A stretch of DNA of 64,000 nt, from positions 1,674,001-1,738,000 of the forward strand of contig NZ_JBFRBH010000001.1 in assembly GCF_040932485.1 (NCBI RefSeq), given 5' to 3'. This document shows positions 1 to 64,000 of the stretch, one piece after another (position 1 is the stretch's first letter; each line of letters opens with the position of its first letter). Origin of the DNA: Gymnodinialimonas sp. 202GB13-11 (GTDB taxonomy: Bacteria; Pseudomonadota; Alphaproteobacteria; Rhodobacterales; Rhodobacteraceae). The position numbers and the translations under genes are program-made. A model generated the notes under the pieces. The model was not told the DNA's origin, did not search any database, and saw only the letters and a list, made by a program, of their open reading frames with translations.

Positions 1-293
1 GCCATGTTATCGCGCACCGTCATGTGGGGATACAAAGCGTAGGATTGGAACACCATTGCGATGCCACGCTCGGATGGCGGCACGTCATTGACGACCATAT
101 CGTCGATCACCAACTCGCCACCGGTGATCTTTTCCAGTCCAGCGATCATTCGCAAAAGCGTGGACTTGCCGCAGCCCGAGGGACCAACGAACACGATCAA
201 CTCGCCCTGTTCAATGTCCAGGTTGATGTCGCGCAGGACCTGCACAGTGCCACCATATGTCTTCTCGACGTCGGTCAGTTTCAGATTGGCCAT
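1..293 (-). CDS. aglK: ABC transporter ATP-binding subunit, alpha-glucoside type (5' part only)
   Basis: The first 97 or so residues of a sugar ABC transporter ATPase are present; the rest lies beyond the left edge. The translated N terminus ([15 protein letters not shown]) leads into a Walker A motif, GPSGCGKST, and the Q-loop region [10 protein letters not shown], both typical of the MsmX/UgpC/AglK group that energises sugar importers from the cytoplasm. The gene follows the alpha-glucosidase by only 5 bases and is the last visible member of the aglE-F-G-A-K order. Signature motif, Walker B and the regulatory C-terminal domain cannot be seen. Confidence 0.9.
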
Positions 294-298
294 CGGTC

Positions 299-1966
299 TT
301 ATCCCTCTGTCTTAATGTCGGTGCGCCGTGCAAAGCCGGCCTCGTATGGTGGCAACATCATTTCATCGCCCATCGGTTCGCCATCGAAGGGCGAGATGAT
401 CCGTTCCCATGACCCATCGGCCAGCGGCACGCGTTGCGTTTCGTTGCTCAGGTTGAAGGTGCACAGCACCTCTTCGCCCTCATGGCAGCGGATGAATTCC
501 ACCACCGGGCCCACGGCGCGGAGGCCGCGCATCGTGCCTTTGATCAAGGCCGGCTGCGTTTTGCGCCAGTGGATGATCTGGTTGTAGTAGAACAACATGC
601 TTTCCTGCGCGCCGGTCTGCTTGGCGACCGCGCGCGCCAGATGTTCAGGTGCCACCGGCAGCCACGGCTTGGCCTCCGAGAATCCACCATTCTGGTTGTC
701 TGCCACCCATGGTATCGGCGTCCGGCAGCCGTCGCGGCCTTTGAACTTGGGCCAGAAGCGGATGCCGTAGGGGTCCTGCAAATCCTCGAATGCGACATAG
801 GCTTCGGTCAGGCCAAGCTCTTCGCCTTGATAGAGGCAGACCGAGCCGCGCAGGCTGAGAAGCAGCCCTGCGTAAAGTCGGATCGCTTCTTCGCTCAGCG
901 CCCAACGGGAGGCATGGCGGACAACGTCATGGTTGGAAAACGCCCAACAGGCCCATCCGTCACCCACGGAATTCTCGTAATCCGTCAACACCTGCACTAC
1001 CCGGTCGGCATCCGGGGTCACGCCCGAGAGGAACTCGAACGAGTAGCACATGTGCATCTTGTCGCCGCCGGAGGTGTATTCGGCCTGAATCTCAAGGCCG
1101 TATTGCGCATCGCCCACTTCGCCCACAGCGGTGGCCGCCGGGTAGTCTTCCATCACTGCACGCAAGCGACGCAGGAACTCGAGGTTCTCGGGCCGGTTCT
1201 TGTCGTGGATGTGATCCTGCCAGTTATAGGGGTTCACTTCCGGTGCGATGGTGGCATTGCGCGCCTCTGGATCGAGGGCGGGATTGTCGCGCAGATCGGC
1301 ATCGTGGAAGTAGAAGTTGATCGTATCAAGGCGGAAGCCATCGACGCCGCGGTCCAGCCAGAAGCGCGCCACGGACAGCAATTCTTCCTGCACATCCGGG
1401 TTGTGGAAGTTCAGATCGGGCTGCTCTTTCAGGAAGTTGTGCAGGTAATACTGCATCCGTTCGCCGGACCATTCCCAGGCCGAGCCGCCGAAGATCGACA
1501 ACCAGTTGTTGGGCGGCGTGCCATCGGGCTTGGCATCGGCCCAGACATACCAATCGGCTTTGGCGTTGGTCTTGTTCTGCTGGCTTTCCTGGAACCAAGG
1601 GTGCTGGTTCGACGTATGGCTGAGCACCAGATCGATCAGCACCTTCAGCCCCAGATCATGGGCGCGTTTGATCAGCGCGTCGAAATCACCGAGCGTGCCG
1701 AACATCGGGTCCACGTCGCGGTAATCGCTAACGTCATAGCCGAAATCGAGCATGGGCGAGCGGAAGAAGGGTGAGATCCAGATCGCATCGACGCCAAGAT
1801 CGGCAATATGCTCCATCCGGTGGATGATGCCCGCCAGATCGCCGATCCCGTCGCCGTTGCTGTCCTGAAAGCTGCGCGGGTAGATCTGATAGATCACTGC
1901 GCCGCGCCACCAATCCTTGTCCGGTGCCACGATGTCGCCTTGGGGCATGTCCTGCATCAGGTTCAT
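299..1966 (-). CDS. aglA: Alpha-glucosidase, GH13 family
   Basis: A 555-residue cytoplasmic GH13 alpha-glucosidase that would hydrolyse imported alpha-glucosides such as sucrose, maltose or trehalose to hexoses. Visible family signatures are a calcium-loop-like DSNGDGIGD (35-43), conserved region I (DLVLSHTS, about 112-119), the nucleophile Asp214 in GFRLD, the acid/base Glu283 in VGEVGD and the transition-state Asp347 in FSNHD. There is no signal peptide. It sits 14 bases after the permease aglG and 5 bases before aglK, so it is co-transcribed with the transporter. Exact substrate preference cannot be read from sequence. Confidence 0.92.
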
Positions 1967-1980
1967 GGCCGTATCGTTCC

Positions 1981-3129
1981 TTACTTAACCGAGCCGGCCA
2001 GCAGGCCGCGCACGAGGTAGCGTTGCATGGTGAAGAAGACGAGCAGCGGAACCGCGATGGAGACGAATGCCGCCGTCGCAAGGATACCCCAGTCGCCGCC
2101 GCGTGAACCCAGAAGGTCGTCCGCGATCTTCACGGTCATCACGGCTGCGTCGCCAGCCGAGGGCAGGAACACCTTGGCCACCAGAAGGTCATTCCAAGTC
2201 CACAAGAACTGGAAGATCGCGAAGCTGGCCAGTGCCGGGAACGAAAGCGGCAGAATGATCTTCGTGAAGATCTGGAAATCCGTCGCGCCGTCTACCTTGG
2301 CGGACTCGATGATATCTCGCGGCAGGCCGACCATGTAATTGCGTAAGAGGTATATCGCGAGCGGTAAGCCGAACCCTGTATGGGCTAACCATATGCCTAC
2401 GAAGCTCTGACCGATCCCGAGCTGGTTGTGCAGGTTCAGCAAAGGTACGAGCGCTAGCTGGAGGGGCACCACGAGTAAGCCCACCACCGCTGCGATCAAA
2501 AGCCCCCTTCCCGGGAAATCCATCCATGCCAAGGCATATGCCGCGAAAGCCGCGATCAGGATTGGGATGATCGTTGCCGGGATCGTCACCGTCAGCGTGT
2601 TGATGAACGCGCGGTCCATATTATCGGCGGTCAGAACCGTTCGGTAATTGTCGAGGGTGAATTCCGGTGGCGTTTCGGCCACGAAGTATACGCGCGGCGC
2701 GCCGTCTATCGGCTCAGGCGAGGTGTAGACATAGGTGCCGTCGGCATTCACCTGAATGGTGCCGCCATCGCGGTTCTCGGCCTCCGTCCCGGCCTCAAAC
2801 GCGCCCGGCTCCCGCCCGCGCAGACCGAAGGCCGCGATGGAGCTTTCACCATCCTCAAAGCTTTCGCGCACTTCCTCGGATTCGAAGATATTGCCTTCGA
2901 TCACGAAGAGGTTGCCCTGCTCCGTTGGGGTTGCATCAGCGCGTGTGCGGTACGTCAGTTCCACCGAGAAGGGGGCCACCCACCAGCCCGAGGCCGCGAT
3001 CTGGTCACGGTCCCGGAAGGAGCTGACGAAGAGGCCCACGGTCGGAATGAGCCAGGCGATCACGATCAGAAGCACCGCGATGTTGGTGACAAGGGAAAGG
3101 CTGCTTTTCTGTCCTGCGATATTGTCCAT
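1981..3129 (-). CDS. aglG: Alpha-glucoside ABC transporter permease AglG
   Basis: A 382-residue inner-membrane permease of the MalG type. The N-terminal transmembrane helix is followed by a long extracytoplasmic segment (about residues 50-165) rich in acidic and polar residues, then the usual five-helix core. The EAA loop that docks on the ATPase is visible as DIIESAKVDGATDFQIFTKI. The large periplasmic insert makes the protein about 100 residues longer than ordinary MalG homologues; this length is characteristic of AglG proteins. It lies 12 bases after aglF. Confidence 0.92.
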   Translation of the reverse strand: MDNIAGQKSSLSLVTNIAVLLIVIAWLIPTVGLFVSSFRDRDQIAASGWWVAPFSVELTYRTRADATPTEQGNLFVIEGNIFESEEVRESFEDGESSIAAFGLRGREPGAFEAGTEAENRDGGTIQVNADGTYVYTSPEPIDGAPRVYFVAETPPEFTLDNYRTVLTADNMDRAFINTLTVTIPATIIPILIAAFAAYALAWMDFPGRGLLIAAVVGLLVVPLQLALVPLLNLHNQLGIGQSFVGIWLAHTGFGLPLAIYLLRNYMVGLPRDIIESAKVDGATDFQIFTKIILPLSFPALASFAIFQFLWTWNDLLVAKVFLPSAGDAAVMTVKIADDLLGSRGGDWGILATAAFVSIAVPLLVFFTMQRYLVRGLLAGSVK

Positions 3130-3141
3130 TGCTCTTCCCCC

Positions 3142-4122
3142 TCAGCGCATTTCTTTGCGCGCTTGCGCGATGTTCCAGATCATCACTGGCAGAACCACCA
3201 GCATGATCACGAAGGCCACGGCCGTTGCCTGCCCGTCGTCGCGGAACATGAAATCCATCATGAAGGACGGCAGGATCTCGGTCCCGAAATTGCCGCCGGT
3301 CATGGTGTAGACGATGTCGAAAACCTTGAGGACGAGGATGGTGATGGTCGTCCAGACCACCACAATCGTGCCCATGATCTGCGGCACCTTGATCTTGAAG
3401 AAGACCTGGAACGGGTTCGCGCCGTCGATGATCGCGGCTTCCACCGTTTCCTCGGGGATGCCGCGCAGGGCCGCGCTTAGGATCACCATGGCAAAGCCCG
3501 TCTGGATCCAGATCAGGATGATCATCAGCAGGAAGTTGTTCCAGAATGGGATTTGGAGTGGATCAATCCCCTCCTCCGCGCCGAAGTAGAAGCGGATGGC
3601 GTTGATGATGCCGATGTCACCGTCCTGTGCGTAGACAAAGCGCCAAATAAGCGACGCGCCCACAAAGCTGATTGCCATGGGCATGAACACCAACGATTTG
3701 GCGATATTGCCCCAGCGCAGGCGATCGGTCAGCTGCGCGATCACAAGGCCAAGGAACGTAGCCCCCGCAGGCACCACAAGCGCCCAGAGGATGTTGTTGA
3801 GGAAGGCCTGCCGGAAATCGGGGTTGTTGAAGAGGCGCGCGTAATTGCCTAGCCCCACAAACTCATCGCCGCTCCGGTCGTAGAGCGAGCGGAAGAACGA
3901 GCCGACCACCGGGTACATCAGGTACAGCCCCAGCGCGAACATGGCCGGGAACAGGAAGACCCAAGGGCGGATCATGTTGGCGCGGTTAATGTTGCGCCCT
4001 GCATTTTCACCACGAGCGGGGAACAGCACCTTATCGATGAAGAGGTTGGCGAAGTAGAAATACCCCACGCAGCCGCCCACGCCGATGATAATAGTGATGA
4101 TGCCTTGAATGACTGGCGACAT
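3142..4122 (-). CDS. aglF: Alpha-glucoside ABC transporter permease AglF
   Basis: A 326-residue MalF-type permease. An N-terminal hydrophobic segment precedes the conserved six-helix core, and the EAA coupling motif is seen as PEETVEAAIIDGANPFQVFFKI. It forms the heterodimeric membrane channel with AglG. The start chosen is the ATG preceded by a GGGAGGGGCGC purine tract. It is second in the operon, about 155 bases after the binding-protein gene; that larger gap is common where the binding protein is made in excess. Confidence 0.92.
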   Translation of the reverse strand: MSPVIQGIITIIIGVGGCVGYFYFANLFIDKVLFPARGENAGRNINRANMIRPWVFLFPAMFALGLYLMYPVVGSFFRSLYDRSGDEFVGLGNYARLFNNPDFRQAFLNNILWALVVPAGATFLGLVIAQLTDRLRWGNIAKSLVFMPMAISFVGASLIWRFVYAQDGDIGIINAIRFYFGAEEGIDPLQIPFWNNFLLMIILIWIQTGFAMVILSAALRGIPEETVEAAIIDGANPFQVFFKIKVPQIMGTIVVVWTTITILVLKVFDIVYTMTGGNFGTEILPSFMMDFMFRDDGQATAVAFVIMLVVLPVMIWNIAQARKEMR

Positions 4123-4277
4123 GGTGCGCCCCTCCCCCGGTCGAATGGTGTTGGCAGATGCGCTCTGGCCGGGCGGGCCGCATTGGGCCGGTCGTGCGCC
4201 GGTTTATCCGACTTGGCTGGCACCCGGCCCGCAGTTTTGCGGGCCGAGGCCGGTATCATTTTCCGTGAGTGGACGGA

Positions 4278-5627
4278 TTACTGGATTTCGGACCAGCGAT
4301 CCTGGATGCGGCCTGCAACCGAAGCGGCGTCTTCGCCACCCACATAGTCGACCATGCCGGACCAGAAGATGCCCTGACCGATTTCCGACGGCATCAGGTC
4401 CGATGCGTCAAAGCGGAAGGTCGTGGCCCCCAGCAGGATGTCGTTCATCTGACGCAGCGTGTCAGAGGCGAACAGGTCGCTGTTCACACCCGAATGCGGT
4501 GTCAGGAAGCCCGACTGTGCCATCCACACTTCGTGCGCGATCTCGGTCTGCAGGAACGCGATCAGCGCCTGAGCGCCTGCGCTGTCCTGCGTGATGCCGA
4601 AGGCCGTGCCAGCGCCCAGAACGGGCGAGCCAAGGTCTTCACCGGCGAACGCTGGGAAGTAGAAGAAGTCGCTGTCCGCATCTTCAGGGAAGAAGGTCGG
4701 GATGAACGACGCCTGACGGTGCATGTAGCACTCCGCCGGGAACGTGAAGAGGCCTGCGGGGCTGTCACGGAAGTCGGTGGAGGCCACAGCCTCGGATCCG
4801 CCATTGACCCAATCATTGTTGCGCGCGAACGAACCGAAGACTTCGATGGCGTTCACAACCGCCGGATCGTCAAAGCCGATCTCGTTGGCAACCCACTGGT
4901 CATAAACCGACGGGTCCTGCGTGCGCAGCATGATGTCTTCAACCCAGTCCGTGGCCGGCCAGCCGGTTGCAGCACCGGAACCCAGCCCAATGCACCAAGG
5001 CGTCTCTCCGTCGGCGACGATCTGTTCGGACAGCGCGATCAGGTCTTCCATGGTTTCAGGAATGTCGTAGCCTGCTTCATCGAAGGCTTCCGGCGAATAC
5101 CAGACCAGCGATTTCACATCGACCTTGTAGAAGAAGCCGTAAAGCGCCTCTTCACCGTCGGGGCCAGCAGCCGTCGCCAGCGACACCCACGATTCACCGG
5201 CCGCGTAGTTGTCGCGGATCCAGTTGGCCGTGTCTTCGCTCAGCGGCGTCAGCTCACCGCGCGATGCGAGGTCTGCAATCAGGCCGGGCTGCGGGAAGAC
5301 GGCAACGTTCGGGGCCGAATCGGCCTGCGTCGCGATCACGATGTCCTGCTCAAAGCTGTCGGAGCCGGAATATTCCACAACTGCGCCAGTGGCGGATTCG
5401 AAGTAGTCGAGAACCGAATTCACAAGCTCAGCGTCAGCACCCGTCCAGGGGCCAGTGATGGTGACAGTCTCACCCGACAGGTCGAACCCATCGGCGAACG
5501 TGTTGTAGCTGTCCCAGTTAAAATCGCCTTCGCCAACGGCAAAAACGTGGTTGATGTGACCATCAGCCAGTGCGCCGCTCGCGGAAAGCGCCAGTGCAGC
5601 CGCACTGGCCAGATACATCTTCTTCAT
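4278..5627 (-). CDS. aglE: Alpha-glucoside ABC transporter substrate-binding protein
   Basis: A 449-residue periplasmic solute-binding protein of family 1. The reading frame is open further upstream, but the ATG at 5627 is preferred because it begins a clear signal peptide (MKKMYLASAAALALSASGALA, cleaved before DGH) and has a GGGAGG ribosome-binding site about 8 bases upstream. The mature protein shows typical family features such as FTFPAECYMHRQ and a two-lobe layout. It is the first gene of the agl operon and diverges from the LacI-type regulator. Binding specificity for alpha-glucosides is inferred from the operon. Confidence 0.92.
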   Translation of the reverse strand: MKKMYLASAAALALSASGALADGHINHVFAVGEGDFNWDSYNTFADGFDLSGETVTITGPWTGADAELVNSVLDYFESATGAVVEYSGSDSFEQDIVIATQADSAPNVAVFPQPGLIADLASRGELTPLSEDTANWIRDNYAAGESWVSLATAAGPDGEEALYGFFYKVDVKSLVWYSPEAFDEAGYDIPETMEDLIALSEQIVADGETPWCIGLGSGAATGWPATDWVEDIMLRTQDPSVYDQWVANEIGFDDPAVVNAIEVFGSFARNNDWVNGGSEAVASTDFRDSPAGLFTFPAECYMHRQASFIPTFFPEDADSDFFYFPAFAGEDLGSPVLGAGTAFGITQDSAGAQALIAFLQTEIAHEVWMAQSGFLTPHSGVNSDLFASDTLRQMNDILLGATTFRFDASDLMPSEIGQGIFWSGMVDYVGGEDAASVAGRIQDRWSEIQ

Positions 5628-5698
5628 AGGTGACCTCCCAGTCAGTTTCGCGCGGGGCCGTGTCGCCCAGCGCGTGCAGTGCCCCGCTGCGCCTCTCT

Positions 5699-5712
5699 CC
5701 AAAGCGCTTTGG
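5699..5712. promoter_or_regulatory. LacI-family operator upstream of aglE
   Basis: A perfect 14-bp palindrome, CCAAAGCGCTTTGG, lies 72 bases before the aglE start. Its AAGCGCTT core is typical of LacI/GalR-family operators in alphaproteobacteria. A second copy of the core lies 164 bp away, next to the aglR start. Confidence 0.75.
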
Positions 5713-5720
5713 GTTAGCGA

Positions 5721-5750
5721 TACACTTGCCGATGCAAAGGCCGCTGTCAA
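5721..5750 (-). promoter_or_regulatory. Candidate aglE promoter
   Basis: On the minus strand a perfect TTGACA (5745-5750) is followed 17-18 bases later by a weak -10-like element (AAGTGT/AGTGTA, around 5721-5727). The palindrome at 5699-5712 lies directly downstream, where a bound repressor would block polymerase. The -10 match is poor, so the assignment is tentative. Confidence 0.4.
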
Positions 5751-5860
5751 TGAGACTCTGCAAACAACAGAAAAATCATGGAATTTTGGACCATCTGGTC
5801 AGAGAATGCGTATTTCCCCCTTTGACAGCGCGGCAGAGCTGCCGCTAGCTTACTTCTGAT

Positions 5861-5878
5861 TTTCGAAGCGCTTTGAAA
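5861..5878. promoter_or_regulatory. LacI-family operator upstream of aglR
   Basis: An 18-bp near-palindrome, TTTCGAAGCGCTTTGAAA, has eight of nine base pairs symmetric and the same AAGCGCTT core as the site at 5699-5712. It ends 11 bases before the aglR ATG, a position suited to autoregulation. Confidence 0.7.
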
Positions 5879-5889
5879 GCTGATTTCGT

Positions 5890-6924
5890 ATGAATCTCAA
5901 GGAATTGTCCGAGTCGCTCGGACTGAGCCAAACCACAGTCAGCCGCGCTTTGAACGGCTACCCCGAGGTTCGGGAAGAAACCCGTATGCGCGTTCGCGCG
6001 GCGGCGGAGGCTGCGAATTACACACCCAACGCCAAGGCCCGCAGGCTGGCAACCGGGCGCGCGATGGCGATTGGCCACGTGATGCCGCTCACCGGTAAAG
6101 AAGAGCTGGTAAACCCGATCTTCGCCGACTTCATCGCCGGTGCGGGAGAAATCTACGCCCGCGAAGGCTATGACCTGTTGCTGTCGATGGTGCCCGCTGA
6201 AGGGACAGAGGCGGCGTACCGTCAGATGGCCGCCAATGCCTCCGTCGATGCTGTCATGGTTCAGGCCCCCACAATGGACGATGCGCGCGTCCCGCTTTTA
6301 CAGGAACTCGGTCTGCCCTTCTTGGTTCATGGGCGCACGGGCACGCCGGAGGGCTACTCCTGGCTCGACGTGGCCAATATCCGCGCCTTCCGCCGGGCGA
6401 CCGACTTCCTCTTGGATCTCGGCCACCGCAGAATTGCGTTGATCAACGGTCAGGAAAGCCTCGATTTCGCCCGCCGCCGTCGCCTCGGGTTTGAGCAGGC
6501 CATGGCCGCGCGCGAGGTCTCACCCAACGCCGCATGGATGCGATCGGACGTGATGACCGAGCAATATGGCTACCGCGCCGCCTGTGAGATGTTGGACGCA
6601 GGCGATGGGCCAACGGCCTTTCTGGCTGCCTCGATCATTCCCGCCATAGGGATCCGCCGCGCTGCAGGCGAGCGTGGGCTCAAGATCGGGCGCGACGTGT
6701 CGATCATCTGCCATGATGACGGACTCAGCTATATGGGCAACGAAGGCATCAGCGCGCCGGACGGCCCCGCGTTTACGGCCACACGCTCCTCCATCCGGGC
6801 AGCGGGCCAGCGCTGTGCGGAGATACTGCTCAGCCTTATCGACAATCCCAAACAGCCGCCCATCCAAGAGCTGTGGGATACCGACCTTTCGCTGGGGCGC
6901 TCCACAGGCCCTGCCCCCGCCTGA
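5890..6924 (+). CDS. aglR: LacI-family transcriptional regulator of the agl locus
   Basis: A 344-residue repressor. The N terminus is a LacI helix-turn-helix (MNLKELSESLGLSQTTVSRA) followed by the hinge helix region NAKARRLATGRA, and the remainder is a periplasmic-binding-protein-like effector domain with the family motif DFLLDLGHRRIALING. It is divergent from aglE and precedes the GH1 glucosidase by 25 bases, so it probably controls both arms through the two AAGCGCTT operators. The effector is presumably an alpha-glucoside or a derived sugar; that is inference. Confidence 0.9.
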   Translation: MNLKELSESLGLSQTTVSRALNGYPEVREETRMRVRAAAEAANYTPNAKARRLATGRAMAIGHVMPLTGKEELVNPIFADFIAGAGEIYAREGYDLLLSMVPAEGTEAAYRQMAANASVDAVMVQAPTMDDARVPLLQELGLPFLVHGRTGTPEGYSWLDVANIRAFRRATDFLLDLGHRRIALINGQESLDFARRRRLGFEQAMAAREVSPNAAWMRSDVMTEQYGYRAACEMLDAGDGPTAFLAASIIPAIGIRRAAGERGLKIGRDVSIICHDDGLSYMGNEGISAPDGPAFTATRSSIRAAGQRCAEILLSLIDNPKQPPIQELWDTDLSLGRSTGPAPA

Positions 6925-6949
6925 CCCTTTGCCTGACAAGGACACCAAA

Positions 6950-8257
6950 ATGAACTTCACCCGCGCCGACTTCCCCGACGGCTTCCGCTTTGGCGTCGCC
7001 ACGTCCGCCTACCAGATAGAAGGCCACCAATTCGGCGGTGCCGGCCTGACCCATTGGGACAGCTTCGCAGGCACACCCGGCAATGTCGTGCGGTTCGAAA
7101 ACGGCGCGCTGGCCTGTGACCATTACAACCGGCTGGATGAAGATCTGGACCTGATCGCGGGGCTTGGTGCGGATGTCTACCGCTTCTCCACCTCCTGGGC
7201 GCGGGTCATGCCCGAAGGCACGGGCGCGGTGAACGGCGAGGGTCTGGATTTCTATGACAGGCTGGTCGACGGGTTGCTGGAACGCGGAATTTCCCCTGCC
7301 CTGACCCTGTATCACTGGGAACTCCCGCAACCGCTGGCCGATCAGGGCGGCTGGCGCAACGTGGACATGCCGAACTGGTTTGCCGACTATGCCGAGGTTG
7401 TGGCGGGCCGCCTTGGCGACCGCCTCTGGTCCCTCGCACCGATCAATGAGCCCTGGTGCGTCGGCTGGCTGTCCCACTTCGATGGTCACCATGCGCCCGG
7501 CTTGCGCGACATCCGCGCCACTGCCCGTGCCATGCACCATGTGCTAGTCAGCCATGGCCGGGCCATTCAAGTGTGTAAGGGTCTGGGTGTCCAAAACCTC
7601 GGCGCGGTCTGCAACTTTGAATGGTCCACGCCCGCATCAGATGCCCCCGAAGATGTCGCTGCAGCCACCCGCTACGATGCAATTTACAACCGCTTTTTCC
7701 TCGGCGGCCTCTTCAAAGGAGAGTATCCGGCGGAGGTGCTCGACGGATTGGAGCCGCATCTGCCCAACGGCTGGCAAGACGACTTCCCGACGATCCAATC
7801 GCCGCTCGATTGGGCCGGGATCAATTTCTACACACGAAAACGCCTCGCCCATGTGCCGAACGCCCCCTGGCCCGCCTACGCAGAGATGCCCACCCAAGGC
7901 CCGACCACCGATATGGGGTGGGAGATCTACCCCGACGCCTTGCAAATGTTTCTGACCCGCATGGCGCGCGAATATACTGGTGACTTGCCGATCTACGTGA
8001 CCGAAAACGGCATGGCCTCAGCAACAAATCCTGACCCTGACCGGATCGAATACCTCGACCAGCACTTGCGTGCCGTACAAGCCGCTATCGCCGAAGGTGC
8101 TCCTGTTGCCGGCTATTTCGTCTGGTCCCTGATGGACAATTACGAATGGGCGCTGGGGTACGAGAAACGCTTTGGCCTTGTCCATGTGGACTTCGACACC
8201 TTGGCAAGGACGCCCAAAGCATCCTATCACGCGCTGGCAGATTGGTGGCGCGGCTGA
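6950..8257 (+). CDS. Beta-glucosidase, GH1 family
   Basis: A 435-residue cytoplasmic GH1 enzyme that would release glucose from beta-glucosides. The acid/base Glu167 lies in APINEPW and the nucleophile Glu352 in VTENGM; the N-terminal FRFGVATSAYQIEG signature is also present. The ATG at 6950 is preferred over longer in-frame starts because upstream starts run inside aglR and the homology begins at MNFTRADFPDGF. It follows aglR by 25 bases and precedes glk by 28, consistent with an aglR-bgl-glk unit. Confidence 0.92.
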   Translation: MNFTRADFPDGFRFGVATSAYQIEGHQFGGAGLTHWDSFAGTPGNVVRFENGALACDHYNRLDEDLDLIAGLGADVYRFSTSWARVMPEGTGAVNGEGLDFYDRLVDGLLERGISPALTLYHWELPQPLADQGGWRNVDMPNWFADYAEVVAGRLGDRLWSLAPINEPWCVGWLSHFDGHHAPGLRDIRATARAMHHVLVSHGRAIQVCKGLGVQNLGAVCNFEWSTPASDAPEDVAAATRYDAIYNRFFLGGLFKGEYPAEVLDGLEPHLPNGWQDDFPTIQSPLDWAGINFYTRKRLAHVPNAPWPAYAEMPTQGPTTDMGWEIYPDALQMFLTRMAREYTGDLPIYVTENGMASATNPDPDRIEYLDQHLRAVQAAIAEGAPVAGYFVWSLMDNYEWALGYEKRFGLVHVDFDTLARTPKASYHALADWWRG

Positions 8258-8285
8258 CGCGCGGCCTGCCGGGTAAGGAACGATC

Positions 8286-9224
8286 ATGGCCCTATCACTC
8301 GTCGCCGATATCGGAGGCACCAACACCCGCGTGGCCCTTGCCGACGACGCGCATGTCCGTGTTGACAGCGTCTCGCGCTATCGCAATGCCGAGCATCAGG
8401 GCATTGCGTCCGTCATCGCCCGCTATCTCGACGATACCGGGCAGGACCGCGATGCGATTTCGGGCTGCTGCGTGGCGATGGCCGGCCCGGTACATGATGG
8501 TGTCGGCACGCTGACAAACCTCGATTGGCGCATCGACAAAGCGGTTTTGGCCGATGCGTTGACTGCTGATAAGGTAGCTGTGCTGAACGATCTGCAAGCG
8601 CAGGGCCATGCGATTGGCCATATTGCTTCAGATGATCTTGAAGTTGTTCTTCCCCAACCGGAGGTTCCCGCGACGGCCGCCAAACTCGTCATCGGATTGG
8701 GCACCGGGTTCAACACTTGCCCCGTTTTCGACACAGCTGCAGGGCGCTTCGTTCCGCCGTCTGAGGCGGGGCATGTCAGCCTGCCCGCGTCGATCACTGC
8801 ACTTCACGGAATTCTGGGCGCACTTGGCGATTCCAAGGGTTTCCCGTCGGTCGAAGAAGTGCTGTCTGGCCGCGGCGTCAGCAATCTGCACCGCGCCTTG
8901 CATGGCGTCCTCATTGGACCGGCCGACATACTGGCCCATATCGGATCCGGCGATGAAGCGGCTTGCGAGACCGGCGCGCTGTTCGTGGAAGTGCTTGGGG
9001 AAGTGGCCGGCAATCTTGCCCTGACGCACCTGCCCTTTGGCGGCATTTACCTTGTCGGCGGCGTGGCCCGCGCCTTTGCCCCGCACCTGGACCGGTTCGG
9101 CTTTGTGGAAGCCTTCCGCGCCAAAGGCCGGTTCTCAAACTTTATGGAGCAATTCGGGATCAGCGTTGTCAGCGACGATTACGCGGCCCTGACGGGCTGC
9201 GCGAACCATCTATCGCACCTCTAG
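8286..9224 (+). CDS. glk: Glucokinase
   Basis: A 312-residue hexokinase-fold kinase that phosphorylates glucose with ATP. The phosphate-binding motif VADIGGTNTRVAL is at the N terminus, and VIGLGTGFNT and GGIYLVGGVA are further signatures of the non-ROK Glk family. It follows the GH1 glucosidase directly and so captures glucose released by AglA and the beta-glucosidase. It is convergent, 42 bases apart, with the aldo/keto reductase whose proposed product is also glucose. Confidence 0.9.
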   Translation: MALSLVADIGGTNTRVALADDAHVRVDSVSRYRNAEHQGIASVIARYLDDTGQDRDAISGCCVAMAGPVHDGVGTLTNLDWRIDKAVLADALTADKVAVLNDLQAQGHAIGHIASDDLEVVLPQPEVPATAAKLVIGLGTGFNTCPVFDTAAGRFVPPSEAGHVSLPASITALHGILGALGDSKGFPSVEEVLSGRGVSNLHRALHGVLIGPADILAHIGSGDEAACETGALFVEVLGEVAGNLALTHLPFGGIYLVGGVARAFAPHLDRFGFVEAFRAKGRFSNFMEQFGISVVSDDYAALTGCANHLSHL

Positions 9225-9266
9225 CGACAGATCCTCTCATCCAGCTTTCGGCTGTTTTCGCAGCTG

Positions 9267-10157
9267 TTACGCGACCTCGTGGCCAAGGGCGGCTGTGTAG
9301 ATTTCAAACCAGTCGACGCGGCTGAGATTTACTTTAACAGCATCCGACAAGCCCTTTATCCGGCTGAGGTTGTTCGTTCCCATCACCGGCAGGATCTTGG
9401 CCGGGTGACGCAGAAGCCACGCGACGGCCACGGCGTCCGCGCCGACGCCCTGTTCGGTCGCAATGCGGTCAAGGACAACGCGCACCGAAGCCCCTTCATC
9501 GCCAAACAGCGCACCCCCGGCCAAAGGCGACCAAGCCATCAGCGGCTGATTGCGTTGCTGGTGGTAGGCCACATCGCCATTGGTGAACGGCACATGATGC
9601 AGAACGGACATCTCAATCTGGTTGGTCGCCAGTTGCGTGTCCATCGCCGATTGCAGCAGGTCCCAATCCCATGGACGGAAGTTCGAAACGCCCACAGCAC
9701 GGATCTTGCCGGACGCCACCAGCTTATCGAGGCAGGCGCCGGTTTCCACGTGATCCATCAGCGGATCGGGGCGGTGGATCAGCAGCAGGTCAATGACGTC
9801 AATCGCCATATCTTTCAAGGAATTATCGACACAAGCTGAGATGTACTCCGCACTCGTGTCGTAATACTTCACCCGCTTGTCGGAGTGCTTTCCGATGGGT
9901 GCCACGATATCGCATTTGGTCACGATCTCGACCTTGTCGCGCAGGCCCGGCGACGCCTTGAACGCCTCCCCCAACAGCGCCTCGGCGATGTAGCCACCGT
10001 AAATGTCGGCCTGATCCAATGTCGTGATGCCCTGCTCAAGGCACGCCTCGACCTTCGCCTGCACATGGGCGGGCGAGGTGTCGTCATCATCTCCCAGCCG
10101 CCACATACCGTAGACGATTTGGGACATCTCGATGCCCCCGACATTGATACGATCCAT
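9267..10157 (-). CDS. Aldo/keto reductase; candidate 6-oxo-glucose reductase (SmoB-like)
   Basis: A 296-residue NAD(P)H-dependent aldo/keto reductase of the YdhF-like branch. The catalytic tetrad is readable: Asp48 and Tyr53 in LDQADIYGG, Lys81 in VTKCD and His128 in LLIHRPD. The ATG at 10157 shares its first base with the stop of the monooxygenase gene (TGATG), so the two are translationally coupled. In the known sulfoquinovose monooxygenase pathway an aldo/keto reductase (SmoB) reduces 6-oxo-glucose to glucose; the pairing here suggests the same role, but family membership alone does not prove the substrate. Confidence 0.8.
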   Translation of the reverse strand: MDRINVGGIEMSQIVYGMWRLGDDDDTSPAHVQAKVEACLEQGITTLDQADIYGGYIAEALLGEAFKASPGLRDKVEIVTKCDIVAPIGKHSDKRVKYYDTSAEYISACVDNSLKDMAIDVIDLLLIHRPDPLMDHVETGACLDKLVASGKIRAVGVSNFRPWDWDLLQSAMDTQLATNQIEMSVLHHVPFTNGDVAYHQQRNQPLMAWSPLAGGALFGDEGASVRVVLDRIATEQGVGADAVAVAWLLRHPAKILPVMGTNNLSRIKGLSDAVKVNLSRVDWFEIYTAALGHEVA

Positions 10158-11311
10158 CAGCGACGCTCCCCTGTGCCCAAAGGCGTAGTGGGCGTGCCGC
10201 TTGGCACCCGTCCATAAACCTCTGGCATTGAACATGTTTTCAGCTCGGGCATGACCAGCCGCCCGAAGTGTTTGCATTCATCCATATGCGGATAGCCCGA
10301 GAAGATGAAAGCGCGGATGCCCATCTTTTTGTATTCCTCGATCTCGCTGAGGACCTGATCGGCGGAGCCGACCAGCGCCGCACCACATCCCGACCGCGCA
10401 CGGCCCACGCCGGTCCACAGATGCGGCTCGACATAGCCATATTTGTCGGCCAATTCGCGGGCCTTGGCCTGATGCGACACGCCCAGAGACGTCGAATCCA
10501 GGGCCCGTTCGCGGATCAACTGACCGTATTCGTCGTCCAGCTTTGACGTCAGATGCTCCGCATATTCGCGCGCCTCAGCCTCCGTGTCGCGCACAATCAT
10601 GTGCACCCGCAGGCCATAATCAAGCGTCCGGCCATAACGTTCGGCCACCGCGTTAACGTCCCGCATCCGCTGCGCCAGCGCCTCTTTCGGCTCGGGCCAC
10701 ATTAGATAGATGTCGCAATGATGACCGCACAGCTCCAATGCGGGCGGGGAATAGCCGCCGAAATACAAAAGCGGTCCACCGGTCTGAAAGGGGCGCGCTG
10801 GATCGGTCGTTAACCCTGCGAAATCATAGACTTCGCCTTGATAGTTAATCTCGTCCTGTGTCCAGGCCTGCTTCAGGATTTCGACCACCTCGCGGGAACG
10901 CTGGTAGCGAAACCCACTCTCCGCCTTCTCGCCTGGAAAGTCGGACGAGATGATGTTCACCGTCAGCCGTCCCTCCAGCATGTGGTCGAGCGTGGCGATG
11001 GTCCGCGCCAGCATGATCGGCTGCATCTCTCCGCAGCGCACGGCGGCCAGCAGGTTGATCTTGTCGGTGATCGGCGCGCAACCCGCCACGAAAGACAGCG
11101 TGTCCTGCCCCACCTGATAGGACGACGGGCACAGGATATTCCGAAACCCCTGCGCCTCAGCCTCTTTCACGATGCCCGAGCAATGATCCCAAGAGGATCG
11201 CAACTTGCCATCCGGCACGCCCAGGAATTCGTAGTCGTCCGAGCAAAGGGCTGCGAACCAGCTGACTTCGGCGGCGTCCAGATCTGCCGATGTGACGGGA
11301 ACCACTGTCAT
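10157..11311 (-). CDS. SsuD-like FMNH2-dependent sulfonate monooxygenase; candidate sulfoquinovose monooxygenase
   Basis: A 384-residue bacterial-luciferase-fold monooxygenase most like alkanesulfonate monooxygenases. Sulfonate-site residues of E. coli SsuD (as I recall: Trp196, Arg226, His228, Arg297, Tyr331, His333) all have counterparts at a constant offset of nine: Trp205, Arg235, His237, Arg306, Tyr340 and His342. The SsuD residues His11 and Cys54 have no obvious match, so it is a divergent member. The start at 11311 follows a GGGAGGA site; longer starts would run into the divergent promoter. It is coupled to an aldo/keto reductase and diverges from a GntR regulator. No flavin reductase is nearby. 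Confidence 0.8.
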   Translation of the reverse strand: MTVVPVTSADLDAAEVSWFAALCSDDYEFLGVPDGKLRSSWDHCSGIVKEAEAQGFRNILCPSSYQVGQDTLSFVAGCAPITDKINLLAAVRCGEMQPIMLARTIATLDHMLEGRLTVNIISSDFPGEKAESGFRYQRSREVVEILKQAWTQDEINYQGEVYDFAGLTTDPARPFQTGGPLLYFGGYSPPALELCGHHCDIYLMWPEPKEALAQRMRDVNAVAERYGRTLDYGLRVHMIVRDTEAEAREYAEHLTSKLDDEYGQLIRERALDSTSLGVSHQAKARELADKYGYVEPHLWTGVGRARSGCGAALVGSADQVLSEIEEYKKMGIRAFIFSGYPHMDECKHFGRLVMPELKTCSMPEVYGRVPSGTPTTPLGTGERR

Positions 11312-11364
11312 CCCTCGCGTCCTCCCTTGCGCGGTCGTTTCTTCTCGGGTAGCACCGGAGAAAC

Positions 11365-11386
11365 GGTATATCAATGGTATATCAAT
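11365..11386. promoter_or_regulatory. Tandem 11-bp repeat, probable GntR operator
   Basis: GGTATATCAAT occurs twice back to back (11365-11375 and 11376-11386) in the 100-bp gap between the divergent monooxygenase and GntR genes. The period of one helical turn and the TGGTATA core, which resembles NagR/HutC-type boxes, suggest it is the binding site of the adjacent regulator. Confidence 0.6.
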
Positions 11387-11411
11387 TCCGGCCAGCGAGG
11401 GAGGACGCGCG

Positions 11412-12164
11412 ATGCCGAAGACGCTGCGCGCTACAGCTGCGCCCGTGCTGCCAGACGCGCCCACGGGCGCCCTGCCCACCTACCTGCGCATCGCTGAAGA
11501 GTTGACACGCGACATCGGCTCAGGTCGCTTGGCGGCGGGCGACAAGCTCGCCCCTGAACGCGCAATGGCGGCGGAAAAGGGCGTGGCGGTGGCGACCCTG
11601 CGCAAGGCATTGCAGCTGCTGGTAGATCGCGGGTTGATCGAACGGCGGCAGGGGTCGGGGAACTATGTGTTGGGCGGCAACCGGTCGGTCGGCACCTACG
11701 CGCTGCTGCGCCTCGAACTGGCAGGCCAAGGCGGCGGCTTGCCCACAGCCCGCGTGCTCGACATGACGCGCGCGGCAAAGCCCGCCACCCTTCCCCGCAT
11801 CGGTGCCTCAGACATCGGCCTGCGCATTCGTCGCCTTCGCTTCCTGTCGGACACGCCTGTCGCCGTCGAAGAAATCTGGCTCGACGCGCGCTGGCTCGAC
11901 CGCGGGCCGCTGACCCCGCAAAACATCTCGGAATCGCTTTACCGCAGCTACGAGGATCGGCTCGGTCTGAAGATCATCGAAGCTGAAGATGTGATCCGCA
12001 TGGGCGCGCTGCCAGCTTGGACGCCAAGCGAACTGGGTCTCGCGCAGGCCACGAATCTACCCCTCATTGAGCGCCGCGCCTTTGATCAGAACGGACAGGC
12101 CGCCGAGGCCAGTTGGACATGGTACGACCCCGAGCGTGCCCAATATTTCGCGCGGGTGCCATGA
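11412..12164 (+). CDS. GntR-family (HutC/UTRA) transcriptional regulator
   Basis: A 250-residue regulator. Residues about 20-90 form a GntR winged helix (LPTYLRIAEELTRDIGSGRL through GLIERRQGSGNYV) and the C-terminal half is a UTRA ligand-binding domain of the HutC type. The ATG at 11412 has a GGGAGGA tract nearby; longer in-frame starts overlap the repeats at 11365. It diverges from the monooxygenase/reductase pair and is 25 bases ahead of the Gfo/Idh/MocA gene, so it likely controls both directions. The ligand is unknown; a sulfosugar is plausible from context. Confidence 0.87.
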   Translation: MPKTLRATAAPVLPDAPTGALPTYLRIAEELTRDIGSGRLAAGDKLAPERAMAAEKGVAVATLRKALQLLVDRGLIERRQGSGNYVLGGNRSVGTYALLRLELAGQGGGLPTARVLDMTRAAKPATLPRIGASDIGLRIRRLRFLSDTPVAVEEIWLDARWLDRGPLTPQNISESLYRSYEDRLGLKIIEAEDVIRMGALPAWTPSELGLAQATNLPLIERRAFDQNGQAAEASWTWYDPERAQYFARVP

Positions 12165-12189
12165 CACCCAAACAACAGGGAACACGAAC

Positions 12190-13278
12190 ATGACGCGCTA
12201 CGGCATCGTCGGCTCCGGGATGATGGGGCAAGAGCATATCCGCAACATCGCGCTTCTCGCTGGCGCCGAAGTCAGCGCCTTTTGCGAGCCTGATGAAGGG
12301 ATGGCGCAGGCCACCGCCGCGCTTGTGCCCGGTGCCGTGCGTTGCCCGGACCTTGAGGGCGTTGTGCAACGCAACGATGTGGATGCGCTTGTCGTGGCCT
12401 CGCCCAACCACACCCATGTCGACGCTCTCAAACGCATCGCGGCCACGCGCCCCCTGCCCGTGCTTATGGAAAAGCCGCTCTACACCGACCCCGCCGATGA
12501 GGCCGTGCTGGCCAAGCTCGTCAACGACTACCCCGCCCCCATCTGGGTCGCGATGGAATACCGCTACATGCCCCCCGTCGCGAAATTCCGCGAGCTGTGC
12601 GATCAAGCCACCGGCGGCATCAAGATGCTGGCGATCCGCGAACATCGCTTTCCATTTCTGGAGAAAGTCGGCGACTGGAACCGCTTCAATCGCAATTCCG
12701 GCGGAACCTTGGTCGAGAAATGCTGCCATTTCTTCGACCTGATGCGCCTGATCCTGCGCGATGAAGCCGTGCGTGTGATGGCCAGCGCCGGGCAAGCCGT
12801 GAACCACCTTGATGAAACCTACAACGGCGAGACGCCCGATATCTGGGACAATGGCTTTGTGATCGTGGATTTCGCCCGCGGCAGCCGCGCCATGCTGGAC
12901 CTTTGCATGTTCGCCGAAGGCAGCGAGTATCAGGAAGAGATCAGCGCCGTTGGCCCCGCAGGCAAGATCGAGGCAAAGGTTCCGGGCCCCACGCGGTTCT
13001 GGAACTTCGACATTGGCCCTGCGCCGACGCCAAAAGTCATCGTCAGCCCGCGTATGCCCACCACTGGCAAGGTGGTGCATGAAACCCCCGTGGACAAAGA
13101 CCTGCTGACAGCGGGTGATCACCACGGCTCGACCTACTACCAGCACTTGCGCTTCCTTGAGGTGGTGCGCAAAGGCTGGACGCCGGAAGTCACACTGGCC
13201 GATGGGGCCGCTGCCGTGCGCATCGGCATGGCGGCACAGGAAAGCGCCGTGACCGGGCGCGCGGTTCCCCTGATCTGA
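12190..13278 (+). CDS. Gfo/Idh/MocA-family NAD-binding protein; possible NAD-dependent glycosidase
   Basis: A 362-residue protein with an N-terminal Rossmann fold (YGIVGSGMMGQEH) and the family EKP motif (LMEKPLYTD), followed by the alpha/beta substrate domain. Most relatives are sugar dehydrogenases, but this superfamily also contains NAD-dependent glycoside hydrolases, including the sulfoquinovosidases placed in family GH188, which are reported in Roseobacter clusters lacking a GH31 sulfoquinovosidase. The window has no GH31 enzyme and the gene lies beside a sulfonate monooxygenase, so the hydrolase role is a reasonable hypothesis. A sugar or inositol dehydrogenase is the alternative. Confidence 0.8.
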   Translation: MTRYGIVGSGMMGQEHIRNIALLAGAEVSAFCEPDEGMAQATAALVPGAVRCPDLEGVVQRNDVDALVVASPNHTHVDALKRIAATRPLPVLMEKPLYTDPADEAVLAKLVNDYPAPIWVAMEYRYMPPVAKFRELCDQATGGIKMLAIREHRFPFLEKVGDWNRFNRNSGGTLVEKCCHFFDLMRLILRDEAVRVMASAGQAVNHLDETYNGETPDIWDNGFVIVDFARGSRAMLDLCMFAEGSEYQEEISAVGPAGKIEAKVPGPTRFWNFDIGPAPTPKVIVSPRMPTTGKVVHETPVDKDLLTAGDHHGSTYYQHLRFLEVVRKGWTPEVTLADGAAAVRIGMAAQESAVTGRAVPLI

Positions 13279-13299
13279 GCGCCGCGCTAGACTGCCTTC

Positions 13300-14148
13300 A
13301 TGTCAGACCGGATCGACATCGGCATCGACGGCGGCGGCTCCGGCAGTCGTGTCATCGTATCAACGCAAAACCGCGAGGCGTACGCCGAGGGCGGTCCCGC
13401 GAATGTTGTTACCGATCCTGCCGCCGCCGAGGGCGCAATCCGCGAAACGGTTTTGGACGCACTCGGTCAACTCTCTCGCAGTCTCGAAGATCTTGAAGCC
13501 GCACGGATCGTCGCCGGTCTCGCAGGATGCCGCTTGCCCGGGGTCGCCGACACCTTCGCCATCCGCCTGCCCTTCCTCGCCTATGTGGTCGATGACAGCG
13601 TCACCGCGCTTGAAGGCGCGTTTGGCGGTGGGCATGGCACGCTTGTGAACCTTGGCACCGGATCATTCTTCATTCGCAAAGACGACCGAGGCGTGACGCA
13701 TCATGGCGGCTGGGGGTTTGTTCTGGGTGATGAAGGCTCGGCGGCTTGGTTGGGGCGCGAGGCGTTGCGCGAATTGACCCTTATGGAAGACGGACGGATG
13801 CAAACGCACGCGGATGACCCGCTGCGCGACGCCCTACTCGAGGCGTGCAATGGGCTTCATCCGTCACAATTTGCCATGCAAGCGGCGCCAGAAGACTTCG
13901 CAGCGCTCGCCCCGCTCATCTTTGACCAAAGCACAGCTTGGGCGCACGCGTTGCAACGACGCGTCCAAACCTGTGTGGAACAAGGGTTGGAAGACATCGG
14001 CCATCCAGACGGCACGTCATGGGCACTGACAGGTGGCCTTGGTCTTGCCTTGGCTGAACGGTTGAGCGGGCCGATCACCGGCGGCCTGCAAGCACCCCAA
14101 GGCAGCGCGCTCGATGGTGCCCTTACGATGGCGCGGTCCTTGCCCTAG
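13300..14148 (+). CDS. BadF/BadG-type ATPase, probable sugar or amino-sugar kinase
   Basis: A 282-residue protein of the BadF/BadG/BcrA fold related to N-acetylglucosamine/glucosamine kinases. The phosphate-1 motif IGIDGGGSGSR opens the protein, with LVNLGTGSF and GWGFVLGDEGSAAWLG as further ATPase-fold signatures. It follows the Gfo/Idh/MocA gene by 21 bases and ends overlapping, tail to tail by 4 bases, the NDP-sugar dehydratase. In this cluster it could phosphorylate the sugar released by the upstream enzymes, possibly glucose; substrate is not determined by the sequence. Confidence 0.78.
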   Translation: MSDRIDIGIDGGGSGSRVIVSTQNREAYAEGGPANVVTDPAAAEGAIRETVLDALGQLSRSLEDLEAARIVAGLAGCRLPGVADTFAIRLPFLAYVVDDSVTALEGAFGGGHGTLVNLGTGSFFIRKDDRGVTHHGGWGFVLGDEGSAAWLGREALRELTLMEDGRMQTHADDPLRDALLEACNGLHPSQFAMQAAPEDFAALAPLIFDQSTAWAHALQRRVQTCVEQGLEDIGHPDGTSWALTGGLGLALAERLSGPITGGLQAPQGSALDGALTMARSLP

Positions 14149-16025
14149 GCGCTGTCCGCCTCGACCATCGGACGCTGGTAGCCCTTTACAAAACCCTCAA
14201 CCGCTTTGCGGAACCGGTCGGCATCGCCGCTTTCGACGGCCCCGCGCGCCTCACGCAACATGGCGGCCACCTCGATCTGGCTCAGCATGTCTTCTGACGC
14301 ACGCAGGATCTTGGAGTGCGGCGTCGCAATCAACGACGCATCGTCGATCAGCAGCTCTTCATACAACTTCTCTCCGGGGCGCAATCCGGTGATCTTGATC
14401 TCGATCCCCTCCGCTTCATCCCCGTGTCGCACACGCGCGCCCGAAAGCTCGATCATGCGACGCGCGATATCGAGGATCTTCATCGGCTTGCCCATATCGA
14501 GGACGAACACGTCCCCGCCCTCGGAATAGGCGCCGGCCAGAAGAACCAGACGCGCCGCTTCGGGAATGGTCATGAAAAAGCGCGTCACTTCCGGGTGGGT
14601 CACAGTCACCGGGCCACCCGACCGGATCTGGTCCTGGAACAGCGGCAAGACCGATCCGGACGACCCAAGGACATTCCCGAACCGCACCATCGAAAACCGC
14701 GTGCCGCTGGTGCGTGAGGCCATGTCCTGCACAACCATCTCGGCCATGCGCTTAGTCGCGCCCATGATGTTTGTGGGCCGCACCGCTTTGTCGGTGGAGA
14801 CCAGAATGAACCGCTCAACCCCCTGCGCTTCGGCGGCGCTTGCAACGATCTGAGTGCCAAGCAGATTATTGCCCGCCCCTTCCAGAACGTTGTCTTCCAC
14901 CAACGGCACATGTTTATAAGCCGCCGCGTGAATGATCGCCTCAATGCCTTCCTCTTTGAGCACATTGGCCAAGCGCTTTGGGTTGGTCACAGAACCCAAA
15001 CGCGCAGAGAGGCCGATCTGAGCATCCTCCGCCCGCACGCGTAACTCGCGATCAATCTGATAGAGGGCAAATTCCGATTGCTCGTACAACACGATCCGTG
15101 CCGGGGCGCAGTCCAGCAATTGGCGGCACAACTCGGACCCGATAGACCCACCCGCCCCAGTCACCATCACAACCCGGCCCGCATACGCCTTAGCGATGTC
15201 CGGCACATCTAAATCGACCTTGTCGCGGCCCAAAAGCGCATCGGGCGCCACCGGCTGCAACGTTGTGGACTGACCAGAGATCAGATCGACATAAGATGGA
15301 AGCACCTGCACATCACAGTCCAGTTCATGCAGGTCTGCCAGAATGGCATCGGTTTTCGCTTGGGGCAGCGATGGCATGGCCAGCAGGACGCGTTTCACTT
15401 GCCCGGATTCCACCATGGCACCCAACTGTGCAGGAGGCGAAACGGAAAGGCCCGAGATAATCAGACCATGCAGGTTCGCGTTGTCATCGACAAAGGCCAC
15501 GGGCTCCACTTCAGACGAGGCGCGCAACGCCGCAGCCAATTGGATGCCAGCCGCGCCCGCGCCGTAGATCGCAACCGGCACGCTGTCTTTGCCGTTCTGA
15601 TAAGAACGCGACACAAGCAAATAACCAAGGTTGCGTCCCATCACCGACATTACGAAAAACGCACCGCCAAACAGGAACGGGATAGACCGCGGGGCGTTGA
15701 TATTCAGGGCAAAACTACAGGCCATCGCAATTATGATGAGAAGAGCTGAGGCGCCGGCAATGCGACTGAGCGCCGTCATGTCGAGGGACGTGAGCTTGAT
15801 CCAGGGCAAACGCATCGCCAACATGATGAATGGCCCGAAAACGGTCATCACAGCAATCAGAGGTAGGGCCTCGCTCAGGTAATGTGCGGGAAACAGAACC
15901 GAAAAGCGCAGGCAATAAGCCAGCAAAAAGGCCAGCGGAACAAGCGCGCTATCGAAAGCCAGAAAGAAATATCGCTTCTGTCGACGCGACAACCCGCTTA
16001 GCATTTTAACCCCCATGGCGGCCAA
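14145..16025 (-). CDS. Membrane-anchored NDP-sugar 4,6-dehydratase (WbpM/CapD/FlaA1-like)
   Basis: A 626-residue protein with four N-terminal transmembrane helices (about 20-130), a CoA-binding-like Rossmann region (150-220) and a C-terminal short-chain-dehydrogenase domain. The nucleotide motif VTGAGGSIGSE is at 288-298. The active-site segment STDKAVRPTNIMGATKR has Met421 where most epimerases have Tyr, which is normal for long WbpM-type 4,6-dehydratases, and keeps Lys425. It makes 4-keto-6-deoxy sugars for surface polysaccharide and faces the Wzz/kinase gene across a shared upstream region. ATGs at codons 4 and 8 are alternative starts. Confidence 0.88.
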   Translation of the reverse strand: MAAMGVKMLSGLSRRQKRYFFLAFDSALVPLAFLLAYCLRFSVLFPAHYLSEALPLIAVMTVFGPFIMLAMRLPWIKLTSLDMTALSRIAGASALLIIIAMACSFALNINAPRSIPFLFGGAFFVMSVMGRNLGYLLVSRSYQNGKDSVPVAIYGAGAAGIQLAAALRASSEVEPVAFVDDNANLHGLIISGLSVSPPAQLGAMVESGQVKRVLLAMPSLPQAKTDAILADLHELDCDVQVLPSYVDLISGQSTTLQPVAPDALLGRDKVDLDVPDIAKAYAGRVVMVTGAGGSIGSELCRQLLDCAPARIVLYEQSEFALYQIDRELRVRAEDAQIGLSARLGSVTNPKRLANVLKEEGIEAIIHAAAYKHVPLVEDNVLEGAGNNLLGTQIVASAAEAQGVERFILVSTDKAVRPTNIMGATKRMAEMVVQDMASRTSGTRFSMVRFGNVLGSSGSVLPLFQDQIRSGGPVTVTHPEVTRFFMTIPEAARLVLLAGAYSEGGDVFVLDMGKPMKILDIARRMIELSGARVRHGDEAEGIEIKITGLRPGEKLYEELLIDDASLIATPHSKILRASEDMLSQIEVAAMLREARGAVESGDADRFRKAVEGFVKGYQRPMVEADSA

Positions 16026-16365
16026 GGCATAGTCGCAGCCAAATCACGCCTGATATTCTACGTGTTTTCCCTGACGCATCAGGGACAAAACCCGTGAGGA
16101 CACTGCAGGACAACTGCAATATCATGCCAAAGATGCTTAGCAAAAACAACGCCGTGATGTAATGCCACCTTTCGAAACTATGCGGAATATCGCCGTCGGC
16201 GCGCCGTGCATGCCGGTATCATTTCCGTTTTGCAGAACTGCGGCGCAAATTCCCCGCATATGCACGGACACAACTGGGCAAAAGGCAACTGACAACGTTG
16301 AACGCATCAGGTAAACGCCTGCCAACAAGAGGGTTGATCTTCGCGATCACTGGGGTGCGAGTAGA
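16026..16365. other. Divergent intergenic region between polysaccharide genes
   Basis: About 340 bases separate the divergent dehydratase and Wzz/kinase genes. I see no open frame with a ribosome-binding site and no convincing terminator, operator palindrome or RNA. It presumably holds promoters for both genes, but no clear -35/-10 pair could be assigned. Confidence 0.5.
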
Positions 16366-18474
16366 ATGACGACGGGAAACGACGCTGAAACAAGCGGTGC
16401 AACGGGTGGCGAGATTGACCTGTTTGCATTGGTGCGCACCCTTTGGCGCGGGAAGTATTGGATCGCGTTGTTTTCGATCCTGTCGATGCTGGTCTTCGGG
16501 TTTTATACGATGCGGTTTGTTGCGCCGATGTATCCGGCGCGGGCGAGCGTGGTTTTGGAAGTGCAGGACCAGCAGGTCATCTCGGACATCGAGAGTGTTT
16601 TTGCCGGCGCGGGAACAGATCTATCGGCGATCAATACCGAGATTGAGGTGTTTCGGTCTCGCGAACTGATCGGGCGATTGGTCGACGACCTCGACCTCGT
16701 GAACCATCCGGAGTTCGGCAATACGGACGGACGGGGCGTCGTAAGCTTTGTTCGAACCCTAATCAGTGATTGGGAGCCGCCCACCATCGAAGGCGAGGAG
16801 TTGCGGAACCTCGTGATGGACCGTCTCATCAACCGGCTTGCAATCACGAATATTCGCCAATCCTTTGTTTTCAACATCTCGATTGAAACCCGAAATCCGG
16901 AAGACTCAGCGCGTATCGTGAACAGACTGGCCGAGCTATACGTTGAGAACCAGATTCAGCGAAAGCTGGATGAGCAGACCCGCGCCATCGAGTTTCTGTC
17001 GCTCAGAACCTCCGAGTTGGAAGCAAACCTCGAACAGCTCGAACAAGGCCTTGCGCAACGTATGGAACAATCCGACGTGATCGACGGCGACGTGCTCCAG
17101 GCTCAGAATTTGCAACTACGCGATACACGCGACCGTATCGCAGAGACAGAAGCAAGACTGACCCAAGCCACGGCCCTATCGGATGCCTTGGCCGCTGCCG
17201 AAGGGGCCGAGGCTTTGATCGCCGTGGCGGAAAACTCGGGCGACACGCGGTTCAATGCAATTGTTCAGCGCTTTCAAGACGGCCGCCTTGGCGCGGCTGC
17301 AACCGAGATCGCGTTGCGCGAAGTACAAGACGATATCAGCGCCGATCTGCGCCGCTTGGAGGCACAGCTGACAAGCCTGCGCCGGTCGGAAACAGAGCTG
17401 ACCAATCAGTTCAACAACCAATCCGAAGAGCTGATCGAACTTCAACAGCTTGAGCGCGAAGCCAATACGGCGCGCCTGCTCTATGAGACGTTCCTGACGC
17501 GCCTTCAGGAGGCCAGCGTTCAGCGCGGGCTTGAAACAGCAGACAGCCGGATCTTGTCGGAAGCCATTCCGCGGCCTGCGTCCAGCCCACGAATTATGAT
17601 TACCCTCGCCCTTGCCGCAATTCTGGGTGCGATGGCCGGGGCGGCTCTTGTGCTGATCCGCGAATGGCGTTTCGCTGGCTTCCGCACGACCGACGAGATG
17701 CGCCAAACGCTCCCCGTTTCGGTTCTGGGCTCCCTGCCTGCCATGACAAGCAGCAAACGCATCGAAGTGCTGAACCATCTGCGCGAGAAGCCCAATTCTG
17801 TCTTTGCCGAGGCCGTGCGCAACCTGCGCACCTCGATCCTGATGTCCAACCTCGACCGCGCCCCTCAGGTGATCCTTCTGACGTCTTCGGTTCCGGGCGA
17901 AGGCAAGACGACCCTGTCCATTGCACTCAGCCGCTATCTGCGTGCGCTGGAGGGCAAACGTGTGCTGCTCGTGGAAGCCGATATTCGCCGCCAAACGCTG
18001 CGCGCATATGTTGGGGAAGGCCATCAGGCAGGTGTCCAGCTAATCGATGTCGTTTTGGGCCGCGTGGCACTTGAGAATGCGAACCTCATGGATGATGAGC
18101 TTGGCGTCGAAGTCCTGATGGGCTCAGGCGGCGATTTCAACGCCGCCGACCTTTTCGAGTCCCGCCGCTTCCAGGACCTCATCACCAAGTTGCGCGAGCA
18201 TTACGACCATATCATCATCGACAGCCCGCCTGTTCTGGCCGTCCCCGATGCTCGCGTCCTGTCGCGCTATGCCGATGTCAGTGTTTTCGCCGTGCGTTGG
18301 AGCCACACGACCCGCACCCAGGTTCGACAGGGCCTGGAGATGCTCAATAGCGTGGGTCACCCCGCGGATGGTGTTGTCCTTACCCAAGTGGACCAGCGCA
18401 AAATGAAGGGCTACGGCTATGCCGGGCAATACGGGTATGACGGATACGCGTCAGGTTATTACGCAAAAGACTGA
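16366..18474 (+). CDS. Polysaccharide co-polymerase fused to BY-type tyrosine kinase (Wzz/Wzc-like)
   Basis: A 702-residue inner-membrane protein that sets chain length and drives export of exopolysaccharide. Order: cytoplasmic tail, transmembrane helix (about 33-52), Wzz periplasmic domain with long coiled-coil (190-400), second helix (about 405-425), then a kinase domain. Walker A (SSVPGEGKTT) is near residues 505-514, Walker A' is VLLVEADIRR and Walker B is HIIIDSPP near 614. The last 20 residues contain seven tyrosines in a Gly-Tyr-rich tail, the usual autophosphorylation cluster. No Shine-Dalgarno stands out before the ATG. Confidence 0.9.
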   Translation: MTTGNDAETSGATGGEIDLFALVRTLWRGKYWIALFSILSMLVFGFYTMRFVAPMYPARASVVLEVQDQQVISDIESVFAGAGTDLSAINTEIEVFRSRELIGRLVDDLDLVNHPEFGNTDGRGVVSFVRTLISDWEPPTIEGEELRNLVMDRLINRLAITNIRQSFVFNISIETRNPEDSARIVNRLAELYVENQIQRKLDEQTRAIEFLSLRTSELEANLEQLEQGLAQRMEQSDVIDGDVLQAQNLQLRDTRDRIAETEARLTQATALSDALAAAEGAEALIAVAENSGDTRFNAIVQRFQDGRLGAAATEIALREVQDDISADLRRLEAQLTSLRRSETELTNQFNNQSEELIELQQLEREANTARLLYETFLTRLQEASVQRGLETADSRILSEAIPRPASSPRIMITLALAAILGAMAGAALVLIREWRFAGFRTTDEMRQTLPVSVLGSLPAMTSSKRIEVLNHLREKPNSVFAEAVRNLRTSILMSNLDRAPQVILLTSSVPGEGKTTLSIALSRYLRALEGKRVLLVEADIRRQTLRAYVGEGHQAGVQLIDVVLGRVALENANLMDDELGVEVLMGSGGDFNAADLFESRRFQDLITKLREHYDHIIIDSPPVLAVPDARVLSRYADVSVFAVRWSHTTRTQVRQGLEMLNSVGHPADGVVLTQVDQRKMKGYGYAGQYGYDGYASGYYAKD

Positions 18475-18492
18475 AGACTTGATTCAAGGCGC

Positions 18493-19212
18493 CTAAAGCC
18501 CCTGCCCCACCAATGCACCGATCGCACTGGTCGCAGCCATCGCCAGTGCGCCCCATAGTATGACCCGGAACGCGGCTCGGGCCCTTGGCGCTCCGCCGGC
18601 CTGTGCACCCAAGGCCCCCAATGCTCCCAAGGCGGCCAAGGTCCCAACGGCCACTGCAAAGATCAGGACAGAGACCGGCGCTACAATTGCCACGCCCAAC
18701 GGCACGGCCGCGCCCGCAGCAAAAGTTGCCGCTGACACAAGAGCTGCCTGAACAGGCTGGGGCGGCGACAGATCCGTCAATCCAATCTCATCCCTGAGAT
18801 GCGCGGTCAGTGCATCATGCCGGGTCAATTCTTCGGCCACTTCCGCCGCCAGATCGGGCCTCAGGCCCCGCTCCTCATATATCGCCCGCAGCTCGGCCAA
18901 TTCCCCCTCGGGATTTCGCTCCAGTTCGGCGCGTTCGCGCGCCACATCAGCCTTTTCCACATCTGCCTGGCTGGAGACAGAGACATATTCACCCGCCGCC
19001 ATGGACAGCGCACCGGCGACCATACCGGCCAATCCCGCCAGAAGGATGACAGCCTTATCGCCAGACCCAGCGGCCACGCCAGCAATCAGGGAAGCTGTTG
19101 ACAGAATGCCGTCATTGGCCCCCATGACCGCCGCACGTAACCAACCTGATCGCCCGGAAAGGTGCGGCTCGTCATGGGCCGAAGGAACGTTTGAGGCCGT
19201 GGGACGCACCAT
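18493..19212 (-). CDS. VIT1/CCC1-family iron/manganese transporter
   Basis: A 239-residue membrane protein of the vacuolar iron transporter family, which moves Fe(II) or Mn(II). The signature GANDGILSTASLIAGVAAGS is in the first helix region, an acidic-rich cytoplasmic insert (about 90-150) corresponds to the metal-binding domain, and the remaining helices are at the C terminus. The ATG overlaps the stop of the FAD-oxidase gene by one base (TGATG). It ends 18 bases from the convergent Wzz/kinase gene. Confidence 0.85.
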   Translation of the reverse strand: MVRPTASNVPSAHDEPHLSGRSGWLRAAVMGANDGILSTASLIAGVAAGSGDKAVILLAGLAGMVAGALSMAAGEYVSVSSQADVEKADVARERAELERNPEGELAELRAIYEERGLRPDLAAEVAEELTRHDALTAHLRDEIGLTDLSPPQPVQAALVSAATFAAGAAVPLGVAIVAPVSVLIFAVAVGTLAALGALGALGAQAGGAPRARAAFRVILWGALAMAATSAIGALVGQGL

Positions 19213-20621
19213 CAGCCCGGCAACCGCATTTTGCCCGGATTGAAGATGTTCAGCGGATCGACCCCGCGCTTGATGGCCCCCATCATCTCAATCGCAGCAG
19301 GGCCAAGCTCTCGCTCCAGATACTTGGCTTTGCCCTGCCCGATCCCGTGCTCGCCGGTGCAAGTGCCATCCATGGAAATCGCCAGATCGTTGAGCCAGCC
19401 GACAAAACCTTCGGCCTTGGTGATCTCGTCCGGGTTGTCCATGTCGATCAACAAAAGCGTATGGAAATTCCCGTCGCCCACATGGCCCACAACCGGTGCG
19501 GTGAACCCAAGCTCCGCGAGCTTGTCCTGCGCCGCGCCCACACAATCGGCCAGACGCGACAGGGGCACGCAGACATCTGTCGAAATTCCTTGCGCCCCGG
19601 GCCTAAGCTGCAGCGCCGCCCAATAGGCATCATGGCGCGCCTGCCAAAGCTTGGTCCGCTCTTCCTCGCGAGTGGTGAAGGTGAAGCCCGTCCCGCCATA
19701 TTCACCGGCGATCTCACCAAAGACCTCAGCTTGCTCCGTGACCCCAGCCTCTGTCCCATGGAATTCCAGCAACAGAAGCGGCGTCTCGGGCAGCGTCAAC
19801 TTGGAATAAGCGTTGCAGGCCTTCACCTGCAAAGCGTCGAGCAACTCAATCCGCGCTACCGGCAGCCCGTATTGGAACGTGGCGATCACCGCGTTGCAGG
19901 CCGCCTCGACGCTCGGGAACGAACAAGTGGCAGCCGATGTTGCCTCGGGAATACCCTGCAGCTTCAGCGTCAGCTCAGTGATCAGCCCCAACGTCCCCTC
20001 GCTACCCACGATAAGCCGTGTCAGGTCATACCCGGCCGAGGTTTTCCGCGCCCGCTTCGCACTGGTCAGGATTTCGCCCGACGGCAGTACGGCCTTCAGA
20101 GCCAGCACATTGTCCTTCATCGTCCCGTATCGCACCGCACATGTGCCCGAGGCACTGGTCGCGGCCATGCCCCCCAGCGAAGCATCGGCACCGGGATCAA
20201 TCGGAAAAAATAGTCCCGTATCGCGCAGATGCGTGTTCAGCGCCTTACGCGTCACGCCGGGCTGAATCGTGACATCCATGTCCTCGGCATGGACGGCAAG
20301 GATCTTGTCCATCTGACTGAAATCAAGGCTGATGCCGCCCGCAGGGGCATTCACATGGCCTTCCAGCGAGGTACCCGTGCCAAACGGAATGATCGGTGTC
20401 TGGTGCGTGGCGCAAATGCGCACGATCTCCTGCACTTCCTCGGTGCTCTGCGGGAAGATCACCGCATCAGGCGGTTGGTTGCGCAACCAGGTTGTGGTGT
20501 GTGCGTGCTGTTCGCGGAGGGCCTGGCCGGTTTCGACCCGAGGGCCGAACCGTTGCGTCAGCACGGCCAAAGCGGTGGCGATACCGTCCTCATTTCGTGG
20601 TAAATCAGCGACCAGCGCCAT
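19212..20621 (-). CDS. FAD-linked oxidase, D-lactate/glycolate dehydrogenase type
   Basis: A 469-residue flavoprotein of the GlcD/D-lactate dehydrogenase family. The FAD-binding segment IPFGTGTSLEGHVNAPAGGISLD lies near residues 80-100 and the C-terminal FAD-oxidase domain ends with GEHGIGQGKAKYLERE and GAIKRGVDPLNIFNPGKM, both strongly conserved. The ATG at 20621 begins the homology; the frame is open upstream but into a region without similarity. It would oxidise a 2-hydroxy acid to a 2-oxo acid; the exact substrate cannot be told from sequence. It is translationally coupled to the VIT1 gene. Confidence 0.88.
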   Translation of the reverse strand: MALVADLPRNEDGIATALAVLTQRFGPRVETGQALREQHAHTTTWLRNQPPDAVIFPQSTEEVQEIVRICATHQTPIIPFGTGTSLEGHVNAPAGGISLDFSQMDKILAVHAEDMDVTIQPGVTRKALNTHLRDTGLFFPIDPGADASLGGMAATSASGTCAVRYGTMKDNVLALKAVLPSGEILTSAKRARKTSAGYDLTRLIVGSEGTLGLITELTLKLQGIPEATSAATCSFPSVEAACNAVIATFQYGLPVARIELLDALQVKACNAYSKLTLPETPLLLLEFHGTEAGVTEQAEVFGEIAGEYGGTGFTFTTREEERTKLWQARHDAYWAALQLRPGAQGISTDVCVPLSRLADCVGAAQDKLAELGFTAPVVGHVGDGNFHTLLLIDMDNPDEITKAEGFVGWLNDLAISMDGTCTGEHGIGQGKAKYLERELGPAAIEMMGAIKRGVDPLNIFNPGKMRLPG

Positions 20622-20718
20622 GCGCGCACCCCTCTTGTCTGCCGAGGTATCGTTACCAGCGGGGCAGAAGGCACTCAAGCAAACACAGGAGCATTTGGGA
20701 TGTCGCTGGGAAGCACCG

Positions 20719-21096
20719 TCAGTCCTGTGTCGGACCGCCCGCCTCTTTCCAAGCCGCAAAGCCACCGATGTTGGTGACATTGGTGTAGCCCATATCCTGC
20801 AGGGTCTTGCCGGCAAGTGCCGCCTGCCCACCCGCACCGCAGATCAGGTAGAGCTCGGCGTCTTTCTGGAAGATCGGATTGTAGAGCGCCTCAACACCCG
20901 GATCGGCGCGGAACTCGATCATGCCGCGCGGCACATGGTGCGCCCCTGCAATCGTGCCACTTGCTTTCAGATCAGAACTGTCGCGCACATCGATAAAGAC
21001 TGCTCCGTCCTTACCATGCCGTGCCACGGCCTCCTCCGCTGACAGGCGTGGGACAGAGGCATTGGCAGCTTCCATGTAATCCTTGGCAGTTTTCAT
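20719..21096 (-). CDS. Rhodanese-like domain protein
   Basis: A 125-residue single rhodanese domain. FIDVRDSSDLKASGTIAGAHHVPRG and the C-terminal GYTNVTNIGGFAAWKEAG are the CH2-type signatures. The active-site loop reads CGAGGQAAL: the persulfide-accepting Cys is kept but the usual Arg-Ser of CRSGxRS is absent, so sulfur transfer may be weak or directed to another acceptor. It lies 10 bases downstream of ispG, in the same direction. Confidence 0.88.
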   Translation of the reverse strand: MKTAKDYMEAANASVPRLSAEEAVARHGKDGAVFIDVRDSSDLKASGTIAGAHHVPRGMIEFRADPGVEALYNPIFQKDAELYLICGAGGQAALAGKTLQDMGYTNVTNIGGFAAWKEAGGPTQD

Positions 21097-21106
21097 CTCT
21101 CTCTCC

Positions 21107-22240
21107 CTATTCCGCAGCTTGCTCAGCGGCCGTTTTTGCCGCTTCAATCTCTTCGGCCTTCTTCTCGACCTGTTCGACGATGTGCTCGACCATCTGGTCG
21201 TTGCTCATCTTGTGGCTCTGCTTGCCCGCCAGGTAGACCATGCCGGACCCGGCCCCACCGCCGGTGAAGCCCACATCGGTCATAAGCGCCTCACCCGGCC
21301 CGTTCACCACGCAGCCGATGATGCTGAGGCTCATGGGCGTCTTGATATGCTCCAGCCGCCGCTCCAGCGTCTCGACCGTTTTGATCACATCGAAACCCTG
21401 CCGCGCGCAAGACGGGCAGGAGATGATGTTGACGCCGCGGTGCCGCAGCCCAAGAGATTTAAGGATCTCAAATCCGATCTTCACCTCTTCCACAGGATCG
21501 GCGCTCAGGCTGACACGCATCGTATCGCCAAGTCCCATCCAAAGCAGATTGCCCAGCCCGATGGCCGATTTCACCGTGCCGCCGACAAAGCCACCGGCCT
21601 CGGTGATGCCCAGATGGAACGGCGCGTCGGTCTGCTCGGCCAATTGCTGGTAGGCGGCCATCGTCATGAAGATGTCCGACGCCTTCATCGAAATCTTGAA
21701 GTTCAGGAAATCACTGTCTTCAAGGATCTTGATGTGGTCGAGGCCAGACTCGACCATCGCGTCTGGCGTTGGCTCGCCGTATTTCTCAAGCAAGTGTTTC
21801 TCAAGCGACCCTGCATTCACCCCGATGCGAATGGAGCAGTTATGATCCCGTGCCGCCTTGATGACCTCCTGCACGCGATCGGATGATCCAATATTGCCGG
21901 GATTGATCCGCAGGCAGGCCGCGCCCGCCTCGGCCGCCTCGATTCCGCGTTTGTAGTGGAAATGGATGTCCGCCACGATCGGAACCGGGCTCTCGCGCAC
22001 AATCTCATGCAGCGCTTTCGAGCTCTCCTGATCCGGCACCGACACCCGCACGATGTCTGCCCCCGCCTCCGCTGCAGCCTGCACTTGCTCAATCGTGGCC
22101 TTCGCATCCGTCGTCAGCGTGTTCGTCATCGTCTGGACGCTGATCGGGGCATCGCCACCAACAGGCACGTTCCCCACCATGATCTGGCGCGTCTTGCGCC
22201 GGTCGATATTGCGCCAAGGGCGGATGGGATTGTGTGACAT
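21107..22240 (-). CDS. ispG: 4-hydroxy-3-methylbut-2-enyl diphosphate synthase
   Basis: A 377-residue [4Fe-4S] enzyme of the MEP isoprenoid pathway that converts MEcPP to HMBPP. Cluster ligands Cys275 and Cys278 (SCPSC) and Cys310 (GCVVNGPGE) are all present, together with Glu317. The TIM-barrel N terminus shows the typical QTMTNTLT segment. The ATG at 22240 is chosen because homology starts at MSHNPIRPW. It lies downstream of a RodZ-like gene, a neighbourhood often seen in proteobacteria. Confidence 0.95.
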
Positions 22241-22410
22241 CTTCAGGCGGCCTTTTTCCGGTCTTGCCGCCAAGATAGACATGTCAGGCGGGCTGGACAA
22301 TGCAAGCGACGCGAAATGCCAAAGCAGCGCGGACGCCCGTTCCGATTGAGCCCGCTTGCGCGGCTGCTGACGGCGGGTTTTCGAGGGAAATACGCGCAGA
22401 TAGAAAAGGT

Positions 22411-23844
22411 TTAGGGGCGTGGCAGCGGGCGTTCGGTATCCGCATCCGGGGTCAGCACCACGACCGGCAAGGCATTGCTGGCTACGATGGCAGCCGCTTG
22501 GTCTGCCGGGATGTCCGGAAACAGCGTCAAAGCCGTCTCAAGCTGACCGCTATTTGCGCCGGTTGGGTCATAGACCACGGCGTCGGGTGTTGGGGTCGGC
22601 ACAGGCGTGGGCAAGTCTGGAATGGTGTCGATGACGGTCGATGTCACCTCGATCACGACAGGGTCAGTCGTATCGACAATCGTGAAGTCGCGGGTCAGGG
22701 CCTCTGCGGTCAGTTCCACATCGCGCACAATTGCACCACTATTTCCGGCCGGGCCAAACGCCACGCCATTCACGGCAAAGTATAGCGATCCGGCATTTCC
22801 GGTTCTCAGCACCGGTGTGCCCTGATCGGTCGGGATCACGTAGTAGTCGCCTCGATTGAGCGTGGCTTCGTGGATGAAATCCCCCGCCTGATTGGTAACC
22901 CGAACCCATGTGCCGTTGGTGGCGTAGATCATCACCTGATCAAGGGCTTGCGTGACCTGCACAGTGGGGGCTGCCGCATCACCACCGCCCAGTTGTGGCG
23001 CAACGCGTGGTGCGGCGTCCGCAAGGGCGCCTACCTCATTCGGGTCCACCGTGCCAATCGCACCATCGCGCGGTGTCAGCACTGGCGCTTCAAGCGCTTG
23101 GGGCCGGTACAACCGGTCAGCACTTTCCGGGCCAGGCACCGCGATATCAAAGCCTTGCGCCACATCAAATGCCCCCTCGGAGGCTCCGGCCAACGGATCA
23201 AGTTGTGCCAAAGGCACGGCGGGCGCTTCATCAATGGGCGCGATGTTAAGGCGCTGAATGTCGTGCAAGATGGCCCAAGCGCCATAGCCGATCCCGCAAG
23301 CCAAAAGGACAAGGACGGCAACGGAGCCAAGCGCGCCGGGTTCAACCCGAGCGAAAAAGCTGTCCTTGACGGGCGCGTACGAGATGCGGGTCGACGACAT
23401 GACCTCATTCGGGTCAAGGCGGCGCGGCGCTTCGCTGACCTTGCGCTTAACCTCCCCCGCCTGCCCTGCGGCACCGCCGTGAATGCCGCGGAAACCCGTG
23501 CCCTCGCAGAAGCGGCGAAAGGTCCATTCCGGGTCGATGCCTAGATAGCGCGCGTAGGAGCGCACATAGCCCGCGATGAAGCCCGGGGATTGGAACGCCC
23601 CGACGTCGCCATTCTCAATAGCGGCGATGTAAGTCGCACGGATACGAAGTTCGCGCTCGACATCCAGTAGGCTTTTGCCAAGCGTAGCGCGTTCACCCCT
23701 CAGCAAATCGCCAAGCGGCACGTCATGTAGGTCATATCCATCAAAGGCTGGCGTCGGGGTCGGATCGGCATCGGTCGACGGGTCGAACGCGCCGTGCGCA
23801 TCCCACTGTCCATCGCCCCTATACTGATCGTTGTCATGGCCCAT
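22411..23844 (-). CDS. RodZ-like helix-turn-helix membrane protein (DUF4115)
   Basis: A 477-residue single-pass protein. Residues about 45-120 form a Cro-type helix-turn-helix of the RodZ kind ([20 protein letters not shown] through [16 protein letters not shown]). A basic/polar linker precedes one transmembrane helix ([16 protein letters not shown]), then a Pro/Ala-rich periplasmic stretch and a DUF4115 beta domain ([15 protein letters not shown]). RodZ links MreB to the elongation machinery. The N-terminal 40 residues are acidic and low complexity. It precedes ispG, separated by 170 bases with no evident feature. Confidence 0.85.
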
Positions 23845-24110
23845 GCGGCCTGCCCCGATTCTATGGGTCCAACCACCACGATTTGTGGTGTGCTGCCCGC
23901 TTGTCCCAAGATGTTACCCCAAAACGGATGATTCCCAAAGGACCTCCGCCGACTTTTGTCGTGGATACCATGGGCCGCGCACCAGATGCACCCCGGATGA
24001 ACGCGAAACGCAGCGTTTCGGCGCGTTTCAGCCCATGATTTCGTAAACAATCCTGAGGGATGCATGATCCTGCGCCACATTGGCGCGGCACCAGGCGTTG
24101 GTCGGCGCGC

Positions 24111-25334
24111 TCAGCCGGCCAATTCCTGACGGTTCAGCGCACAATGCGACCACAAGCCGTCCATTGCGCGAACCAGACCGTCCAGCATGTCTGGCCCATG
24201 AACCGGCGACGGCGTGAAGCGCAAACGCTCCGTCCCGCGCGGCACGGTCGGGTAATTGATCGGTTGCACATAGATACCGAAATCGGCCAACAGCATGTCC
24301 GAGATCGCCTTGGTGTGCACCGGATCGCCCACCATGACGGGCACGATGTGGCTGCCATGGTCGATGATCGGCAAACCAAGCGCCTTCAGCCGCATCTTGA
24401 GCACCTTCGCGCGCTCCTGATGCAAATCGCGCAGCGCCTGATCAGTCTTGAGATGCCGGACAGAGGCCGCAGCCCCCGCCGCAACAACGGGCGGCAGCGA
24501 GGTCGTGAAGATGAAGCCCGGCGCGTAAGATCTTACGGCGTCACACATTTTTTCCGATGCTGCGATGTAGCCGCCGTGAACACCAAACGCCTTGCCAAGC
24601 GTGCCGTTGATGATGTCGACGCGGTCCAGCAAGCCATCGCGTTCCGCCACGCCGCCGCCGCGCGGGCCGTACATACCTACCGCGTGCACTTCGTCGAGGT
24701 AGGTCAGCGCGCCAAACTCATCGGCCAGATCGCAGATTGCTTCAATCGGGCCGAAATCGCCGTCCATCGAATAGATCGACTCAAAGGCAATCAGCTTAGG
24801 GGCTTCAGGATCGTCGGCCTCCAACAGCTCCCGCAGATGCGCCACATCATTGTGGCGGAAAATCCGCTTGGCACCACCATTGCGGCGCACGCCTTCGATC
24901 ATCGAGGCGTGGTTGAGCGCATCGGAGTAAATAATGAGACCCGGGAACAGTTTAGGCAGCGTGCTTAAAGTCGCATCATTGGCGATATAAGCGCTCGTGA
25001 AAACCAGCGAGGCCTCTTTCTGGTGCAGATCCGCAAGCTCGGCTTCCAGCGCCTTGTGATAAACGGTGGTGCCGGAAATATTGCGCGTGCCGCCGGAACC
25101 CGCGCCCGTCGCCTCAAGCGCCTCATGCATGGCCGCAAGCACAACCGGATGCTGCCCCATGCCCAGATAGTCATTGCCGCACCAAACAGTGATCTCCTGC
25201 TTGGAACCATCGGGCTTTTTCCAGACCGCATGGGGGAAGTTGCCCTTGTGCCGTTCAATGTCGATGAACGTGCGGTAGCGGCCTTCCTCGTGCAGTTTGC
25301 CCAGGGCAGCGTCGAGCGCATTGTCGTAGTTCAC
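24111..25334 (-). CDS. hemA: 5-aminolevulinate synthase
   Basis: A 407-residue PLP enzyme that condenses glycine and succinyl-CoA to 5-aminolevulinate, the first step of tetrapyrrole synthesis by the Shemin route used by alphaproteobacteria. The PLP lysine is Lys248 in NGTLGKAFG, with YLDEVHAVG upstream for cofactor binding and [10 protein letters not shown] for the substrate loop. Full length for the family. It is monocistronic-looking: about 265 bases lie between its stop and the RodZ-like gene, in which I see no gene. Confidence 0.95.
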
Positions 25335-25493
25335 TGGCGGTCTCCTTGAGCGGGCAACTCACCCGGTCAGTTCGATGGCTGTGGGAGTTATCCCCGTTGG
25401 CCTGACATATGGCGCAAAGGCCGGTGAGGCCAAGTTACAAAATGCCGCGTTGGAAACTTTGATCTGCGTCAAGCCGTGACGTCAAATGGCAAA

Positions 25494-25519
25494 TGGCCCC
25501 CGCGTTTCAGCAGGGGCCA
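25494..25519 (-). terminator. Probable terminator after the cytochrome P460-like gene
   Basis: TGGCCCCCGC and GCAGGGGCCA form a 10-bp stem with one mismatch around a 6-base loop, placed 13 bases beyond the stop of the minus-strand gene at 25532. The following T tract is short (TTT), so efficiency is uncertain. Confidence 0.55.
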
Positions 25520-25531
25520 CTCAAAAGAGTT

Positions 25532-26122
25532 TTATTCGGTGCCCAGTCGAACCTCGAAGGCCGGGTAGCCGAGGCTGTCAGAGAAGCTGAACCCACCATG
25601 GCAATCATGGCAGAACGACTGGCTGATGTTCATAGGGTTCCCGTTGGGTTGGACGGCAGAGTAGAACCAGCCATCGGTATCCGGGAATTCCTCGGTCGTA
25701 CCACGCGTCATGATGAACAGCGGCCCACGGCGCGGGGCATTGTCGCGCAGCGTATAGCTTTCCTTGGCAATGACGGTGCCGACGGGCATCTCAAAGCTCT
25801 CATCATCTTCCTCGTACTGAATATAGGCCTCATACCCGACCTCATTGACGAAGGTGTTCAGGAACCGCCCACCATGGAAGCCGGGCGCGGCAGGGCCCGT
25901 CTGCGCCTGCCCCCATTCGCGGTAGACGGCGGCCACTTCGTTGTCACCGCTCTGGTAATTCTCCAGCAGCTCATCGGCGACGCATTCGTAAAGCGCGTCG
26001 ATCTGCTCTTGCGTGAAATCGGGGATCTCGGCCTCGAACGTGCAGCTATGCCCATCCGCGGCAGCAGAAGTGGCAAAAAGCGCCGATGCAATGGCGGCGG
26101 TGGCGAATAGGCGATGGCTCAT
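25532..26122 (-). CDS. Cytochrome P460-like periplasmic monohaem protein
   Basis: A 196-residue exported protein. The ATG at 26122 starts a signal peptide ending at ...TSAAADG. The mature part contains the P460-fold motif PVGTVIAKESY (Lys120) and a single haem c site, CHDCH, at 171-175 near the C terminus, the expected place for the family. Cytochrome P460 proteins oxidise hydroxylamine or bind NO; related family members have unknown roles. Whether Lys120 forms the haem cross-link of true P460 cannot be decided here. A terminator-like hairpin follows. Confidence 0.8.
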   Translation of the reverse strand: MSHRLFATAAIASALFATSAAADGHSCTFEAEIPDFTQEQIDALYECVADELLENYQSGDNEVAAVYREWGQAQTGPAAPGFHGGRFLNTFVNEVGYEAYIQYEEDDESFEMPVGTVIAKESYTLRDNAPRRGPLFIMTRGTTEEFPDTDGWFYSAVQPNGNPMNISQSFCHDCHGGFSFSDSLGYPAFEVRLGTE

Positions 26123-26344
26123 CTGGTGTATTTCCCTGGCTGTCTGTTGTCCCTTACGCCCGCAGGCGCGATGACTGCACGCTATCGCATACAGTGGAAA
26201 ATCCAATCACACGGCCCTTCACATTCGCGGGAGCGGGCCTGGCCCGTCTGCCGGCCCGGGACCGTCCTCGCAGCAAAGGCACTCTGGTTGCGCCCCCGCG
26301 CACAAAGGACCAAGTTGCGGGAAAGCCAATCCAACGGAGTGCCC

Positions 26345-27721
26345 ATGTCCCTCGACGCTGTCCTGACCCGCATCGACCAAGACCTCGACGCCGCCACCGA
26401 ACGCCTGTTTGACCTGTTGCGCATCCAGTCGATCTCCACCGACCCGGCCTTTGAAGGGGAGGTCGCCAAGGCCGCTGACTGGCTCGCGGCTGAGCTGACC
26501 GGCCTTGGGTTTGATGCCAGCGTGCGCCCTACTCCGGGCCACCCGATGGTCGTGGCCCACGGCGCGGATGACGGCCCGCATGTGCTGTTCTATGGCCACT
26601 ACGACGTGCAGCCGGTCGACCCTTTAGAGCTGTGGAACCGCGACCCCTTCGACCCGGTGATCGAAGAGCAGAACGGCGTGCCCGTCATCCGAGCACGCGG
26701 CGCGGCTGACGATAAGGGCCAGTTGATGACCTTTATCGAGGCCTGCCGTGCGTGGAAGGCCGAGTTCGGTAAGCTGCCCGCGAAGGTCACCATCTTTCTG
26801 GAAGGCGAAGAGGAAAGCGGCTCCCCCTCCTTGGTGCCGTTCCTTGAGGAAAACGCGGACGAGCTGAAGGCCGAGGTAGCCCTTATCTGTGACACAGGCC
26901 TCTATGCCGATGGGGTGCCGGGTATCGTGACGCAACTACGCGGCATGTTGCAGGAAGAGATCACCGTCACAGGCCCACGCATCGACTTACATTCCGGCAT
27001 GTTCGGTGGTGTGGCGATGAACCCGATCCGCGTCCTGAACCGGGTGTTGGCAAACCTGCATGACGATCAAGGTGTCATTCAGGTGCCCGGTTTCTATGAC
27101 GGCATCCCAGAGTTGGAGCCTGAGCTGAAGGCGCAATGGGACGGGCTCGGATTCGATGCAGAAGCGTTTCTTGGCCCCGTGGGCCTAAGCCATCCGGCGG
27201 GCGAAGCGGGCCGCACAGGCCTTGAGATGATCTGGTCGCGTCCGACCGCGGAAGTGAACGGCATCTGGGGCGGCTATACCGGCGCGGGCTTCAAGACCGT
27301 GCTGCCGTCCGAGGCCCATGCCAAGATCAGCTTCCGCCTTGTGGCGGGGCAAGACCCGCTGCGCCTACGTGAGAATTTCCGCGACTGGGTTCTGGCGCAA
27401 ATGCCGCCCGATTGCTCAGTTGATTTCAAGGAACACGGCGCATCGCCGGCAGGCATGATGGACACAAGCCACCCAATCTTCGAGAAAACGCGCGAAGCGT
27501 TGTCCGATGAATGGCCTGCAGAGGCCGCCTTTATCGGCTGCGGCGGCTCTATCCCCGTGGCGGGGTATTTCAAGACAATCCTTGGAATGGATTCCGTGTT
27601 GGCGGGCTTTGGCAAAGACGATGACGCTATCCATTCCCCCAATGAAAAATACGACGTGGAGAGTTTCCACAAGGGCATCCGGTCTTGGGCGCGGGTCTTG
27701 GGCAAGCTGGCCGACGGATAA
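26345..27721 (+). CDS. M20-family metallopeptidase / dipeptidase
   Basis: A 458-residue cytoplasmic M20 zinc peptidase. Metal and catalytic motifs are visible in order: FYGHYDVQP, GAADDKGQL, the catalytic pair in LEGEEESGSPSL and the CDTG segment; the dimerisation (lid) domain follows. The ATG at 26345 begins the homology and is preceded by AACGGAGTGCCC. Longer starts would add unrelated residues. Relatives hydrolyse dipeptides or related amides; substrate is unknown. It stands alone, divergent from the cytochrome P460-like gene. Confidence 0.88.
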   Translation: MSLDAVLTRIDQDLDAATERLFDLLRIQSISTDPAFEGEVAKAADWLAAELTGLGFDASVRPTPGHPMVVAHGADDGPHVLFYGHYDVQPVDPLELWNRDPFDPVIEEQNGVPVIRARGAADDKGQLMTFIEACRAWKAEFGKLPAKVTIFLEGEEESGSPSLVPFLEENADELKAEVALICDTGLYADGVPGIVTQLRGMLQEEITVTGPRIDLHSGMFGGVAMNPIRVLNRVLANLHDDQGVIQVPGFYDGIPELEPELKAQWDGLGFDAEAFLGPVGLSHPAGEAGRTGLEMIWSRPTAEVNGIWGGYTGAGFKTVLPSEAHAKISFRLVAGQDPLRLRENFRDWVLAQMPPDCSVDFKEHGASPAGMMDTSHPIFEKTREALSDEWPAEAAFIGCGGSIPVAGYFKTILGMDSVLAGFGKDDDAIHSPNEKYDVESFHKGIRSWARVLGKLADG

Positions 27722-27754
27722 AGGGATTGCGCCGCGCGTTCCGCGCGTCGCCGG

Positions 27755-27781
27755 GCGCAGATTTCCAAGGGAAATCTGCGC
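27755..27781. repeat. 12-bp perfect inverted repeat
   Basis: GCGCAGATTTCC and GGAAATCTGCGC form a perfect 12-bp stem with a 3-base loop, 34 bases after the M20 peptidase stop and before the convergent MATE gene. It has no T tract on either side, so it may be a hairpin at the mRNA end or a repetitive palindromic element rather than a classical terminator. Confidence 0.6.
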
Positions 27782-27819
27782 GACCCTACCGCAGGCATGG
27801 CGCGGAGTGGCTGGCGTTG

Positions 27820-27880
27820 GCGGGGGGCTGTCTGCCCCCTGCGCCAAAGCGCTCCCCCGAAGGATGTTTATGAAGCGACG
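27820..27880. repeat. Rhodobacteraceae-type intergenic repeat (copy 1, degenerate)
   Basis: On the minus strand this region reads CATAAACATCCTTCGGGGGAGC followed by a GGCGCAGGGGGCAG block. This arrangement resembles a repeat often seen at gene ends in Rhodobacteraceae. Looser relatives lie at 41514-41645 and 60735-60897. Confidence 0.35.
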
Positions 27881-27889
27881 AAGAGAGGC

Positions 27890-29248
27890 TCACGCTTTGG
27901 CGGCAAACGCCGCGCGCGCGGAGAGGTTTCTGTAGCGGAGGATCAGCACTAGCCCCGCGCCAGCAAGACCGATGGCGAGGCCCGCCCAGATCCCCTCTCC
28001 CTCGAAGCCGAGCGGGAAGCCGAGGATATAGGCCAAAGGCACCCCAACGATCCAATAGGCCACAAAAGCATACAGCATCGGCACGGTTGTATCTTGCAGC
28101 CCGCGCAAAAGGCCAAGCGCCATGACCTGGGCCGCATCAGCCAGTTGAAAGAAACAGGCCACGATCAGCAGGCTCACGCCAATGGCGATGATTTCAGGGC
28201 GCAGTGGATCGGTCGGGTCCACGAAAAGGCCCACAAGCGGGGCTGCGGCGACAATTAGCAGAACGATGGTGGCGGCCACCATAAGGCCTGACAGAAGGAG
28301 CGCGGCCCAAGCGGCGCGGCGCAGGCCCGTCGGATCGCCCAAACTCCACGCGCGGCCCACGCGGATCGTGGCAGCGGAACTCAGGCCAATATGGACCATG
28401 AACGTCACAGAGATGATCTGCAGCGCAATGCCATGGGCGGCCAATTCCAGCGTTCCGATCCAACCCATCAGCAACATCGTCGCCATAAAGAGGCCTGCCT
28501 CGGACACCAGCGTGACCGCAATGGGCGCGCCAAGGCGGAACACCTGCGCCATGGCCTGCGGATCGGGTCGCCAGAAACGGGCGAAAAGCGCGTATTTTGC
28601 CATGTCCGGCCCGCGCGCAGCATAGAGCGCGAGGATCGCGAAGATCAGGATATGGGTACCGAGAGAGGCAATAGCCGCCCCTTTCAACCCCAGCTCCGGC
28701 GCACCCAGATTACCAAAGATCAGCACCCAATTCATAAACGCGTTCAGCACAAGCCCGCCCAGCCAGGCCCAGAGCACAATGCCGGGACGGTCCAGCGCGC
28801 TCAGATGCGAGCGCAGCGCAATCAACAGCACGCCGGGCCAGATCGCCAGCCCCGCGATGCGCAAGTAATCTTGCGCGTCCGCCGCGACCTGCGGGTCTTG
28901 TCGGGCTTCCAGAAGGATCGCCTCGGAAAACCAGAAAAGCGGCAGCGCGGCAGCGCCGAAAATGAGGCCGATCCACAGGCCCATCCGGGTGACGCGCCGC
29001 ACTTGCACTGCGTCATCGCGCGCCGCCGCCGCCGCGACCATCGGCATCACGGCCAGCGAAAAGCCCATGCCCATGATCAGGATCAGGTGGAAATAGCTGG
29101 AACCGAGTGCCACGGCCGCCAATTCCTCAACCCCGTACCAACCCATCATCACCGTGTCTGTGACGCCGATGAAGGTTTGGGCCAATTGCCCGCCGATCAG
29201 GGGAAGGCCGAGTTTCAGCGTGGCGCGGATATGCTCGGCGAGTGTCAT
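27890..29248 (-). CDS. MATE-family efflux transporter
   Basis: A 452-residue, twelve-helix multidrug and toxin extrusion protein that exports cationic compounds in exchange for Na+ or H+. The N-terminal LKLGLPLIGGQLAQTFIGVTDTVMMGWYG and the matching segment in the second half (RLGAPIAVTLVSEAGLFMATMLLMGWIG) show the internal two-fold repeat of the family. Length is normal. No regulator is adjacent, and it is separated from the nickel/cobalt exporter by 42 bases in the same direction. Confidence 0.9.
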   Translation of the reverse strand: MTLAEHIRATLKLGLPLIGGQLAQTFIGVTDTVMMGWYGVEELAAVALGSSYFHLILIMGMGFSLAVMPMVAAAAARDDAVQVRRVTRMGLWIGLIFGAAALPLFWFSEAILLEARQDPQVAADAQDYLRIAGLAIWPGVLLIALRSHLSALDRPGIVLWAWLGGLVLNAFMNWVLIFGNLGAPELGLKGAAIASLGTHILIFAILALYAARGPDMAKYALFARFWRPDPQAMAQVFRLGAPIAVTLVSEAGLFMATMLLMGWIGTLELAAHGIALQIISVTFMVHIGLSSAATIRVGRAWSLGDPTGLRRAAWAALLLSGLMVAATIVLLIVAAAPLVGLFVDPTDPLRPEIIAIGVSLLIVACFFQLADAAQVMALGLLRGLQDTTVPMLYAFVAYWIVGVPLAYILGFPLGFEGEGIWAGLAIGLAGAGLVLILRYRNLSARAAFAAKA

Positions 29249-29290
29249 GGGCGCGGCTTACGCCGATGGCACGCCCCCCACAAGCCGCGT

Positions 29291-30232
29291 TCAAAGGGCT
29301 GCTACAGCCAGTTGAGTGGCCAGCAAGGCTACGACTGCGCCCACCGCCAGTTCGATCCATGGTTGAACGCGCGCTAGAGCTGCCCCTCCGGCCAGGCCCG
29401 CCAACACGCCCTGCCGCAACCCGACAGAGGCCAGCGCGACAGCAACTGTGACCGACGCCGTGCCCAGCGACATTGCGACGGTTCCTGCAACACCCGCCCA
29501 GAACACGCCGAGCTGTGCGGTCAGGATCAGCAGGAAAAGCGCGCCCGTGCAGGGCCTTACGGCAATGGCCGCAATTAGGGCTGCAACCTCCCGGGGGCCG
29601 GTTGCCTGCGCCAGCGCCTCTGGGTCCGGGCCATGGGCATGGCCACAAGTGGAGCAGGCATGGCCGTCCCCAGTATGGTCGTGATCGTGGTGGTGTCCGT
29701 GGCCATGGTTGTGATCATGGGCGTGGGCGGTCGCCTGCCGCGCCCGCCAGAGCCCCCGTGCACCCCGGAACGCCAGCCAAAGACCGACCAGCGCAATGGC
29801 CCCGAAACTCAGTGGCGCAAAAAACCGGTCCGCTGCATCGGTCATCTGCTCCCGGCTCCAGCCGATCAGCCACAGGCCTACGCCCACCAGAACAATCGCT
29901 GTCAGCCCCTGCGCCAGGCTGGAAGCCATGGCCACCGCCGACAAACGCCAAGCTCCAACGGCTCGCGCCGCGCCGTAGCCACCGATCAACAGCTTGCCAT
30001 GGCCGGGACCAGCCGCATGGAAAAAGCCATATCCGAAACAGATCGACATCAGCCCGGCCACCGCAGCAGGCTCCCCGGCGCGCAACCGGCGCAAAGCGCC
30101 TGCCATCGCCTCCTGCGCCGTGCGTTGGCCCTCCAGCGCCCAGGCGGTCACAACCCGGTCGCCGCCCGACAGCCAGAACCACAGGCCCGCGCCCAACACG
30201 GCCAAGGCGACACCGGCAATCACCCACCGCAT
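29291..30232 (-). CDS. Nickel/cobalt exporter, NicO/RcnA-like, with His-rich loop
   Basis: A 313-residue membrane protein of the NicO family. The motif FGYGFFHAAGPGHGK (67-80) is the metal-transport signature. A cytoplasmic loop (170-200) carries a His/Asp-rich run plus a CSTC pair, a likely Ni/Co sensor or store. Helices flank this loop on both sides. Its ATG overlaps the end of the DUF1007 gene by 13 bases, and this pair recurs in proteobacteria as a metal homeostasis module. Whether it works as exporter or importer is not decided by sequence. Confidence 0.85.
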   Translation of the reverse strand: MRWVIAGVALAVLGAGLWFWLSGGDRVVTAWALEGQRTAQEAMAGALRRLRAGEPAAVAGLMSICFGYGFFHAAGPGHGKLLIGGYGAARAVGAWRLSAVAMASSLAQGLTAIVLVGVGLWLIGWSREQMTDAADRFFAPLSFGAIALVGLWLAFRGARGLWRARQATAHAHDHNHGHGHHHDHDHTGDGHACSTCGHAHGPDPEALAQATGPREVAALIAAIAVRPCTGALFLLILTAQLGVFWAGVAGTVAMSLGTASVTVAVALASVGLRQGVLAGLAGGAALARVQPWIELAVGAVVALLATQLAVAAL

Positions 30233-30879
30233 GCAAACACGACCCTATCGGCGAAATATGCTCCCACGGCCGGGAAGTTATCCTCTGCCGCGACAGCACC
30301 GCCGATCTCTTCCATCGCAGCATCCAGCACGGCATAGGCCGCGTCCAGATCGGCACGCTCCAGGCCCGGCACACAATCTGCGCCGTCTACAACCATCTCA
30401 CCCGTCATCTCGAAGGCGATGTAGAATTCCGGATCATAGGCCTGTGCCACAAAGACACCGTCGCCACCGGGGTCCACAACCGGGCGGCGATGGACCGTGC
30501 GCATCTGCCCCTCACCCACCAACTCCATGGACACAGCCTCTGGCGCGCCAATCTCCAGCGCCACATCGCCCCGGCGCAGCTCCAGCCCGCCCTCGAACCC
30601 ACTGTTCCAGTTCAGGTCAAAGCCAAGATGCGCCTCAACCTCCGCGTCCGTCAGGGCCAGATCAAAATCCTCATCTAGCCCGTAATCTTCCAGCAAAATC
30701 AGCGAATACAGCCCGTCATAAAGCCACGTCACCTCAACGGCTGTCACATATCCGTCTTCCATGATCACCCGAAGGCCCGCATCAATGAAGATATGAGGAT
30801 GCGCCCCCGATGCGCCCGGCCAAAGGGCCGCCACACAGGCAATCGGCACCACTCGGGTCAGCTTCAAAGGCAATCGCAT
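30220..30879 (-). CDS. DUF1007-family periplasmic protein
   Basis: A 219-residue exported protein. The ATG at 30879 opens a signal peptide (MRLPLKLTRVVPIACVAAL...GASGA) and the mature chain begins with HPHIFIDAG, the DUF1007 signature with two histidines near the N terminus, likely to bind metal. The longer open frame upstream lacks similarity. The gene partly overlaps the NicO-like exporter, so the two are probably co-translated. I infer a periplasmic metal-binding partner of the transporter. Confidence 0.82.
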   Translation of the reverse strand: MRLPLKLTRVVPIACVAALWPGASGAHPHIFIDAGLRVIMEDGYVTAVEVTWLYDGLYSLILLEDYGLDEDFDLALTDAEVEAHLGFDLNWNSGFEGGLELRRGDVALEIGAPEAVSMELVGEGQMRTVHRRPVVDPGGDGVFVAQAYDPEFYIAFEMTGEMVVDGADCVPGLERADLDAAYAVLDAAMEEIGGAVAAEDNFPAVGAYFADRVVFACGG

Positions 30880-31062
30880 AACCGTGTGTATCCTTCGGCC
30901 ATTGAGGCGGAGCAAGGGGCGTTTTGCACGGTTCGGCACACATCCGCCCAGCGATTGTCTCCGAAAAGCACCGCTATTGTTCTCAGCTCGCTGCCAATGC
31001 GCCACATTCTTGCCCGCTTCTGGGCGCATACCGATCACTCAGTGTTACGAAGGTAAAGTGTC

Positions 31063-31644
31063 GTGAGTATCGGAAATCTGTTCCAAACGTTTATTGACGA
31101 GGAACTTGGCGCAATCACCACCGATTGGACCGCCCTCACAGGGCTTGCCGTGGGTTTTGCGCTGGCCACAGCAGCTCTCTTCACCGACATCAATGGCATG
31201 CTCGCGGGCAATATGAACGAAGAGCTTGCAGATGGCGACATTGCCGATGACTGGCCGCACTACGTCACCGATCACTTTGAGCCTTTGCTGGCCTCCGGCT
31301 ATCTGAGCGTTGGCCAGGCCGCCTATTTGCACAGCGAAGCGTTCGACATGATGAACCATGAGGTCATCACCCGGCTTGATGCAGGCATTGCAGCCCTCGA
31401 AAACGGCACCATCACGGCACCCGAACTGGCTGAACTCGTTTCAATCGCGTCCATCGCGCACCAGCGCAACCTCGTCCCGGACACGCTGCTGAACGAGCAT
31501 TTCGGATTTGACAACGACACGACCCCTTACATGACAGCCGACAGTGCGCCTGACGCGGGTGACGCGCCTTATTCCGGCCCGTCCTGCACGCAATACGGCA
31601 ATAATTGCGGGGACGACGTCGCCAACAACGGGACAAGCGGATAA
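31063..31644 (+). CDS. Flp-prepilin-like protein with helical C-terminal domain (paralogue 1)
   Basis: A 193-residue protein of unknown function starting at GTG with AAGG about 11 bases upstream. Residues 16-22 read G-AITTDW and are followed by a hydrophobic helix (TALTGLAVGFALATAAL). This aligns with the Flp prepilin site G-ATAIEY: Asp replaces Glu at +5 and Trp replaces Tyr at +6. The remaining 150 residues are soluble, mainly helical, acidic, and end in a low-complexity tail with two Cys. The block SIASIAHQRNLV is shared with the next gene. It overlaps that gene (TAATG). Far longer than a true Flp pilin. Confidence 0.75.
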   Translation: MSIGNLFQTFIDEELGAITTDWTALTGLAVGFALATAALFTDINGMLAGNMNEELADGDIADDWPHYVTDHFEPLLASGYLSVGQAAYLHSEAFDMMNHEVITRLDAGIAALENGTITAPELAELVSIASIAHQRNLVPDTLLNEHFGFDNDTTPYMTADSAPDAGDAPYSGPSCTQYGNNCGDDVANNGTSG

Positions 31645-32174
31645 TGCGCGTTCAATCCAAATCATTCGTGTCGCTGCTTGCAACGGATTTCGTCCGGGCC
31701 GAAGACGGCGTTACCACAACGGATTGGACCGTCCTCGCCTCACTCTGTGTGGGACTTGCTCTGGCAACTTCCGGAGAATTGACGGATGTCTTTAATTTGA
31801 TTGCCGGTCAGGTCGACGGCGAAATGCGCGACCGTCAGATGCAAGATGATTGGGTAGAATTCTACGCCAGCCATTTCCAGCCGATGCTCGAAGCCGGCGT
31901 GCTCGACGAAGCAACCGCCTCCAGCTACCACGATCTTGCCGGCGGAATGATGAACCACACATTGATGTCGGAACTCGAAGCCGGCATCGAGATGTTGGAA
32001 AACGATGTACTGACCCAAGAGCAACTTGGTCAGTTAATCTCGGTTGCCTCGATCGCGCATCAACGCAACCTCGTCGATCCGGCCGTTCTCGACTACTATT
32101 TTGGGTTCGACGGGTCCGATCCGTATTACATGCAGACCGCCAGCGCCCCGCCGCCTCCGTCACAGACAAGCTGA
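31644..32174 (+). CDS. Flp-prepilin-like protein with helical C-terminal domain (paralogue 2)
   Basis: A 176-residue paralogue of the preceding protein, translationally coupled to it through TAATG. A longer N-terminal leader (22 residues, with Lys and Arg) precedes G-VTTTDW at 22-28 and a hydrophobic helix (TVLASLCVGLALATSG). The C-terminal domain repeats the same order of motifs: an acidic DW segment, GMMNH, a helix with LE..I..LE, SVASIAHQRNLV and FGFD...YYM. The end is a Pro-rich tail. Probably processed and assembled or anchored in the inner membrane with paralogue 1; no Tad machinery is in the window. Confidence 0.75.
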   Translation: MRVQSKSFVSLLATDFVRAEDGVTTTDWTVLASLCVGLALATSGELTDVFNLIAGQVDGEMRDRQMQDDWVEFYASHFQPMLEAGVLDEATASSYHDLAGGMMNHTLMSELEAGIEMLENDVLTQEQLGQLISVASIAHQRNLVDPAVLDYYFGFDGSDPYYMQTASAPPPPSQTS

Positions 32175-32230
32175 CGGCATTGGTGGGAGGGGGGAGGAAA
32201 ATTGCTGCGCGCGCGCAGCAACAGCGCAAG

Positions 32231-33412
32231 TCACGAAACGCGAAGCAACAACGTGTCTTGGGCCGCTTCCGCCTCGGCCACGATCGCACGAACCCGGCGT
32301 CCCTCTGCAATGGGATAGGCTGCACTTTCGTGCTCCGTGACCTCATCGGGCATGCCATCAGGGAAAAGCAGCATCAAATCAGCCTGCGCAGCCCGGTCCA
32401 GACCGGCCCAAGCTTGCGGCCCCATAAGCAGGCTTTCTGCGGCAATGCCCTCCGCGTCCAGAATATGGTGGCCTTCCAACAGGATATGGACGTAGTGAAA
32501 ATCGGCGTCCGGTATCCATTCCTCTATGCCAAATTGGCCCACCAAATCCTTGGCCGGGGCCAAGACAGTCTCGGCGCCCAGCCGCGCCGCGATGGAGTCG
32601 CCGGACAAAGCCAAACGATGGTGGCGCGATACGCGCAACACGTCCCCAGATGCGGCCGGGATCGAGATCCCGCGCAAAGAAGGGTCCGCCTGCACCTCAG
32701 ACAGTTTGACATGCCGGGCGAAAACCCAGGCCACAGGCTGCGGTCCGCTGTCGAGCGTGCAGACCGTATCTCCGGGGCGCAGCCTTTCGACCGCCTTGAA
32801 CCCGTCAGGCGTGCGAATGCGCGTCCCACCCACAAAGCAGATATTGGGCGCGCCGGGTGTGGGTGTCTGATTGTTGTCAAACCCGGTTGAGGTGCGTTGG
32901 ATCGACCGACCATCAATATCATTTCCGAAGTCTTCGCCACTGCCAGACTGCGTGGCCGTGCTGGAAAAGCCGGTATAGTCATTCGGTGGGTCGTCGAACG
33001 TGTCGCCGTTGTAGACGGCCTGAATAAATTCGTCGTTGTCAGGGTCATAGACGACAACGTTGTCTCTGGCGTTATTAAGAACGCCGCTTCCAAAATCCGC
33101 ATCAAAGGCCAGATTATCGCCAGTCGTCGCGGGCAGGCTGCCCCCGTTCTGCACATTGCGCACGACGACAGCGTGCGCGCCTGCTTCCAGAATTGTGCCC
33201 GGTGGAAAGGTGAACCAATTGCCGCGTCCGGCATCCCAAAGCTCTAGCCCCGAGATGTCTATGGCGCTGCCGGAGGTGTTGACCAGCTCCACATATTCGT
33301 CACCGCCGCGCGCAACACCATTCACGTCGGTGTCGGTGTTGAACCCGCCCGAGCTATTGGGATCCGCAAGGATCTCGTTGATGGCGATCCCGCCAAGAAG
33401 GGTATCCGGCAT
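32231..33412 (-). CDS. Lamin-tail domain plus Hint domain protein
   Basis: A 393-residue protein. Residues about 8-190 form a lamin-tail-like (LTD) beta sandwich (INEILADP...GDEYVELVNTSGSAIDISGLEL). At about 193 a Hint domain begins with ICFVGGTRIRTPDG, the Cys being the candidate self-cleavage nucleophile, followed by LRPGDTVCT and RVSRHHRLAL. In Rhodobacteraceae such Hint_2 domains cap many large secreted proteins. No signal peptide is visible, so export would be by a type I or other route. It is convergent with the Flp-like pair. No Shine-Dalgarno is seen before the ATG. Confidence 0.8.
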   Translation of the reverse strand: MPDTLLGGIAINEILADPNSSGGFNTDTDVNGVARGGDEYVELVNTSGSAIDISGLELWDAGRGNWFTFPPGTILEAGAHAVVVRNVQNGGSLPATTGDNLAFDADFGSGVLNNARDNVVVYDPDNDEFIQAVYNGDTFDDPPNDYTGFSSTATQSGSGEDFGNDIDGRSIQRTSTGFDNNQTPTPGAPNICFVGGTRIRTPDGFKAVERLRPGDTVCTLDSGPQPVAWVFARHVKLSEVQADPSLRGISIPAASGDVLRVSRHHRLALSGDSIAARLGAETVLAPAKDLVGQFGIEEWIPDADFHYVHILLEGHHILDAEGIAAESLLMGPQAWAGLDRAAQADLMLLFPDGMPDEVTEHESAAYPIAEGRRVRAIVAEAEAAQDTLLLRVS

Positions 33413-33568
33413 CTGACTGCCCGCACATTCGAATGATCTTTCAACAGTATAGGCGAACTGGGGTCAGAATATGGCGGGGAGAATGCGCTTAAGCCTCCCA
33501 CAGCACCTTCCCCCCCTCCCCCAAACCTGCCATTATTGGCAAAAGGGCACACAATATAGAGCAGAGCC

Positions 33569-35530
33569 ATGGCCGACGACCTTCTATCGGGCACCCCCGA
33601 CGCGCAAGCCTATGACGCCTCCTCCATCGAGGTGTTGGAGGGGCTGGAGCCTGTGCGCAAACGCCCCGGCATGTATATTGGCGGCACCGATGAACGCGCG
33701 CTGCACCATCTGGTGGCCGAAGTGCTCGACAATTCCATGGACGAGGCCGTCGCGGGCCACGCCAACCGCATCGAAGTGACGCTCCACGCCGACTACTCCG
33801 TCACCATCACCGACAATGGCCGCGGCATCCCGATCGACCCGCACCCCAAATTCCCCGATAAATCCGCCCTCGAAGTGATCCTCTGCACTCTGCACGCGGG
33901 CGGCAAATTCTCCGGCAAGGCCTATCAGACGTCGGGCGGCCTCCACGGCGTCGGCGTCTCCGTCGTCAACGCGCTGTCCGATCACGTCCGCGTCGAAGTC
34001 GCCCGCAATCGAGAGCTTTTCGCCCAAGACTTCTCCCGCGGCGTCCCCCAAGGCCCCGTCCAGTCGCTCGGCACGACACCCAACCGCCGCGGCACCGCCG
34101 TCACCTTCCACGCGGACGAACAAATCTTCGGCTCGCACCGGTTCAAGCCCGCGCGGCTCCACAAGATGGTCCGCTCCAAGGCCTATCTGTTCTCGGGCGT
34201 CGAAATCCGCTGGAAGTCCGAGATCGACGATGGCGAAACGCCCACCGAAGCCACCTTCCACTTCCCCGGCGGCCTCGCCGACTACCTCGGCGAAACCCTC
34301 GGCACCGCGCCGGTCTATTCCGACAAACCCTTCGCGGGCAAAGTCGACTTCCAGCCCCGCTTCGGCGTGCCCGGCTCCGTCGAATGGGCCATCAACTGGA
34401 CCCCCACACGCGACGGCTTCATGCAGTCCTACTGCAACACCGTCCCCACCCCCGAAGGCGGCACCCATGTCGCGGGCTTCTTCGGCGCCGTCCTCAAAGG
34501 CATCAAGGCGTACGGGGAACTCGCCAACAACAAGAAGGCCGCCAACATCACCCGCGACGACCTCGCCAACGGGGCCTGCGCGCTGGTATCCTGCTTCATC
34601 TCCGAGCCTGAATTCGTGGGCCAAACCAAGGACCGCCTGGCGACAACCGAGGCCCAACGCCTCGTCGAAGGCGCCGTCCGCGACCACCTCGACAACTGGC
34701 TCGGCCAGAACACCAAAGAGGCGGGCGCGATCCTCGATTTCCTCGTCCTGCGCGCCGAAGAACGCCTGCGGAGAAAGCAGGAGAAAGAAACCGCCCGCAA
34801 ATCCGCCACCAAGAAACTCCGCCTTCCCGGCAAGCTCGTCGATTGCTCCCAATCCGCCCGCGAAGGCACCGAACTCTTCATCGTCGAAGGCGACAGCGCC
34901 GGTGGCTCTGCCAAGATGGCGCGCGACCGCAAGACCCAGGCCCTCCTGCCCCTGCGCGGCAAGATCCTCAACGTCCTTGGTGCGGCCTCCTCGAAACTCT
35001 CCTCCAACGCCGAAATCAGTGACCTCACGCAGGCCCTCGGCGTCGGCCTTGGCACCAAATTCAACATCGACGACCTGCGCTACGACAAGATCATCATCAT
35101 GACCGACGCGGACGTCGACGGCGCCCATATCGCGTCCCTCCTAATGACGTTCTTCTTCACCCAGATGCGCCCGATGATCGACCAGGGCCACCTGTACCTG
35201 GCCTGCCCGCCCCTCTTCCGCCTCACCCAAGGCGCGAAACGCGTCTATTGCATTGATGAGGCCGAGCGTGACGAATGGCTCGCCAAGGGTTTGGGCGGCA
35301 AAGGAAAAATCGACGTCTCCCGCTTCAAGGGCCTCGGCGAAATGGACGCCAAGGACCTCAAAGAGACAACGATGGACGTCTCAACCCGCAAACTCATCCG
35401 CGTCAATGTCGACGACGACGTGCCGGGCGAGACCGGAGACCTCGTCGAACGCCTTATGGGCAAAAAACCCGAACTCCGCTTCCAATACATTCAAGAGAAT
35501 GCGCGGTTTGTGGAGGAGTTGGATGTTTAG
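33569..35530 (+). CDS. parE: DNA topoisomerase IV subunit B
   Basis: A 653-residue type IIA topoisomerase ATPase subunit that decatenates daughter chromosomes together with ParC. GHKL ATPase motifs are EVLDNSMDEAVAGHA and DNGRGIPIDPHP, the transducer domain follows, and the TOPRIM domain shows IVEGDSAGGSAKMARDR and MTDADVDGAHI. Length and the PIDPHPKFPDKSALE segment favour ParE over GyrB. Codon use is strongly C-ended. A small lipoprotein gene overlaps its last 8 bases. Confidence 0.93.
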   Translation: MADDLLSGTPDAQAYDASSIEVLEGLEPVRKRPGMYIGGTDERALHHLVAEVLDNSMDEAVAGHANRIEVTLHADYSVTITDNGRGIPIDPHPKFPDKSALEVILCTLHAGGKFSGKAYQTSGGLHGVGVSVVNALSDHVRVEVARNRELFAQDFSRGVPQGPVQSLGTTPNRRGTAVTFHADEQIFGSHRFKPARLHKMVRSKAYLFSGVEIRWKSEIDDGETPTEATFHFPGGLADYLGETLGTAPVYSDKPFAGKVDFQPRFGVPGSVEWAINWTPTRDGFMQSYCNTVPTPEGGTHVAGFFGAVLKGIKAYGELANNKKAANITRDDLANGACALVSCFISEPEFVGQTKDRLATTEAQRLVEGAVRDHLDNWLGQNTKEAGAILDFLVLRAEERLRRKQEKETARKSATKKLRLPGKLVDCSQSAREGTELFIVEGDSAGGSAKMARDRKTQALLPLRGKILNVLGAASSKLSSNAEISDLTQALGVGLGTKFNIDDLRYDKIIIMTDADVDGAHIASLLMTFFFTQMRPMIDQGHLYLACPPLFRLTQGAKRVYCIDEAERDEWLAKGLGGKGKIDVSRFKGLGEMDAKDLKETTMDVSTRKLIRVNVDDDVPGETGDLVERLMGKKPELRFQYIQENARFVEELDV

Positions 35531-35951
35531 GAAACTAGTTGGGGTTGCGCTTGTCTTCACCCTCACCGCCTGCGGCACGGCCCCCGAAACCCTCATCATG
35601 TCCCGCCGCACCGGCCTGACCGGATCCGGCGAAATCACCCAAGGCGTCCTCCGCAATTCCGGCGAGATGCGCATCGAAACCCAATACGAGACCTTCACCG
35701 GCCGCTGGGTCGCCGTCCGCGAAGGCGCAAATCAGGGGTTGGAGCTGCTACAGAGCGCCGCCGGAGGCTCCATCCTCCGCGAAACCGCCTCCATCCTCGC
35801 CGACACCGAAGCCGGGTTTGGAACGGCGATCTTGACGAGTGATGGAGGCCGCTCCATGCGCTGCGAGTTCCGCTACACGGGCGTCCAGATCACCGCGATT
35901 GGCGTGTGCGAGACGACGGATGGGGAAGTGTTTGATTTGCAGGTGTCGTGA
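35523..35951 (+). CDS. Small putative lipoprotein
   Basis: A 142-residue protein beginning inside the parE end (8-base overlap). MFRKLVGVALVFTLTACGTAP is a lipoprotein signal with the lipobox LTAC and Cys at residue 17. The mature part is mainly beta, with a central TFTGRWVAVREGA strand and two later Cys (CEF, GVCET) that could form a disulfide. I do not recognise the family. Coupling to parE is probably a matter of compactness. Confidence 0.7.
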   Translation: MFRKLVGVALVFTLTACGTAPETLIMSRRTGLTGSGEITQGVLRNSGEMRIETQYETFTGRWVAVREGANQGLELLQSAAGGSILRETASILADTEAGFGTAILTSDGGRSMRCEFRYTGVQITAIGVCETTDGEVFDLQVS

Positions 35952-36024
35952 GGGGGTGAGACTGTCGTCGGCGGCTGACCACAGGAGCGTTTGATGCGAT
36001 CAAGAAAGATAGGATTGTTGGAAG

Positions 36025-36573
36025 ATGGCTGATGGAACCTTTTCTAAACTACCTGACGTCTGGTTTGATGTTTACGCTCGTTTGATCCCCGGAGCTACGA
36101 TCATCGGGCTTGTTCTCTTAAAGTTTGGAATTTTTCCCGACGACACAACTATTGGTAGCGCGACCTGGATAATTTTCTTTGGCTATGTGCTCGGTCACTT
36201 AATTCAACCGGCGACAACTTTTTTGACCATTCAACTCATAGAAAGAAATACAGGAGTTTTGTCTGAAAAGGCGGAGGCATACCAAGTTCTCAAACCGGAA
36301 TCTCGTGGCGCAATGGTTCTGTCAAAACAACACGCTGAAACAGTAGGCTTTTTTGCAGTTGCACTTGGTTGTCTGTTCATTCCGTTCTCCGATGAGATTG
36401 CACTATTCTTGCAATTGACAGACCAACCCTCCGCAGAGAGCGCAAATGTAAGGCTTCCAGATCGGCTCTTCTATGCACTGACTATGCTATTTTTGCTGTT
36501 TTCGGTCGAGCGTGCATTCGAACAGCTTAGGCGTTCTAGACGGTATCTGAACCAAGCCCGCCCACAAACCTGA
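36025..36573 (+). CDS. Hypothetical membrane protein of atypical base composition
   Basis: A 182-residue protein with about four hydrophobic segments (near 22-35, 45-65, 108-128 and 148-160) and a basic C-terminal tail (EQLRRSRRYLNQARPQ). A GGAAG-type site precedes the ATG. Codon use is much richer in A/T-ending codons than in the adjacent parE, whose third positions are almost all G/C; this suggests recent acquisition. No family recognised and no mobile element flanks it. Confidence 0.65.
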   Translation: MADGTFSKLPDVWFDVYARLIPGATIIGLVLLKFGIFPDDTTIGSATWIIFFGYVLGHLIQPATTFLTIQLIERNTGVLSEKAEAYQVLKPESRGAMVLSKQHAETVGFFAVALGCLFIPFSDEIALFLQLTDQPSAESANVRLPDRLFYALTMLFLLFSVERAFEQLRRSRRYLNQARPQT

Positions 36574-36739
36574 TAGAGGCTAGGCCGGGCCGAGACACGA
36601 ACCGGTGGGTCGGGTCGTGATCAGCAATCGCAGAGCAAACATGAAGCAGGTGTTTGTCATTTGCTCCACAAATCTGAAAACAAACCCGGAAAGCGCAAGT
36701 TCTCCGGGCCCTCATGTCAGTCCAAAAATCACCCCAATC

Positions 36740-37351
36740 TCAGAACCGGAAACCAACCCGTAAGGTCGCCGTGTTCAGCGGTCCTTCCAGCCGTGGCACC
36801 GCCGGGTCCATCTCCAACTCGCGCGACGTATAGTCAAAGCCCACGAACAGCCGGTCGGTCACGTTAAACTCCGCCCCTGCCCCGAAATTCAGCCCGCTCA
36901 CCGTCGTATCCACTCCGGCGAACCAGTAGTTCCCCGTCGAGTAGCCCGCCGCTGCATAAACCAGAACGTCATCGCCCAGCGCGTAGCCCGCCCGGGCGCG
37001 CAGGTCGATCACGTCTTCCAAGCGCGTGCTGATCGTATCTGCGTCGATGAAATGCAACATCCGCACCTCACCGCCATAGACAAAACCGCCATTCTGGAAG
37101 TTGTAGCCCGCGAACCCGCCCCAGGCGTCGCCTTCTTGCGGATAGCGCACGGTGAACACGTTCGCTCCCGCAAGCGTTGCGCTGAATTCGCTGTCGACCA
37201 GACCGTATTCGAGGCCCGCATAGAAGCCATCAAATCCACGTTCTTCGGCGATGATCACAGGCGGTGGCGCGGCGGGCGCGTCATAGGGCCCGGCAAATGC
37301 GGCACCGGTGGAGGTCAAAAGGGCAAGGGTCGTCAGCGAAAAGCGCATCAT
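36740..37351 (-). CDS. Outer membrane beta-barrel porin-like protein
   Basis: A 203-residue OmpA/Omp25-like eight-strand barrel. The ATG at 37351 (or the adjacent one at 37348) starts the signal peptide FSLTTLALLTSTGAAFA. A Pro-rich linker leads to alternating strands beginning FDGFYAGLEYGL and ending with LRVGFRF, whose terminal Phe is the barrel-assembly signal. AAAGGACC upstream is the likely ribosome site. Such proteins are abundant surface components in alphaproteobacteria; ligand unknown. Confidence 0.85.
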   Translation of the reverse strand: MMRFSLTTLALLTSTGAAFAGPYDAPAAPPPVIIAEERGFDGFYAGLEYGLVDSEFSATLAGANVFTVRYPQEGDAWGGFAGYNFQNGGFVYGGEVRMLHFIDADTISTRLEDVIDLRARAGYALGDDVLVYAAAGYSTGNYWFAGVDTTVSGLNFGAGAEFNVTDRLFVGFDYTSRELEMDPAVPRLEGPLNTATLRVGFRF

Positions 37352-37587
37352 GGCAAAAGGTCCTTTGGTAGAATGAGCAGACGCAAATTTGGTGCATGAT
37401 TCCCCCGCATTCTGTCCAGTCCGGCGCAAAAATGCGGGTCGCCGAACGTGGCGTGGAGTCCACAGAAATTGCGTTAACAAAATCCTAACAAAAACGCCCT
37501 TACCAAACAGAAACAACGCCTTAACCCCTCCGCTCACGCGTGAGCAGCCCCTTCCCCTCCGCCCTCATCTCCCCTACCCTCGCTCCC

Positions 37588-37992
37588 ATGACACCTGCTG
37601 ATGCCCAAGCCCTTCTGGCCGATCATTTCGCCCCTTGGGTTCTCGATCTGAACCTCGCCGTGACCGATATCGGGGCCGAAGCCACCACCACCCGCATGCC
37701 CCTCACCCCCCGCCTCGCGCGGGTCGGCGGCATCGTCTCGGGCCAAGCGCTGGCCGCCCAGGCCGACACGACCATGATCCTCGCCCTTGCGGGCTACGTG
37801 GGGGATTTCGTGCCCGCAGGCACCGTCACGCTCGACACCCAATTCCTGCGCCCAGGCACCGGCCCGGCCATCCTTTGCCGCGCCACGATCATCCGCGCCG
37901 GCAAATCCCTCGCCTTCGCCCGCGCAGACCTCAGCGCCGAGGACAACGGCAAACCCGTCGCCACCGCCACAGCAACCCTCGCCCTGCCTTGA
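37588..37992 (+). CDS. PaaI-type hotdog thioesterase
   Basis: A 134-residue single hotdog-fold protein. The central segment ARVGGIVSGQALAAQADTTMILALAG matches the PaaI helix, with Asp in place of the catalytic acidic residue, and is followed by the strand TVTLDTQFLRPG. It would hydrolyse an acyl-CoA; the substrate is unknown. The start at 37588 is the first ATG with homology. It is convergent with the cytochrome c gene, 6 bases away. Confidence 0.8.
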   Translation: MTPADAQALLADHFAPWVLDLNLAVTDIGAEATTTRMPLTPRLARVGGIVSGQALAAQADTTMILALAGYVGDFVPAGTVTLDTQFLRPGTGPAILCRATIIRAGKSLAFARADLSAEDNGKPVATATATLALP

Positions 37993-37998
37993 ACCGTC

Positions 37999-38400
37999 TC
38001 AGTCCTGCTGCGTGGCGAGATACTCCACGAGGTCGATCACCTCAGGGCTCGTCAGAACCGTATCGCCGCCCGGGCTTGTCATGACCTCGCTCATCTCCGA
38101 AAACATGCGGCCAAAGACGGGCATCTCACCACCATGGGACAGAAGCGGGTCGCGCCCATCGATGTGGCCCGCCACGCCCACGCGCGGGAAGTAGCCGCCG
38201 TTTTGTCCTTCAATCATGCGCAGATTGGCTGGCGGAACCACCAACACCTCCGCCATCGGCCCGTCGCCAAGCAGCGCCGTTCCATGACAGACCGCGCAAT
38301 GATCGGTGTAGAGCCGGGCGCCGCGCTCTGTATCCTGGGCGTCGGCAGGCGCGCCCGCAATGAGCCCAAGGGCAGTTAAGATCATACATCGTTTCAGCAT
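37999..38400 (-). CDS. Small periplasmic c-type cytochrome
   Basis: A 133-residue exported class I cytochrome c. A signal peptide (MLKRCMILTALGLIAGAPADA) is followed by DTERGARLYTDHCAVCHG, giving the haem site CAVCH, and Met residues in GEMPVFGRM provide the likely axial ligand. The C-terminal helix VIDLVEYLAT is typical. The longer open frame upstream has no similarity. Electron partners are not evident from neighbours. Confidence 0.87.
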   Translation of the reverse strand: MLKRCMILTALGLIAGAPADAQDTERGARLYTDHCAVCHGTALLGDGPMAEVLVVPPANLRMIEGQNGGYFPRVGVAGHIDGRDPLLSHGGEMPVFGRMFSEMSEVMTSPGGDTVLTSPEVIDLVEYLATQQD

Positions 38401-38525
38401 GTGACACCTCTGTTTCCGCCGTGAGTGTGCCGACAACGACGTCGTGATGCCTTGATCCCGGTCAAAGCACTTGGCCTCGGCAATATTCGGTTCTATCGCG
38501 CTGACGAATCCGTAAAGATGGCGCC

Positions 38526-39212
38526 ATGCGAACCCTCTTCCTTCTTTTTCTGACCCTCCTGCTCGCCACCTGCGGGCGCCCGCTGACCGAGGCCGAAATC
38601 GCTTATATGGCGGATATCCAGGGACCAACGTTCAACCCCAGACCCGTGCGGATCGTCCAGAATCCGTTTGTTGGCATCTTCACACAGACCTACCCCACGC
38701 GCCCTCCTGTCACCTGCCGCGAGCGCATCTTCCCGCCGCCCGAAAGCCCGACCACCAGTGGCCAAACGGCTGGCATCGTCTTCTTCAACACGCTCCACCT
38801 GCGCGAAGATGTTGTTCTGCCCGATTACACGCGGTTCGAGGACGGCACCCGCGGCCTCGTCGCCGCAATGTTCTTCGCCCATGAAATGACCCATATCTGG
38901 CAATGGCAGAACCGAGAGGTCACGAACTACCACCCCTTCCGCGCCTTCTGGGAACATGCCGTCATCGAGGATCCGTACCTGTTCGATAACGACGACCCGC
39001 GCCCGTTCCTGAGCTACGGATATGAGCAGCAAGCCTCGTTGGTCGAAGAATATGTGTGCTGTCGCGCTCTCGACCCGGACGGCGCCCGCACTGCGCGGCT
39101 AGAGGCCCTGATCGGCCAGGTTATGCCCGTCACGCCCCTGCAATCCCGCGCCGACGACACCGACATCCGCATCCCCTGGGCCGATGCCCCCATCGGTGGG
39201 ATCTGCTCCTGA
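38526..39212 (+). CDS. Putative zinc-metallopeptidase-like lipoprotein
   Basis: A 228-residue protein. MRTLFLLFLTLLLATCGRP is a lipoprotein signal with Cys16 as the probable lipidation site. A FAHEMTHIWQW segment gives an HExxH zinc motif near residues 119-123, and a downstream Glu-rich helix (QQASLVEEY) could supply the third ligand, as in minimal gluzincin-like folds. I do not recognise a named family. The stop overlaps the start of the next gene (TGATG). Confidence 0.72.
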   Translation: MRTLFLLFLTLLLATCGRPLTEAEIAYMADIQGPTFNPRPVRIVQNPFVGIFTQTYPTRPPVTCRERIFPPPESPTTSGQTAGIVFFNTLHLREDVVLPDYTRFEDGTRGLVAAMFFAHEMTHIWQWQNREVTNYHPFRAFWEHAVIEDPYLFDNDDPRPFLSYGYEQQASLVEEYVCCRALDPDGARTARLEALIGQVMPVTPLQSRADDTDIRIPWADAPIGGICS

Positions 39213-39652
39213 TGCCGGCCCAAGCCCTCATCATGTTCGCCGCTGGTATCGGCATCCCGATCCTTGCAGCCCTAAACGCGCGGCTCGGAGCCAATATCGG
39301 CTCCCCCGCCGCTGCCGCGACGATCCTGTTCGTTGTAGCATTGATAACTGCGGGCGTGACCGTCGCCGTCACGGGGTTGGAGCCCCTGCGCGCGCTGCCA
39401 GGCCAGCCCAAGCATCTATTCTTAGCGGGCGCTCTGATCGCTTTCTACGTGCTCACGATCACCTATATAGCACCGACATTCGGCGTCGGGAATGCCGTGT
39501 TTTTCGTATTGCTCGGGCAGCTCGTCAGTGCCGCTGCCATCGACCATTTCGGGCTATTCGGCGCGCAGGTCAGCCCGATCTCAGGCCTACGTCTACTGGG
39601 GATCGCCGTCATGGCATCTGGCGTGGCGCTCACTCAGTTGGCCGCCCGTTAA
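39212..39652 (+). CDS. DMT-type small membrane protein (DUF606/YdcZ-like)
   Basis: A 146-residue protein with five hydrophobic segments and the motif IPILAALNARLGANIGSPAAAATILF, which matches the DUF606 half-size members of the drug/metabolite transporter superfamily. These usually act as homo- or heterodimers. It is translationally coupled to the upstream metallopeptidase-like gene and overlaps the convergent ABC-F gene by 4 bases. Confidence 0.8.
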   Translation: MPAQALIMFAAGIGIPILAALNARLGANIGSPAAAATILFVVALITAGVTVAVTGLEPLRALPGQPKHLFLAGALIAFYVLTITYIAPTFGVGNAVFFVLLGQLVSAAAIDHFGLFGAQVSPISGLRLLGIAVMASGVALTQLAAR

Positions 39653-41460
39653 CCGGCCTTTTCTTCCAGTTCCAGCCACTCCATTTCAGCGGCGTCCAGC
39701 TTGGCCTGCCGTTCGGCCAAGGCATCGGTCGCCTTCTGCGCCTTCACGGGCTGCGCTGTGTAAATCTCGGGATCTGATAGAAGCTCGGAGAGTTTAGCGA
39801 TCTCGGCCTCCAGCCGTCCGATTTCGGATGGTAACGTCTCAAGCCGGTGCTTTTCCGTGAACGACAGCCCAGTTTTTTTCGCCTTTTCAGCTGGTTCTGA
39901 TGCGATCTTCTCGGCCTTCGGCCTGCCCTTATCGGGCTTCACGGGGGCAGCGCCACCCCTTTGAGCGATCATATCCGTCCAACCGCCGGCATAGACGACC
40001 GAACGACCCGCACCTTCCAACGCGACCGTGGTGGTCGCTACACGATCCAGAAAATCACGGTCATGGCTCACGAGCAAAACCGTGCCCGGATACTCCCCCA
40101 GCAAATCCTGCAGAAGATCGAGCGTTTCGACGTCCAGATCGTTGGTCGGCTCATCAAGCACCAACAGGTTACTCTCACGCGCCATGATCCTCGCCAGCAA
40201 CAGTCGCGCCTTCTCCCCGCCCGAGAGGGACCGCGCAGGCGCGCGCGCCTGCGCATCGTCGAACAGGAACTCCTTTAGGTAGCCCACGACATGCTTTGGC
40301 ACGCCACGCACCAGCACCTGATCGGCACGGCCCTTCACGCCAACCTCCGGGTCATTGGCGAGGCTTTCCCATAGGGTCGCATCCGGGTCGAGGGCTGAGC
40401 GGGTCTGGTCAAACACCGCCATCTCGATCCCGGTGCCGTGGCTAACGCTGCCCGTATCCGGCGTCAGCTCACCCGTCAGCATCTTCAGAAGCGTCGTCTT
40501 ACCCGCGCCATTGGGGCCGACAAACGCCACGCGGTCGCCACGCAAAACGCGCAGATCAAACGGCTTCAGGATATCTTTGCCATCGTAAGCCTTTGAAATA
40601 CCAACGGCTTCAATGACCTTCTTACCGGATTGTGGTCCGGCCTCCAACGCCATCGCGGCCGTGCCTTGCCGCCGGATCATCGCCGAGCGTTCGGCCCGCA
40701 ACTCGCCCAAGGCACGCACACGGCCCATGTTGCGCTTGCGGCGCGCGCTGATGCCTTCCACGGCCCATCGCGCCTCGGCCTTGATCTTGCGGTCAAGCTT
40801 GTGGCGGGCAAGGTCCTCCTCCGCCCAGACCGTGTCGCGCCATTCCTCGAACCGGTCAAAGCCCTTGTCCATCCGCCGCACAACGCCGCGATCGAGCCAC
40901 AGGACCCCGCGCGCCAAAGCGTTCAGAAACGCCCGGTCATGGGAGATCAGGATGAAGCCTGCCTTGGTCTGCTTCAGTTCGCCCTCAAGCCATTGGATCG
41001 CGTCGATATCGAGGTGGTTGGTGGGCTCGTCCAGCAGCATCAGATCCGGGGCTTCCGCCAACAGCCGCGCCAAGGCCGCGCGCCGCCGTTCTCCACCCGA
41101 GGCCGCCGAAACCTCTGCGTCGAGTCGCAGCTTGAGGCCCTCAGCTGCCGCTTCCACACGCCATTCCTCGGACGGGCCAAGCGTAGCCAACGCAAAATCG
41201 CGTAAGGTCTCGAACCCGGAAAAGTCCGGGTCCTGTTCCAGATAGCCCACGCTCGTACCATCGGGCAGAACGCGACCGCCTGCATCAGCTTCCACCAATC
41301 CTGCCATCACCTTCATGAGCGTGGATTTGCCCGAGCCATTGCGGCCCACAAGCGCCATGCGGTCACCTGCCTGAACCACCAGATCCAGATGGGAAAACAC
41401 CGGATCACCGCCGAAAGTCAGGGCGATATCGTTCAACTGCAAAAGCGGAGGTCTGGCCAT
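39649..41460 (-). CDS. ABC-F family ATPase (Uup-like)
   Basis: A 603-residue soluble protein with two ATP-binding cassettes and no membrane part. Walker A motifs are GRNGSGKST and GPNGAGKTT; signature motifs are [14 protein letters not shown] and [14 protein letters not shown]. The linker between the cassettes is present and a charged C-terminal coiled coil ([23 protein letters not shown] through the end) matches Uup. ABC-F proteins act on ribosomes or on DNA-repair intermediates rather than as transporters. Confidence 0.9.
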
Positions 41461-41513
41461 GGCGCGGGGCTACGCCACCCCCCAGCAAGTTTCAACCACC
41501 CCGGCTTCCACTG

Positions 41514-41645
41514 GTTCCAAATACTTCCGCCGGAGGCATCCGATCGGAGCCCTTGATGCAAACATCCCCATTCGCGCACCGCCCTTGCCACCTGCGCCGC
41601 GTTTTCCCCTGGAAAATGCACCCGGCGGCGCCGAAGGCGGCGCAA
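41514..41645. repeat. Rhodobacteraceae-type intergenic repeat (copy 2, degenerate)
   Basis: The gap between the ABC-F and DUF3179 genes begins CCAAATACTTCCGCCGGAGGC and later contains GTTTTCCCCTGGAAAA and GGCGGCGCCGAAGGCGGCGC. The opening resembles the elements at 27820-27880 and 60735-60897. There is no coding sign. Confidence 0.35.
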
Positions 41646-41649
41646 TCCC

Positions 41650-42621
41650 CTAGTGCGCCAGCATCCATGTTCCGTCCGGCCAAAACGCGTGGAACGCAAA
41701 GGCGAAGATCACGTCATGGGGCACATCCTGCCCCGACGCATTCCTTACCCGGATCTGGCCCACATCCCGGCCTTGCGCGATCTGCGGCGCGTCGAGGGCG
41801 GAGGCCGCACCCGCGGCCCAGGTGATCGTCACACCTGCCTCCGTCACCGCACCCTCCCGCGCCAGACGCTCCAAGGTCCATGCCCGGTCGCCTATACGGA
41901 CGACCCGCGCCAGCGGACTGATGCCGTGGGGAGGTTCTTCCCCGGAATAAAGGAACGGCCAGCCTGAGGTGTCGTAGCCAACATAAGGGTTGCGCCCATA
42001 CGCCCGTCCGTACCCACGCGGCTCGGCCATGACGATGCCGTCGGGGTAAGCGGCGCGGAAGCTCTCCCAGCTTTCAAGCCAGCCCGGCAATTCGCGCAAC
42101 TCGGTGCCAGCGTGAACACCCACGATCCCCTCACCCACAGCCTGTTGCCACCAGCTTTCTGTCTCACGGTCATACATGATCATGTCGGAATGGCGCAGGT
42201 TGCCCGAAACACCGAAGCTCAGCACCTGACCTTCCACCTCACGGGCGAAGACCATCGCCGAATTGCACAATGGGCAATAGGTCACCGCAAACGGGAAGCC
42301 TCCAACCTCATCATTCACGATTTCATGCCAAGTGAGGTAGCGCAGTGGGTAAGCGCGCGCGGCGGTGCCTTCGAAGGCCACGGTCAGGACGGGCTCAGCC
42401 GGATCGAGGCCACGTTCCCGCGAAGCGGCAATCATGCGCGGGCCGTCGATGGCTGGAATGCCGTCGCGTGGCACCCCGCCTGAGCGGACCTCGCTCAGGT
42501 CAATTGTGGCGGTGCCGAAATCGGTGTTGGGCCAATCGGCGGTTGGGTCGATGCCCTGCGCCATCGCGGCCCCGCCAAGCCAAAGCCAGACCGTCAAAAG
42601 CGTCGCAAAAGTCCGTCGCAT
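41650..42621 (-). CDS. DUF3179-family exported protein
   Basis: A 323-residue protein with a signal peptide (FATLLTVWLWLGGAAMA). The core motif TYCPLCNSAMVFAR, with CxxC, and FGVSGNLRHSDMIMYDRETESWWQQ are diagnostic of DUF3179, a family of unknown function common in marine bacteria. The ATG at 42621 has GGAGGGG just upstream. It ends with a Trp-rich beta segment. It is about 110 bases from the cyclophilin genes in the same direction. Confidence 0.85.
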   Translation of the reverse strand: MRRTFATLLTVWLWLGGAAMAQGIDPTADWPNTDFGTATIDLSEVRSGGVPRDGIPAIDGPRMIAASRERGLDPAEPVLTVAFEGTAARAYPLRYLTWHEIVNDEVGGFPFAVTYCPLCNSAMVFAREVEGQVLSFGVSGNLRHSDMIMYDRETESWWQQAVGEGIVGVHAGTELRELPGWLESWESFRAAYPDGIVMAEPRGYGRAYGRNPYVGYDTSGWPFLYSGEEPPHGISPLARVVRIGDRAWTLERLAREGAVTEAGVTITWAAGAASALDAPQIAQGRDVGQIRVRNASGQDVPHDVIFAFAFHAFWPDGTWMLAH

Positions 42622-42729
42622 GTCCCCTCCACAAAAAATGGGCGCCCCGTTACCGGTACGCCCATCCATCTTGTCGATCCGTAAGCAGGCTGCACAGCCC
42701 ACCTCACGCAGAGTTGCGGGGGTGAGAGG

Positions 42730-43353
42730 CTATTCCAGCTCCACCTCTTCATCCTCTTCCGGCGGCGGTGCGACCGGATCATCATCGCGCACCCGTAGGG
42801 CGGTCATGCGGTCCGGCTCACCCACAACGGCGCCGTTCCGGCCCCGCCCCCGGCGGATCAGGTCCACGATGTCCATACCTTCCACGACCTGGCCCACGAT
42901 GGTGTAGCCGCCGTCTAGATGGGGCGCAGGCGCGAACATGATGAAGAATTGGCTGTTGGCGGAGTTGGGATCGTTCGACCGTGCCATACCGATCATGCCA
43001 CGCTCAAACGATATATCGTCCGAGAATTCTGCAGGCAGATCAGGGTATTGCGACCCACCCCGCCCGGCATAGCGCATGTCCTGGCCGAGCCGTCCGAACT
43101 CCACATCACCGGTCTGCGCCATGAAGCCGTCAATCACCCGGTGAAACACCACGTCGTCGTAAGCCCCTTCGCCCGCAAGCGTGGTGATCCGCTCTACATG
43201 CAAGGGCGCTGACTCTTCGAAGAGGTCGATGATGATTGTGCCTTGCGCTTCACCATCCACGTCAATCTCAAGCCCCGTGGCCCCGACCGGCCCCACAGCC
43301 AAAGCTGCGAGGACAGCCGCAGGCCGGAGGAGGGCCAGACCCGCCTTACGCAT
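42730..43353 (-). CDS. Exported cyclophilin-type peptidyl-prolyl isomerase
   Basis: A 207-residue cyclophilin with an N-terminal signal peptide (LALLRPAAVLAALAVGPVGA). The catalytic FHRVIDGFMAQTGD contains the active-site Arg and Phe, and NSANSQFFIMFA is the second signature. The acidic C-terminal tail (PPPEEDEEVELE) is unusual. It overlaps the cytosolic cyclophilin gene by 8 bases. It would assist folding of periplasmic proteins. Confidence 0.9.
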   Translation of the reverse strand: MRKAGLALLRPAAVLAALAVGPVGATGLEIDVDGEAQGTIIIDLFEESAPLHVERITTLAGEGAYDDVVFHRVIDGFMAQTGDVEFGRLGQDMRYAGRGGSQYPDLPAEFSDDISFERGMIGMARSNDPNSANSQFFIMFAPAPHLDGGYTIVGQVVEGMDIVDLIRRGRGRNGAVVGEPDRMTALRVRDDDPVAPPPEEDEEVELE

Positions 43354-43846
43354 CGGCAGCCACCTTGACCGAGATCATCGTGTCAGGCTCCGCAGGCGGC
43401 TCGCCCCGGGTGATCGCGTCCACATGCTCCATCCCGTCAATGACGTTGCCGTAAACGGTGTATTGGCCGTTCAGGAAATCATTGTCCTTGAAGTTGATGA
43501 AGAACTGGCTGTTGGCCGAGTTCGGGTTCGACGAGCGCGCTGCGCCGAGTGAACCGCGCGCGTGCGGGATGCGCGAGAATTCCGCCGGAAGATCAGGCTT
43601 GTCCGAACCGCCCGTGCCCGCCATGCGCAGGTTGGAGGCATCTTTGCCGTGCTGCACATCGCCCGTTTGCGCCATGAAGCCGTCGATCACACGGTGAAAG
43701 ACTACGCCGTCATACGCGCCTTCGCGGGCCAGTTCCTTCATGCGCTCTACATGCTTTGGTGCGACATCGGGCAGAAGCTCGATGGTGACGGTGCCGCCCT
43801 TCAGTTCCATCAGGATCGTGTTTTCGGGATCTTTGATATCGGCCAA
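43346..43846 (-). CDS. Cytosolic cyclophilin-type peptidyl-prolyl isomerase
   Basis: A 166-residue cyclophilin without signal peptide. FHRVIDGFMAQTGDVQHG and NSANSQFFINF are the active-site signatures. It is close in sequence to the downstream exported copy, so the pair probably arose by duplication with one acquiring an export signal. AAGGAGA precedes the ATG. It is 32 bases downstream of coaD in the same orientation. Confidence 0.92.
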   Translation of the reverse strand: MADIKDPENTILMELKGGTVTIELLPDVAPKHVERMKELAREGAYDGVVFHRVIDGFMAQTGDVQHGKDASNLRMAGTGGSDKPDLPAEFSRIPHARGSLGAARSSNPNSANSQFFINFKDNDFLNGQYTVYGNVIDGMEHVDAITRGEPPAEPDTMISVKVAADA

Positions 43847-43878
43847 TGTGGCTCTCCTTATGTCAATTCCAGCCCGCT

Positions 43879-44373
43879 TTAACGCGGGAATTTCTCTTGC
43901 AGCGCGGCGTTCACGGGTGACGTCACGAATTGCGACACGTCCCCGCCCAACCGCGCGATTTCCTTCACCAGTTTTGAGGCGATGGCTTGATGTTCGGCCT
44001 CCGCCATCAGGAAGACCGTCGTCACAGACGCGTCCAGTTTCCGGTTCATCCCAACCATTTGGTATTCATATTCAAAGTCGGCAACCGCGCGCAGGCCACG
44101 GATGATGAATTCCGCCCCCACATCACGGGCGCAATCGATCAACAGGTTCTCAAAGGGATGGGCAACAATCTCGGTCCCGAAGGCTTCGGTCATTGCGGCG
44201 CATTCGGCCTCCACCATCGCGACACGTTCTTCCAGCGAGAACAGGGGACCCTTATCGCGATTGATCGCAACGCCGATGACCAGTTTGTCGACCAATTTGC
44301 AGGCCCGTTTGATGATATCAACGTGCCCCAAGGTGATCGGGTCAAAAGTGCCGGGATAAAGGCCTGTGCGCAT
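43879..44373 (-). CDS. coaD: Phosphopantetheine adenylyltransferase
   Basis: A 164-residue nucleotidyltransferase that adenylates 4'-phosphopantetheine in coenzyme A synthesis. The N-terminal GLYPGTFDPITLGHVDII carries the TxGH motif, and RGLRAVADFEYEYQM is the second conserved block. ISSTxVRE-like C-terminal residues read KEIARLGGDVSQFVTSPV. The ATG at 44373 begins the homology. Gene order coaD followed by cyclophilins is common in alphaproteobacteria. Confidence 0.94.
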   Translation of the reverse strand: MRTGLYPGTFDPITLGHVDIIKRACKLVDKLVIGVAINRDKGPLFSLEERVAMVEAECAAMTEAFGTEIVAHPFENLLIDCARDVGAEFIIRGLRAVADFEYEYQMVGMNRKLDASVTTVFLMAEAEHQAIASKLVKEIARLGGDVSQFVTSPVNAALQEKFPR

Positions 44374-44463
44374 GGGATCCCTCCGCCGTCTTTCCGGGCG
44401 GCACGGGAACACGATTGCGGCCCGGTTTGCAACCGGATCGCTGGCAACGATCAGATGAGGGCA

Positions 44464-44898
44464 TCAAAAGCCCTTGATCATGCCTTCCAGCGCTTCTTTT
44501 TCCATGGCCAGTTCAGCAAGCTGCGCCTTCACCACATCGCCGATCGAGATCAGGCCGACCATCTGGTTGCCTTCCATCACCGGCATATGGCGGAACCGTC
44601 CTTGGGTCATTTTACCCAACACACTGTCGACCGTTTCATCCCTCGTGGCTGAGATGATCTTGGAGGTCATCAGGCTATCGACCGGATCCGCAAGGCAGCC
44701 CGGCCCATTGGCGCCGATTGCGCGCACGATATCGCGCTCCGACAAGATACCCGCCATCTGCTTTCCATCAAAGGACACAACGACCGCGCCGATCTTGCGG
44801 CTCGAAAGCGTCTTGGCCGCCTCACCCACACTCGATCCAGGCGCTACGGAAACGACGCCATCGTCGGATTTGTCCTTGAGGATTTGTTGAACGAGCAT
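44464..44898 (-). CDS. Twin CBS-domain protein
   Basis: A 144-residue protein made of two CBS motifs (residues about 1-60 and 70-130), the adenosyl-ligand-binding pair seen in stand-alone regulators of energy or redox state. Features include GILSERDIVRAIGANG at the end of CBS1 and RFRHMPVMEGNQMVGLISIGDVVKA in CBS2. The ATG at 44898 follows AAGGAGGCACCC, a strong ribosome site. Partner unknown. Confidence 0.88.
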   Translation of the reverse strand: MLVQQILKDKSDDGVVSVAPGSSVGEAAKTLSSRKIGAVVVSFDGKQMAGILSERDIVRAIGANGPGCLADPVDSLMTSKIISATRDETVDSVLGKMTQGRFRHMPVMEGNQMVGLISIGDVVKAQLAELAMEKEALEGMIKGF

Positions 44899-44990
44899 CG
44901 GGTGCCTCCTTGTTTGGTCGCGCTTCCCTGTGGCCAAGCGTGGGTCCGAAGGCTGCAATCTGTCAAGTTTTCTGGTGGAAACCTGTGGCT

Positions 44991-45884
44991 TTAGGCTGCG
45001 GCCAGCCCCTCAAGCCGGGCGATTTCGCGCTGCACGCCCTCGCTCAACAACGCCCCAATCCGGTCAAGCCGCGCATCGGTCTGGCCCTTGTGGCGCACCA
45101 GCCAGAAGGTGCGGGTAAGCGTGATCTCATTGGGCAAGATCCGTTGCAATTCCGGCGCTGTGGGCAGGGCGAAGTCGTGCACCACAGCAAGGCCACCGCC
45201 CGCCCGCGCCAATTGAAGCTGCACCGAGATCGAGGTGGAAGCGAGTGGCACCCGTGTGATCCCGAGCGCGCCAAGGTAGTCGAGTTCGGCGTCAAAGATC
45301 ATGTCCGGGATATAGCCGATCATCCGCGCACCCTTCAGCGCGGCCCGGTCAGCAGGCGCGCCATGCTTTGCCAACCAGTCCCGGGATGCGGCCAGAGACA
45401 AGCGATAATTGCTCAGCCTTTCGGCTTGCAGGCGGGCTGTATCGGGCTTTGAGACGGTGATCGCGAAATCGGCCTCGCGCCGCGACAGGTTCACCACTCG
45501 CGGCAGGGCCACGATCTGCAGGTCGAGGTCGGGGTGCTGTTCGCTGATGTCAGCGCAGACCTGCGGCAACAGGTAGGTCGCGCAGCCGTCAGGCGCGCCG
45601 ATGCGGATGGGGCCGGAGAGTGTTTCGCCCGCCCCAGACAACGCGCCCATGCCCCGGCCAAGCGCGGCCTCGGCCTCCTCTGCGTGGATCAAAAGGCGCT
45701 GGCCCGCCTCAGTCAAGCGGTAGCCCTGTGGCGATTTAAGGAACAGGGGTGCGCCAGCCGCCTCCTCCAGCCGCGCGATGCGGCGCGCGATAGTAGCCGG
45801 GTCCAGCCGCAGGGCAGACTTCGCCGCAGTCAGGCTTTCGGCCCGCGCAGTGGCGAGGAATACGCGCAAATCATCCCAGTTCAT
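44991..45884 (-). CDS. LysR-family transcriptional regulator divergent from mmsA
   Basis: A 297-residue LysR protein. The N-terminal winged helix (MNWDDLRVFLATARAESLTAAKSALRLDPATIARRIARLEE) is followed by a type 2 periplasmic-binding-like effector domain. It is divergent from mmsA with 102 bases between starts, and a long inverted repeat spans that gap, so it probably regulates mmsA and itself. Likely inducer: a valine-degradation intermediate; this is inference. Confidence 0.88.
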   Translation of the reverse strand: MNWDDLRVFLATARAESLTAAKSALRLDPATIARRIARLEEAAGAPLFLKSPQGYRLTEAGQRLLIHAEEAEAALGRGMGALSGAGETLSGPIRIGAPDGCATYLLPQVCADISEQHPDLDLQIVALPRVVNLSRREADFAITVSKPDTARLQAERLSNYRLSLAASRDWLAKHGAPADRAALKGARMIGYIPDMIFDAELDYLGALGITRVPLASTSISVQLQLARAGGGLAVVHDFALPTAPELQRILPNEITLTRTFWLVRHKGQTDARLDRIGALLSEGVQREIARLEGLAAA

Positions 45885-45885
45885 T

Positions 45886-45943
45886 CTTGTATTTCCGCAA
45901 AATGACCCTGCGAACCTGTCGCTTTTCCCGGCGGAAATGCAAG
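45886..45943. promoter_or_regulatory. 13-bp inverted repeat in the LysR-mmsA divergent region
   Basis: CTTGTATTTCCGC (45886-45898) and GCGGAAATGCAAG (45931-45943) are reverse complements with one mismatch, separated by 32 bases. The left arm abuts the LysR start and the right arm is 43 bases before the mmsA start. It is a likely binding site for the LysR regulator. Confidence 0.55.
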
Positions 45944-45986
45944 GCTATTGTCCGCGCGAAAGATTTTCGCGCTTGGGAGAGAGCAT

Positions 45987-47486
45987 ATGGAACAGATAGG
46001 TCACTGGATTAACGGCAAACACGTCGCGGGCACGTCCGGGCGCACAGCGGATGTCTGGAACCCGGCCACGGGAGAGGTGCAGGCGAAGGTGGCCTTGGCC
46101 TCCAAGGCCGAACTCGACGCTGCTGTTGCCGACGCCGCCGCCGCACAACCCGCCTGGGCCGCCACCAACCCCCAGCGCCGCGCGCGGGTGATGATGAAGT
46201 TCGTGAGCCTCCTGCAGCGCGACATGGACAAGCTCGCCGAAGCGCTGTCGCGCGAGCACGGCAAGACAATCCCAGACGCCAAGGGTGACGTGCAGCGCGG
46301 CCTCGAAGTTGTCGAATTCTGCATCGGCGCGCCGCACATGCTGAAGGGCGAATTCACCGACAGCGCGGGGCCCGGCATCGACATGTACTCGTTGCGCCAG
46401 CCCGTTGGCGTGGCTGCCGGCATTACGCCCTTCAACTTCCCCGCCATGATCCCGATGTGGAAGATGGCCCCTGCCCTTGTTTGTGGCAACGCCTTCATCC
46501 TCAAACCTTCCGAACGTGACCCCTCAGTGCCTTTGATGCTGGCCGAATTGATGCAGGAAGCGGGCTTGCCCGATGGCCTTCTACAGGTCGTTAATGGCGA
46601 CAAGGAAAGTGTTGACGCGATCCTCGACAATGAGACGATTTCAGGCATCGGCTTTGTCGGCTCCACCCCAATCGCGGCCTATATCTACGAGCGTGGCTGC
46701 GCCAACGGGAAGCGCGTGCAGTGCTTTGGCGGCGCGAAGAACCACATGATCATCATGCCTGACGCGGACCTCGACCAAGCCGCCGACGCGCTTGTCGGTG
46801 CAGGCTACGGTGCAGCGGGTGAGCGCTGCATGGCGATCTCGGTCGCCGTGCCGGTGGGTGAGGAAACCGCGGATCGCCTGATCGAGAAACTGGTGCCAAA
46901 GATCGAAGCGCTGAAAGTCGGTCCCTACACATCCGGCGACGATGTCGATTACGGCCCCGTCGTGACCCCGATGGCCAAGGAAAACATCCAGCGCCTCGTG
47001 CAATCGGGCGTTGATGCGGGCGCGGAACTGGTTGTTGATGGCCGTGATTTCTCGCTCCAGGGCTACGAGGATGGCTTCTTCGTTGGCCCGCACCTCTTCG
47101 ACCGCGTGACCCCGGATATGGAGATCTACCAGAAGGAGATCTTCGGCCCGGTCCTGTCGACCGTCCGCGCGGGGTCTTATGAAGAGGCGCTGAAACTCGC
47201 CATGGACCACGAGTACGGCAACGGCACCGCCATCTTCACCCGCGATGGCGACGCGGCCCGCGATTTCGCCAACCGTGTCAACGTGGGCATGGTGGGTATC
47301 AACGTGCCGATCCCGGTGCCGCTGGCCTACCACACGTTTGGCGGCTGGAAGAAATCGGTCTTCGGCGACTTGAACCAGCACGGCCCGGACGCCTTCCGTT
47401 TCTACACGCGCACCAAGACCGTCACATCACGCTGGCCTTCGGGCATCAAGGAAGGCGGGGAATTCACCATACCCGTGATGGAGTAA
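45987..47486 (+). CDS. mmsA: Methylmalonate-semialdehyde dehydrogenase (CoA-acylating)
   Basis: A 499-residue aldehyde dehydrogenase that converts methylmalonate or malonate semialdehyde to propionyl- or acetyl-CoA, the last step of valine degradation. The catalytic Cys281 lies in GERCMAIS, which together with FGGAKNHMIIMPDAD marks the MmsA class; the general base Glu of other aldehyde dehydrogenases is absent at the usual place, as expected for the CoA-dependent class. GGGAGAGAGC precedes the ATG. Other valine enzymes lie 6-8 kb downstream. Confidence 0.93.
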   Translation: MEQIGHWINGKHVAGTSGRTADVWNPATGEVQAKVALASKAELDAAVADAAAAQPAWAATNPQRRARVMMKFVSLLQRDMDKLAEALSREHGKTIPDAKGDVQRGLEVVEFCIGAPHMLKGEFTDSAGPGIDMYSLRQPVGVAAGITPFNFPAMIPMWKMAPALVCGNAFILKPSERDPSVPLMLAELMQEAGLPDGLLQVVNGDKESVDAILDNETISGIGFVGSTPIAAYIYERGCANGKRVQCFGGAKNHMIIMPDADLDQAADALVGAGYGAAGERCMAISVAVPVGEETADRLIEKLVPKIEALKVGPYTSGDDVDYGPVVTPMAKENIQRLVQSGVDAGAELVVDGRDFSLQGYEDGFFVGPHLFDRVTPDMEIYQKEIFGPVLSTVRAGSYEEALKLAMDHEYGNGTAIFTRDGDAARDFANRVNVGMVGINVPIPVPLAYHTFGGWKKSVFGDLNQHGPDAFRFYTRTKTVTSRWPSGIKEGGEFTIPVME

Positions 47487-47501
47487 CCCCGATAGAACGT
47501 C

Positions 47502-47529
47502 GATGGCGGCCCAATCTCGGGCCGTCATC
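47502..47529 (+). terminator. Hairpin after mmsA
   Basis: GATGGCGGCCC and GGGCCGTCATC form an 11-bp stem (one G-U pair) with a 6-base loop, 15 bases after the mmsA stop. No T run follows, so it may stabilise the mRNA end or terminate inefficiently. Confidence 0.5.
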
Positions 47530-47552
47530 TGTAACAACACCGAAAAAATCCG

Positions 47553-47984
47553 ATGCCCCTATCCTACGAAATTGACGCCAAACGCCGTCTTGTGCTGGTC
47601 GAATATTGGGGCCGTGCCGGGATCGACGAAAGCGCCGAGATGTTCGGAAAATACGCGGCTGATCCAAATTTCGCGCCGGGTCAAATCCATCTGTTCGACC
47701 TGCGTCGCGTGACGGAGGTTGAACAGAACTTCCCTAAATTCATGCAGTTTCAGGCTGAGGCCGCAAGCGCGGTTGCGCCAGAGGCGATGCCGTCGATGCT
47801 GGTCTATTACAGCCCGACAGAGCTTGCCCGCCGCATGGCCGAGATGGTCCGCAAAAGCTGGGACGGGCTCGACGGCCCCACCCTCGCGATCATCGAGGAT
47901 GAGGCTGAGGCGTTGGCCGTGGCCGGGTGCACCGAGAAAAGCTTTGACGAACTCAAACGCACCTTGGCCAGCGATCCGGCCTAG
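47553..47984 (+). CDS. Hypothetical protein, possibly STAS/SpoIIAA-like
   Basis: A 143-residue soluble protein. The opening SYEIDAKRRLVLVEYWGRAGIDESAEMF gives a strand-strand-helix pattern, and FDLRRVTEVEQNF recalls the conserved Asp strand of SpoIIAA-like/STAS folds, but I cannot assign a family with confidence. It lies 66 bases after mmsA and overlaps the convergent EF-hand gene by 4 bases. Confidence 0.65.
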   Translation: MPLSYEIDAKRRLVLVEYWGRAGIDESAEMFGKYAADPNFAPGQIHLFDLRRVTEVEQNFPKFMQFQAEAASAVAPEAMPSMLVYYSPTELARRMAEMVRKSWDGLDGPTLAIIEDEAEALAVAGCTEKSFDELKRTLASDPA

Positions 47985-48772
47985 CGGTTGAGATATTCCA
48001 ACAAACTGACAGTGCCGGAGCGATCCGCGTCATAGGCCGCCAATTCGGCCCGCCCTTCCGTGTTTAGGTTGCAGGTATCCGCAAGGCCGCGGATCTCCTC
48101 AGCCTCGAACTGCGCCAAGCAGGCCGCGGACAGTCGGGCCATCTCGTGCTCTTCGAGCGTTCCGTATTCAAGCGCCCAGTATAGTTCCACCGCAACTATT
48201 TCATCGACCGTCAAAAGACCGTTTTCATCGATATCCGCATGCAAGAAATCGTCGGCCCAGTCGCGGATGTTCACGGCCTCAAACTCCGCGTAGGAAACAT
48301 CGGCGGATGCGTCGACATCGGCGCGGTTGAGTTGAAATTCAGAATAGGCGGCAAGCGTGCACGGCTCACCCTGTTCAGCACAATCCGGGTCGGCCTCCCG
48401 ATCTTCGGCCAAGAACGTCTCAACCTCGGGCAAAGTGATGCGGCCGTCGCCGTTTTCGTCAACTTCGGCGAAGAAAATGCGAATCTCGGCATTGGCCTGA
48501 GCGGGCGCTTGGGCTGAAAGAACATAGACGCTGGCCAAGGCAAGGATCGGCAGCGCGAAGGCAAAGGCGCGCAAAGCGCGCGTGTAAGTGGATCTGAGCA
48601 TGATGGGCTCTCCGGTATTGGGTTGCGGTTGACCGCGCCCTTCCACCTCACCCTCGATCAGGCTGCGCACCATCTCGGACATCGACCGCCCTTTGCCATC
48701 GCTGACCCGCACAAGAGCGCTCTTCAACTCGGGCGACAGGCGGATTTCGATGCTTTCGGTCTTCTTCGACAT
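47981..48772 (-). CDS. Ribbon-helix-helix domain fused through a hydrophobic segment to EF-hands
   Basis: A 263-residue open frame. Residues 3-42 look like a CopG/Arc-type ribbon-helix-helix (ESIEIRLSPELKSALVRVSDGKGRSMSEMVRSLIEGE). Residues 66-90 are a hydrophobic helix ending in AQAPAQA. The rest has EF-hand loops: DENGDGRITLPE, an incomplete DVDASADVSYAE, DIDENGLLTVDE and DADRSGTVSLLE. ACCGGAG stands before both the first ATG and Met58 (48601), so either one membrane-tethered fusion or two overlapping products (a DNA-binding protein and a secreted EF-hand protein) could be made. No named family recognised. Confidence 0.7.
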   Translation of the reverse strand: MSKKTESIEIRLSPELKSALVRVSDGKGRSMSEMVRSLIEGEVEGRGQPQPNTGEPIMLRSTYTRALRAFAFALPILALASVYVLSAQAPAQANAEIRIFFAEVDENGDGRITLPEVETFLAEDREADPDCAEQGEPCTLAAYSEFQLNRADVDASADVSYAEFEAVNIRDWADDFLHADIDENGLLTVDEIVAVELYWALEYGTLEEHEMARLSAACLAQFEAEEIRGLADTCNLNTEGRAELAAYDADRSGTVSLLEYLNR

Positions 48773-48915
48773 GTGGTGGCCTCCGGTGATCTGCAGGCAG
48801 GTGGATGGGATCGGTGCCGCAAGGCTGTGCCCATCATGCGGATCAATATAGGCCCGTTCGCGCCCTGACGGGACAAGTTTCGTGTCCGGACACGTTGTTT
48901 TATTGGCGCCCGGGC

Positions 48916-48945
48916 AAAAAAAGACCCCCGGAACGGGTCCGGGGG
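48916..48945 (-). terminator. Rho-independent terminator of the 57-residue gene
   Basis: On the minus strand TCCGGGGG's complement CCCCCGGA and its partner form a perfect 8-bp stem (48925-48932 with 48938-48945), a 5-base loop and then seven consecutive U residues (48916-48922). It lies 31 bases after the stop at 48977. Confidence 0.9.
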
Positions 48946-48976
48946 CTAGTCCAACAGGGAGGGAGGGTCGTAAGGG

Positions 48977-49150
48977 TTAGCGCGTGGTCGCAAGCAAAAG
49001 GCGGGTCGCCGTGCGATCATGGAAATCGCCGTCGGGGCTGGTGTTCGCGACAACCTGCGACGCGCCGGACTGTGGTGCGTCAGCATTGGCAGCAGCGCCG
49101 AATACAAACGAGCCAAGGACGGCGATGGTCAGGATGGAGCGGATCAACAT
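48977..49150 (-). CDS. Small exported protein of 57 residues
   Basis: A short gene starting MLIRSILTIAVLGSFVFG, a signal peptide with probable cleavage after AAANA, leaving about 33 residues (DAPQSGASQVV...). AAAGG lies about 12 bases before the ATG, and a textbook terminator follows 31 bases after the stop, which together argue that it is a real transcribed gene. The mature part is polar with no Cys. No family recognised. Confidence 0.65.
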   Translation of the reverse strand: MLIRSILTIAVLGSFVFGAAANADAPQSGASQVVANTSPDGDFHDRTATRLLLATTR

Positions 49151-49253
49151 GAGACAGGACCTTTCGTGTAACTTGCCCCCAAACTAACCCCTGCCCCCAA
49201 GTCGCGCGATTGCGGAAAACCCTACGTTTGCAAGGTCTGAGGGCAGGAAAACC

Positions 49254-49832
49254 TTACACCGTCTCCACCGCCGCATTCAGGCGGAACTGAGCCTGACCGG
49301 CCCCGTTCGCGTGCCCAATGCGCGCCCGCAGCGACGTGGCCGGGTGGCCCGCCTGCAAGGCAGCGCCTGAAATGACCGAGGCGATCAAGGCCGCCAAAGT
49401 CTGGCCCGGAAACTGGGAAGTGTCTGCCGTCGCGGTGCCCTGATAGGTCTGACCGTCCACCTCAATATCGGCCTGTGCAAAGTCGTCCACGACAGACCGG
49501 ACACGCCAGATTGTTCGCACGGGGTCTGCGCCATCAATGGTAAAGCGCACCCCGAAGATCAGCCCGCTTTCGGCATTGATCATCTCTGTAATGGCCCGCG
49601 AGCCAAACAGCGCGCGCACATCCGGCCCGGAATTGGGCGTGTAACTTATCCCACCACTGTTGTTCGCGCCGTTTTGCGGGATCAACGTATACGAGCCCTG
49701 ATCGATAATGCTTTGATCCGGCGCCCTAAGAATGACGCGAGAGACGCGCTGCGCGGTGGCTTGCGAGAAGGCGGGCGTTGCCATGAGCGCAGGCGCAGCC
49801 AGCGCGCCCAGAAGAAGTGTACGGCGATCCAT
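49254..49832 (-). CDS. Secreted protein with RR-type signal (paralogue A)
   Basis: A 192-residue exported protein. MDRRTLLLGALAAPALMATPAFSQA is a signal peptide resembling a minimal twin-arginine signal. The mature chain is predicted mainly beta, with alternating polar repeats and no Cys. It shares layout and short motifs (signal, a FGSRAI..MI segment, LAALIASVISGAAL near the end, a closing beta strand) with the next gene upstream, so the two form a tandem pair. No named family recognised. An in-frame start at 49850 exists but would lengthen the signal without reason. Confidence 0.7.
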   Translation of the reverse strand: MDRRTLLLGALAAPALMATPAFSQATAQRVSRVILRAPDQSIIDQGSYTLIPQNGANNSGGISYTPNSGPDVRALFGSRAITEMINAESGLIFGVRFTIDGADPVRTIWRVRSVVDDFAQADIEVDGQTYQGTATADTSQFPGQTLAALIASVISGAALQAGHPATSLRARIGHANGAGQAQFRLNAAVETV

Positions 49833-49890
49833 GGGTTGGGGTCCTTTCATCGTAAATGGGCCTGCACGAAGCAGGCCCGCAGGGTCTTTC

Positions 49891-50466
49891 TCAGGAAGCT
49901 CGAACGGTCACGTCCAGGCCGAAATCTGCGCCCGACGGCGTGGCGCGCGTGCCGATCAGGGCCTGCAACTGCCCCGAAGTAGAGCCGCGGAAAACCGCGC
50001 CTGCAGACATCGCCGCCACAATCATCGCAGCCAGGCCAGCGCCCGCATCCTGATCGCCGCCCACCAGGGCCGAGACGTCTGCCGACAATCCGCCGTCCAC
50101 GCTGAATTCTGCTGTCGCACCGCCCGCGGTCGCGTTGTTTAGCGTCCAGCGAGTCACGTAGCTGTCCAGCCCGTTATGGCCCTCATAATGAATGCCGATC
50201 CGGTTGCCTGCGCCTGCCGCCATAATGCGGCTGACGGCATTGGCGCCGAACTGCGCCTGCACGCTGGGGCCATTGGTGAAATCCATCGTCAAGCGGCCAT
50301 TCCCGGCTGCTCCGAAGCCAGGGATCGTGAAGCTGCCGGTAGAGGAGAAGCCCGGGGCCTCCAACAGCGCCGAGCCGCTGGAGGCCGCAGCGGCAGGAAA
50401 GCTGGACAGGGTCAACAGGGCTGGTGCGGCCAGTAGCGAAGAGGAAATAAAAGCACGGCGGTTCAT
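49891..50466 (-). CDS. Secreted protein with RR-type signal (paralogue B)
   Basis: A 191-residue exported protein. MNRRAFISSSLLAAPALLTLSSFPAAAA is a signal peptide with a twin-arginine pair. The mature chain is Gly/Ser/Ala-rich and beta-like, with FGANAVSRIMAAGAG and LAAMIVAAMSAGAVF segments matching positions in paralogue A, 58 bases downstream. AAGGAC lies upstream of the ATG. Function unknown; the shared hydrophobic helix near residue 145 may be an assembly surface. Confidence 0.7.
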   Translation of the reverse strand: MNRRAFISSSLLAAPALLTLSSFPAAAASSGSALLEAPGFSSTGSFTIPGFGAAGNGRLTMDFTNGPSVQAQFGANAVSRIMAAGAGNRIGIHYEGHNGLDSYVTRWTLNNATAGGATAEFSVDGGLSADVSALVGGDQDAGAGLAAMIVAAMSAGAVFRGSTSGQLQALIGTRATPSGADFGLDVTVRAS

Positions 50467-50659
50467 CGGTAAAAGTCCTTAAGTATCAAGTTTCGTCAGA
50501 TGCCCCGGAAGCGGGGGAACGCCCCTTGATTGCCGCAAATGATCACGCCGCGCGATTGCGGAAAACCGGAACGACGGAAATTACCGGGTACTGCGTGAGG
50601 GGCGCTTTTGCTTGCCATACGTCCCCACGCGCCGCACCCTTCCTTTAGGGAGGCGCAAT

Positions 50660-51796
50660 ATGGCTCAACACTTCGCCGATGATCACTTCACCCTCGGCAT
50701 CGAAGAGGAATATTTGCTGGTCAACAGCGAAACCTATGATCTGGCCGAAGCGCCGCCGGGATTGATGGAGGCCTGTACTGACAAACTCGAAGGCCAGGTC
50801 AGCCCGGAATTCCTGAAATGCCAGATCGAGGTCGGGACCGGCATCTGCCCCACCATCGCCGACGCCCGCGCGGACCTGAAACGCCTGCGCGGCACGGTGG
50901 CAGAGTGCGCCGCGAAGTTCGGCCTCGCGCCCATCGCCGTGTCGTGCCACCCGTTTGCCGATTGGAAGGACCAGAAGAACACCGACCGCGACCGCTACAA
51001 CCAGCTCGCACGCGATCTGGGCGGTGTGGTGGAGCGGATGCTGATCTGCGGTGCCCATTGCCATGTGGGCCTGCCCGATGAAGACTTGCGCATCGACGTG
51101 ATGCGGCAGCTCACCTACTTCCTGCCGCACCTCTTGGCGCTCTCGACCTCCTCGCCCTTCTGGCAGGGCCGCGATACGGGGCTGGCGAGTTACCGACTGA
51201 CGGTGTTCGACAATCTGCCCCGCACCGGCCTGCCACCCAATTTCGGGTCATTCGGCGAGTATAGCCGCACGGTGGACGTGCTGATTGACCTCGGCCTTAT
51301 CGAGGACACGTCGAAAATCTGGTGGGATTTGCGGCCTTCTGCCAACTTCCCCACGGTGGAGACGCGCATTTGCGATGTCTCACCCCGGCTGGAGGATCAA
51401 CTGGCCCTGTCCGCGCTCATCCAATGTCTTGTGCGGATGCTCTGCCGCCTGCGGGGCCTAAACCAACGTTGGCGCGTCTATGACCGCTTCCTCGTCAACG
51501 AAAACCGCTGGCGCGCGCAGCGATATGGTGTGGCGGAGGGCCTGATCGACTTTGGCGCAGGCGCGGTTGTGCCCATGCGCGAATTGGTCGATGAGTTGAT
51601 AACGCTCACGGAAGAAGACGCCGACGCCTTGGGATGCGCCGCCGAACTGGAACGCCTGCGCGATATGGCGGTCGAGACCAGCGCAGACCGGCAGCGCAAG
51701 GTCCTGAACGGCACGCTCGATGCTGGGGGCGACCGGGGGGCTGCGATGCGATCCGTCGTAGAGCATCTGGTGGATGAATTTCACGCAGATTTATAG
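50660..51796 (+). CDS. ybdK: Carboxylate-amine ligase, YbdK family (GCS2)
   Basis: A 378-residue ATP-dependent ligase related to glutamate-cysteine ligase type 2. Motifs include [11 protein letters not shown] at the N terminus, [17 protein letters not shown] and [14 protein letters not shown]. YbdK enzymes have weak glutamate-cysteine ligase activity in vitro and an unsettled physiological role. The ATG at 50660 follows AGGGAGGCGC. It stands between the secreted pair and the valine operon with no obvious functional link to either. Confidence 0.9.
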
Positions 51797-51833
51797 CAAG
51801 GCAGACGCTTGCAACATTGCTGCAAGACTCGTT

Positions 51834-51853
51834 AATTAAACGAGCGTTCAATT
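51834..51853. promoter_or_regulatory. Palindromic operator candidate before the valine-catabolism operon
   Basis: A 20-bp palindrome of the form AATTnAACGnnCGTTnAATT, with 8 of 10 positions paired, ends 21 bases before the start at 51875. AACG/CGTT half-sites recall operators of TetR-type regulators of acyl-CoA metabolism. Confidence 0.5.
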
Positions 51854-51874
51854 ATTATGGGTGGGGACATTGCA

Positions 51875-52093
51875 ATGAGCGAAGGACAAGTCGCGTTGGT
51901 CGCATTTGGCGGTGCCGCCGTGTTGTTGTTCTGGAACCTGACGAACAAAGCGTATGCGAAGGCCTATTTGGATTGGCTTTCGATGCGCGATCCGTTCGGG
52001 TGGACACTCTGGCGCGACCATACATTGAGGCACGTGAGCCCATTTCTTTTCGTGTTCTGTGTTTTCTTGGTGGGTCAGGTAATTCAAGGATAG
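51875..52093 (+). CDS. Small membrane protein at the head of the valine operon
   Basis: A 72-residue protein with two hydrophobic helices (VALVAFGGAAVLLFW and SPFLFVFCVFLVGQVI) separated by a charged Trp-rich loop. The ATG at 51875 is preferred because GGTGGGGACATTGC supplies a ribosome site; an in-frame ATG at 51857 would add six residues. It stops 5 bases before the acyl-CoA dehydrogenase. A/T content is higher than in its neighbours. No family recognised. Confidence 0.6.
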   Translation: MSEGQVALVAFGGAAVLLFWNLTNKAYAKAYLDWLSMRDPFGWTLWRDHTLRHVSPFLFVFCVFLVGQVIQG

Positions 52094-52098
52094 AAATC

Positions 52099-53244
52099 AT
52101 GGATTTTGCACTCAGCGAAGAGGCCAATGCCATCTACGACATGGCCCGCGCCTTCGGCGAGGCCGAGATCGCCCCCCATGCGCAAACCTGGGAGCGCGAC
52201 GGCACGATCCCGAAAGAGCTGTGGCCAAAGTTGGCGGAATTGGGCCTCGCGGGCCTTTACGTATCCGAGGAAAACGGCGGCTCGGGGCTGTCGCGTTTGG
52301 AAGCAACGCTGGTGTTCGAGGCGCTGTCGGAATCCTGCGCCTCGGTCGCGGCGTTTCTGTCGATCCACAACATGTGCGCCAAGATGATCGAGAGCTTCGG
52401 CTCGGACGATCTGCGCGCGCGCTATCTTCCTGCGGCGCTGAGCATGGACAAGATCTTTTCCTATTGCCTGACCGAGCCGGGGTCTGGATCTGACGCAGCG
52501 GCGCTGAAGACCCGCGCCGAGCGGACGAATGAGAGATACAGGCTGAGCGGCACAAAGGCCTTCATCTCGGGCGGCGGCTATTCGGATGCGTACATCGTGA
52601 TGTGCCGGACGGGTGAGGATGGGCCCCGAGGGATTTCCGCCATGGTCGTGGATAACGGGTCAGACGGGCTGTCCTTTGGTGGGCTGGAAGACAAGATGGG
52701 CTGGCGCTCGCAGCCCACGCGGCAGGTGCAGTTGGATGATTGCGCCGTGCCTGCGGGCAACTTGTTGGGCGAGGAAGGCAAAGGGTTTCGCTACGCCATG
52801 GCGGGGCTGGATGGCGGGCGGCTCAACATCGCGGCCTGCTCGCTCGGCGCCGCAGCAGCCGGTTTGCGCGCGACACTGGCCTACATGGGCGAGCGCAAAG
52901 CGTTCGGGCAAAGCATCGACCAGTTTCAGGCCCTGCAATTCCGACTGGCCGACATGGAGATCGAGCTGGACGCCGCCCGCGTGTTCCTGCGGCAAGCGGC
53001 GTGGAAACTCGACACGGGCGCGCCCGACGCGACGAAGGCCTGCGCGATGGCAAAGAAGTTCTGCACCGAGGCCGGATCACGGATCGCGGACCAATGCCTG
53101 CAACTGCATGGCGGCTACGGATATCTCGCCGATTACGGGATCGAGAAAATCGTGCGGGACTTGCGGGTGCATCAGATCCTCGAGGGCACCAACGAGATCA
53201 TGCGCATGATCGTGGCGCGCCAGATGTTGGCAGATCGGGGATGA
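52099..53244 (+). CDS. Acyl-CoA dehydrogenase, probably isobutyryl-CoA dehydrogenase
   Basis: A 381-residue FAD enzyme. Signatures are YCLTEPGSGSDAAAL (FAD site), AFGQSIDQFQALQFRLADM and QCLQLHGGYGYLADYGIEK. Glu362 in ILEGTNEI is the likely catalytic base. Closest features match isobutyryl/short-branched acyl-CoA dehydrogenases, consistent with the downstream hydrolase/hydratase and mmsB. It would form methacrylyl-CoA from isobutyryl-CoA. Its stop overlaps the next ATG (ATGA). Confidence 0.9.
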   Translation: MDFALSEEANAIYDMARAFGEAEIAPHAQTWERDGTIPKELWPKLAELGLAGLYVSEENGGSGLSRLEATLVFEALSESCASVAAFLSIHNMCAKMIESFGSDDLRARYLPAALSMDKIFSYCLTEPGSGSDAAALKTRAERTNERYRLSGTKAFISGGGYSDAYIVMCRTGEDGPRGISAMVVDNGSDGLSFGGLEDKMGWRSQPTRQVQLDDCAVPAGNLLGEEGKGFRYAMAGLDGGRLNIAACSLGAAAAGLRATLAYMGERKAFGQSIDQFQALQFRLADMEIELDAARVFLRQAAWKLDTGAPDATKACAMAKKFCTEAGSRIADQCLQLHGGYGYLADYGIEKIVRDLRVHQILEGTNEIMRMIVARQMLADRG

Positions 53245-53594
53245 TCTGGCTTCGCGTTATGACGCCGCTTCACACATGGCATCAGAAACAAATGCTTCGC
53301 TGTCTGGAACGCGGAGACAGAACCTTTATGCGGTTTGGCCTCAAGCTAGTTGGCTTATTTTTTGCATGTGCGGGCGTTCTGTTTGCATTGGATATAGCTT
53401 TGATTGCAAACAACGTACCAATCAGAGGAATGGCTTCTTCGCTTAGCGGCTTGGTGCTCGTACTGCTATTTTTCCTACTTTTCTCATGGACAGTCAGGTT
53501 TTGGGATCAATTCAGTGATGGCATTATGGGTAATGTCCAACGCGCGGAAAAGCTTCGGGAATTGAGCGAGCGTTTTGGGGAAGAGAAACACTAA
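53241..53594 (+). CDS. Small hypothetical membrane protein inside the valine operon
   Basis: A 117-residue protein coupled to the dehydrogenase (ATGA) and to the next gene (TAATG). Two hydrophobic helices (LKLVGLFFACAGVLFALDIALI and LVLVLLFFLLFSW) are followed by a charged C-terminal helix. Codons are more A/T-rich than in the flanking enzyme genes, suggesting later insertion. No family recognised and no role in valine breakdown is evident. Confidence 0.65.
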   Translation: MIWLRVMTPLHTWHQKQMLRCLERGDRTFMRFGLKLVGLFFACAGVLFALDIALIANNVPIRGMASSLSGLVLVLLFFLLFSWTVRFWDQFSDGIMGNVQRAEKLRELSERFGEEKH

Positions 53595-54634
53595 TGAGCG
53601 ACGACATTCATATCCGCATCGAGGGGTGTGCCGGACGGATCACGCTGAACCGGCCCAAGGCGCTGAATGCGGTGACCTATGCGATGTGCCTTGAAATCGA
53701 AAAGGCGCTGGATGCCTGGGCCGAGGATGATCGGGTCAAGCTTCTGTTGATTGACGCGATGGGCGAGCGCGCCTTCTCAGCCGGCGGCGACATTCAGGAG
53801 ATGTATGACACGGGTATGGCGGGGGATTTCGACTATGGGCGCAAGTTCTGGGCGGATGAATACCGGATGAACGCCAAGATGTTCCACTTTCCCAAGCCGG
53901 TTGTGACGTTCTTGCAAGGGTTCACGATGGGTGGCGGGGTTGGCGTGGGGTGCCATGGCTCGCACCGGATCGTATCCGAGTCGAGCCAGATCGCCATGCC
54001 CGAATGCGGCATCGGGCTGGTGCCGGATGTGGGCGGCACGTTGCTGCTGGCCCGCGCGCCGGGACGGTTGGGCGAATATCTAGGCGTGACGGCTGCGCGG
54101 ATGGGTCCGGGCGACGCGATCCATGCGGAGTTTGCGGATTACTACGTGCCCGAGGCCGGTTGGGACGCTTTGAAGGTCGAGTTGATTGAAACAGGTGATT
54201 GGGAGGCCGTGGACCGCGTTGCGCAGGAGGCTCCGGAGAGCCCGTTGAAGACCGCGCAACCGGTACTTGACCGGCTATTCTCCGGTGAGACGCTGCGCGA
54301 TGTAGTCTCAGATCTGGCCAATAGCGATGCCGAGGAAGCGCGGGAGGCCATGAAGCTCATGGCGCGGAACTCTCCGCTGGCGATGGCCTGTGCGATTGAG
54401 CTGGTGCACCGGGCGCGCGGGGCGGATGACATCGCGATTTCGCTACGCAATGAATACCGGTTCACCGCGCGGTCGATGGAGCACGGCGATTTTCTGGAAG
54501 GCATTCGCGCGGCGATTATCGACAAGGACCGCACGCCGAAATGGCGGCATGAGGGGCCGCTTGCCGTCGCAGCGGTGGACGTCGCGAATATGCTGCGCCC
54601 GTTAGGCGTGGATGAGTGGAGGATTGGCGCATGA
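53594..54634 (+). CDS. Enoyl-CoA hydratase/isomerase family, probable 3-hydroxyisobutyryl-CoA hydrolase
   Basis: A 346-residue crotonase-fold enzyme. The length (hydratases are about 260), the motif GERAFSAGGDIQEMYDTG and the oxyanion segment FTMGGGVGVGCHGSHRIVSE match 3-hydroxyisobutyryl-CoA hydrolase, which releases free 3-hydroxyisobutyrate for MmsB. ECGIGLVPDVGGTLLLAR follows. It is coupled on both sides by 1-4 base overlaps. A separate methacrylyl-CoA hydratase is not seen in this operon. Confidence 0.9.
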   Translation: MSDDIHIRIEGCAGRITLNRPKALNAVTYAMCLEIEKALDAWAEDDRVKLLLIDAMGERAFSAGGDIQEMYDTGMAGDFDYGRKFWADEYRMNAKMFHFPKPVVTFLQGFTMGGGVGVGCHGSHRIVSESSQIAMPECGIGLVPDVGGTLLLARAPGRLGEYLGVTAARMGPGDAIHAEFADYYVPEAGWDALKVELIETGDWEAVDRVAQEAPESPLKTAQPVLDRLFSGETLRDVVSDLANSDAEEAREAMKLMARNSPLAMACAIELVHRARGADDIAISLRNEYRFTARSMEHGDFLEGIRAAIIDKDRTPKWRHEGPLAVAAVDVANMLRPLGVDEWRIGA

Positions 54635-55491
54635 AGATCGGGTTCATCGGACTGGGAAATATGGGTGCGCCAATGGCCGCCAACCTTGCGGAGGCGGGCC
54701 ATGAGGTCGTGGGCTTTGACACGGCAGAGGGTGTGGGCACGTCGGCCTCGGCGGCGGAAGCGGCATCGGGCGCAGATGTGGTCATCACGATGCTGCCCAA
54801 TGGCGCGATCCTGCGGGCGGTGGCTTCTGAGGTGATCCCGGCGATGCGTCCGGGCGCAGTTTTTGTGGATTGCTCGACGGTTGAGGTCGATGCGGCGCGT
54901 GAGGTTGCTGCGCAGGCGGACGCGGCGGGGCTGGGATGGCTGGATGCGCCTGTCTCGGGCGGTGTTGGCGGCGCGGCTGCAGGGACTTTGACGTTCATGG
55001 TGGGCGGTGGTGAAGCGGCGTTTGAGACCGTGACGCCCTTGTTCGACATCATGGGGCAGAAGGCCGTTCTGTGCGGGCCTGCGGGCAATGGACAGGCGGC
55101 GAAGATCTGCAACAACATGATCCTGGGCGTTACGATGATTGCAACGTGTGAGGCCTTTGCGATGGCCGACAAGTTGGGATTGTCGCGGCAGAGCATGTTC
55201 GATGTCGTCTCCACATCGAGCGGATATTCATGGACGATGAATGCCTATTGCCCGGCGCCGGGGGTTGGCCCGGTCAGCCCAGCCGACAACGACTATCAAC
55301 CGGGCTTTGCGGCGGAACTGATGCTGAAAGATCTGGACCTCAGCCAAGCCGCGGCGGCAGCTGCGGATGCGGATACACCGATGGGTCAGGCGGCGCTGAA
55401 GCTCTACCGGCAGTTCGTGGAGGACGAAGACGGGATGGGGCGGGATTTCTCGGCCATGTTGCCCCGGTTCGAGAGGCGCCAGCGAGAATGA
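54631..55491 (+). CDS. mmsB: 3-hydroxyisobutyrate dehydrogenase
   Basis: A 286-residue NAD-dependent dehydrogenase that oxidises 3-hydroxyisobutyrate to methylmalonate semialdehyde, the substrate of MmsA. The Rossmann motif GFIGLGNMGAPMAANL opens the protein, DAPVSGGVGGAAAGTL is the substrate loop and Lys158 in GNGQAAKICNN is the catalytic lysine. The ATG at 54631 overlaps the hydrolase stop (ATGA). Last gene of the operon. Confidence 0.92.
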   Translation: MKIGFIGLGNMGAPMAANLAEAGHEVVGFDTAEGVGTSASAAEAASGADVVITMLPNGAILRAVASEVIPAMRPGAVFVDCSTVEVDAAREVAAQADAAGLGWLDAPVSGGVGGAAAGTLTFMVGGGEAAFETVTPLFDIMGQKAVLCGPAGNGQAAKICNNMILGVTMIATCEAFAMADKLGLSRQSMFDVVSTSSGYSWTMNAYCPAPGVGPVSPADNDYQPGFAAELMLKDLDLSQAAAAAADADTPMGQAALKLYRQFVEDEDGMGRDFSAMLPRFERRQRE

Positions 55492-55579
55492 TTGGGGTTT
55501 TGTGCAAGCTTGCACAACATACCTATCAATCTGAAACCAAAGAAGAAACCGACCTCTGTTAACTTTTGATTAACCACGA

Positions 55580-55924
55580 TCATCCGTGCAAGGTGCGGCT
55601 ATCCTCCGGAGCTTCATCGCGGTCGAACATCCCATAATCGCGGATCACGCCCGCGATCCGAAGGCGGTAATCATCGAAGATTCCACGCCTGCCCTTCGCC
55701 TGAGCGCCGCGATGGGCCGCGAGCGTGCGCCAGCGGGCGACGGCCTCTTCATCCTCGAAAAATGAAAGCGATAGGATTTTGGTCGGGTCCATCAGGCTTT
55801 GGAACCGCTCGACGGAGATGAAGCCTTCGACCTCATCAACCATCGGGCGCATCTCGGACGCCAGGTCAAAATACTCGGCCTTACGTTCTTCCTTGGGATG
55901 AAATTCGAAGATGACGGCGATCAT
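55580..55924 (-). CDS. Antibiotic-biosynthesis-monooxygenase-like (ABM) dimeric barrel protein
   Basis: A 114-residue dimeric alpha/beta-barrel-type protein. MIAVIFEFHPKEERKAEYFDLASEMRP and the central GFISVERFQSL strand are typical of the ABM/YdhR fold. The sequence FFEDEEAVARWR follows. Members range from haem-degrading to quinone-forming oxygenases, and many have no known function. It overlaps the NIPSNAP-like gene upstream by 4 bases. Confidence 0.8.
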   Translation of the reverse strand: MIAVIFEFHPKEERKAEYFDLASEMRPMVDEVEGFISVERFQSLMDPTKILSLSFFEDEEAVARWRTLAAHRGAQAKGRRGIFDDYRLRIAGVIRDYGMFDRDEAPEDSRTLHG

Positions 55925-56244
55925 GAGGGCGCTCCGTGGGGGTCTGATACACGCTTTAACCACGTTCTGTCCTCACGCAGAAGAAAGCGTTCGGCTTGCG
56001 CAAACTCATAGTTCTCACGCCCCAATGGGTCCGCCGCCAGCCGTTCGCGGTAGGCTTCGTAGGCTGCGAGGTTTTCAATGTTGTAAATGCCGTAGGCCAA
56101 GGTGGAGGAACCTTCGTGGGGCGCGTAGTAGCCCACGAGATCAGCGCCACAGCGCGGGATCGCCTGCCCCCAGTTTTGCGCATATCGGGCGAACGCAGCC
56201 TTTTTCGTCGGGTCGATCTGGTAGCGGATGATGCATGTCAGCAT
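55921..56244 (-). CDS. NIPSNAP-family dimeric barrel protein
   Basis: A 107-residue NIPSNAP-type protein. MLTCIIRYQIDPTKKAAFARYAQNWGQAIPRCGADLVGYYAPHEG is characteristic, with IYNIENLAAYEAYRERLAADP after it. It is translationally coupled to the following ABM-fold protein and diverges, 71 bases away, from an ArsR-type regulator, so the pair is probably controlled by it. Substrate unknown. Confidence 0.82.
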   Translation of the reverse strand: MLTCIIRYQIDPTKKAAFARYAQNWGQAIPRCGADLVGYYAPHEGSSTLAYGIYNIENLAAYEAYRERLAADPLGRENYEFAQAERFLLREDRTWLKRVSDPHGAPS

Positions 56245-56315
56245 GGTGTCTCCTGTCTTTTGCTGCCCCTTGCTACCCGATGGACGCACGCCGATGCTTC
56301 GATTACGGTCGAACT

Positions 56316-56984
56316 ATGAAAGATGGACCAGACATTGCCCGCATCGCCGCGCTGATCGGAGACCCTGCCCGCGCCAACATGCTGACCGCGTTGATGAGTG
56401 GCAAAGCCCTGACCGCGACAGAGCTGGCACGTGAGGCCGGTGTGACGGCGCAGACGGCCTCAAGCCATTTGGGCAAATTGCACGGCGGTGGGCTGATCGA
56501 GGAACGGCGACAGGGGCGGCACAAATACGTGTCGCTGGCCAATGACGATGTGGGCCGGGTGTTGGAAGCGTTGATGGGCGTGGCCGCAGGTGCGGGACAT
56601 CTGCGCAGCCGAACGGGGCCGCGCGATGATGCGCTGCGGCAGGCGCGGGTTTGCTACAACCATTTGGCAGGCCATCGCGGCACGCAGATGTATGATGGAT
56701 TGATCGCCGGCGGACATCTGGTGAATGGGGTGCTGACGGACAAGGGCGCGGCATTGGTCACTGGTCTTGGGGTCGATCTGGAGGCCCTTAGCGCACAGCG
56801 CGCACCGCTGTGTCGGGACTGCCTCGATTGGAGTGAGCGGCGCGCCCATCTTGCGGGATCGCTTGGACGGGCATTGTTGGCGCGTTTCATTGAAATGGAT
56901 TGGGCGCGCCGCAACGCACACAGCCGCGCCGTTCACTTCACACCGAAGGGTGTGGCGGGGTTTGAGGCCGCGTTCTGCGGCTGA
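56316..56984 (+). CDS. ArsR-family helix-turn-helix regulator
   Basis: A 222-residue regulator. Residues about 8-85 form an ArsR winged helix (IAALIGDPARANMLTALMSGKALTATELAREAGVTAQTASSHLGKL). The C-terminal 130 residues, with CYNHLAGHRG and CRDCLDW segments, match the longer members found next to NIPSNAP genes. It is divergent from the NIPSNAP/ABM pair. The Cys residues could be redox- or metal-responsive; effector not known. Confidence 0.85.
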   Translation: MKDGPDIARIAALIGDPARANMLTALMSGKALTATELAREAGVTAQTASSHLGKLHGGGLIEERRQGRHKYVSLANDDVGRVLEALMGVAAGAGHLRSRTGPRDDALRQARVCYNHLAGHRGTQMYDGLIAGGHLVNGVLTDKGAALVTGLGVDLEALSAQRAPLCRDCLDWSERRAHLAGSLGRALLARFIEMDWARRNAHSRAVHFTPKGVAGFEAAFCG

Positions 56985-57104
56985 TTCCCAGCCCGTAATG
57001 TGGTCGCGCAAGAAAATTATAGCATGGGGTGCTGAATTGTGGCATATATGTCCACGACACTCCAAGATATGTCCGCGTTTCCGGTTCCGGACCCAGCATA
57101 TTGA

Positions 57105-57184
57105 AGGTGCACCTCGTACATGCTGCCGGAGCCTTCGGGCACCCCGTGTCAGAGACCGCCCTGTGGCTCGCGCAGGGCGGTTTT
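57105..57184 (+). ncRNA. Candidate small RNA ending in a terminator
   Basis: The 230-base gap after the ArsR gene holds, from about 57105, a GGTGC...GCACC stem enclosing a small CCGGA/TTCGG hairpin, then the terminator at 57156-57184. The terminator is 170 bases beyond the ArsR stop, so it may end an independent short transcript. No promoter could be assigned; a long 3' untranslated region of the regulator is the alternative. Confidence 0.3.
57156..57184 (+). terminator. Rho-independent terminator
   Basis: CCGCCCTG and CAGGGCGG form a perfect 8-bp stem with a 9-base loop, followed directly by TTTT. It points along the plus strand and would also shield the convergent SRPBCC gene. Confidence 0.8.
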
Positions 57185-57215
57185 CTGTGAGGGGCTGAGT
57201 ATCGAGGCGGCGCAG

Positions 57216-57743
57216 TTATTCCGCAGCGGTGGATTGCCTGAGCATGGCCAGGAATTGATCCAACCTGCTGTATGACGCCTCCATGCCAGAGGGCATATCC
57301 TGCATCAGCACAAGTTCACGCGTCGCGGCATCTGGGTAGACGATGCGGGTCGTGACCCGTGTGCCGCCATCCAGCACGTCTTCGAATTTGACGGCGTTTC
57401 GGGTCTGATCGCCCATCTCCCCCCCGCCATCGCCGAGGTGGAAACTTTGCGTGTCGACCATAACGCGCAGCGGCTTTACCTGTTGATAGACGCCTTTAAT
57501 CCCCAGCACATCGCCGGTTTCGGGGTTGCGCCAGGACCATTCATAAGACCCGCCCCGCCGTGCATCGACATGACAATGCCGCATCTGCCAGCCATTCGGG
57601 CCAAGCAACCAGTGTTTGAGATGAGTCGCATCGGTGAAGGCCTGCCACACATGCACACGCGGTGCTGCGAAATCCCGGGTCACGATGAGCGTGTCCACCC
57701 CTTCGCGTTTCACATTCAATGGCTTTTGCACATTATACCTCAT
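57216..57743 (-). CDS. SRPBCC/AHSA1-domain protein
   Basis: A 175-residue protein of the START-like fold. TRDFAAPRVHVWQAFTDATHLKHWLLGPNGWQMRHCHVD is the AHSA1-type N-terminal strand-helix signature and the C-terminal helix GMEASYSRLDQFLAML closes the cavity. Such proteins bind hydrophobic ligands or stimulate Hsp90-type chaperones. Neighbours give no clue. The start is the first ATG; MRYNVQKPLN is short and acceptable. Confidence 0.85.
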   Translation of the reverse strand: MRYNVQKPLNVKREGVDTLIVTRDFAAPRVHVWQAFTDATHLKHWLLGPNGWQMRHCHVDARRGGSYEWSWRNPETGDVLGIKGVYQQVKPLRVMVDTQSFHLGDGGGEMGDQTRNAVKFEDVLDGGTRVTTRIVYPDAATRELVLMQDMPSGMEASYSRLDQFLAMLRQSTAAE

Positions 57744-57949
57744 CGACCAATGCAGGTGGGCGTTTCTGCCCTATCGCGCGACTTTAGACCTCGCATCGCT
57801 AGCATTTGGTTAATGGCTCGACAGGTGGAAAATCAGCGAAATGTAAAAAAGATTTACTTTACCTCTTGCCAGCGCGATGCGGCCTCCCATATGAGTTAAT
57901 GTGATTAACATTTACATTCACGGCAACACAAAACCCAAGGAGACAGAGC

Positions 57950-58360
57950 ATGACCACGACAACCGCCCCCGCCCTTCCCGCCGAGGCCCAGGGCTGGTTC
58001 CGCAAGGCGGAAAATTGGCTTGATGACCGCGGCAAAGGCGCATGGATCGCCGCCATGGTCTTGGGCTTCATCTTTTTCTGGCCGATCGGTCTTGCCCTTC
58101 TGGCCTACATGATCTGGAGCAAACGCATGTTCAACGGAAGCTGTTCGTCCCGCCGGTCCCAAGGGGGCCACAAGTTCCGCACCTCTGGCAACAGCGCCTT
58201 TGACGCTTACAAGGCCGACACGTTGCGCCGCCTGGAAGATGAGCAGGAGGCATTCGAGAGCTTCCTGAACCGTCTGCGCGAGGCCAAGGACAAGCAGGAA
58301 TTCGACCAGTTCATGGAAGACCGCAAGAAAAATGCGGACGGTGAAGACGCCGCTGCATGA
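57950..58360 (+). CDS. DUF2852-family membrane protein (paralogue 1)
   Basis: A 136-residue protein. Residues about 30-60 form one transmembrane helix (WIAAMVLGFIFFWPIGLALLAYMIW). The C-terminal region NSAFDAYKADTLRRLEDEQEAFESFLNRLREAKDKQEFDQFM is the DUF2852 hallmark and is closely matched by the next gene. AAGGAGACAGAGC precedes the ATG. The family is restricted to alphaproteobacteria; function unknown. Confidence 0.87.
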   Translation: MTTTTAPALPAEAQGWFRKAENWLDDRGKGAWIAAMVLGFIFFWPIGLALLAYMIWSKRMFNGSCSSRRSQGGHKFRTSGNSAFDAYKADTLRRLEDEQEAFESFLNRLREAKDKQEFDQFMEDRKKNADGEDAAA

Positions 58361-58444
58361 TAGACTGGCTGGGCCTGCACGCGATGTGGGCCCGGCCTTT
58401 TCGCAACCCCAAGCGCCCCTGCCGCGCGACCAAGGACAGTTGAT

Positions 58445-58876
58445 ATGACACAAGGAAGCTCGCCCAACCACGCCCGCATCCCGACCTCGGTTCAGGTCTT
58501 TTCGATCATCCTGTATGCGGGTTTCGCGATTTCCGTGTCGATCACGGCCATGGCAATGTTTGGCCTTGTGGGCCTGGCGCTGGCTGCCCTCTTCGCCTGG
58601 CAATGGGGCCGCATCCCGGCGGTGAGCGGACGCTTCGCGTTGGAAACCGGCGTGGCCGCCCTGCGCCCCGATGTGCCGTCTGAGGCGCCGTCTTCGGGCA
58701 ATAGCAGTTTTGACGCCTACCGCGCGACGCTTTTGGACCGGCTGGAGAAGGAGCAATCCCAGTTCGATGGCTTCCTCGACCGTCTGCGCGACGCCAAGGA
58801 CAAGCACGAGTTTGACCAATTCATGGATGACCGCGCCCGCGACCAGCGCCGCACAATCACCACCGCTGAGGCCTGA
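58445..58876 (+). CDS. DUF2852-family membrane protein (paralogue 2)
   Basis: A 143-residue paralogue of the preceding protein, 84 bases away in the same direction. One or two transmembrane helices (VFSIILYAGFAISVSITAMAMFGLVGLALAALFAW) are followed by NSSFDAYRATLLDRLEKEQSQFDGFLDRLRDAKDKHEFDQFM, nearly the same conserved C-terminal block. The pair may form hetero-oligomers. AAGGAAGC is inside the first codons; a GGACAGTTGAT tract lies before the ATG. Confidence 0.87.
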   Translation: MTQGSSPNHARIPTSVQVFSIILYAGFAISVSITAMAMFGLVGLALAALFAWQWGRIPAVSGRFALETGVAALRPDVPSEAPSSGNSSFDAYRATLLDRLEKEQSQFDGFLDRLRDAKDKHEFDQFMDDRARDQRRTITTAEA

Positions 58877-58963
58877 AGCCCCCCGCAGGCCCCAGCCCCT
58901 TCCCCCGTGCCTGTCCATCCCTTCGGGCACGGGGCCCTCTTTTCAATTGCTTCGAAAGCCCCC

Positions 58964-59407
58964 ATGTCCACGACCATGACTAATCTGCCCGATCCCTCGT
59001 ACGATGCCGCCTACTACGATGGCGTTCTGCCCAAGCGTTTCTTTGCATGGGTCATCGACGCAGCCCTGATTTTCGCCGCGATGATCCTGCTGAGCATTTT
59101 CACCGCCGGGATCGCGTTCGTGCTGTGGATCCCCGTTCATGCGGTGCTGTCGTTCTTCTATCGCTGGACCACGATCAAGAACCGCTCGGCCACCTTCGGG
59201 ATGCGCGTGATGAACATCGAGCTGCGCAATCGCGACGGCCAGCAGCTAAGCGATAAGGAGGCCGCGCTGCACACTTTGGTCTTCCTCGCCGGGGCCATGA
59301 TCCTGATCGTGCAACTCATCTCCATCGCCATGATGATCGGGCGACCTTTGAACCGTGGACTGGCCGATGAGATCACCGGCGCAGTGATGCTGAACCGCCC
59401 GGCCTGA
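58964..59407 (+). CDS. RDD-family membrane protein
   Basis: A 147-residue protein with the RDD signature: LPKRFFAWVIDAALIFAAMILLSIF contains the Arg and Asp pair in the first helix. Three more hydrophobic stretches follow, with FGMRVMNIELRNRDGQQLS between helices. RDD proteins are often ion or osmoprotection channels of unclear substrate. An ATG at 58976 is an alternative start; neither has a strong ribosome site. Confidence 0.85.
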   Translation: MSTTMTNLPDPSYDAAYYDGVLPKRFFAWVIDAALIFAAMILLSIFTAGIAFVLWIPVHAVLSFFYRWTTIKNRSATFGMRVMNIELRNRDGQQLSDKEAALHTLVFLAGAMILIVQLISIAMMIGRPLNRGLADEITGAVMLNRPA

Positions 59408-59496
59408 GCGCCCCCTGCGGTAACGACGTTTGAGAATTCAGTTGCGGGCAAGGGGCTTATCCGGCACCCTGCCCGCAAAACCTTGGATGCTTATCC

Positions 59497-60318
59497 ATGC
59501 GCCACACGCTGCCCATTGCGCCGCAATTCTATGTGACGGCCCCACAAGCCTGCCCCTATCTCGACGGACGGCGGGAGCGGAAGCTGTTTACCGCGCTGCA
59601 GGGGGATCAGGCCGAGAAGCTCAATAACTCCCTATCAAAGCAAGGCTTTCGCCGCTCTCAGAACGTCCTCTACCGTCCGTCCTGCACCGATTGTGCGGCC
59701 TGCCTGTCGGCGCGTATCCGCGTGGCCGACTTCGCGCCCAAACGCGGCCATAAACGCATCGCTAAACGCAATGCCCATCTGCAGCGCAACCCGCGTTCGG
59801 CCTGGGCCACGGAAGAGCAATATGCCCTCTTCCGCTCCTACCTTGATGCGCGCCACGCTGATGGCGGCATGGCGGATATGGACGTCTTCGAATTCGCCGC
59901 GATGATCGAGGAAACGCCGGTGAAGACCCGCGTGATCGAATACCGCGATCCCAATGCGGAAGAGGATCTTGCCGCCGTCTGCCTTACCGACATCCTCGAT
60001 GATGGGCTCAGCCTGGTCTATTCCTTCTTCGCGCCAGAGCTGCACAAGAACTCGCTCGGCACTTACATAATCCTCGATCACATCGACCTCGCGCGTGAGG
60101 CTGGCCTCCCCTATGTCTACCTCGGCTATTGGGTGCCTGGCAGCGACAAGATGGGTTACAAGGCCAGCTTCCCGGCGCTTGAGGTCTATGTGGGCGGCCA
60201 ATGGAAAGCCATCGGCAAGCCGGAAGACTACTCGACGCAGACCCATCCCCTTTCGACCGACCCGATTGCGCAACAAGTGGCACAGATCACGCTGCCGGAC
60301 CTGCGCGGCGACGACTAG
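59497..60318 (+). CDS. bpt: Aspartate/glutamate leucyltransferase (Bpt/Ate)
   Basis: A 273-residue aminoacyl-tRNA-protein transferase of the N-degron pathway, adding Leu to N-terminal Asp/Glu. Landmarks are the early Cys motif [13 protein letters not shown], with CPYL nearer the N terminus, and the conserved C-terminal [22 protein letters not shown]. It is full length. The following glyoxalase-fold gene begins at the base directly after its stop. Confidence 0.92.
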
Positions 60319-60723
60319 ATGCACCTGTCCCTGGTGACGCTTATTGTGCCGTCCTACGACGAGGGCATTCGCTTTTTCGTGGATGGCCTCGGTTGGACGC
60401 TGACCGCCGACGAAGATCAGGGTCGCAAACGCTGGGTAACGGTCGCACCCGGCGCCCCCTCCTCGGATCTGGGCCTGTCACAGACGCAGATCCTGCTCGC
60501 AGTCGCCACATCCCCAACACAGGAAAGCGCTCTTGGACGCCAAACCGGCGACCGCGTGGGGTTCTTCCTTCAAACGGATTGTTTCGACCGCGATGCGGAC
60601 CGGATCACCACGGCGGGCGGAACCTTCATCGAAACGCCGCGCCATGAACCCTACGGCAAGGTCGCCCAATGGCGCGATCCGTGGGGCAATCTGTGGGACT
60701 TGATCGAACCGGCTCGCGCCTGA
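60319..60723 (+). CDS. Glyoxalase/bleomycin-resistance (VOC) fold protein
   Basis: A 134-residue single VOC domain (two beta-alpha-beta-beta-beta halves). LSLVTLIVPSYDEGIRFFVDGLGWTL starts the first half and ETPRHEPYGKVAQWRDPWGNLWDLIEP is the C-terminal metal-site region with conserved Glu. It starts immediately after the bpt stop, implying co-translation. Substrate unknown. Confidence 0.85.
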   Translation: MHLSLVTLIVPSYDEGIRFFVDGLGWTLTADEDQGRKRWVTVAPGAPSSDLGLSQTQILLAVATSPTQESALGRQTGDRVGFFLQTDCFDRDADRITTAGGTFIETPRHEPYGKVAQWRDPWGNLWDLIEPARA

Positions 60724-60734
60724 TCCGAGTTTCC

Positions 60735-60897
60735 TTGTTTCAAAATACCTCGGGGGCCAGCGTCTTTCCCAGTCCTAAAGGCACGCAAGAGGACAGCGCC
60801 CCCTCTTGGCCCATGGCGTGCGCAGCACGCAATGAGCCAACGCCGCCGACAAGGGCGGGCATCGCCCGCGCGCGGAGGCGGCCCCCACCGGCGCATG
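60735..60897. repeat. Rhodobacteraceae-type intergenic repeat (copy 3, degenerate)
   Basis: The gap between the VOC gene and the TRAP operon starts TTTCAAAATACCTCGGGGGCC, then holds GCGTGCGCAGCACGC and AAGGGCGGGCATCGCCCGCGCGC, both strong inverted repeats. The opening matches in style the elements at 27820 and 41514. No coding sign. Confidence 0.35.
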
Positions 60898-60924
60898 AAA
60901 AAAGGGGCCGTAAGGCCCCTTTTT
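60898..60924. terminator. Bidirectional rho-independent terminator
   Basis: AAAAAA GGGGCC GTAA GGCCCC TTTTT is a perfect 6-bp GC stem with a tetraloop and A/T runs on both flanks. It lies 24 bases beyond the stop of the TRAP large permease (minus strand) and can also end transcripts from the bpt/VOC side. Confidence 0.88.
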
Positions 60925-60947
60925 GAGATGCGCAATACCGGTTCAGA

Positions 60948-63305
60948 TCAGTTCGGAAGCAGGTCCGGCACGATCGTCACGATCCCAGGGAACAGCCACA
61001 GCAAGGCCAATCCAAGAACTTGGATGCCGACAAACGGCAGCACCCCGCGGTAGATATGGCCCGTCGTCACGGATTTCGGAGCCACGCCGCGCAAGTAGAA
61101 CAACGCGAAGCCAAATGGCGGGGTCAGGAACGACGTCTGCAAATTCACCGCGATCATGATCGTCACCCATTTCGGATCGAGCGTGCCGCCATAGATCACA
61201 GGCCCCACAATAGGGATCACGATGTAGATGATCTCAAGGAAATCCAGCACGAAGCCGAGGATGAACAGGATCAGCATCACCAGCAGGAAGACGACCATCT
61301 CATTGTCGAAAGCGCGCAGGAATTGCTGGATGTAGTGCTCGCCCCCGAAAGAGATCAGCACCAGGTTCAGCAGCTGCGAACCGATCAAGATGGTGAAGAC
61401 CATGCTTGTGACCTTCGCCGTCTCGCGCACCACCGGTGACAGGACGGACGTCCTGAGCAGCACGTAACAGCCATAAAGCAGGCCGAAGAACGCGAAGTGA
61501 TAGGCGATCTGCGCCACGATATAGGCGACCCAATCCTGGAATGGCACATCGGCGCGCGTGATCCGCAGGTCGAAGTTCACGCCCGCGAGGATCATGATCA
61601 CGACGGCAAAGCTGGCCCAGATGATGATCTTCGACAAACCATCTTCTTCCTTCAGCTTGCGGTAGGCCGCCAACATGATGGCCCCTGCAGCACCAAGGGC
61701 GGCCGCAGGCGTTGGGTTGGTGATACCGCCGAGGATCGAGCCCAGAACCGCCACGATCAGAACCAGCGGCGGGAAGACCACGCGCAAAAGCTCGTTCTGC
61801 GACAGCCGTCCCATCGCCGCCCGGCACCCATAGAGTGCCGCCGCAATCGGGATCGCCAGAAGCAGCATCGTGTTGCCTGACGACGTGGTGGGCGCGATGA
61901 AGAGCACATCGACCAGCAAAGCTGCCACCAGACCCAGACCGCCAATGATGAGCGGCGTCGGGCTTGACGAGGGTGAGATGCCACGAGCCACGATCAGGAT
62001 CAGACCAAGCAGGGTCACAACCACAGCCACACCTGTCCCAATGGGCGCGATGTTGGCCGCGGCAGCGGCACGGGCCTCGACCAATTGCTCTTCGGTCAGC
62101 TCAACAGCACCGCCATCATCGCCGGCTTCTGCTTGAGCCGCGGTTTGGGCCACAGCCTCGTCCCAAGTCGATTGGCCGTGCAGGTCAATCATGGCAGCCG
62201 CGCATTGATCGGACACGTTGGTCCGCAGGCTTGGGCCAGCCTCCCGTTCCGCATAGTCGGACACGGTGAAGGTCTGATTGCCTACGACCCCGCCCATGCC
62301 GCCCACGACCATGGCGAGGATCAGCGCAACCGGTGCGAACAGGTACCAAAGCAGGGCTTCATTGCGGGTGACGACTTCGCCGCCCGACATCTCGCCCATT
62401 TGCACCGGCGGGGCCGATGCGGGACGCACCAGTGCGAAGCCAAAGGCATAGGCGCCATAGAGGAAGGCTAGGAACAGACCCGGAAGCAGCGCTGCCTGGA
62501 AGAGCGTGCCAACAGACAAGACCGCAGGCTCACCGAGGAAGGTCAGCGCATCGGAGCAGCCCACAAGCTGCGCCCGCGTCTCCTGCCCCGTAGCGTAGAG
62601 GTCGCCCACGAGTGTGCCGAGCAGAACGATCACGATTGAAGGCGGGATAATCTGCCCGAGCGTGCCCGATGCAGCGATCACACCAGTGGCCAGTTCCGGC
62701 GAATAGTTGTTCCGCAGCATGGTGGGCAGCGCGAGCAGACCCATGGTCACAACGGTTGCGCCCACGATGCCGGTGGAGGCCGCAAGGAACGCACCCACGA
62801 TCACGATGGACACGGCCAGACCGCCGGGCAACGGGCCAAAGACGCGCGCCATGGTGGTCAGGAGATCTTCGGCAATGCGCGAGCGTTCCAGCGTGATGCC
62901 CATCATGACGAACATCGCAACAGCCAGCAGCGTCTCAATCGATTGGCCCGCAATCACACGCTCGTTCATGCGGTTGACGATGAACGACAGGTTGCGATCC
63001 ATCGCCTGTTCCCAGCCGCCGGGGAACAGATGTTCCTCTATTCGCGGCAATTCCGGGTATCGGAAGACGGATATGGCATCCCTGGCCACGCCTTCCGCCA
63101 CAAGGGCAGAATACTCAGCCGAACTGGTATCAATCGCCTGGTGGATCAGCAGGCCAGCGCTGTCGAGCGCTGCGATGATCGCAAACGAGATGATCCCCGC
63201 CCCGCCGATGGAGAAGGCCACCGGAAAGCCGGTCATGATCCCGGCGAAGAGTGTCAGGAAGACGATGATCAGACCGATCTCGACCCCATCCAAACCAAAT
63301 AGCAT
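60948..63305 (-). CDS. TRAP transporter large permease with extended middle region
   Basis: A 785-residue DctM-type subunit, far longer than the usual 430. The N-terminal half (residues 1-290) has the DctM fold (GLIIVFLTLFAGIMTGFPVAFSIGG, GATVVTMGLLALPTMLRNNYSPELATGVIAASGTLGQIIPPS), and the C-terminal half (about 560-785) has the rest (PIVGPVIYGGTLDPKWVTIMIAVNLQTSFLTPPFGFALFYLRG). Between them are extra helices and a soluble acidic/Ala-rich segment. The gene follows the small permease and ends at a strong terminator. It imports an organic acid; substrate unknown. Confidence 0.9.
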   Translation of the reverse strand: MLFGLDGVEIGLIIVFLTLFAGIMTGFPVAFSIGGAGIISFAIIAALDSAGLLIHQAIDTSSAEYSALVAEGVARDAISVFRYPELPRIEEHLFPGGWEQAMDRNLSFIVNRMNERVIAGQSIETLLAVAMFVMMGITLERSRIAEDLLTTMARVFGPLPGGLAVSIVIVGAFLAASTGIVGATVVTMGLLALPTMLRNNYSPELATGVIAASGTLGQIIPPSIVIVLLGTLVGDLYATGQETRAQLVGCSDALTFLGEPAVLSVGTLFQAALLPGLFLAFLYGAYAFGFALVRPASAPPVQMGEMSGGEVVTRNEALLWYLFAPVALILAMVVGGMGGVVGNQTFTVSDYAEREAGPSLRTNVSDQCAAAMIDLHGQSTWDEAVAQTAAQAEAGDDGGAVELTEEQLVEARAAAAANIAPIGTGVAVVVTLLGLILIVARGISPSSSPTPLIIGGLGLVAALLVDVLFIAPTTSSGNTMLLLAIPIAAALYGCRAAMGRLSQNELLRVVFPPLVLIVAVLGSILGGITNPTPAAALGAAGAIMLAAYRKLKEEDGLSKIIIWASFAVVIMILAGVNFDLRITRADVPFQDWVAYIVAQIAYHFAFFGLLYGCYVLLRTSVLSPVVRETAKVTSMVFTILIGSQLLNLVLISFGGEHYIQQFLRAFDNEMVVFLLVMLILFILGFVLDFLEIIYIVIPIVGPVIYGGTLDPKWVTIMIAVNLQTSFLTPPFGFALFYLRGVAPKSVTTGHIYRGVLPFVGIQVLGLALLWLFPGIVTIVPDLLPN

Positions 63306-63353
63306 GATGCTGTTCCCTTACTTAAGCCGCGCTAACGGCCCGCTTTGATTTGA

Positions 63354-64000
63354 TCAGGTCGAACCCGAATGGATTGCGTGTTCGATCTCTTCCGCTTCAT
63401 CGCCAAGGACGTCCTTGTCGACATGCTTGCCCTCGCTTTCGGGCCCTTCGAGCCATTCGAGATAGGAGCGCCAGAAGAAGGCCATCGCCTGCAGGAAGAC
63501 CAGTACACAGAAGGCGACCAGAAGGATCTTGAACAAGAAGTATGCATTGAAGCCGTTGGGGCTGAACCCGATGGTCTCGACGTTCCAGCGCAGCACGCGG
63601 GCCTGCATCAGCATCCGGTCCAGCTCAACCGAGGCAGACGGGCCAGGCACCACCAGATGGCGCCACATGAAGAACCAGGCGTACATGTAGGTCAGCACGA
63701 TGGCGGGCATCATGAAGACGATGGAGCCGAACATGTCGATCATGCGCTTAGTGCGGAATTTCACCGCCGAGTAGACAAGGTCCACGCGCACATGGCCGCC
63801 CTGCACGAACGTGTAGCTGACGCAAAGGCAGACGATGATGGCGTTGTAGAGCTTGAGCCCCTCACCCCACCAGCTGAGATCCTGAACGAACGCGGTGCCA
63901 AGTGGCCCAAGCTGGATCTCGGCCACTCGGAAGATGCGTTGCAGAAACACGATCATGACCTGCTGGAGCACCATGATCAGTCCGGCCCAAGCAGCCACAC
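63354..64000 (-). CDS. TRAP transporter small permease (DctQ type), cut by the window edge
   Basis: At least 214 residues of a four-helix DctQ-type subunit. Its N terminus lies beyond the right edge: the frame is open to the end and the only in-window start is a GTG at 63998 in the middle of a helix (AAWAGLIMVLQQVMIVFLQRIF). The GGHVRVDLVY segment is a DctQ signature. It is 48 bases upstream of the large permease. The extended loop FRWNVETIGFSPNGF-like region is typical of the long-form TRAP pair; the binding protein is presumably further right. Confidence 0.85.
   Translation of the reverse strand, partial: VAAWAGLIMVLQQVMIVFLQRIFRVAEIQLGPLGTAFVQDLSWWGEGLKLYNAIIVCLCVSYTFVQGGHVRVDLVYSAVKFRTKRMIDMFGSIVFMMPAIVLTYMYAWFFMWRHLVVPGPSASVELDRMLMQARVLRWNVETIGFSPNGFNAYFLFKILLVAFCVLVFLQAMAFFWRSYLEWLEGPESEGKHVDKDVLGDEAEEIEHAIHSGST

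Follow-up and report, generated by a model that had tools for sequence, protein, structure and literature searches.

Each year 10 billion tons of the plant and algal sulfosugar sulfoquinovose (SQ) are produced (PMC10755693), and its reported users include the Roseobacters. The locus described here raises the question of how a marine bacterium of this kind might use SQ with a gene cluster in which several expected parts seem to be missing. It lies in a 64,000-nt stretch of the genome of Gymnodinialimonas sp. 202GB13-11, hereafter the window, and a preliminary description had proposed that a five-gene block in it is a Roseobacter-type SQ desulfonation cluster. On the evidence of enzyme families, conserved active sites and a repeat with a second copy in the genome, we consider it very likely that the block is a sulfo-SMO cluster for SQ desulfonation, with a GH188 glycosidase of its own and a distant importer under a common repeat; all activities named below are predicted in this way. 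The core chemistry is already known, and the split regulon and the kinase would represent a modest new variation on a known cluster. None of the papers listed in our literature search names an SQ importer or operator in Roseobacters, and those consulted give no account of SQ import, pathway control or sulfite handling in these bacteria.

The block has the gene layout of Roseobacter sulfo-SMO clusters

Five intact open reading frames occupy positions 9267-14148 of the window, encoding an aldo/keto reductase (AKR), an LLM monooxygenase, a GntR/UTRA regulator, a Gfo/Idh/MocA protein and a BadF-type kinase (Table 1). The block itself, the TGATG overlap of the monooxygenase and AKR genes and their divergence from the GntR/UTRA gene are all as first described. 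Of 80 related loci, 78 share the core, in which gntR-sqgA diverges from smoC-smoB; the other two are cut off by a contig end just upstream of smoC. This layout is the published Roseobacter cluster type (PMC10755693, PMC13372026). A published rule assigns the sulfo-SMO pathway where homologues of SmoC and SmoB are encoded near each other (PMC13372026); here, in comparisons with PDB chains in place of the reference proteins of that study, both homologues are present and their genes are adjacent and overlapping.

Like the block, the Roseobacter GH188 sulfo-SMO clusters (PMC10755693), e.g. that on the megaplasmid of Ruegeria sp. TM1040, have gntR-sqgA diverging from adjoining smoC-smoB, and no GH31. 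However, the Ruegeria cluster runs on into genes for a flavin reductase and a TRAP importer, both of which are missing here, while in our locus a BadF kinase gene follows sqgA and the likely importer is an ABC system encoded 2.1 Mb away. With the Agrobacterium sulfo-SMO cluster the block would share the chemistry of SmoC and SmoB. That cluster also contains the GH31 enzyme SmoI, the SmoEFGH importer, the flavin reductase SmoA and the exporter SmoD, whereas here GH188 replaces GH31, and importer, reductase and exporter are not local.

Table 1. Features of the locus, in window coordinates.
Feature	Position	Strand	Evidence
glk, glucokinase of neighbouring glucoside cluster (predicted)	8286-9224	+	best models glucokinases, all below cut-off; 8/80 loci
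smoB, aldo/keto reductase	9267-10157	-	7bby/7bbz 429 bits; next best 219 bits
smoC, FMNH2-dependent sulfoquinovose monooxygenase (predicted)	10157-11311	-	7oh2/7olf 710/707 bits, residues 1-383
candidate operator, tandem 11-bp repeat ATTGATATACC-ATTGATATAC	11366-11386	-	conserved before smoC in related regions
gntR, GntR/UTRA regulator, presumed operator binder	11412-12164	+	PF00392 + PF07702; beside smoC in 78/80 loci
sqgA, GH188 NAD-dependent sulfoquinovosidase (predicted)	12190-13278	+	8zn9 517.6 bits, 8qc3 368.4, 8qc2 359.9
BadF/NagK-type sugar kinase	13300-14148	+	PF01869; 1zc6 85.7 bits; hexokinase 2e2n 33.8 bits

Monooxygenase and reductase match SmoC and SmoB

When the monooxygenase and the reductase were compared with chains of solved structure, those assigned to SmoC and SmoB scored far above alkanesulfonate monooxygenases and other AKRs. 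The best matches of the smoC product, 7oh2 and 7olf, are presumably SmoC chains. It is extremely improbable that this enzyme is instead an ordinary SsuD-type alkanesulfonate monooxygenase for sulfur scavenging. SsuD, which uses FMNH2 chemistry, does share with it the luciferase-like family, the fold and six sulfonate-site residues, and the SsuD equivalog TIGR03565 matches the smoC product with an E-value of 2.2e-71; however, its 240.7 bits fall short of the 518.2-bit cut-off, alkanesulfonate monooxygenase chains reach 199 and 188 bits against 710 for the best chain, and the gene partners differ, smoC being accompanied by smoB and a sulfoquinovosidase gene in 78 of the 80 loci.

The six residues (W205, R235, H237, R306, Y340 and H342), described earlier as lying at an offset of nine from what we take to be the E. 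coli SsuD numbering, are indeed present, but their use as a pointer to SQ did not hold up, since 7jv3, a chain named as an alkanesulfonate monooxygenase, keeps the same six in alignment with the smoC product. They therefore mark SsuD-like enzymes generally and do not alone point to SQ, and we rejected them as a mark of specificity.

The smoB product is closest to 7bby and 7bbz, which we assume to be SmoB chains, and no other AKR exceeds 219 bits. D48, Y53, K81 and H128, presumably its AKR tetrad, sit in located AKR motifs, and the enzyme would convert 6-dehydroglucose to glucose. Together with the published layout, the solved-structure matches of both enzymes lend support to the assignment of a Roseobacter-type SQ desulfonation cluster.

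The cluster carries a predicted GH188 sulfoquinovosidase

The earlier statement that the cluster has no GH31 sulfoquinovosidase is literally correct, a profile search of the whole genome (PF01055) having given no match. A glycosidase of the cluster is nonetheless present, since the Gfo/Idh/MocA gene, at that time left unassigned, is by its sequence a GH188 sulfoquinovosidase gene, sqgA; 8QC2 and 8QC3, among the chains that its product matches, are SqgA structures. GH188 is reported to be near-universal in Roseobacter sulfo-SMO clusters, which are without GH31.

The active-site residues named for ArSqgA include Glu163 (PMC10755693), whose placement in the alignment with the sqgA product is not certain and which stands outside the eight residues that we find matched. 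Of these eight, the substrate and catalytic residues Lys107, Tyr136, Glu189, His193 and His321 of ArSqgA correspond to K95, Y124, E176, H180 and H311, and the sulfonate clamp Arg166, Leu170 and Lys172 to R153, L157 and K159. Because the clamp is kept, the sqgA product is not among the Tyr variants of the GH188 sulfonate clamp (PMC11465081).

Sulfofucose, a different sulfosugar, is reported to be degraded by a Paracoccus (PMC12421959), and the cluster could by analogy desulfonate chiefly some other 6-sulfo sugar or sugar sulfonate, SQ being a minor substrate. This is very unlikely, given that for both SmoC and SmoB the SMO chains score far above other relatives and that the GH188 enzyme FlSqgA showed no activity towards the tested glucosides and glucuronide.

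Kinases and parts missing from the block

The BadF-type kinase gene starts 21 bp after sqgA and is present in 14 of the 80 loci. We propose that its product acts as a glucokinase; the NagK_SO3507 model scores it at 92.8 bits, with a cut-off of 370. As a clade marker the kinase was rejected: the label needs at least four changes on the SmoC tree, which implies more than one simple gain. Going by association only, the neighbouring glk could also phosphorylate the glucose made by the smo block.

The five-gene block is, as first described, devoid of flavin reductase and sulfite exporter genes. Domain searches found no exporter among the five genes, and six TauE matches lie elsewhere in the genome. 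The best match in this genome to the usual linked reductase has 28% identity, two Flavin_Reduct proteins are encoded elsewhere, and SmoA is not required in the sulfo-SMO definition of PMC13372026. This lineage has neither the linked flavin reductase nor the linked TRAP importer usual in such clusters, and a BadF-type kinase gene follows sqgA.

A conserved tandem repeat precedes smoC

The tandem 11-bp repeat (Table 1) lies upstream of both smoC (by 54 bp) and gntR (by 25 bp), and we read its second unit as overlapping a -35-like TTGATA. It was found before smoC in all 81 regions examined, each time with at least 14 of 18 positions, the maximum among 213 control stretches being 13 of 18, and its information content is 1.69 bits a column compared with 0.26 upstream. 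The smoC site apart, no stretch of the window exceeds 13 of 18, the control maximum, which is reached at 44-64 and 16615-16635. Of 132 sites with no more than one mismatch in 295 family genomes, 99 are located on the strand of smoC and 26-89 bp upstream of it; 25 of the 124 genomes with smoC have no such site within 200 bp of the gene. We infer that the GntR protein acts through this repeat to control smoCB, gntR-sqgA-badF and the distant importer, presumably by repression.

A second copy of the repeat precedes a distant ABC importer operon

The only other zero-mismatch match in the genome lies 2.1 Mb away, at genome position 3791211, and is followed after 178 bp by an operon for a sugar ABC importer with SQ glycosides as its probable substrates. 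In the sample of 295 family genomes, the four closest orthologues of the importer's binding protein (SBP; 72-76%) are encoded in smo operons, in the order smoC-smoB-flavin reductase-SBP-permease-permease-ATPase (G032, G289, G117 and G161). These genomes have the same core, the repeat, an orthologous SBP, two permeases and an ATPase, but carry importer and flavin reductase inside the smoCB operon, whereas our genome has a separate importer locus and no such reductase. In G112 three contigs hold one part of the system each (gntR/smoC-smoB-reductase; sqgA; importer), every part with a repeat site, and in two close relatives (L003 and L008) the importer again has the site before it. Comparison of the SBP with solved chains gave none named as SQ-binding among 12 and 35 matches, names that may be generic; a profile-based comparison with SmoF retrieved generic sugar-binding proteins only.

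Could the operon encode a general sugar importer that carries the repeat fortuitously or answers to a different regulator, with SQ entering via the neighbouring agl-type ABC importer or some other system? The enzyme roles would stay the same. An agl-type binding protein gene is present in 16 of the 80 loci; agl genes directly follow the smo-operon flavin reductase in L069 and L079, and in L082 they do so with a LacI gene between. SBP homologues also occur in genomes without detected smoC (8/50), including an orthologue at 69% in one such genome, and the second site is absent from most BadF-type genomes: 1 of the 14 has no repeat match and most have the smoC site only. We nevertheless regard this alternative as unlikely. 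In four genomes the orthologues closest to this importer among those sampled belong to smo operons, and the repeat site stands ahead of the importer here, in the two close relatives and in G112. The neighbouring agl importer was ranked lower as an SQ importer, since its cluster has no repeat above control level in the window and has its own LacI and GH13 genes.

With the distant operon as the preferred importer, SQ glycosides such as sulfoquinovosyl glycerol would enter, probably through this ABC system, and SqgA would free SQ through transient NAD-dependent oxidation at C3. SmoC, supplied with FMNH2 by a reductase encoded elsewhere, would then cleave the C-S bond to yield sulfite and 6-dehydroglucose, and the glucose formed from the latter by SmoB would be phosphorylated by the BadF-type kinase and/or glk.

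A probable dispersed regulon across the family

We think it fairly probable that SQ use across the family is organised as a dispersed regulon with one 11-bp tandem repeat. In the Roseicyclus lineage the repeat would control smoCB, gntR-sqgA-kinase and the distant ABC importer, whose family is not yet tied to SQ; the TRAP importer and the dedicated flavin reductase would have been lost, and the BadF kinase gained as the pathway glucokinase. In other members the repeat would reach detached sqgA genes and soeABC-like sulfite-oxidising operons. By leading from the smo enzymes to a remote importer, and in relatives to genes for sulfite oxidation, a conserved repeat opens import, control and sulfite handling to direct tests; a part missing from a cluster may simply be encoded elsewhere.

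Among the 33 of 132 sites that are not upstream of smoC, 15 are at smo-cluster, sqgA, importer, soeABC-like or EamA/MocR genes and 18 are chance-like, 11 of the latter falling within reading frames. The genomes of L004 and L005 hold 10 and 11 motif matches; the 16 loci read comprise 2 smoC sites and 14 without query genes, and these matches, mostly without query genes, were set aside as support. A PF00174 protein was dropped as a sulfite oxidase because the neighbouring frame in L131 looks, in our own reading, like MsrQ. Elsewhere, stray repeats precede detached sqgA genes and soeABC-like operons, the latter probably sulfite-oxidising, and on the dispersed-regulon reading the repeat would thus be usable as a marker for missing parts of the pathway.

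A probable sulfo-SMO block with a predicted GH188 sulfoquinovosidase

The sulfoquinovose (SQ) desulfonation block read in the preliminary description is borne out in its gene content, with all five genes present and intact (table). The smoC/smoB overlap reads TGATG, and since only 25 bp separate gntR from the Gfo/Idh/MocA gene and 21 bp separate the latter from the kinase gene, these three genes are likely a single operon. In a comparison with solved chains, the monooxygenase matched 7oh2 (710 bits) and 7olf (707 bits) across all but one of its 384 residues (1-383), far above the alkanesulfonate monooxygenase 7jv3 (199 bits) and 1nqk and 1m41 (188 bits); it also fails the SsuD equivalog cut-off. 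The reductase matched 7bby and 7bbz at 429 bits, with the next best chain at 219 bits. We take 7oh2 and 7olf to be SmoC and 7bby and 7bbz to be SmoB, the molecule names in the PDB file being generic. The six SsuD-type residues named earlier are all found at their positions. The alignment shows that 7jv3 shares them, and they therefore do not point to SQ in particular.

The Gfo/Idh/MocA protein matched 8zn9 (517.6 bits), 8qc3 (368 bits) and 8qc2 (360 bits). Its identity as SqgA stands on the latter two, which according to the accessible text of PMC10755693 were deposited as SqgA, the NAD-dependent sulfoquinovosidases on which family GH188 was founded. In the alignment to the PDB chains, the protein keeps eight residues to which this text gives roles in catalysis, substrate binding or the sulfonate clamp; Glu163 of the same set, whose placement in the alignment is uncertain, is outside the eight. 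Taken together, the chain matches and conserved residues place a sulfoquinovosidase in the block, and the Gfo/Idh/MocA gene is the predicted one. The absence of GH31 holds genome-wide (no match to the PF01055 profile), but the glycosidase itself is not missing.

We propose that SQ or sulfoquinovosyl glycerol would be imported and hydrolysed by SqgA via transient C3 oxidation, that SmoC would cleave the C-S bond with FMNH2 and oxygen, and that SmoB would perform the reduction to glucose, the three enzymatic steps following established work on these families. Glucose would then be phosphorylated by the BadF kinase or by glk, and GntR would exert control at the tandem repeat upstream of smoC. The BadF kinase is proposed as a glucokinase from its family (NagK and hexokinase matches) and gene position. 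In the neighbouring glucoside cluster, the GH1 beta-glucosidase scores above the TIGR03356 cut-off. An agl-type binding protein gene is found in 16 of the best 80 smoC loci, in at least three arrangements; agl genes near smo loci may reflect glucose as a shared product.

Distribution and variable genes

Of the 295 genomes in the family sample, 124, the window's own among them, have a smoC match at E 1e-100 or better. We confirmed at least 555 smoC relatives and kept the best 80 loci for comparison: smoB is found in all 80 and gntR plus sqgA in 78, and in the other two (L010 and L046) the contig ends shortly upstream of smoC. GH188 is near-universal among Roseobacter sulfo-SMO clusters and sulfo-SMO is prevalent in the Roseobacter clade, as far as the accessible text of PMC10755693 and PMC13372026, respectively, goes; the core finding is thus already known. 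Among the matches listed, the closest smoC is that of an uncultured Roseicyclus (L003, 97% identity). The Roseobacter layout (Gfo/Idh/MocA, GntR, monooxygenase, AKR, flavin reductase, TRAP and exporter) is also found on a Rhizobium plasmid (L233), where smoC is 77.8% identical; this suggests horizontal spread of the cluster.

Accessory genes were followed by tblastn over the best 80 loci, with more than 40% identity required for reductase and TRAP. A linked flavin reductase was found in at least 62 loci, a TRAP binding protein in at least 46 and a BadF kinase in at least 14, lower bounds because some loci end early. Kinase and reductase never occur together (0/80), and four loci have neither (L010, L011, L037 and L063, the first and last of them with a short smoB flank). 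The window falls in the kinase group. Mapping the kinase label onto the SmoC tree takes four changes or more, and the pattern is therefore not one clade. The linked reductase and TRAP binding protein look lost from the window's genome, judging by best matches of only 28% and 29% identity, respectively. Elsewhere this genome encodes two Flavin_Reduct proteins; it also has six TauE proteins and one PF00174 protein, which may bear on the fate of the sulfite.

A candidate GntR operator

A tandem 11-bp repeat lies upstream of smoC, 25 bp before gntR. Scored at 18 informative positions in 81 regions (the 80 loci and the window), it reaches at least 14 in all 81, at least 16 in 77 and the full 18 in 51, while the best of 213 control stretches scores 13. 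Mean information content is 1.69 bits per column, versus 0.26 in the preceding 30 bases and 0.70 in the following 40; a second conserved block, TGCTACGCAAG, starts 11 bases after the repeat. The second repeat unit (TTGATA or TTGATC), spaced 17 from TACGCA, fits the -35 of a -35/-10 pair, and regulator binding at the candidate operator could therefore block transcription. A limited literature search (SQ with GntR/operator, TRAP transporter) returned no paper by title on Roseobacter SQ control; an earlier description of the operator or the importer is possible.

The pattern ATTGATNNACNATTGATNNAC, allowing up to two mismatches, has four matches in the window's genome versus one in the control. 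Two are free of mismatches: the smoC site and one 2.1 Mb away. Across the 295 genomes, 114 have a site with no more than one mismatch, 132 sites in all, versus three matches for the reversed pattern. Of the 132 sites, 99 are on the smoC strand and precede smoC by 26-89 bp (median 53), one in each of 99 smoC genomes; the other 25 of the 124 smoC genomes have no such site.

A distant importer and a split arrangement

A sugar ABC importer operon (binding protein, two permeases, ATPase) follows the distant site at a distance of 178 bp. Fifty of the 295 genomes encode a match to the binding protein at E 1e-50 or better. The four best matches outside the window's genome (72-76% identity) all lie 1.5 kb downstream of smoC on the smoC strand, within one operon, smoC-smoB-flavin reductase-binding protein-permease-permease-ATPase, that diverges from gntR-sqgA with the repeat in between (L197-L200). 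Since smoC went undetected in eight of the 50 genomes, one of which (G136) has the binding protein at 69% identity, the importer family is not confined to SQ clusters. A further sugar ABC binding protein (cluster 26), of the same kind as the distant one, occurs in 11 of the 80 loci.

At least one site is present in 13 of 14 kinase-type genomes. Two of them, those of L003 and L008, carry a further site ahead of a binding protein orthologue (99% and 97% identity). In the wider sample, genome G112 has the pathway divided among three contigs, with a site at each piece. The split arrangement is therefore documented for close relatives of the window and, in a different form, for G112. The motif is found 10 times in the genome of L004 and 11 times in that of L005; the 16 loci read comprise two smoC sites and 14 without any query gene, reflecting either spread of the motif or a similar site of another regulator. 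Kinase-type G298 has one extra site, inside smoB, and the other remaining kinase-type genomes have the smoC site only.

Sites away from smoC

We read all 33 sites not upstream of smoC, the window's genome included. Two precede an ABC importer (in the window's genome and, 102 bp ahead of the matched part, in G112), five lie in or beside a smo cluster (G040, G127, G159 and two in G037, one inside smoB) and two precede an sqgA detached from smoC (G112, G151). In the rearranged G037 cluster (L195), the flavin reductase gene and gntR-sqgA diverge around a zero-mismatch site separate from that of smoC-smoB-ABC. A G040 cluster (L194) has repeat, smoB, flavin reductase, TRAP, gntR and sqgA, with smoC absent between repeat and smoB. 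A plasmid of Qingshengfaniella alkalisoli typed as mobilizable (L235) carries smoC, gntR and TRAP genes; its incomplete gene table lists no smoB, flavin reductase or sqgA beside these. In family member G216, smoC is matched in part, and one in-frame stop interrupts the match.

Two further sites (G032, G249) lie, by our reading of translations, between EamA-like transporter and MocR-like regulator genes, and mark either a further regulon member or a similar site of another regulator. Eighteen look like chance, 11 within predicted reading frames and seven near unrelated-looking genes.

The last four (G082, G257, G163 and G293) precede an operon that encodes a molybdopterin oxidoreductase of 939-953 aa and a 4Fe-4S protein, with a DmsC-like anchor gene where read (Pfam assignment in G082 only), which we take to be the architecture of the SoeABC sulfite dehydrogenase. 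As the best solved relative is a thiosulfate reductase (129 bits), sulfite as substrate is a guess; the repeat would tie sulfite oxidation to SQ use in these four genomes. In G293, a putative exporter gene lies between site and operon.

Coordinates of the features discussed (window positions unless a locus or genome is named)
Feature	Location	Details
Five-gene block	9267-14148	smoB, smoC minus strand; gntR, Gfo/Idh/MocA gene, BadF-type kinase plus strand
Tandem repeat ATTGATATACC-ATTGATATAC	11366-11386	candidate operator
Glucoside cluster	299-9224	GH13, agl-type ABC permeases and binding protein, LacI, GH1 beta-glucosidase, glucokinase
Distant site	own genome 3791211-3791231	
Rhizobium plasmid cluster	L233 (NZ_CP063398.1) 7999-16885	
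Q. alkalisoli plasmid genes	L235 (NZ_CP042264.1) 8209-13310	
Cluster lacking smoC	L194 (G040:C37:2000-15000) 5857-8834	
Rearranged cluster	L195 (G037:C139:24000-42000)	
Partial smoC	G216:C7:10419-11060	
G112 pieces	L202; L236; L196	gntR with smoC-smoB-reductase; sqgA; importer
soeABC-like operons with preceding repeat	L193 4026-6885; L243 1391-4998; L259 1-3292; L248 1-3303	
EamA/MocR sites	L192 5641-7700; L247 2110-4775	
Repeat motif loci, L004/L005 genomes	L204-L205, L217, L222-L232	
Cluster 26 binding protein	L009, L011, L018, L019, L024, L033, L037, L041, L044, L048, L080
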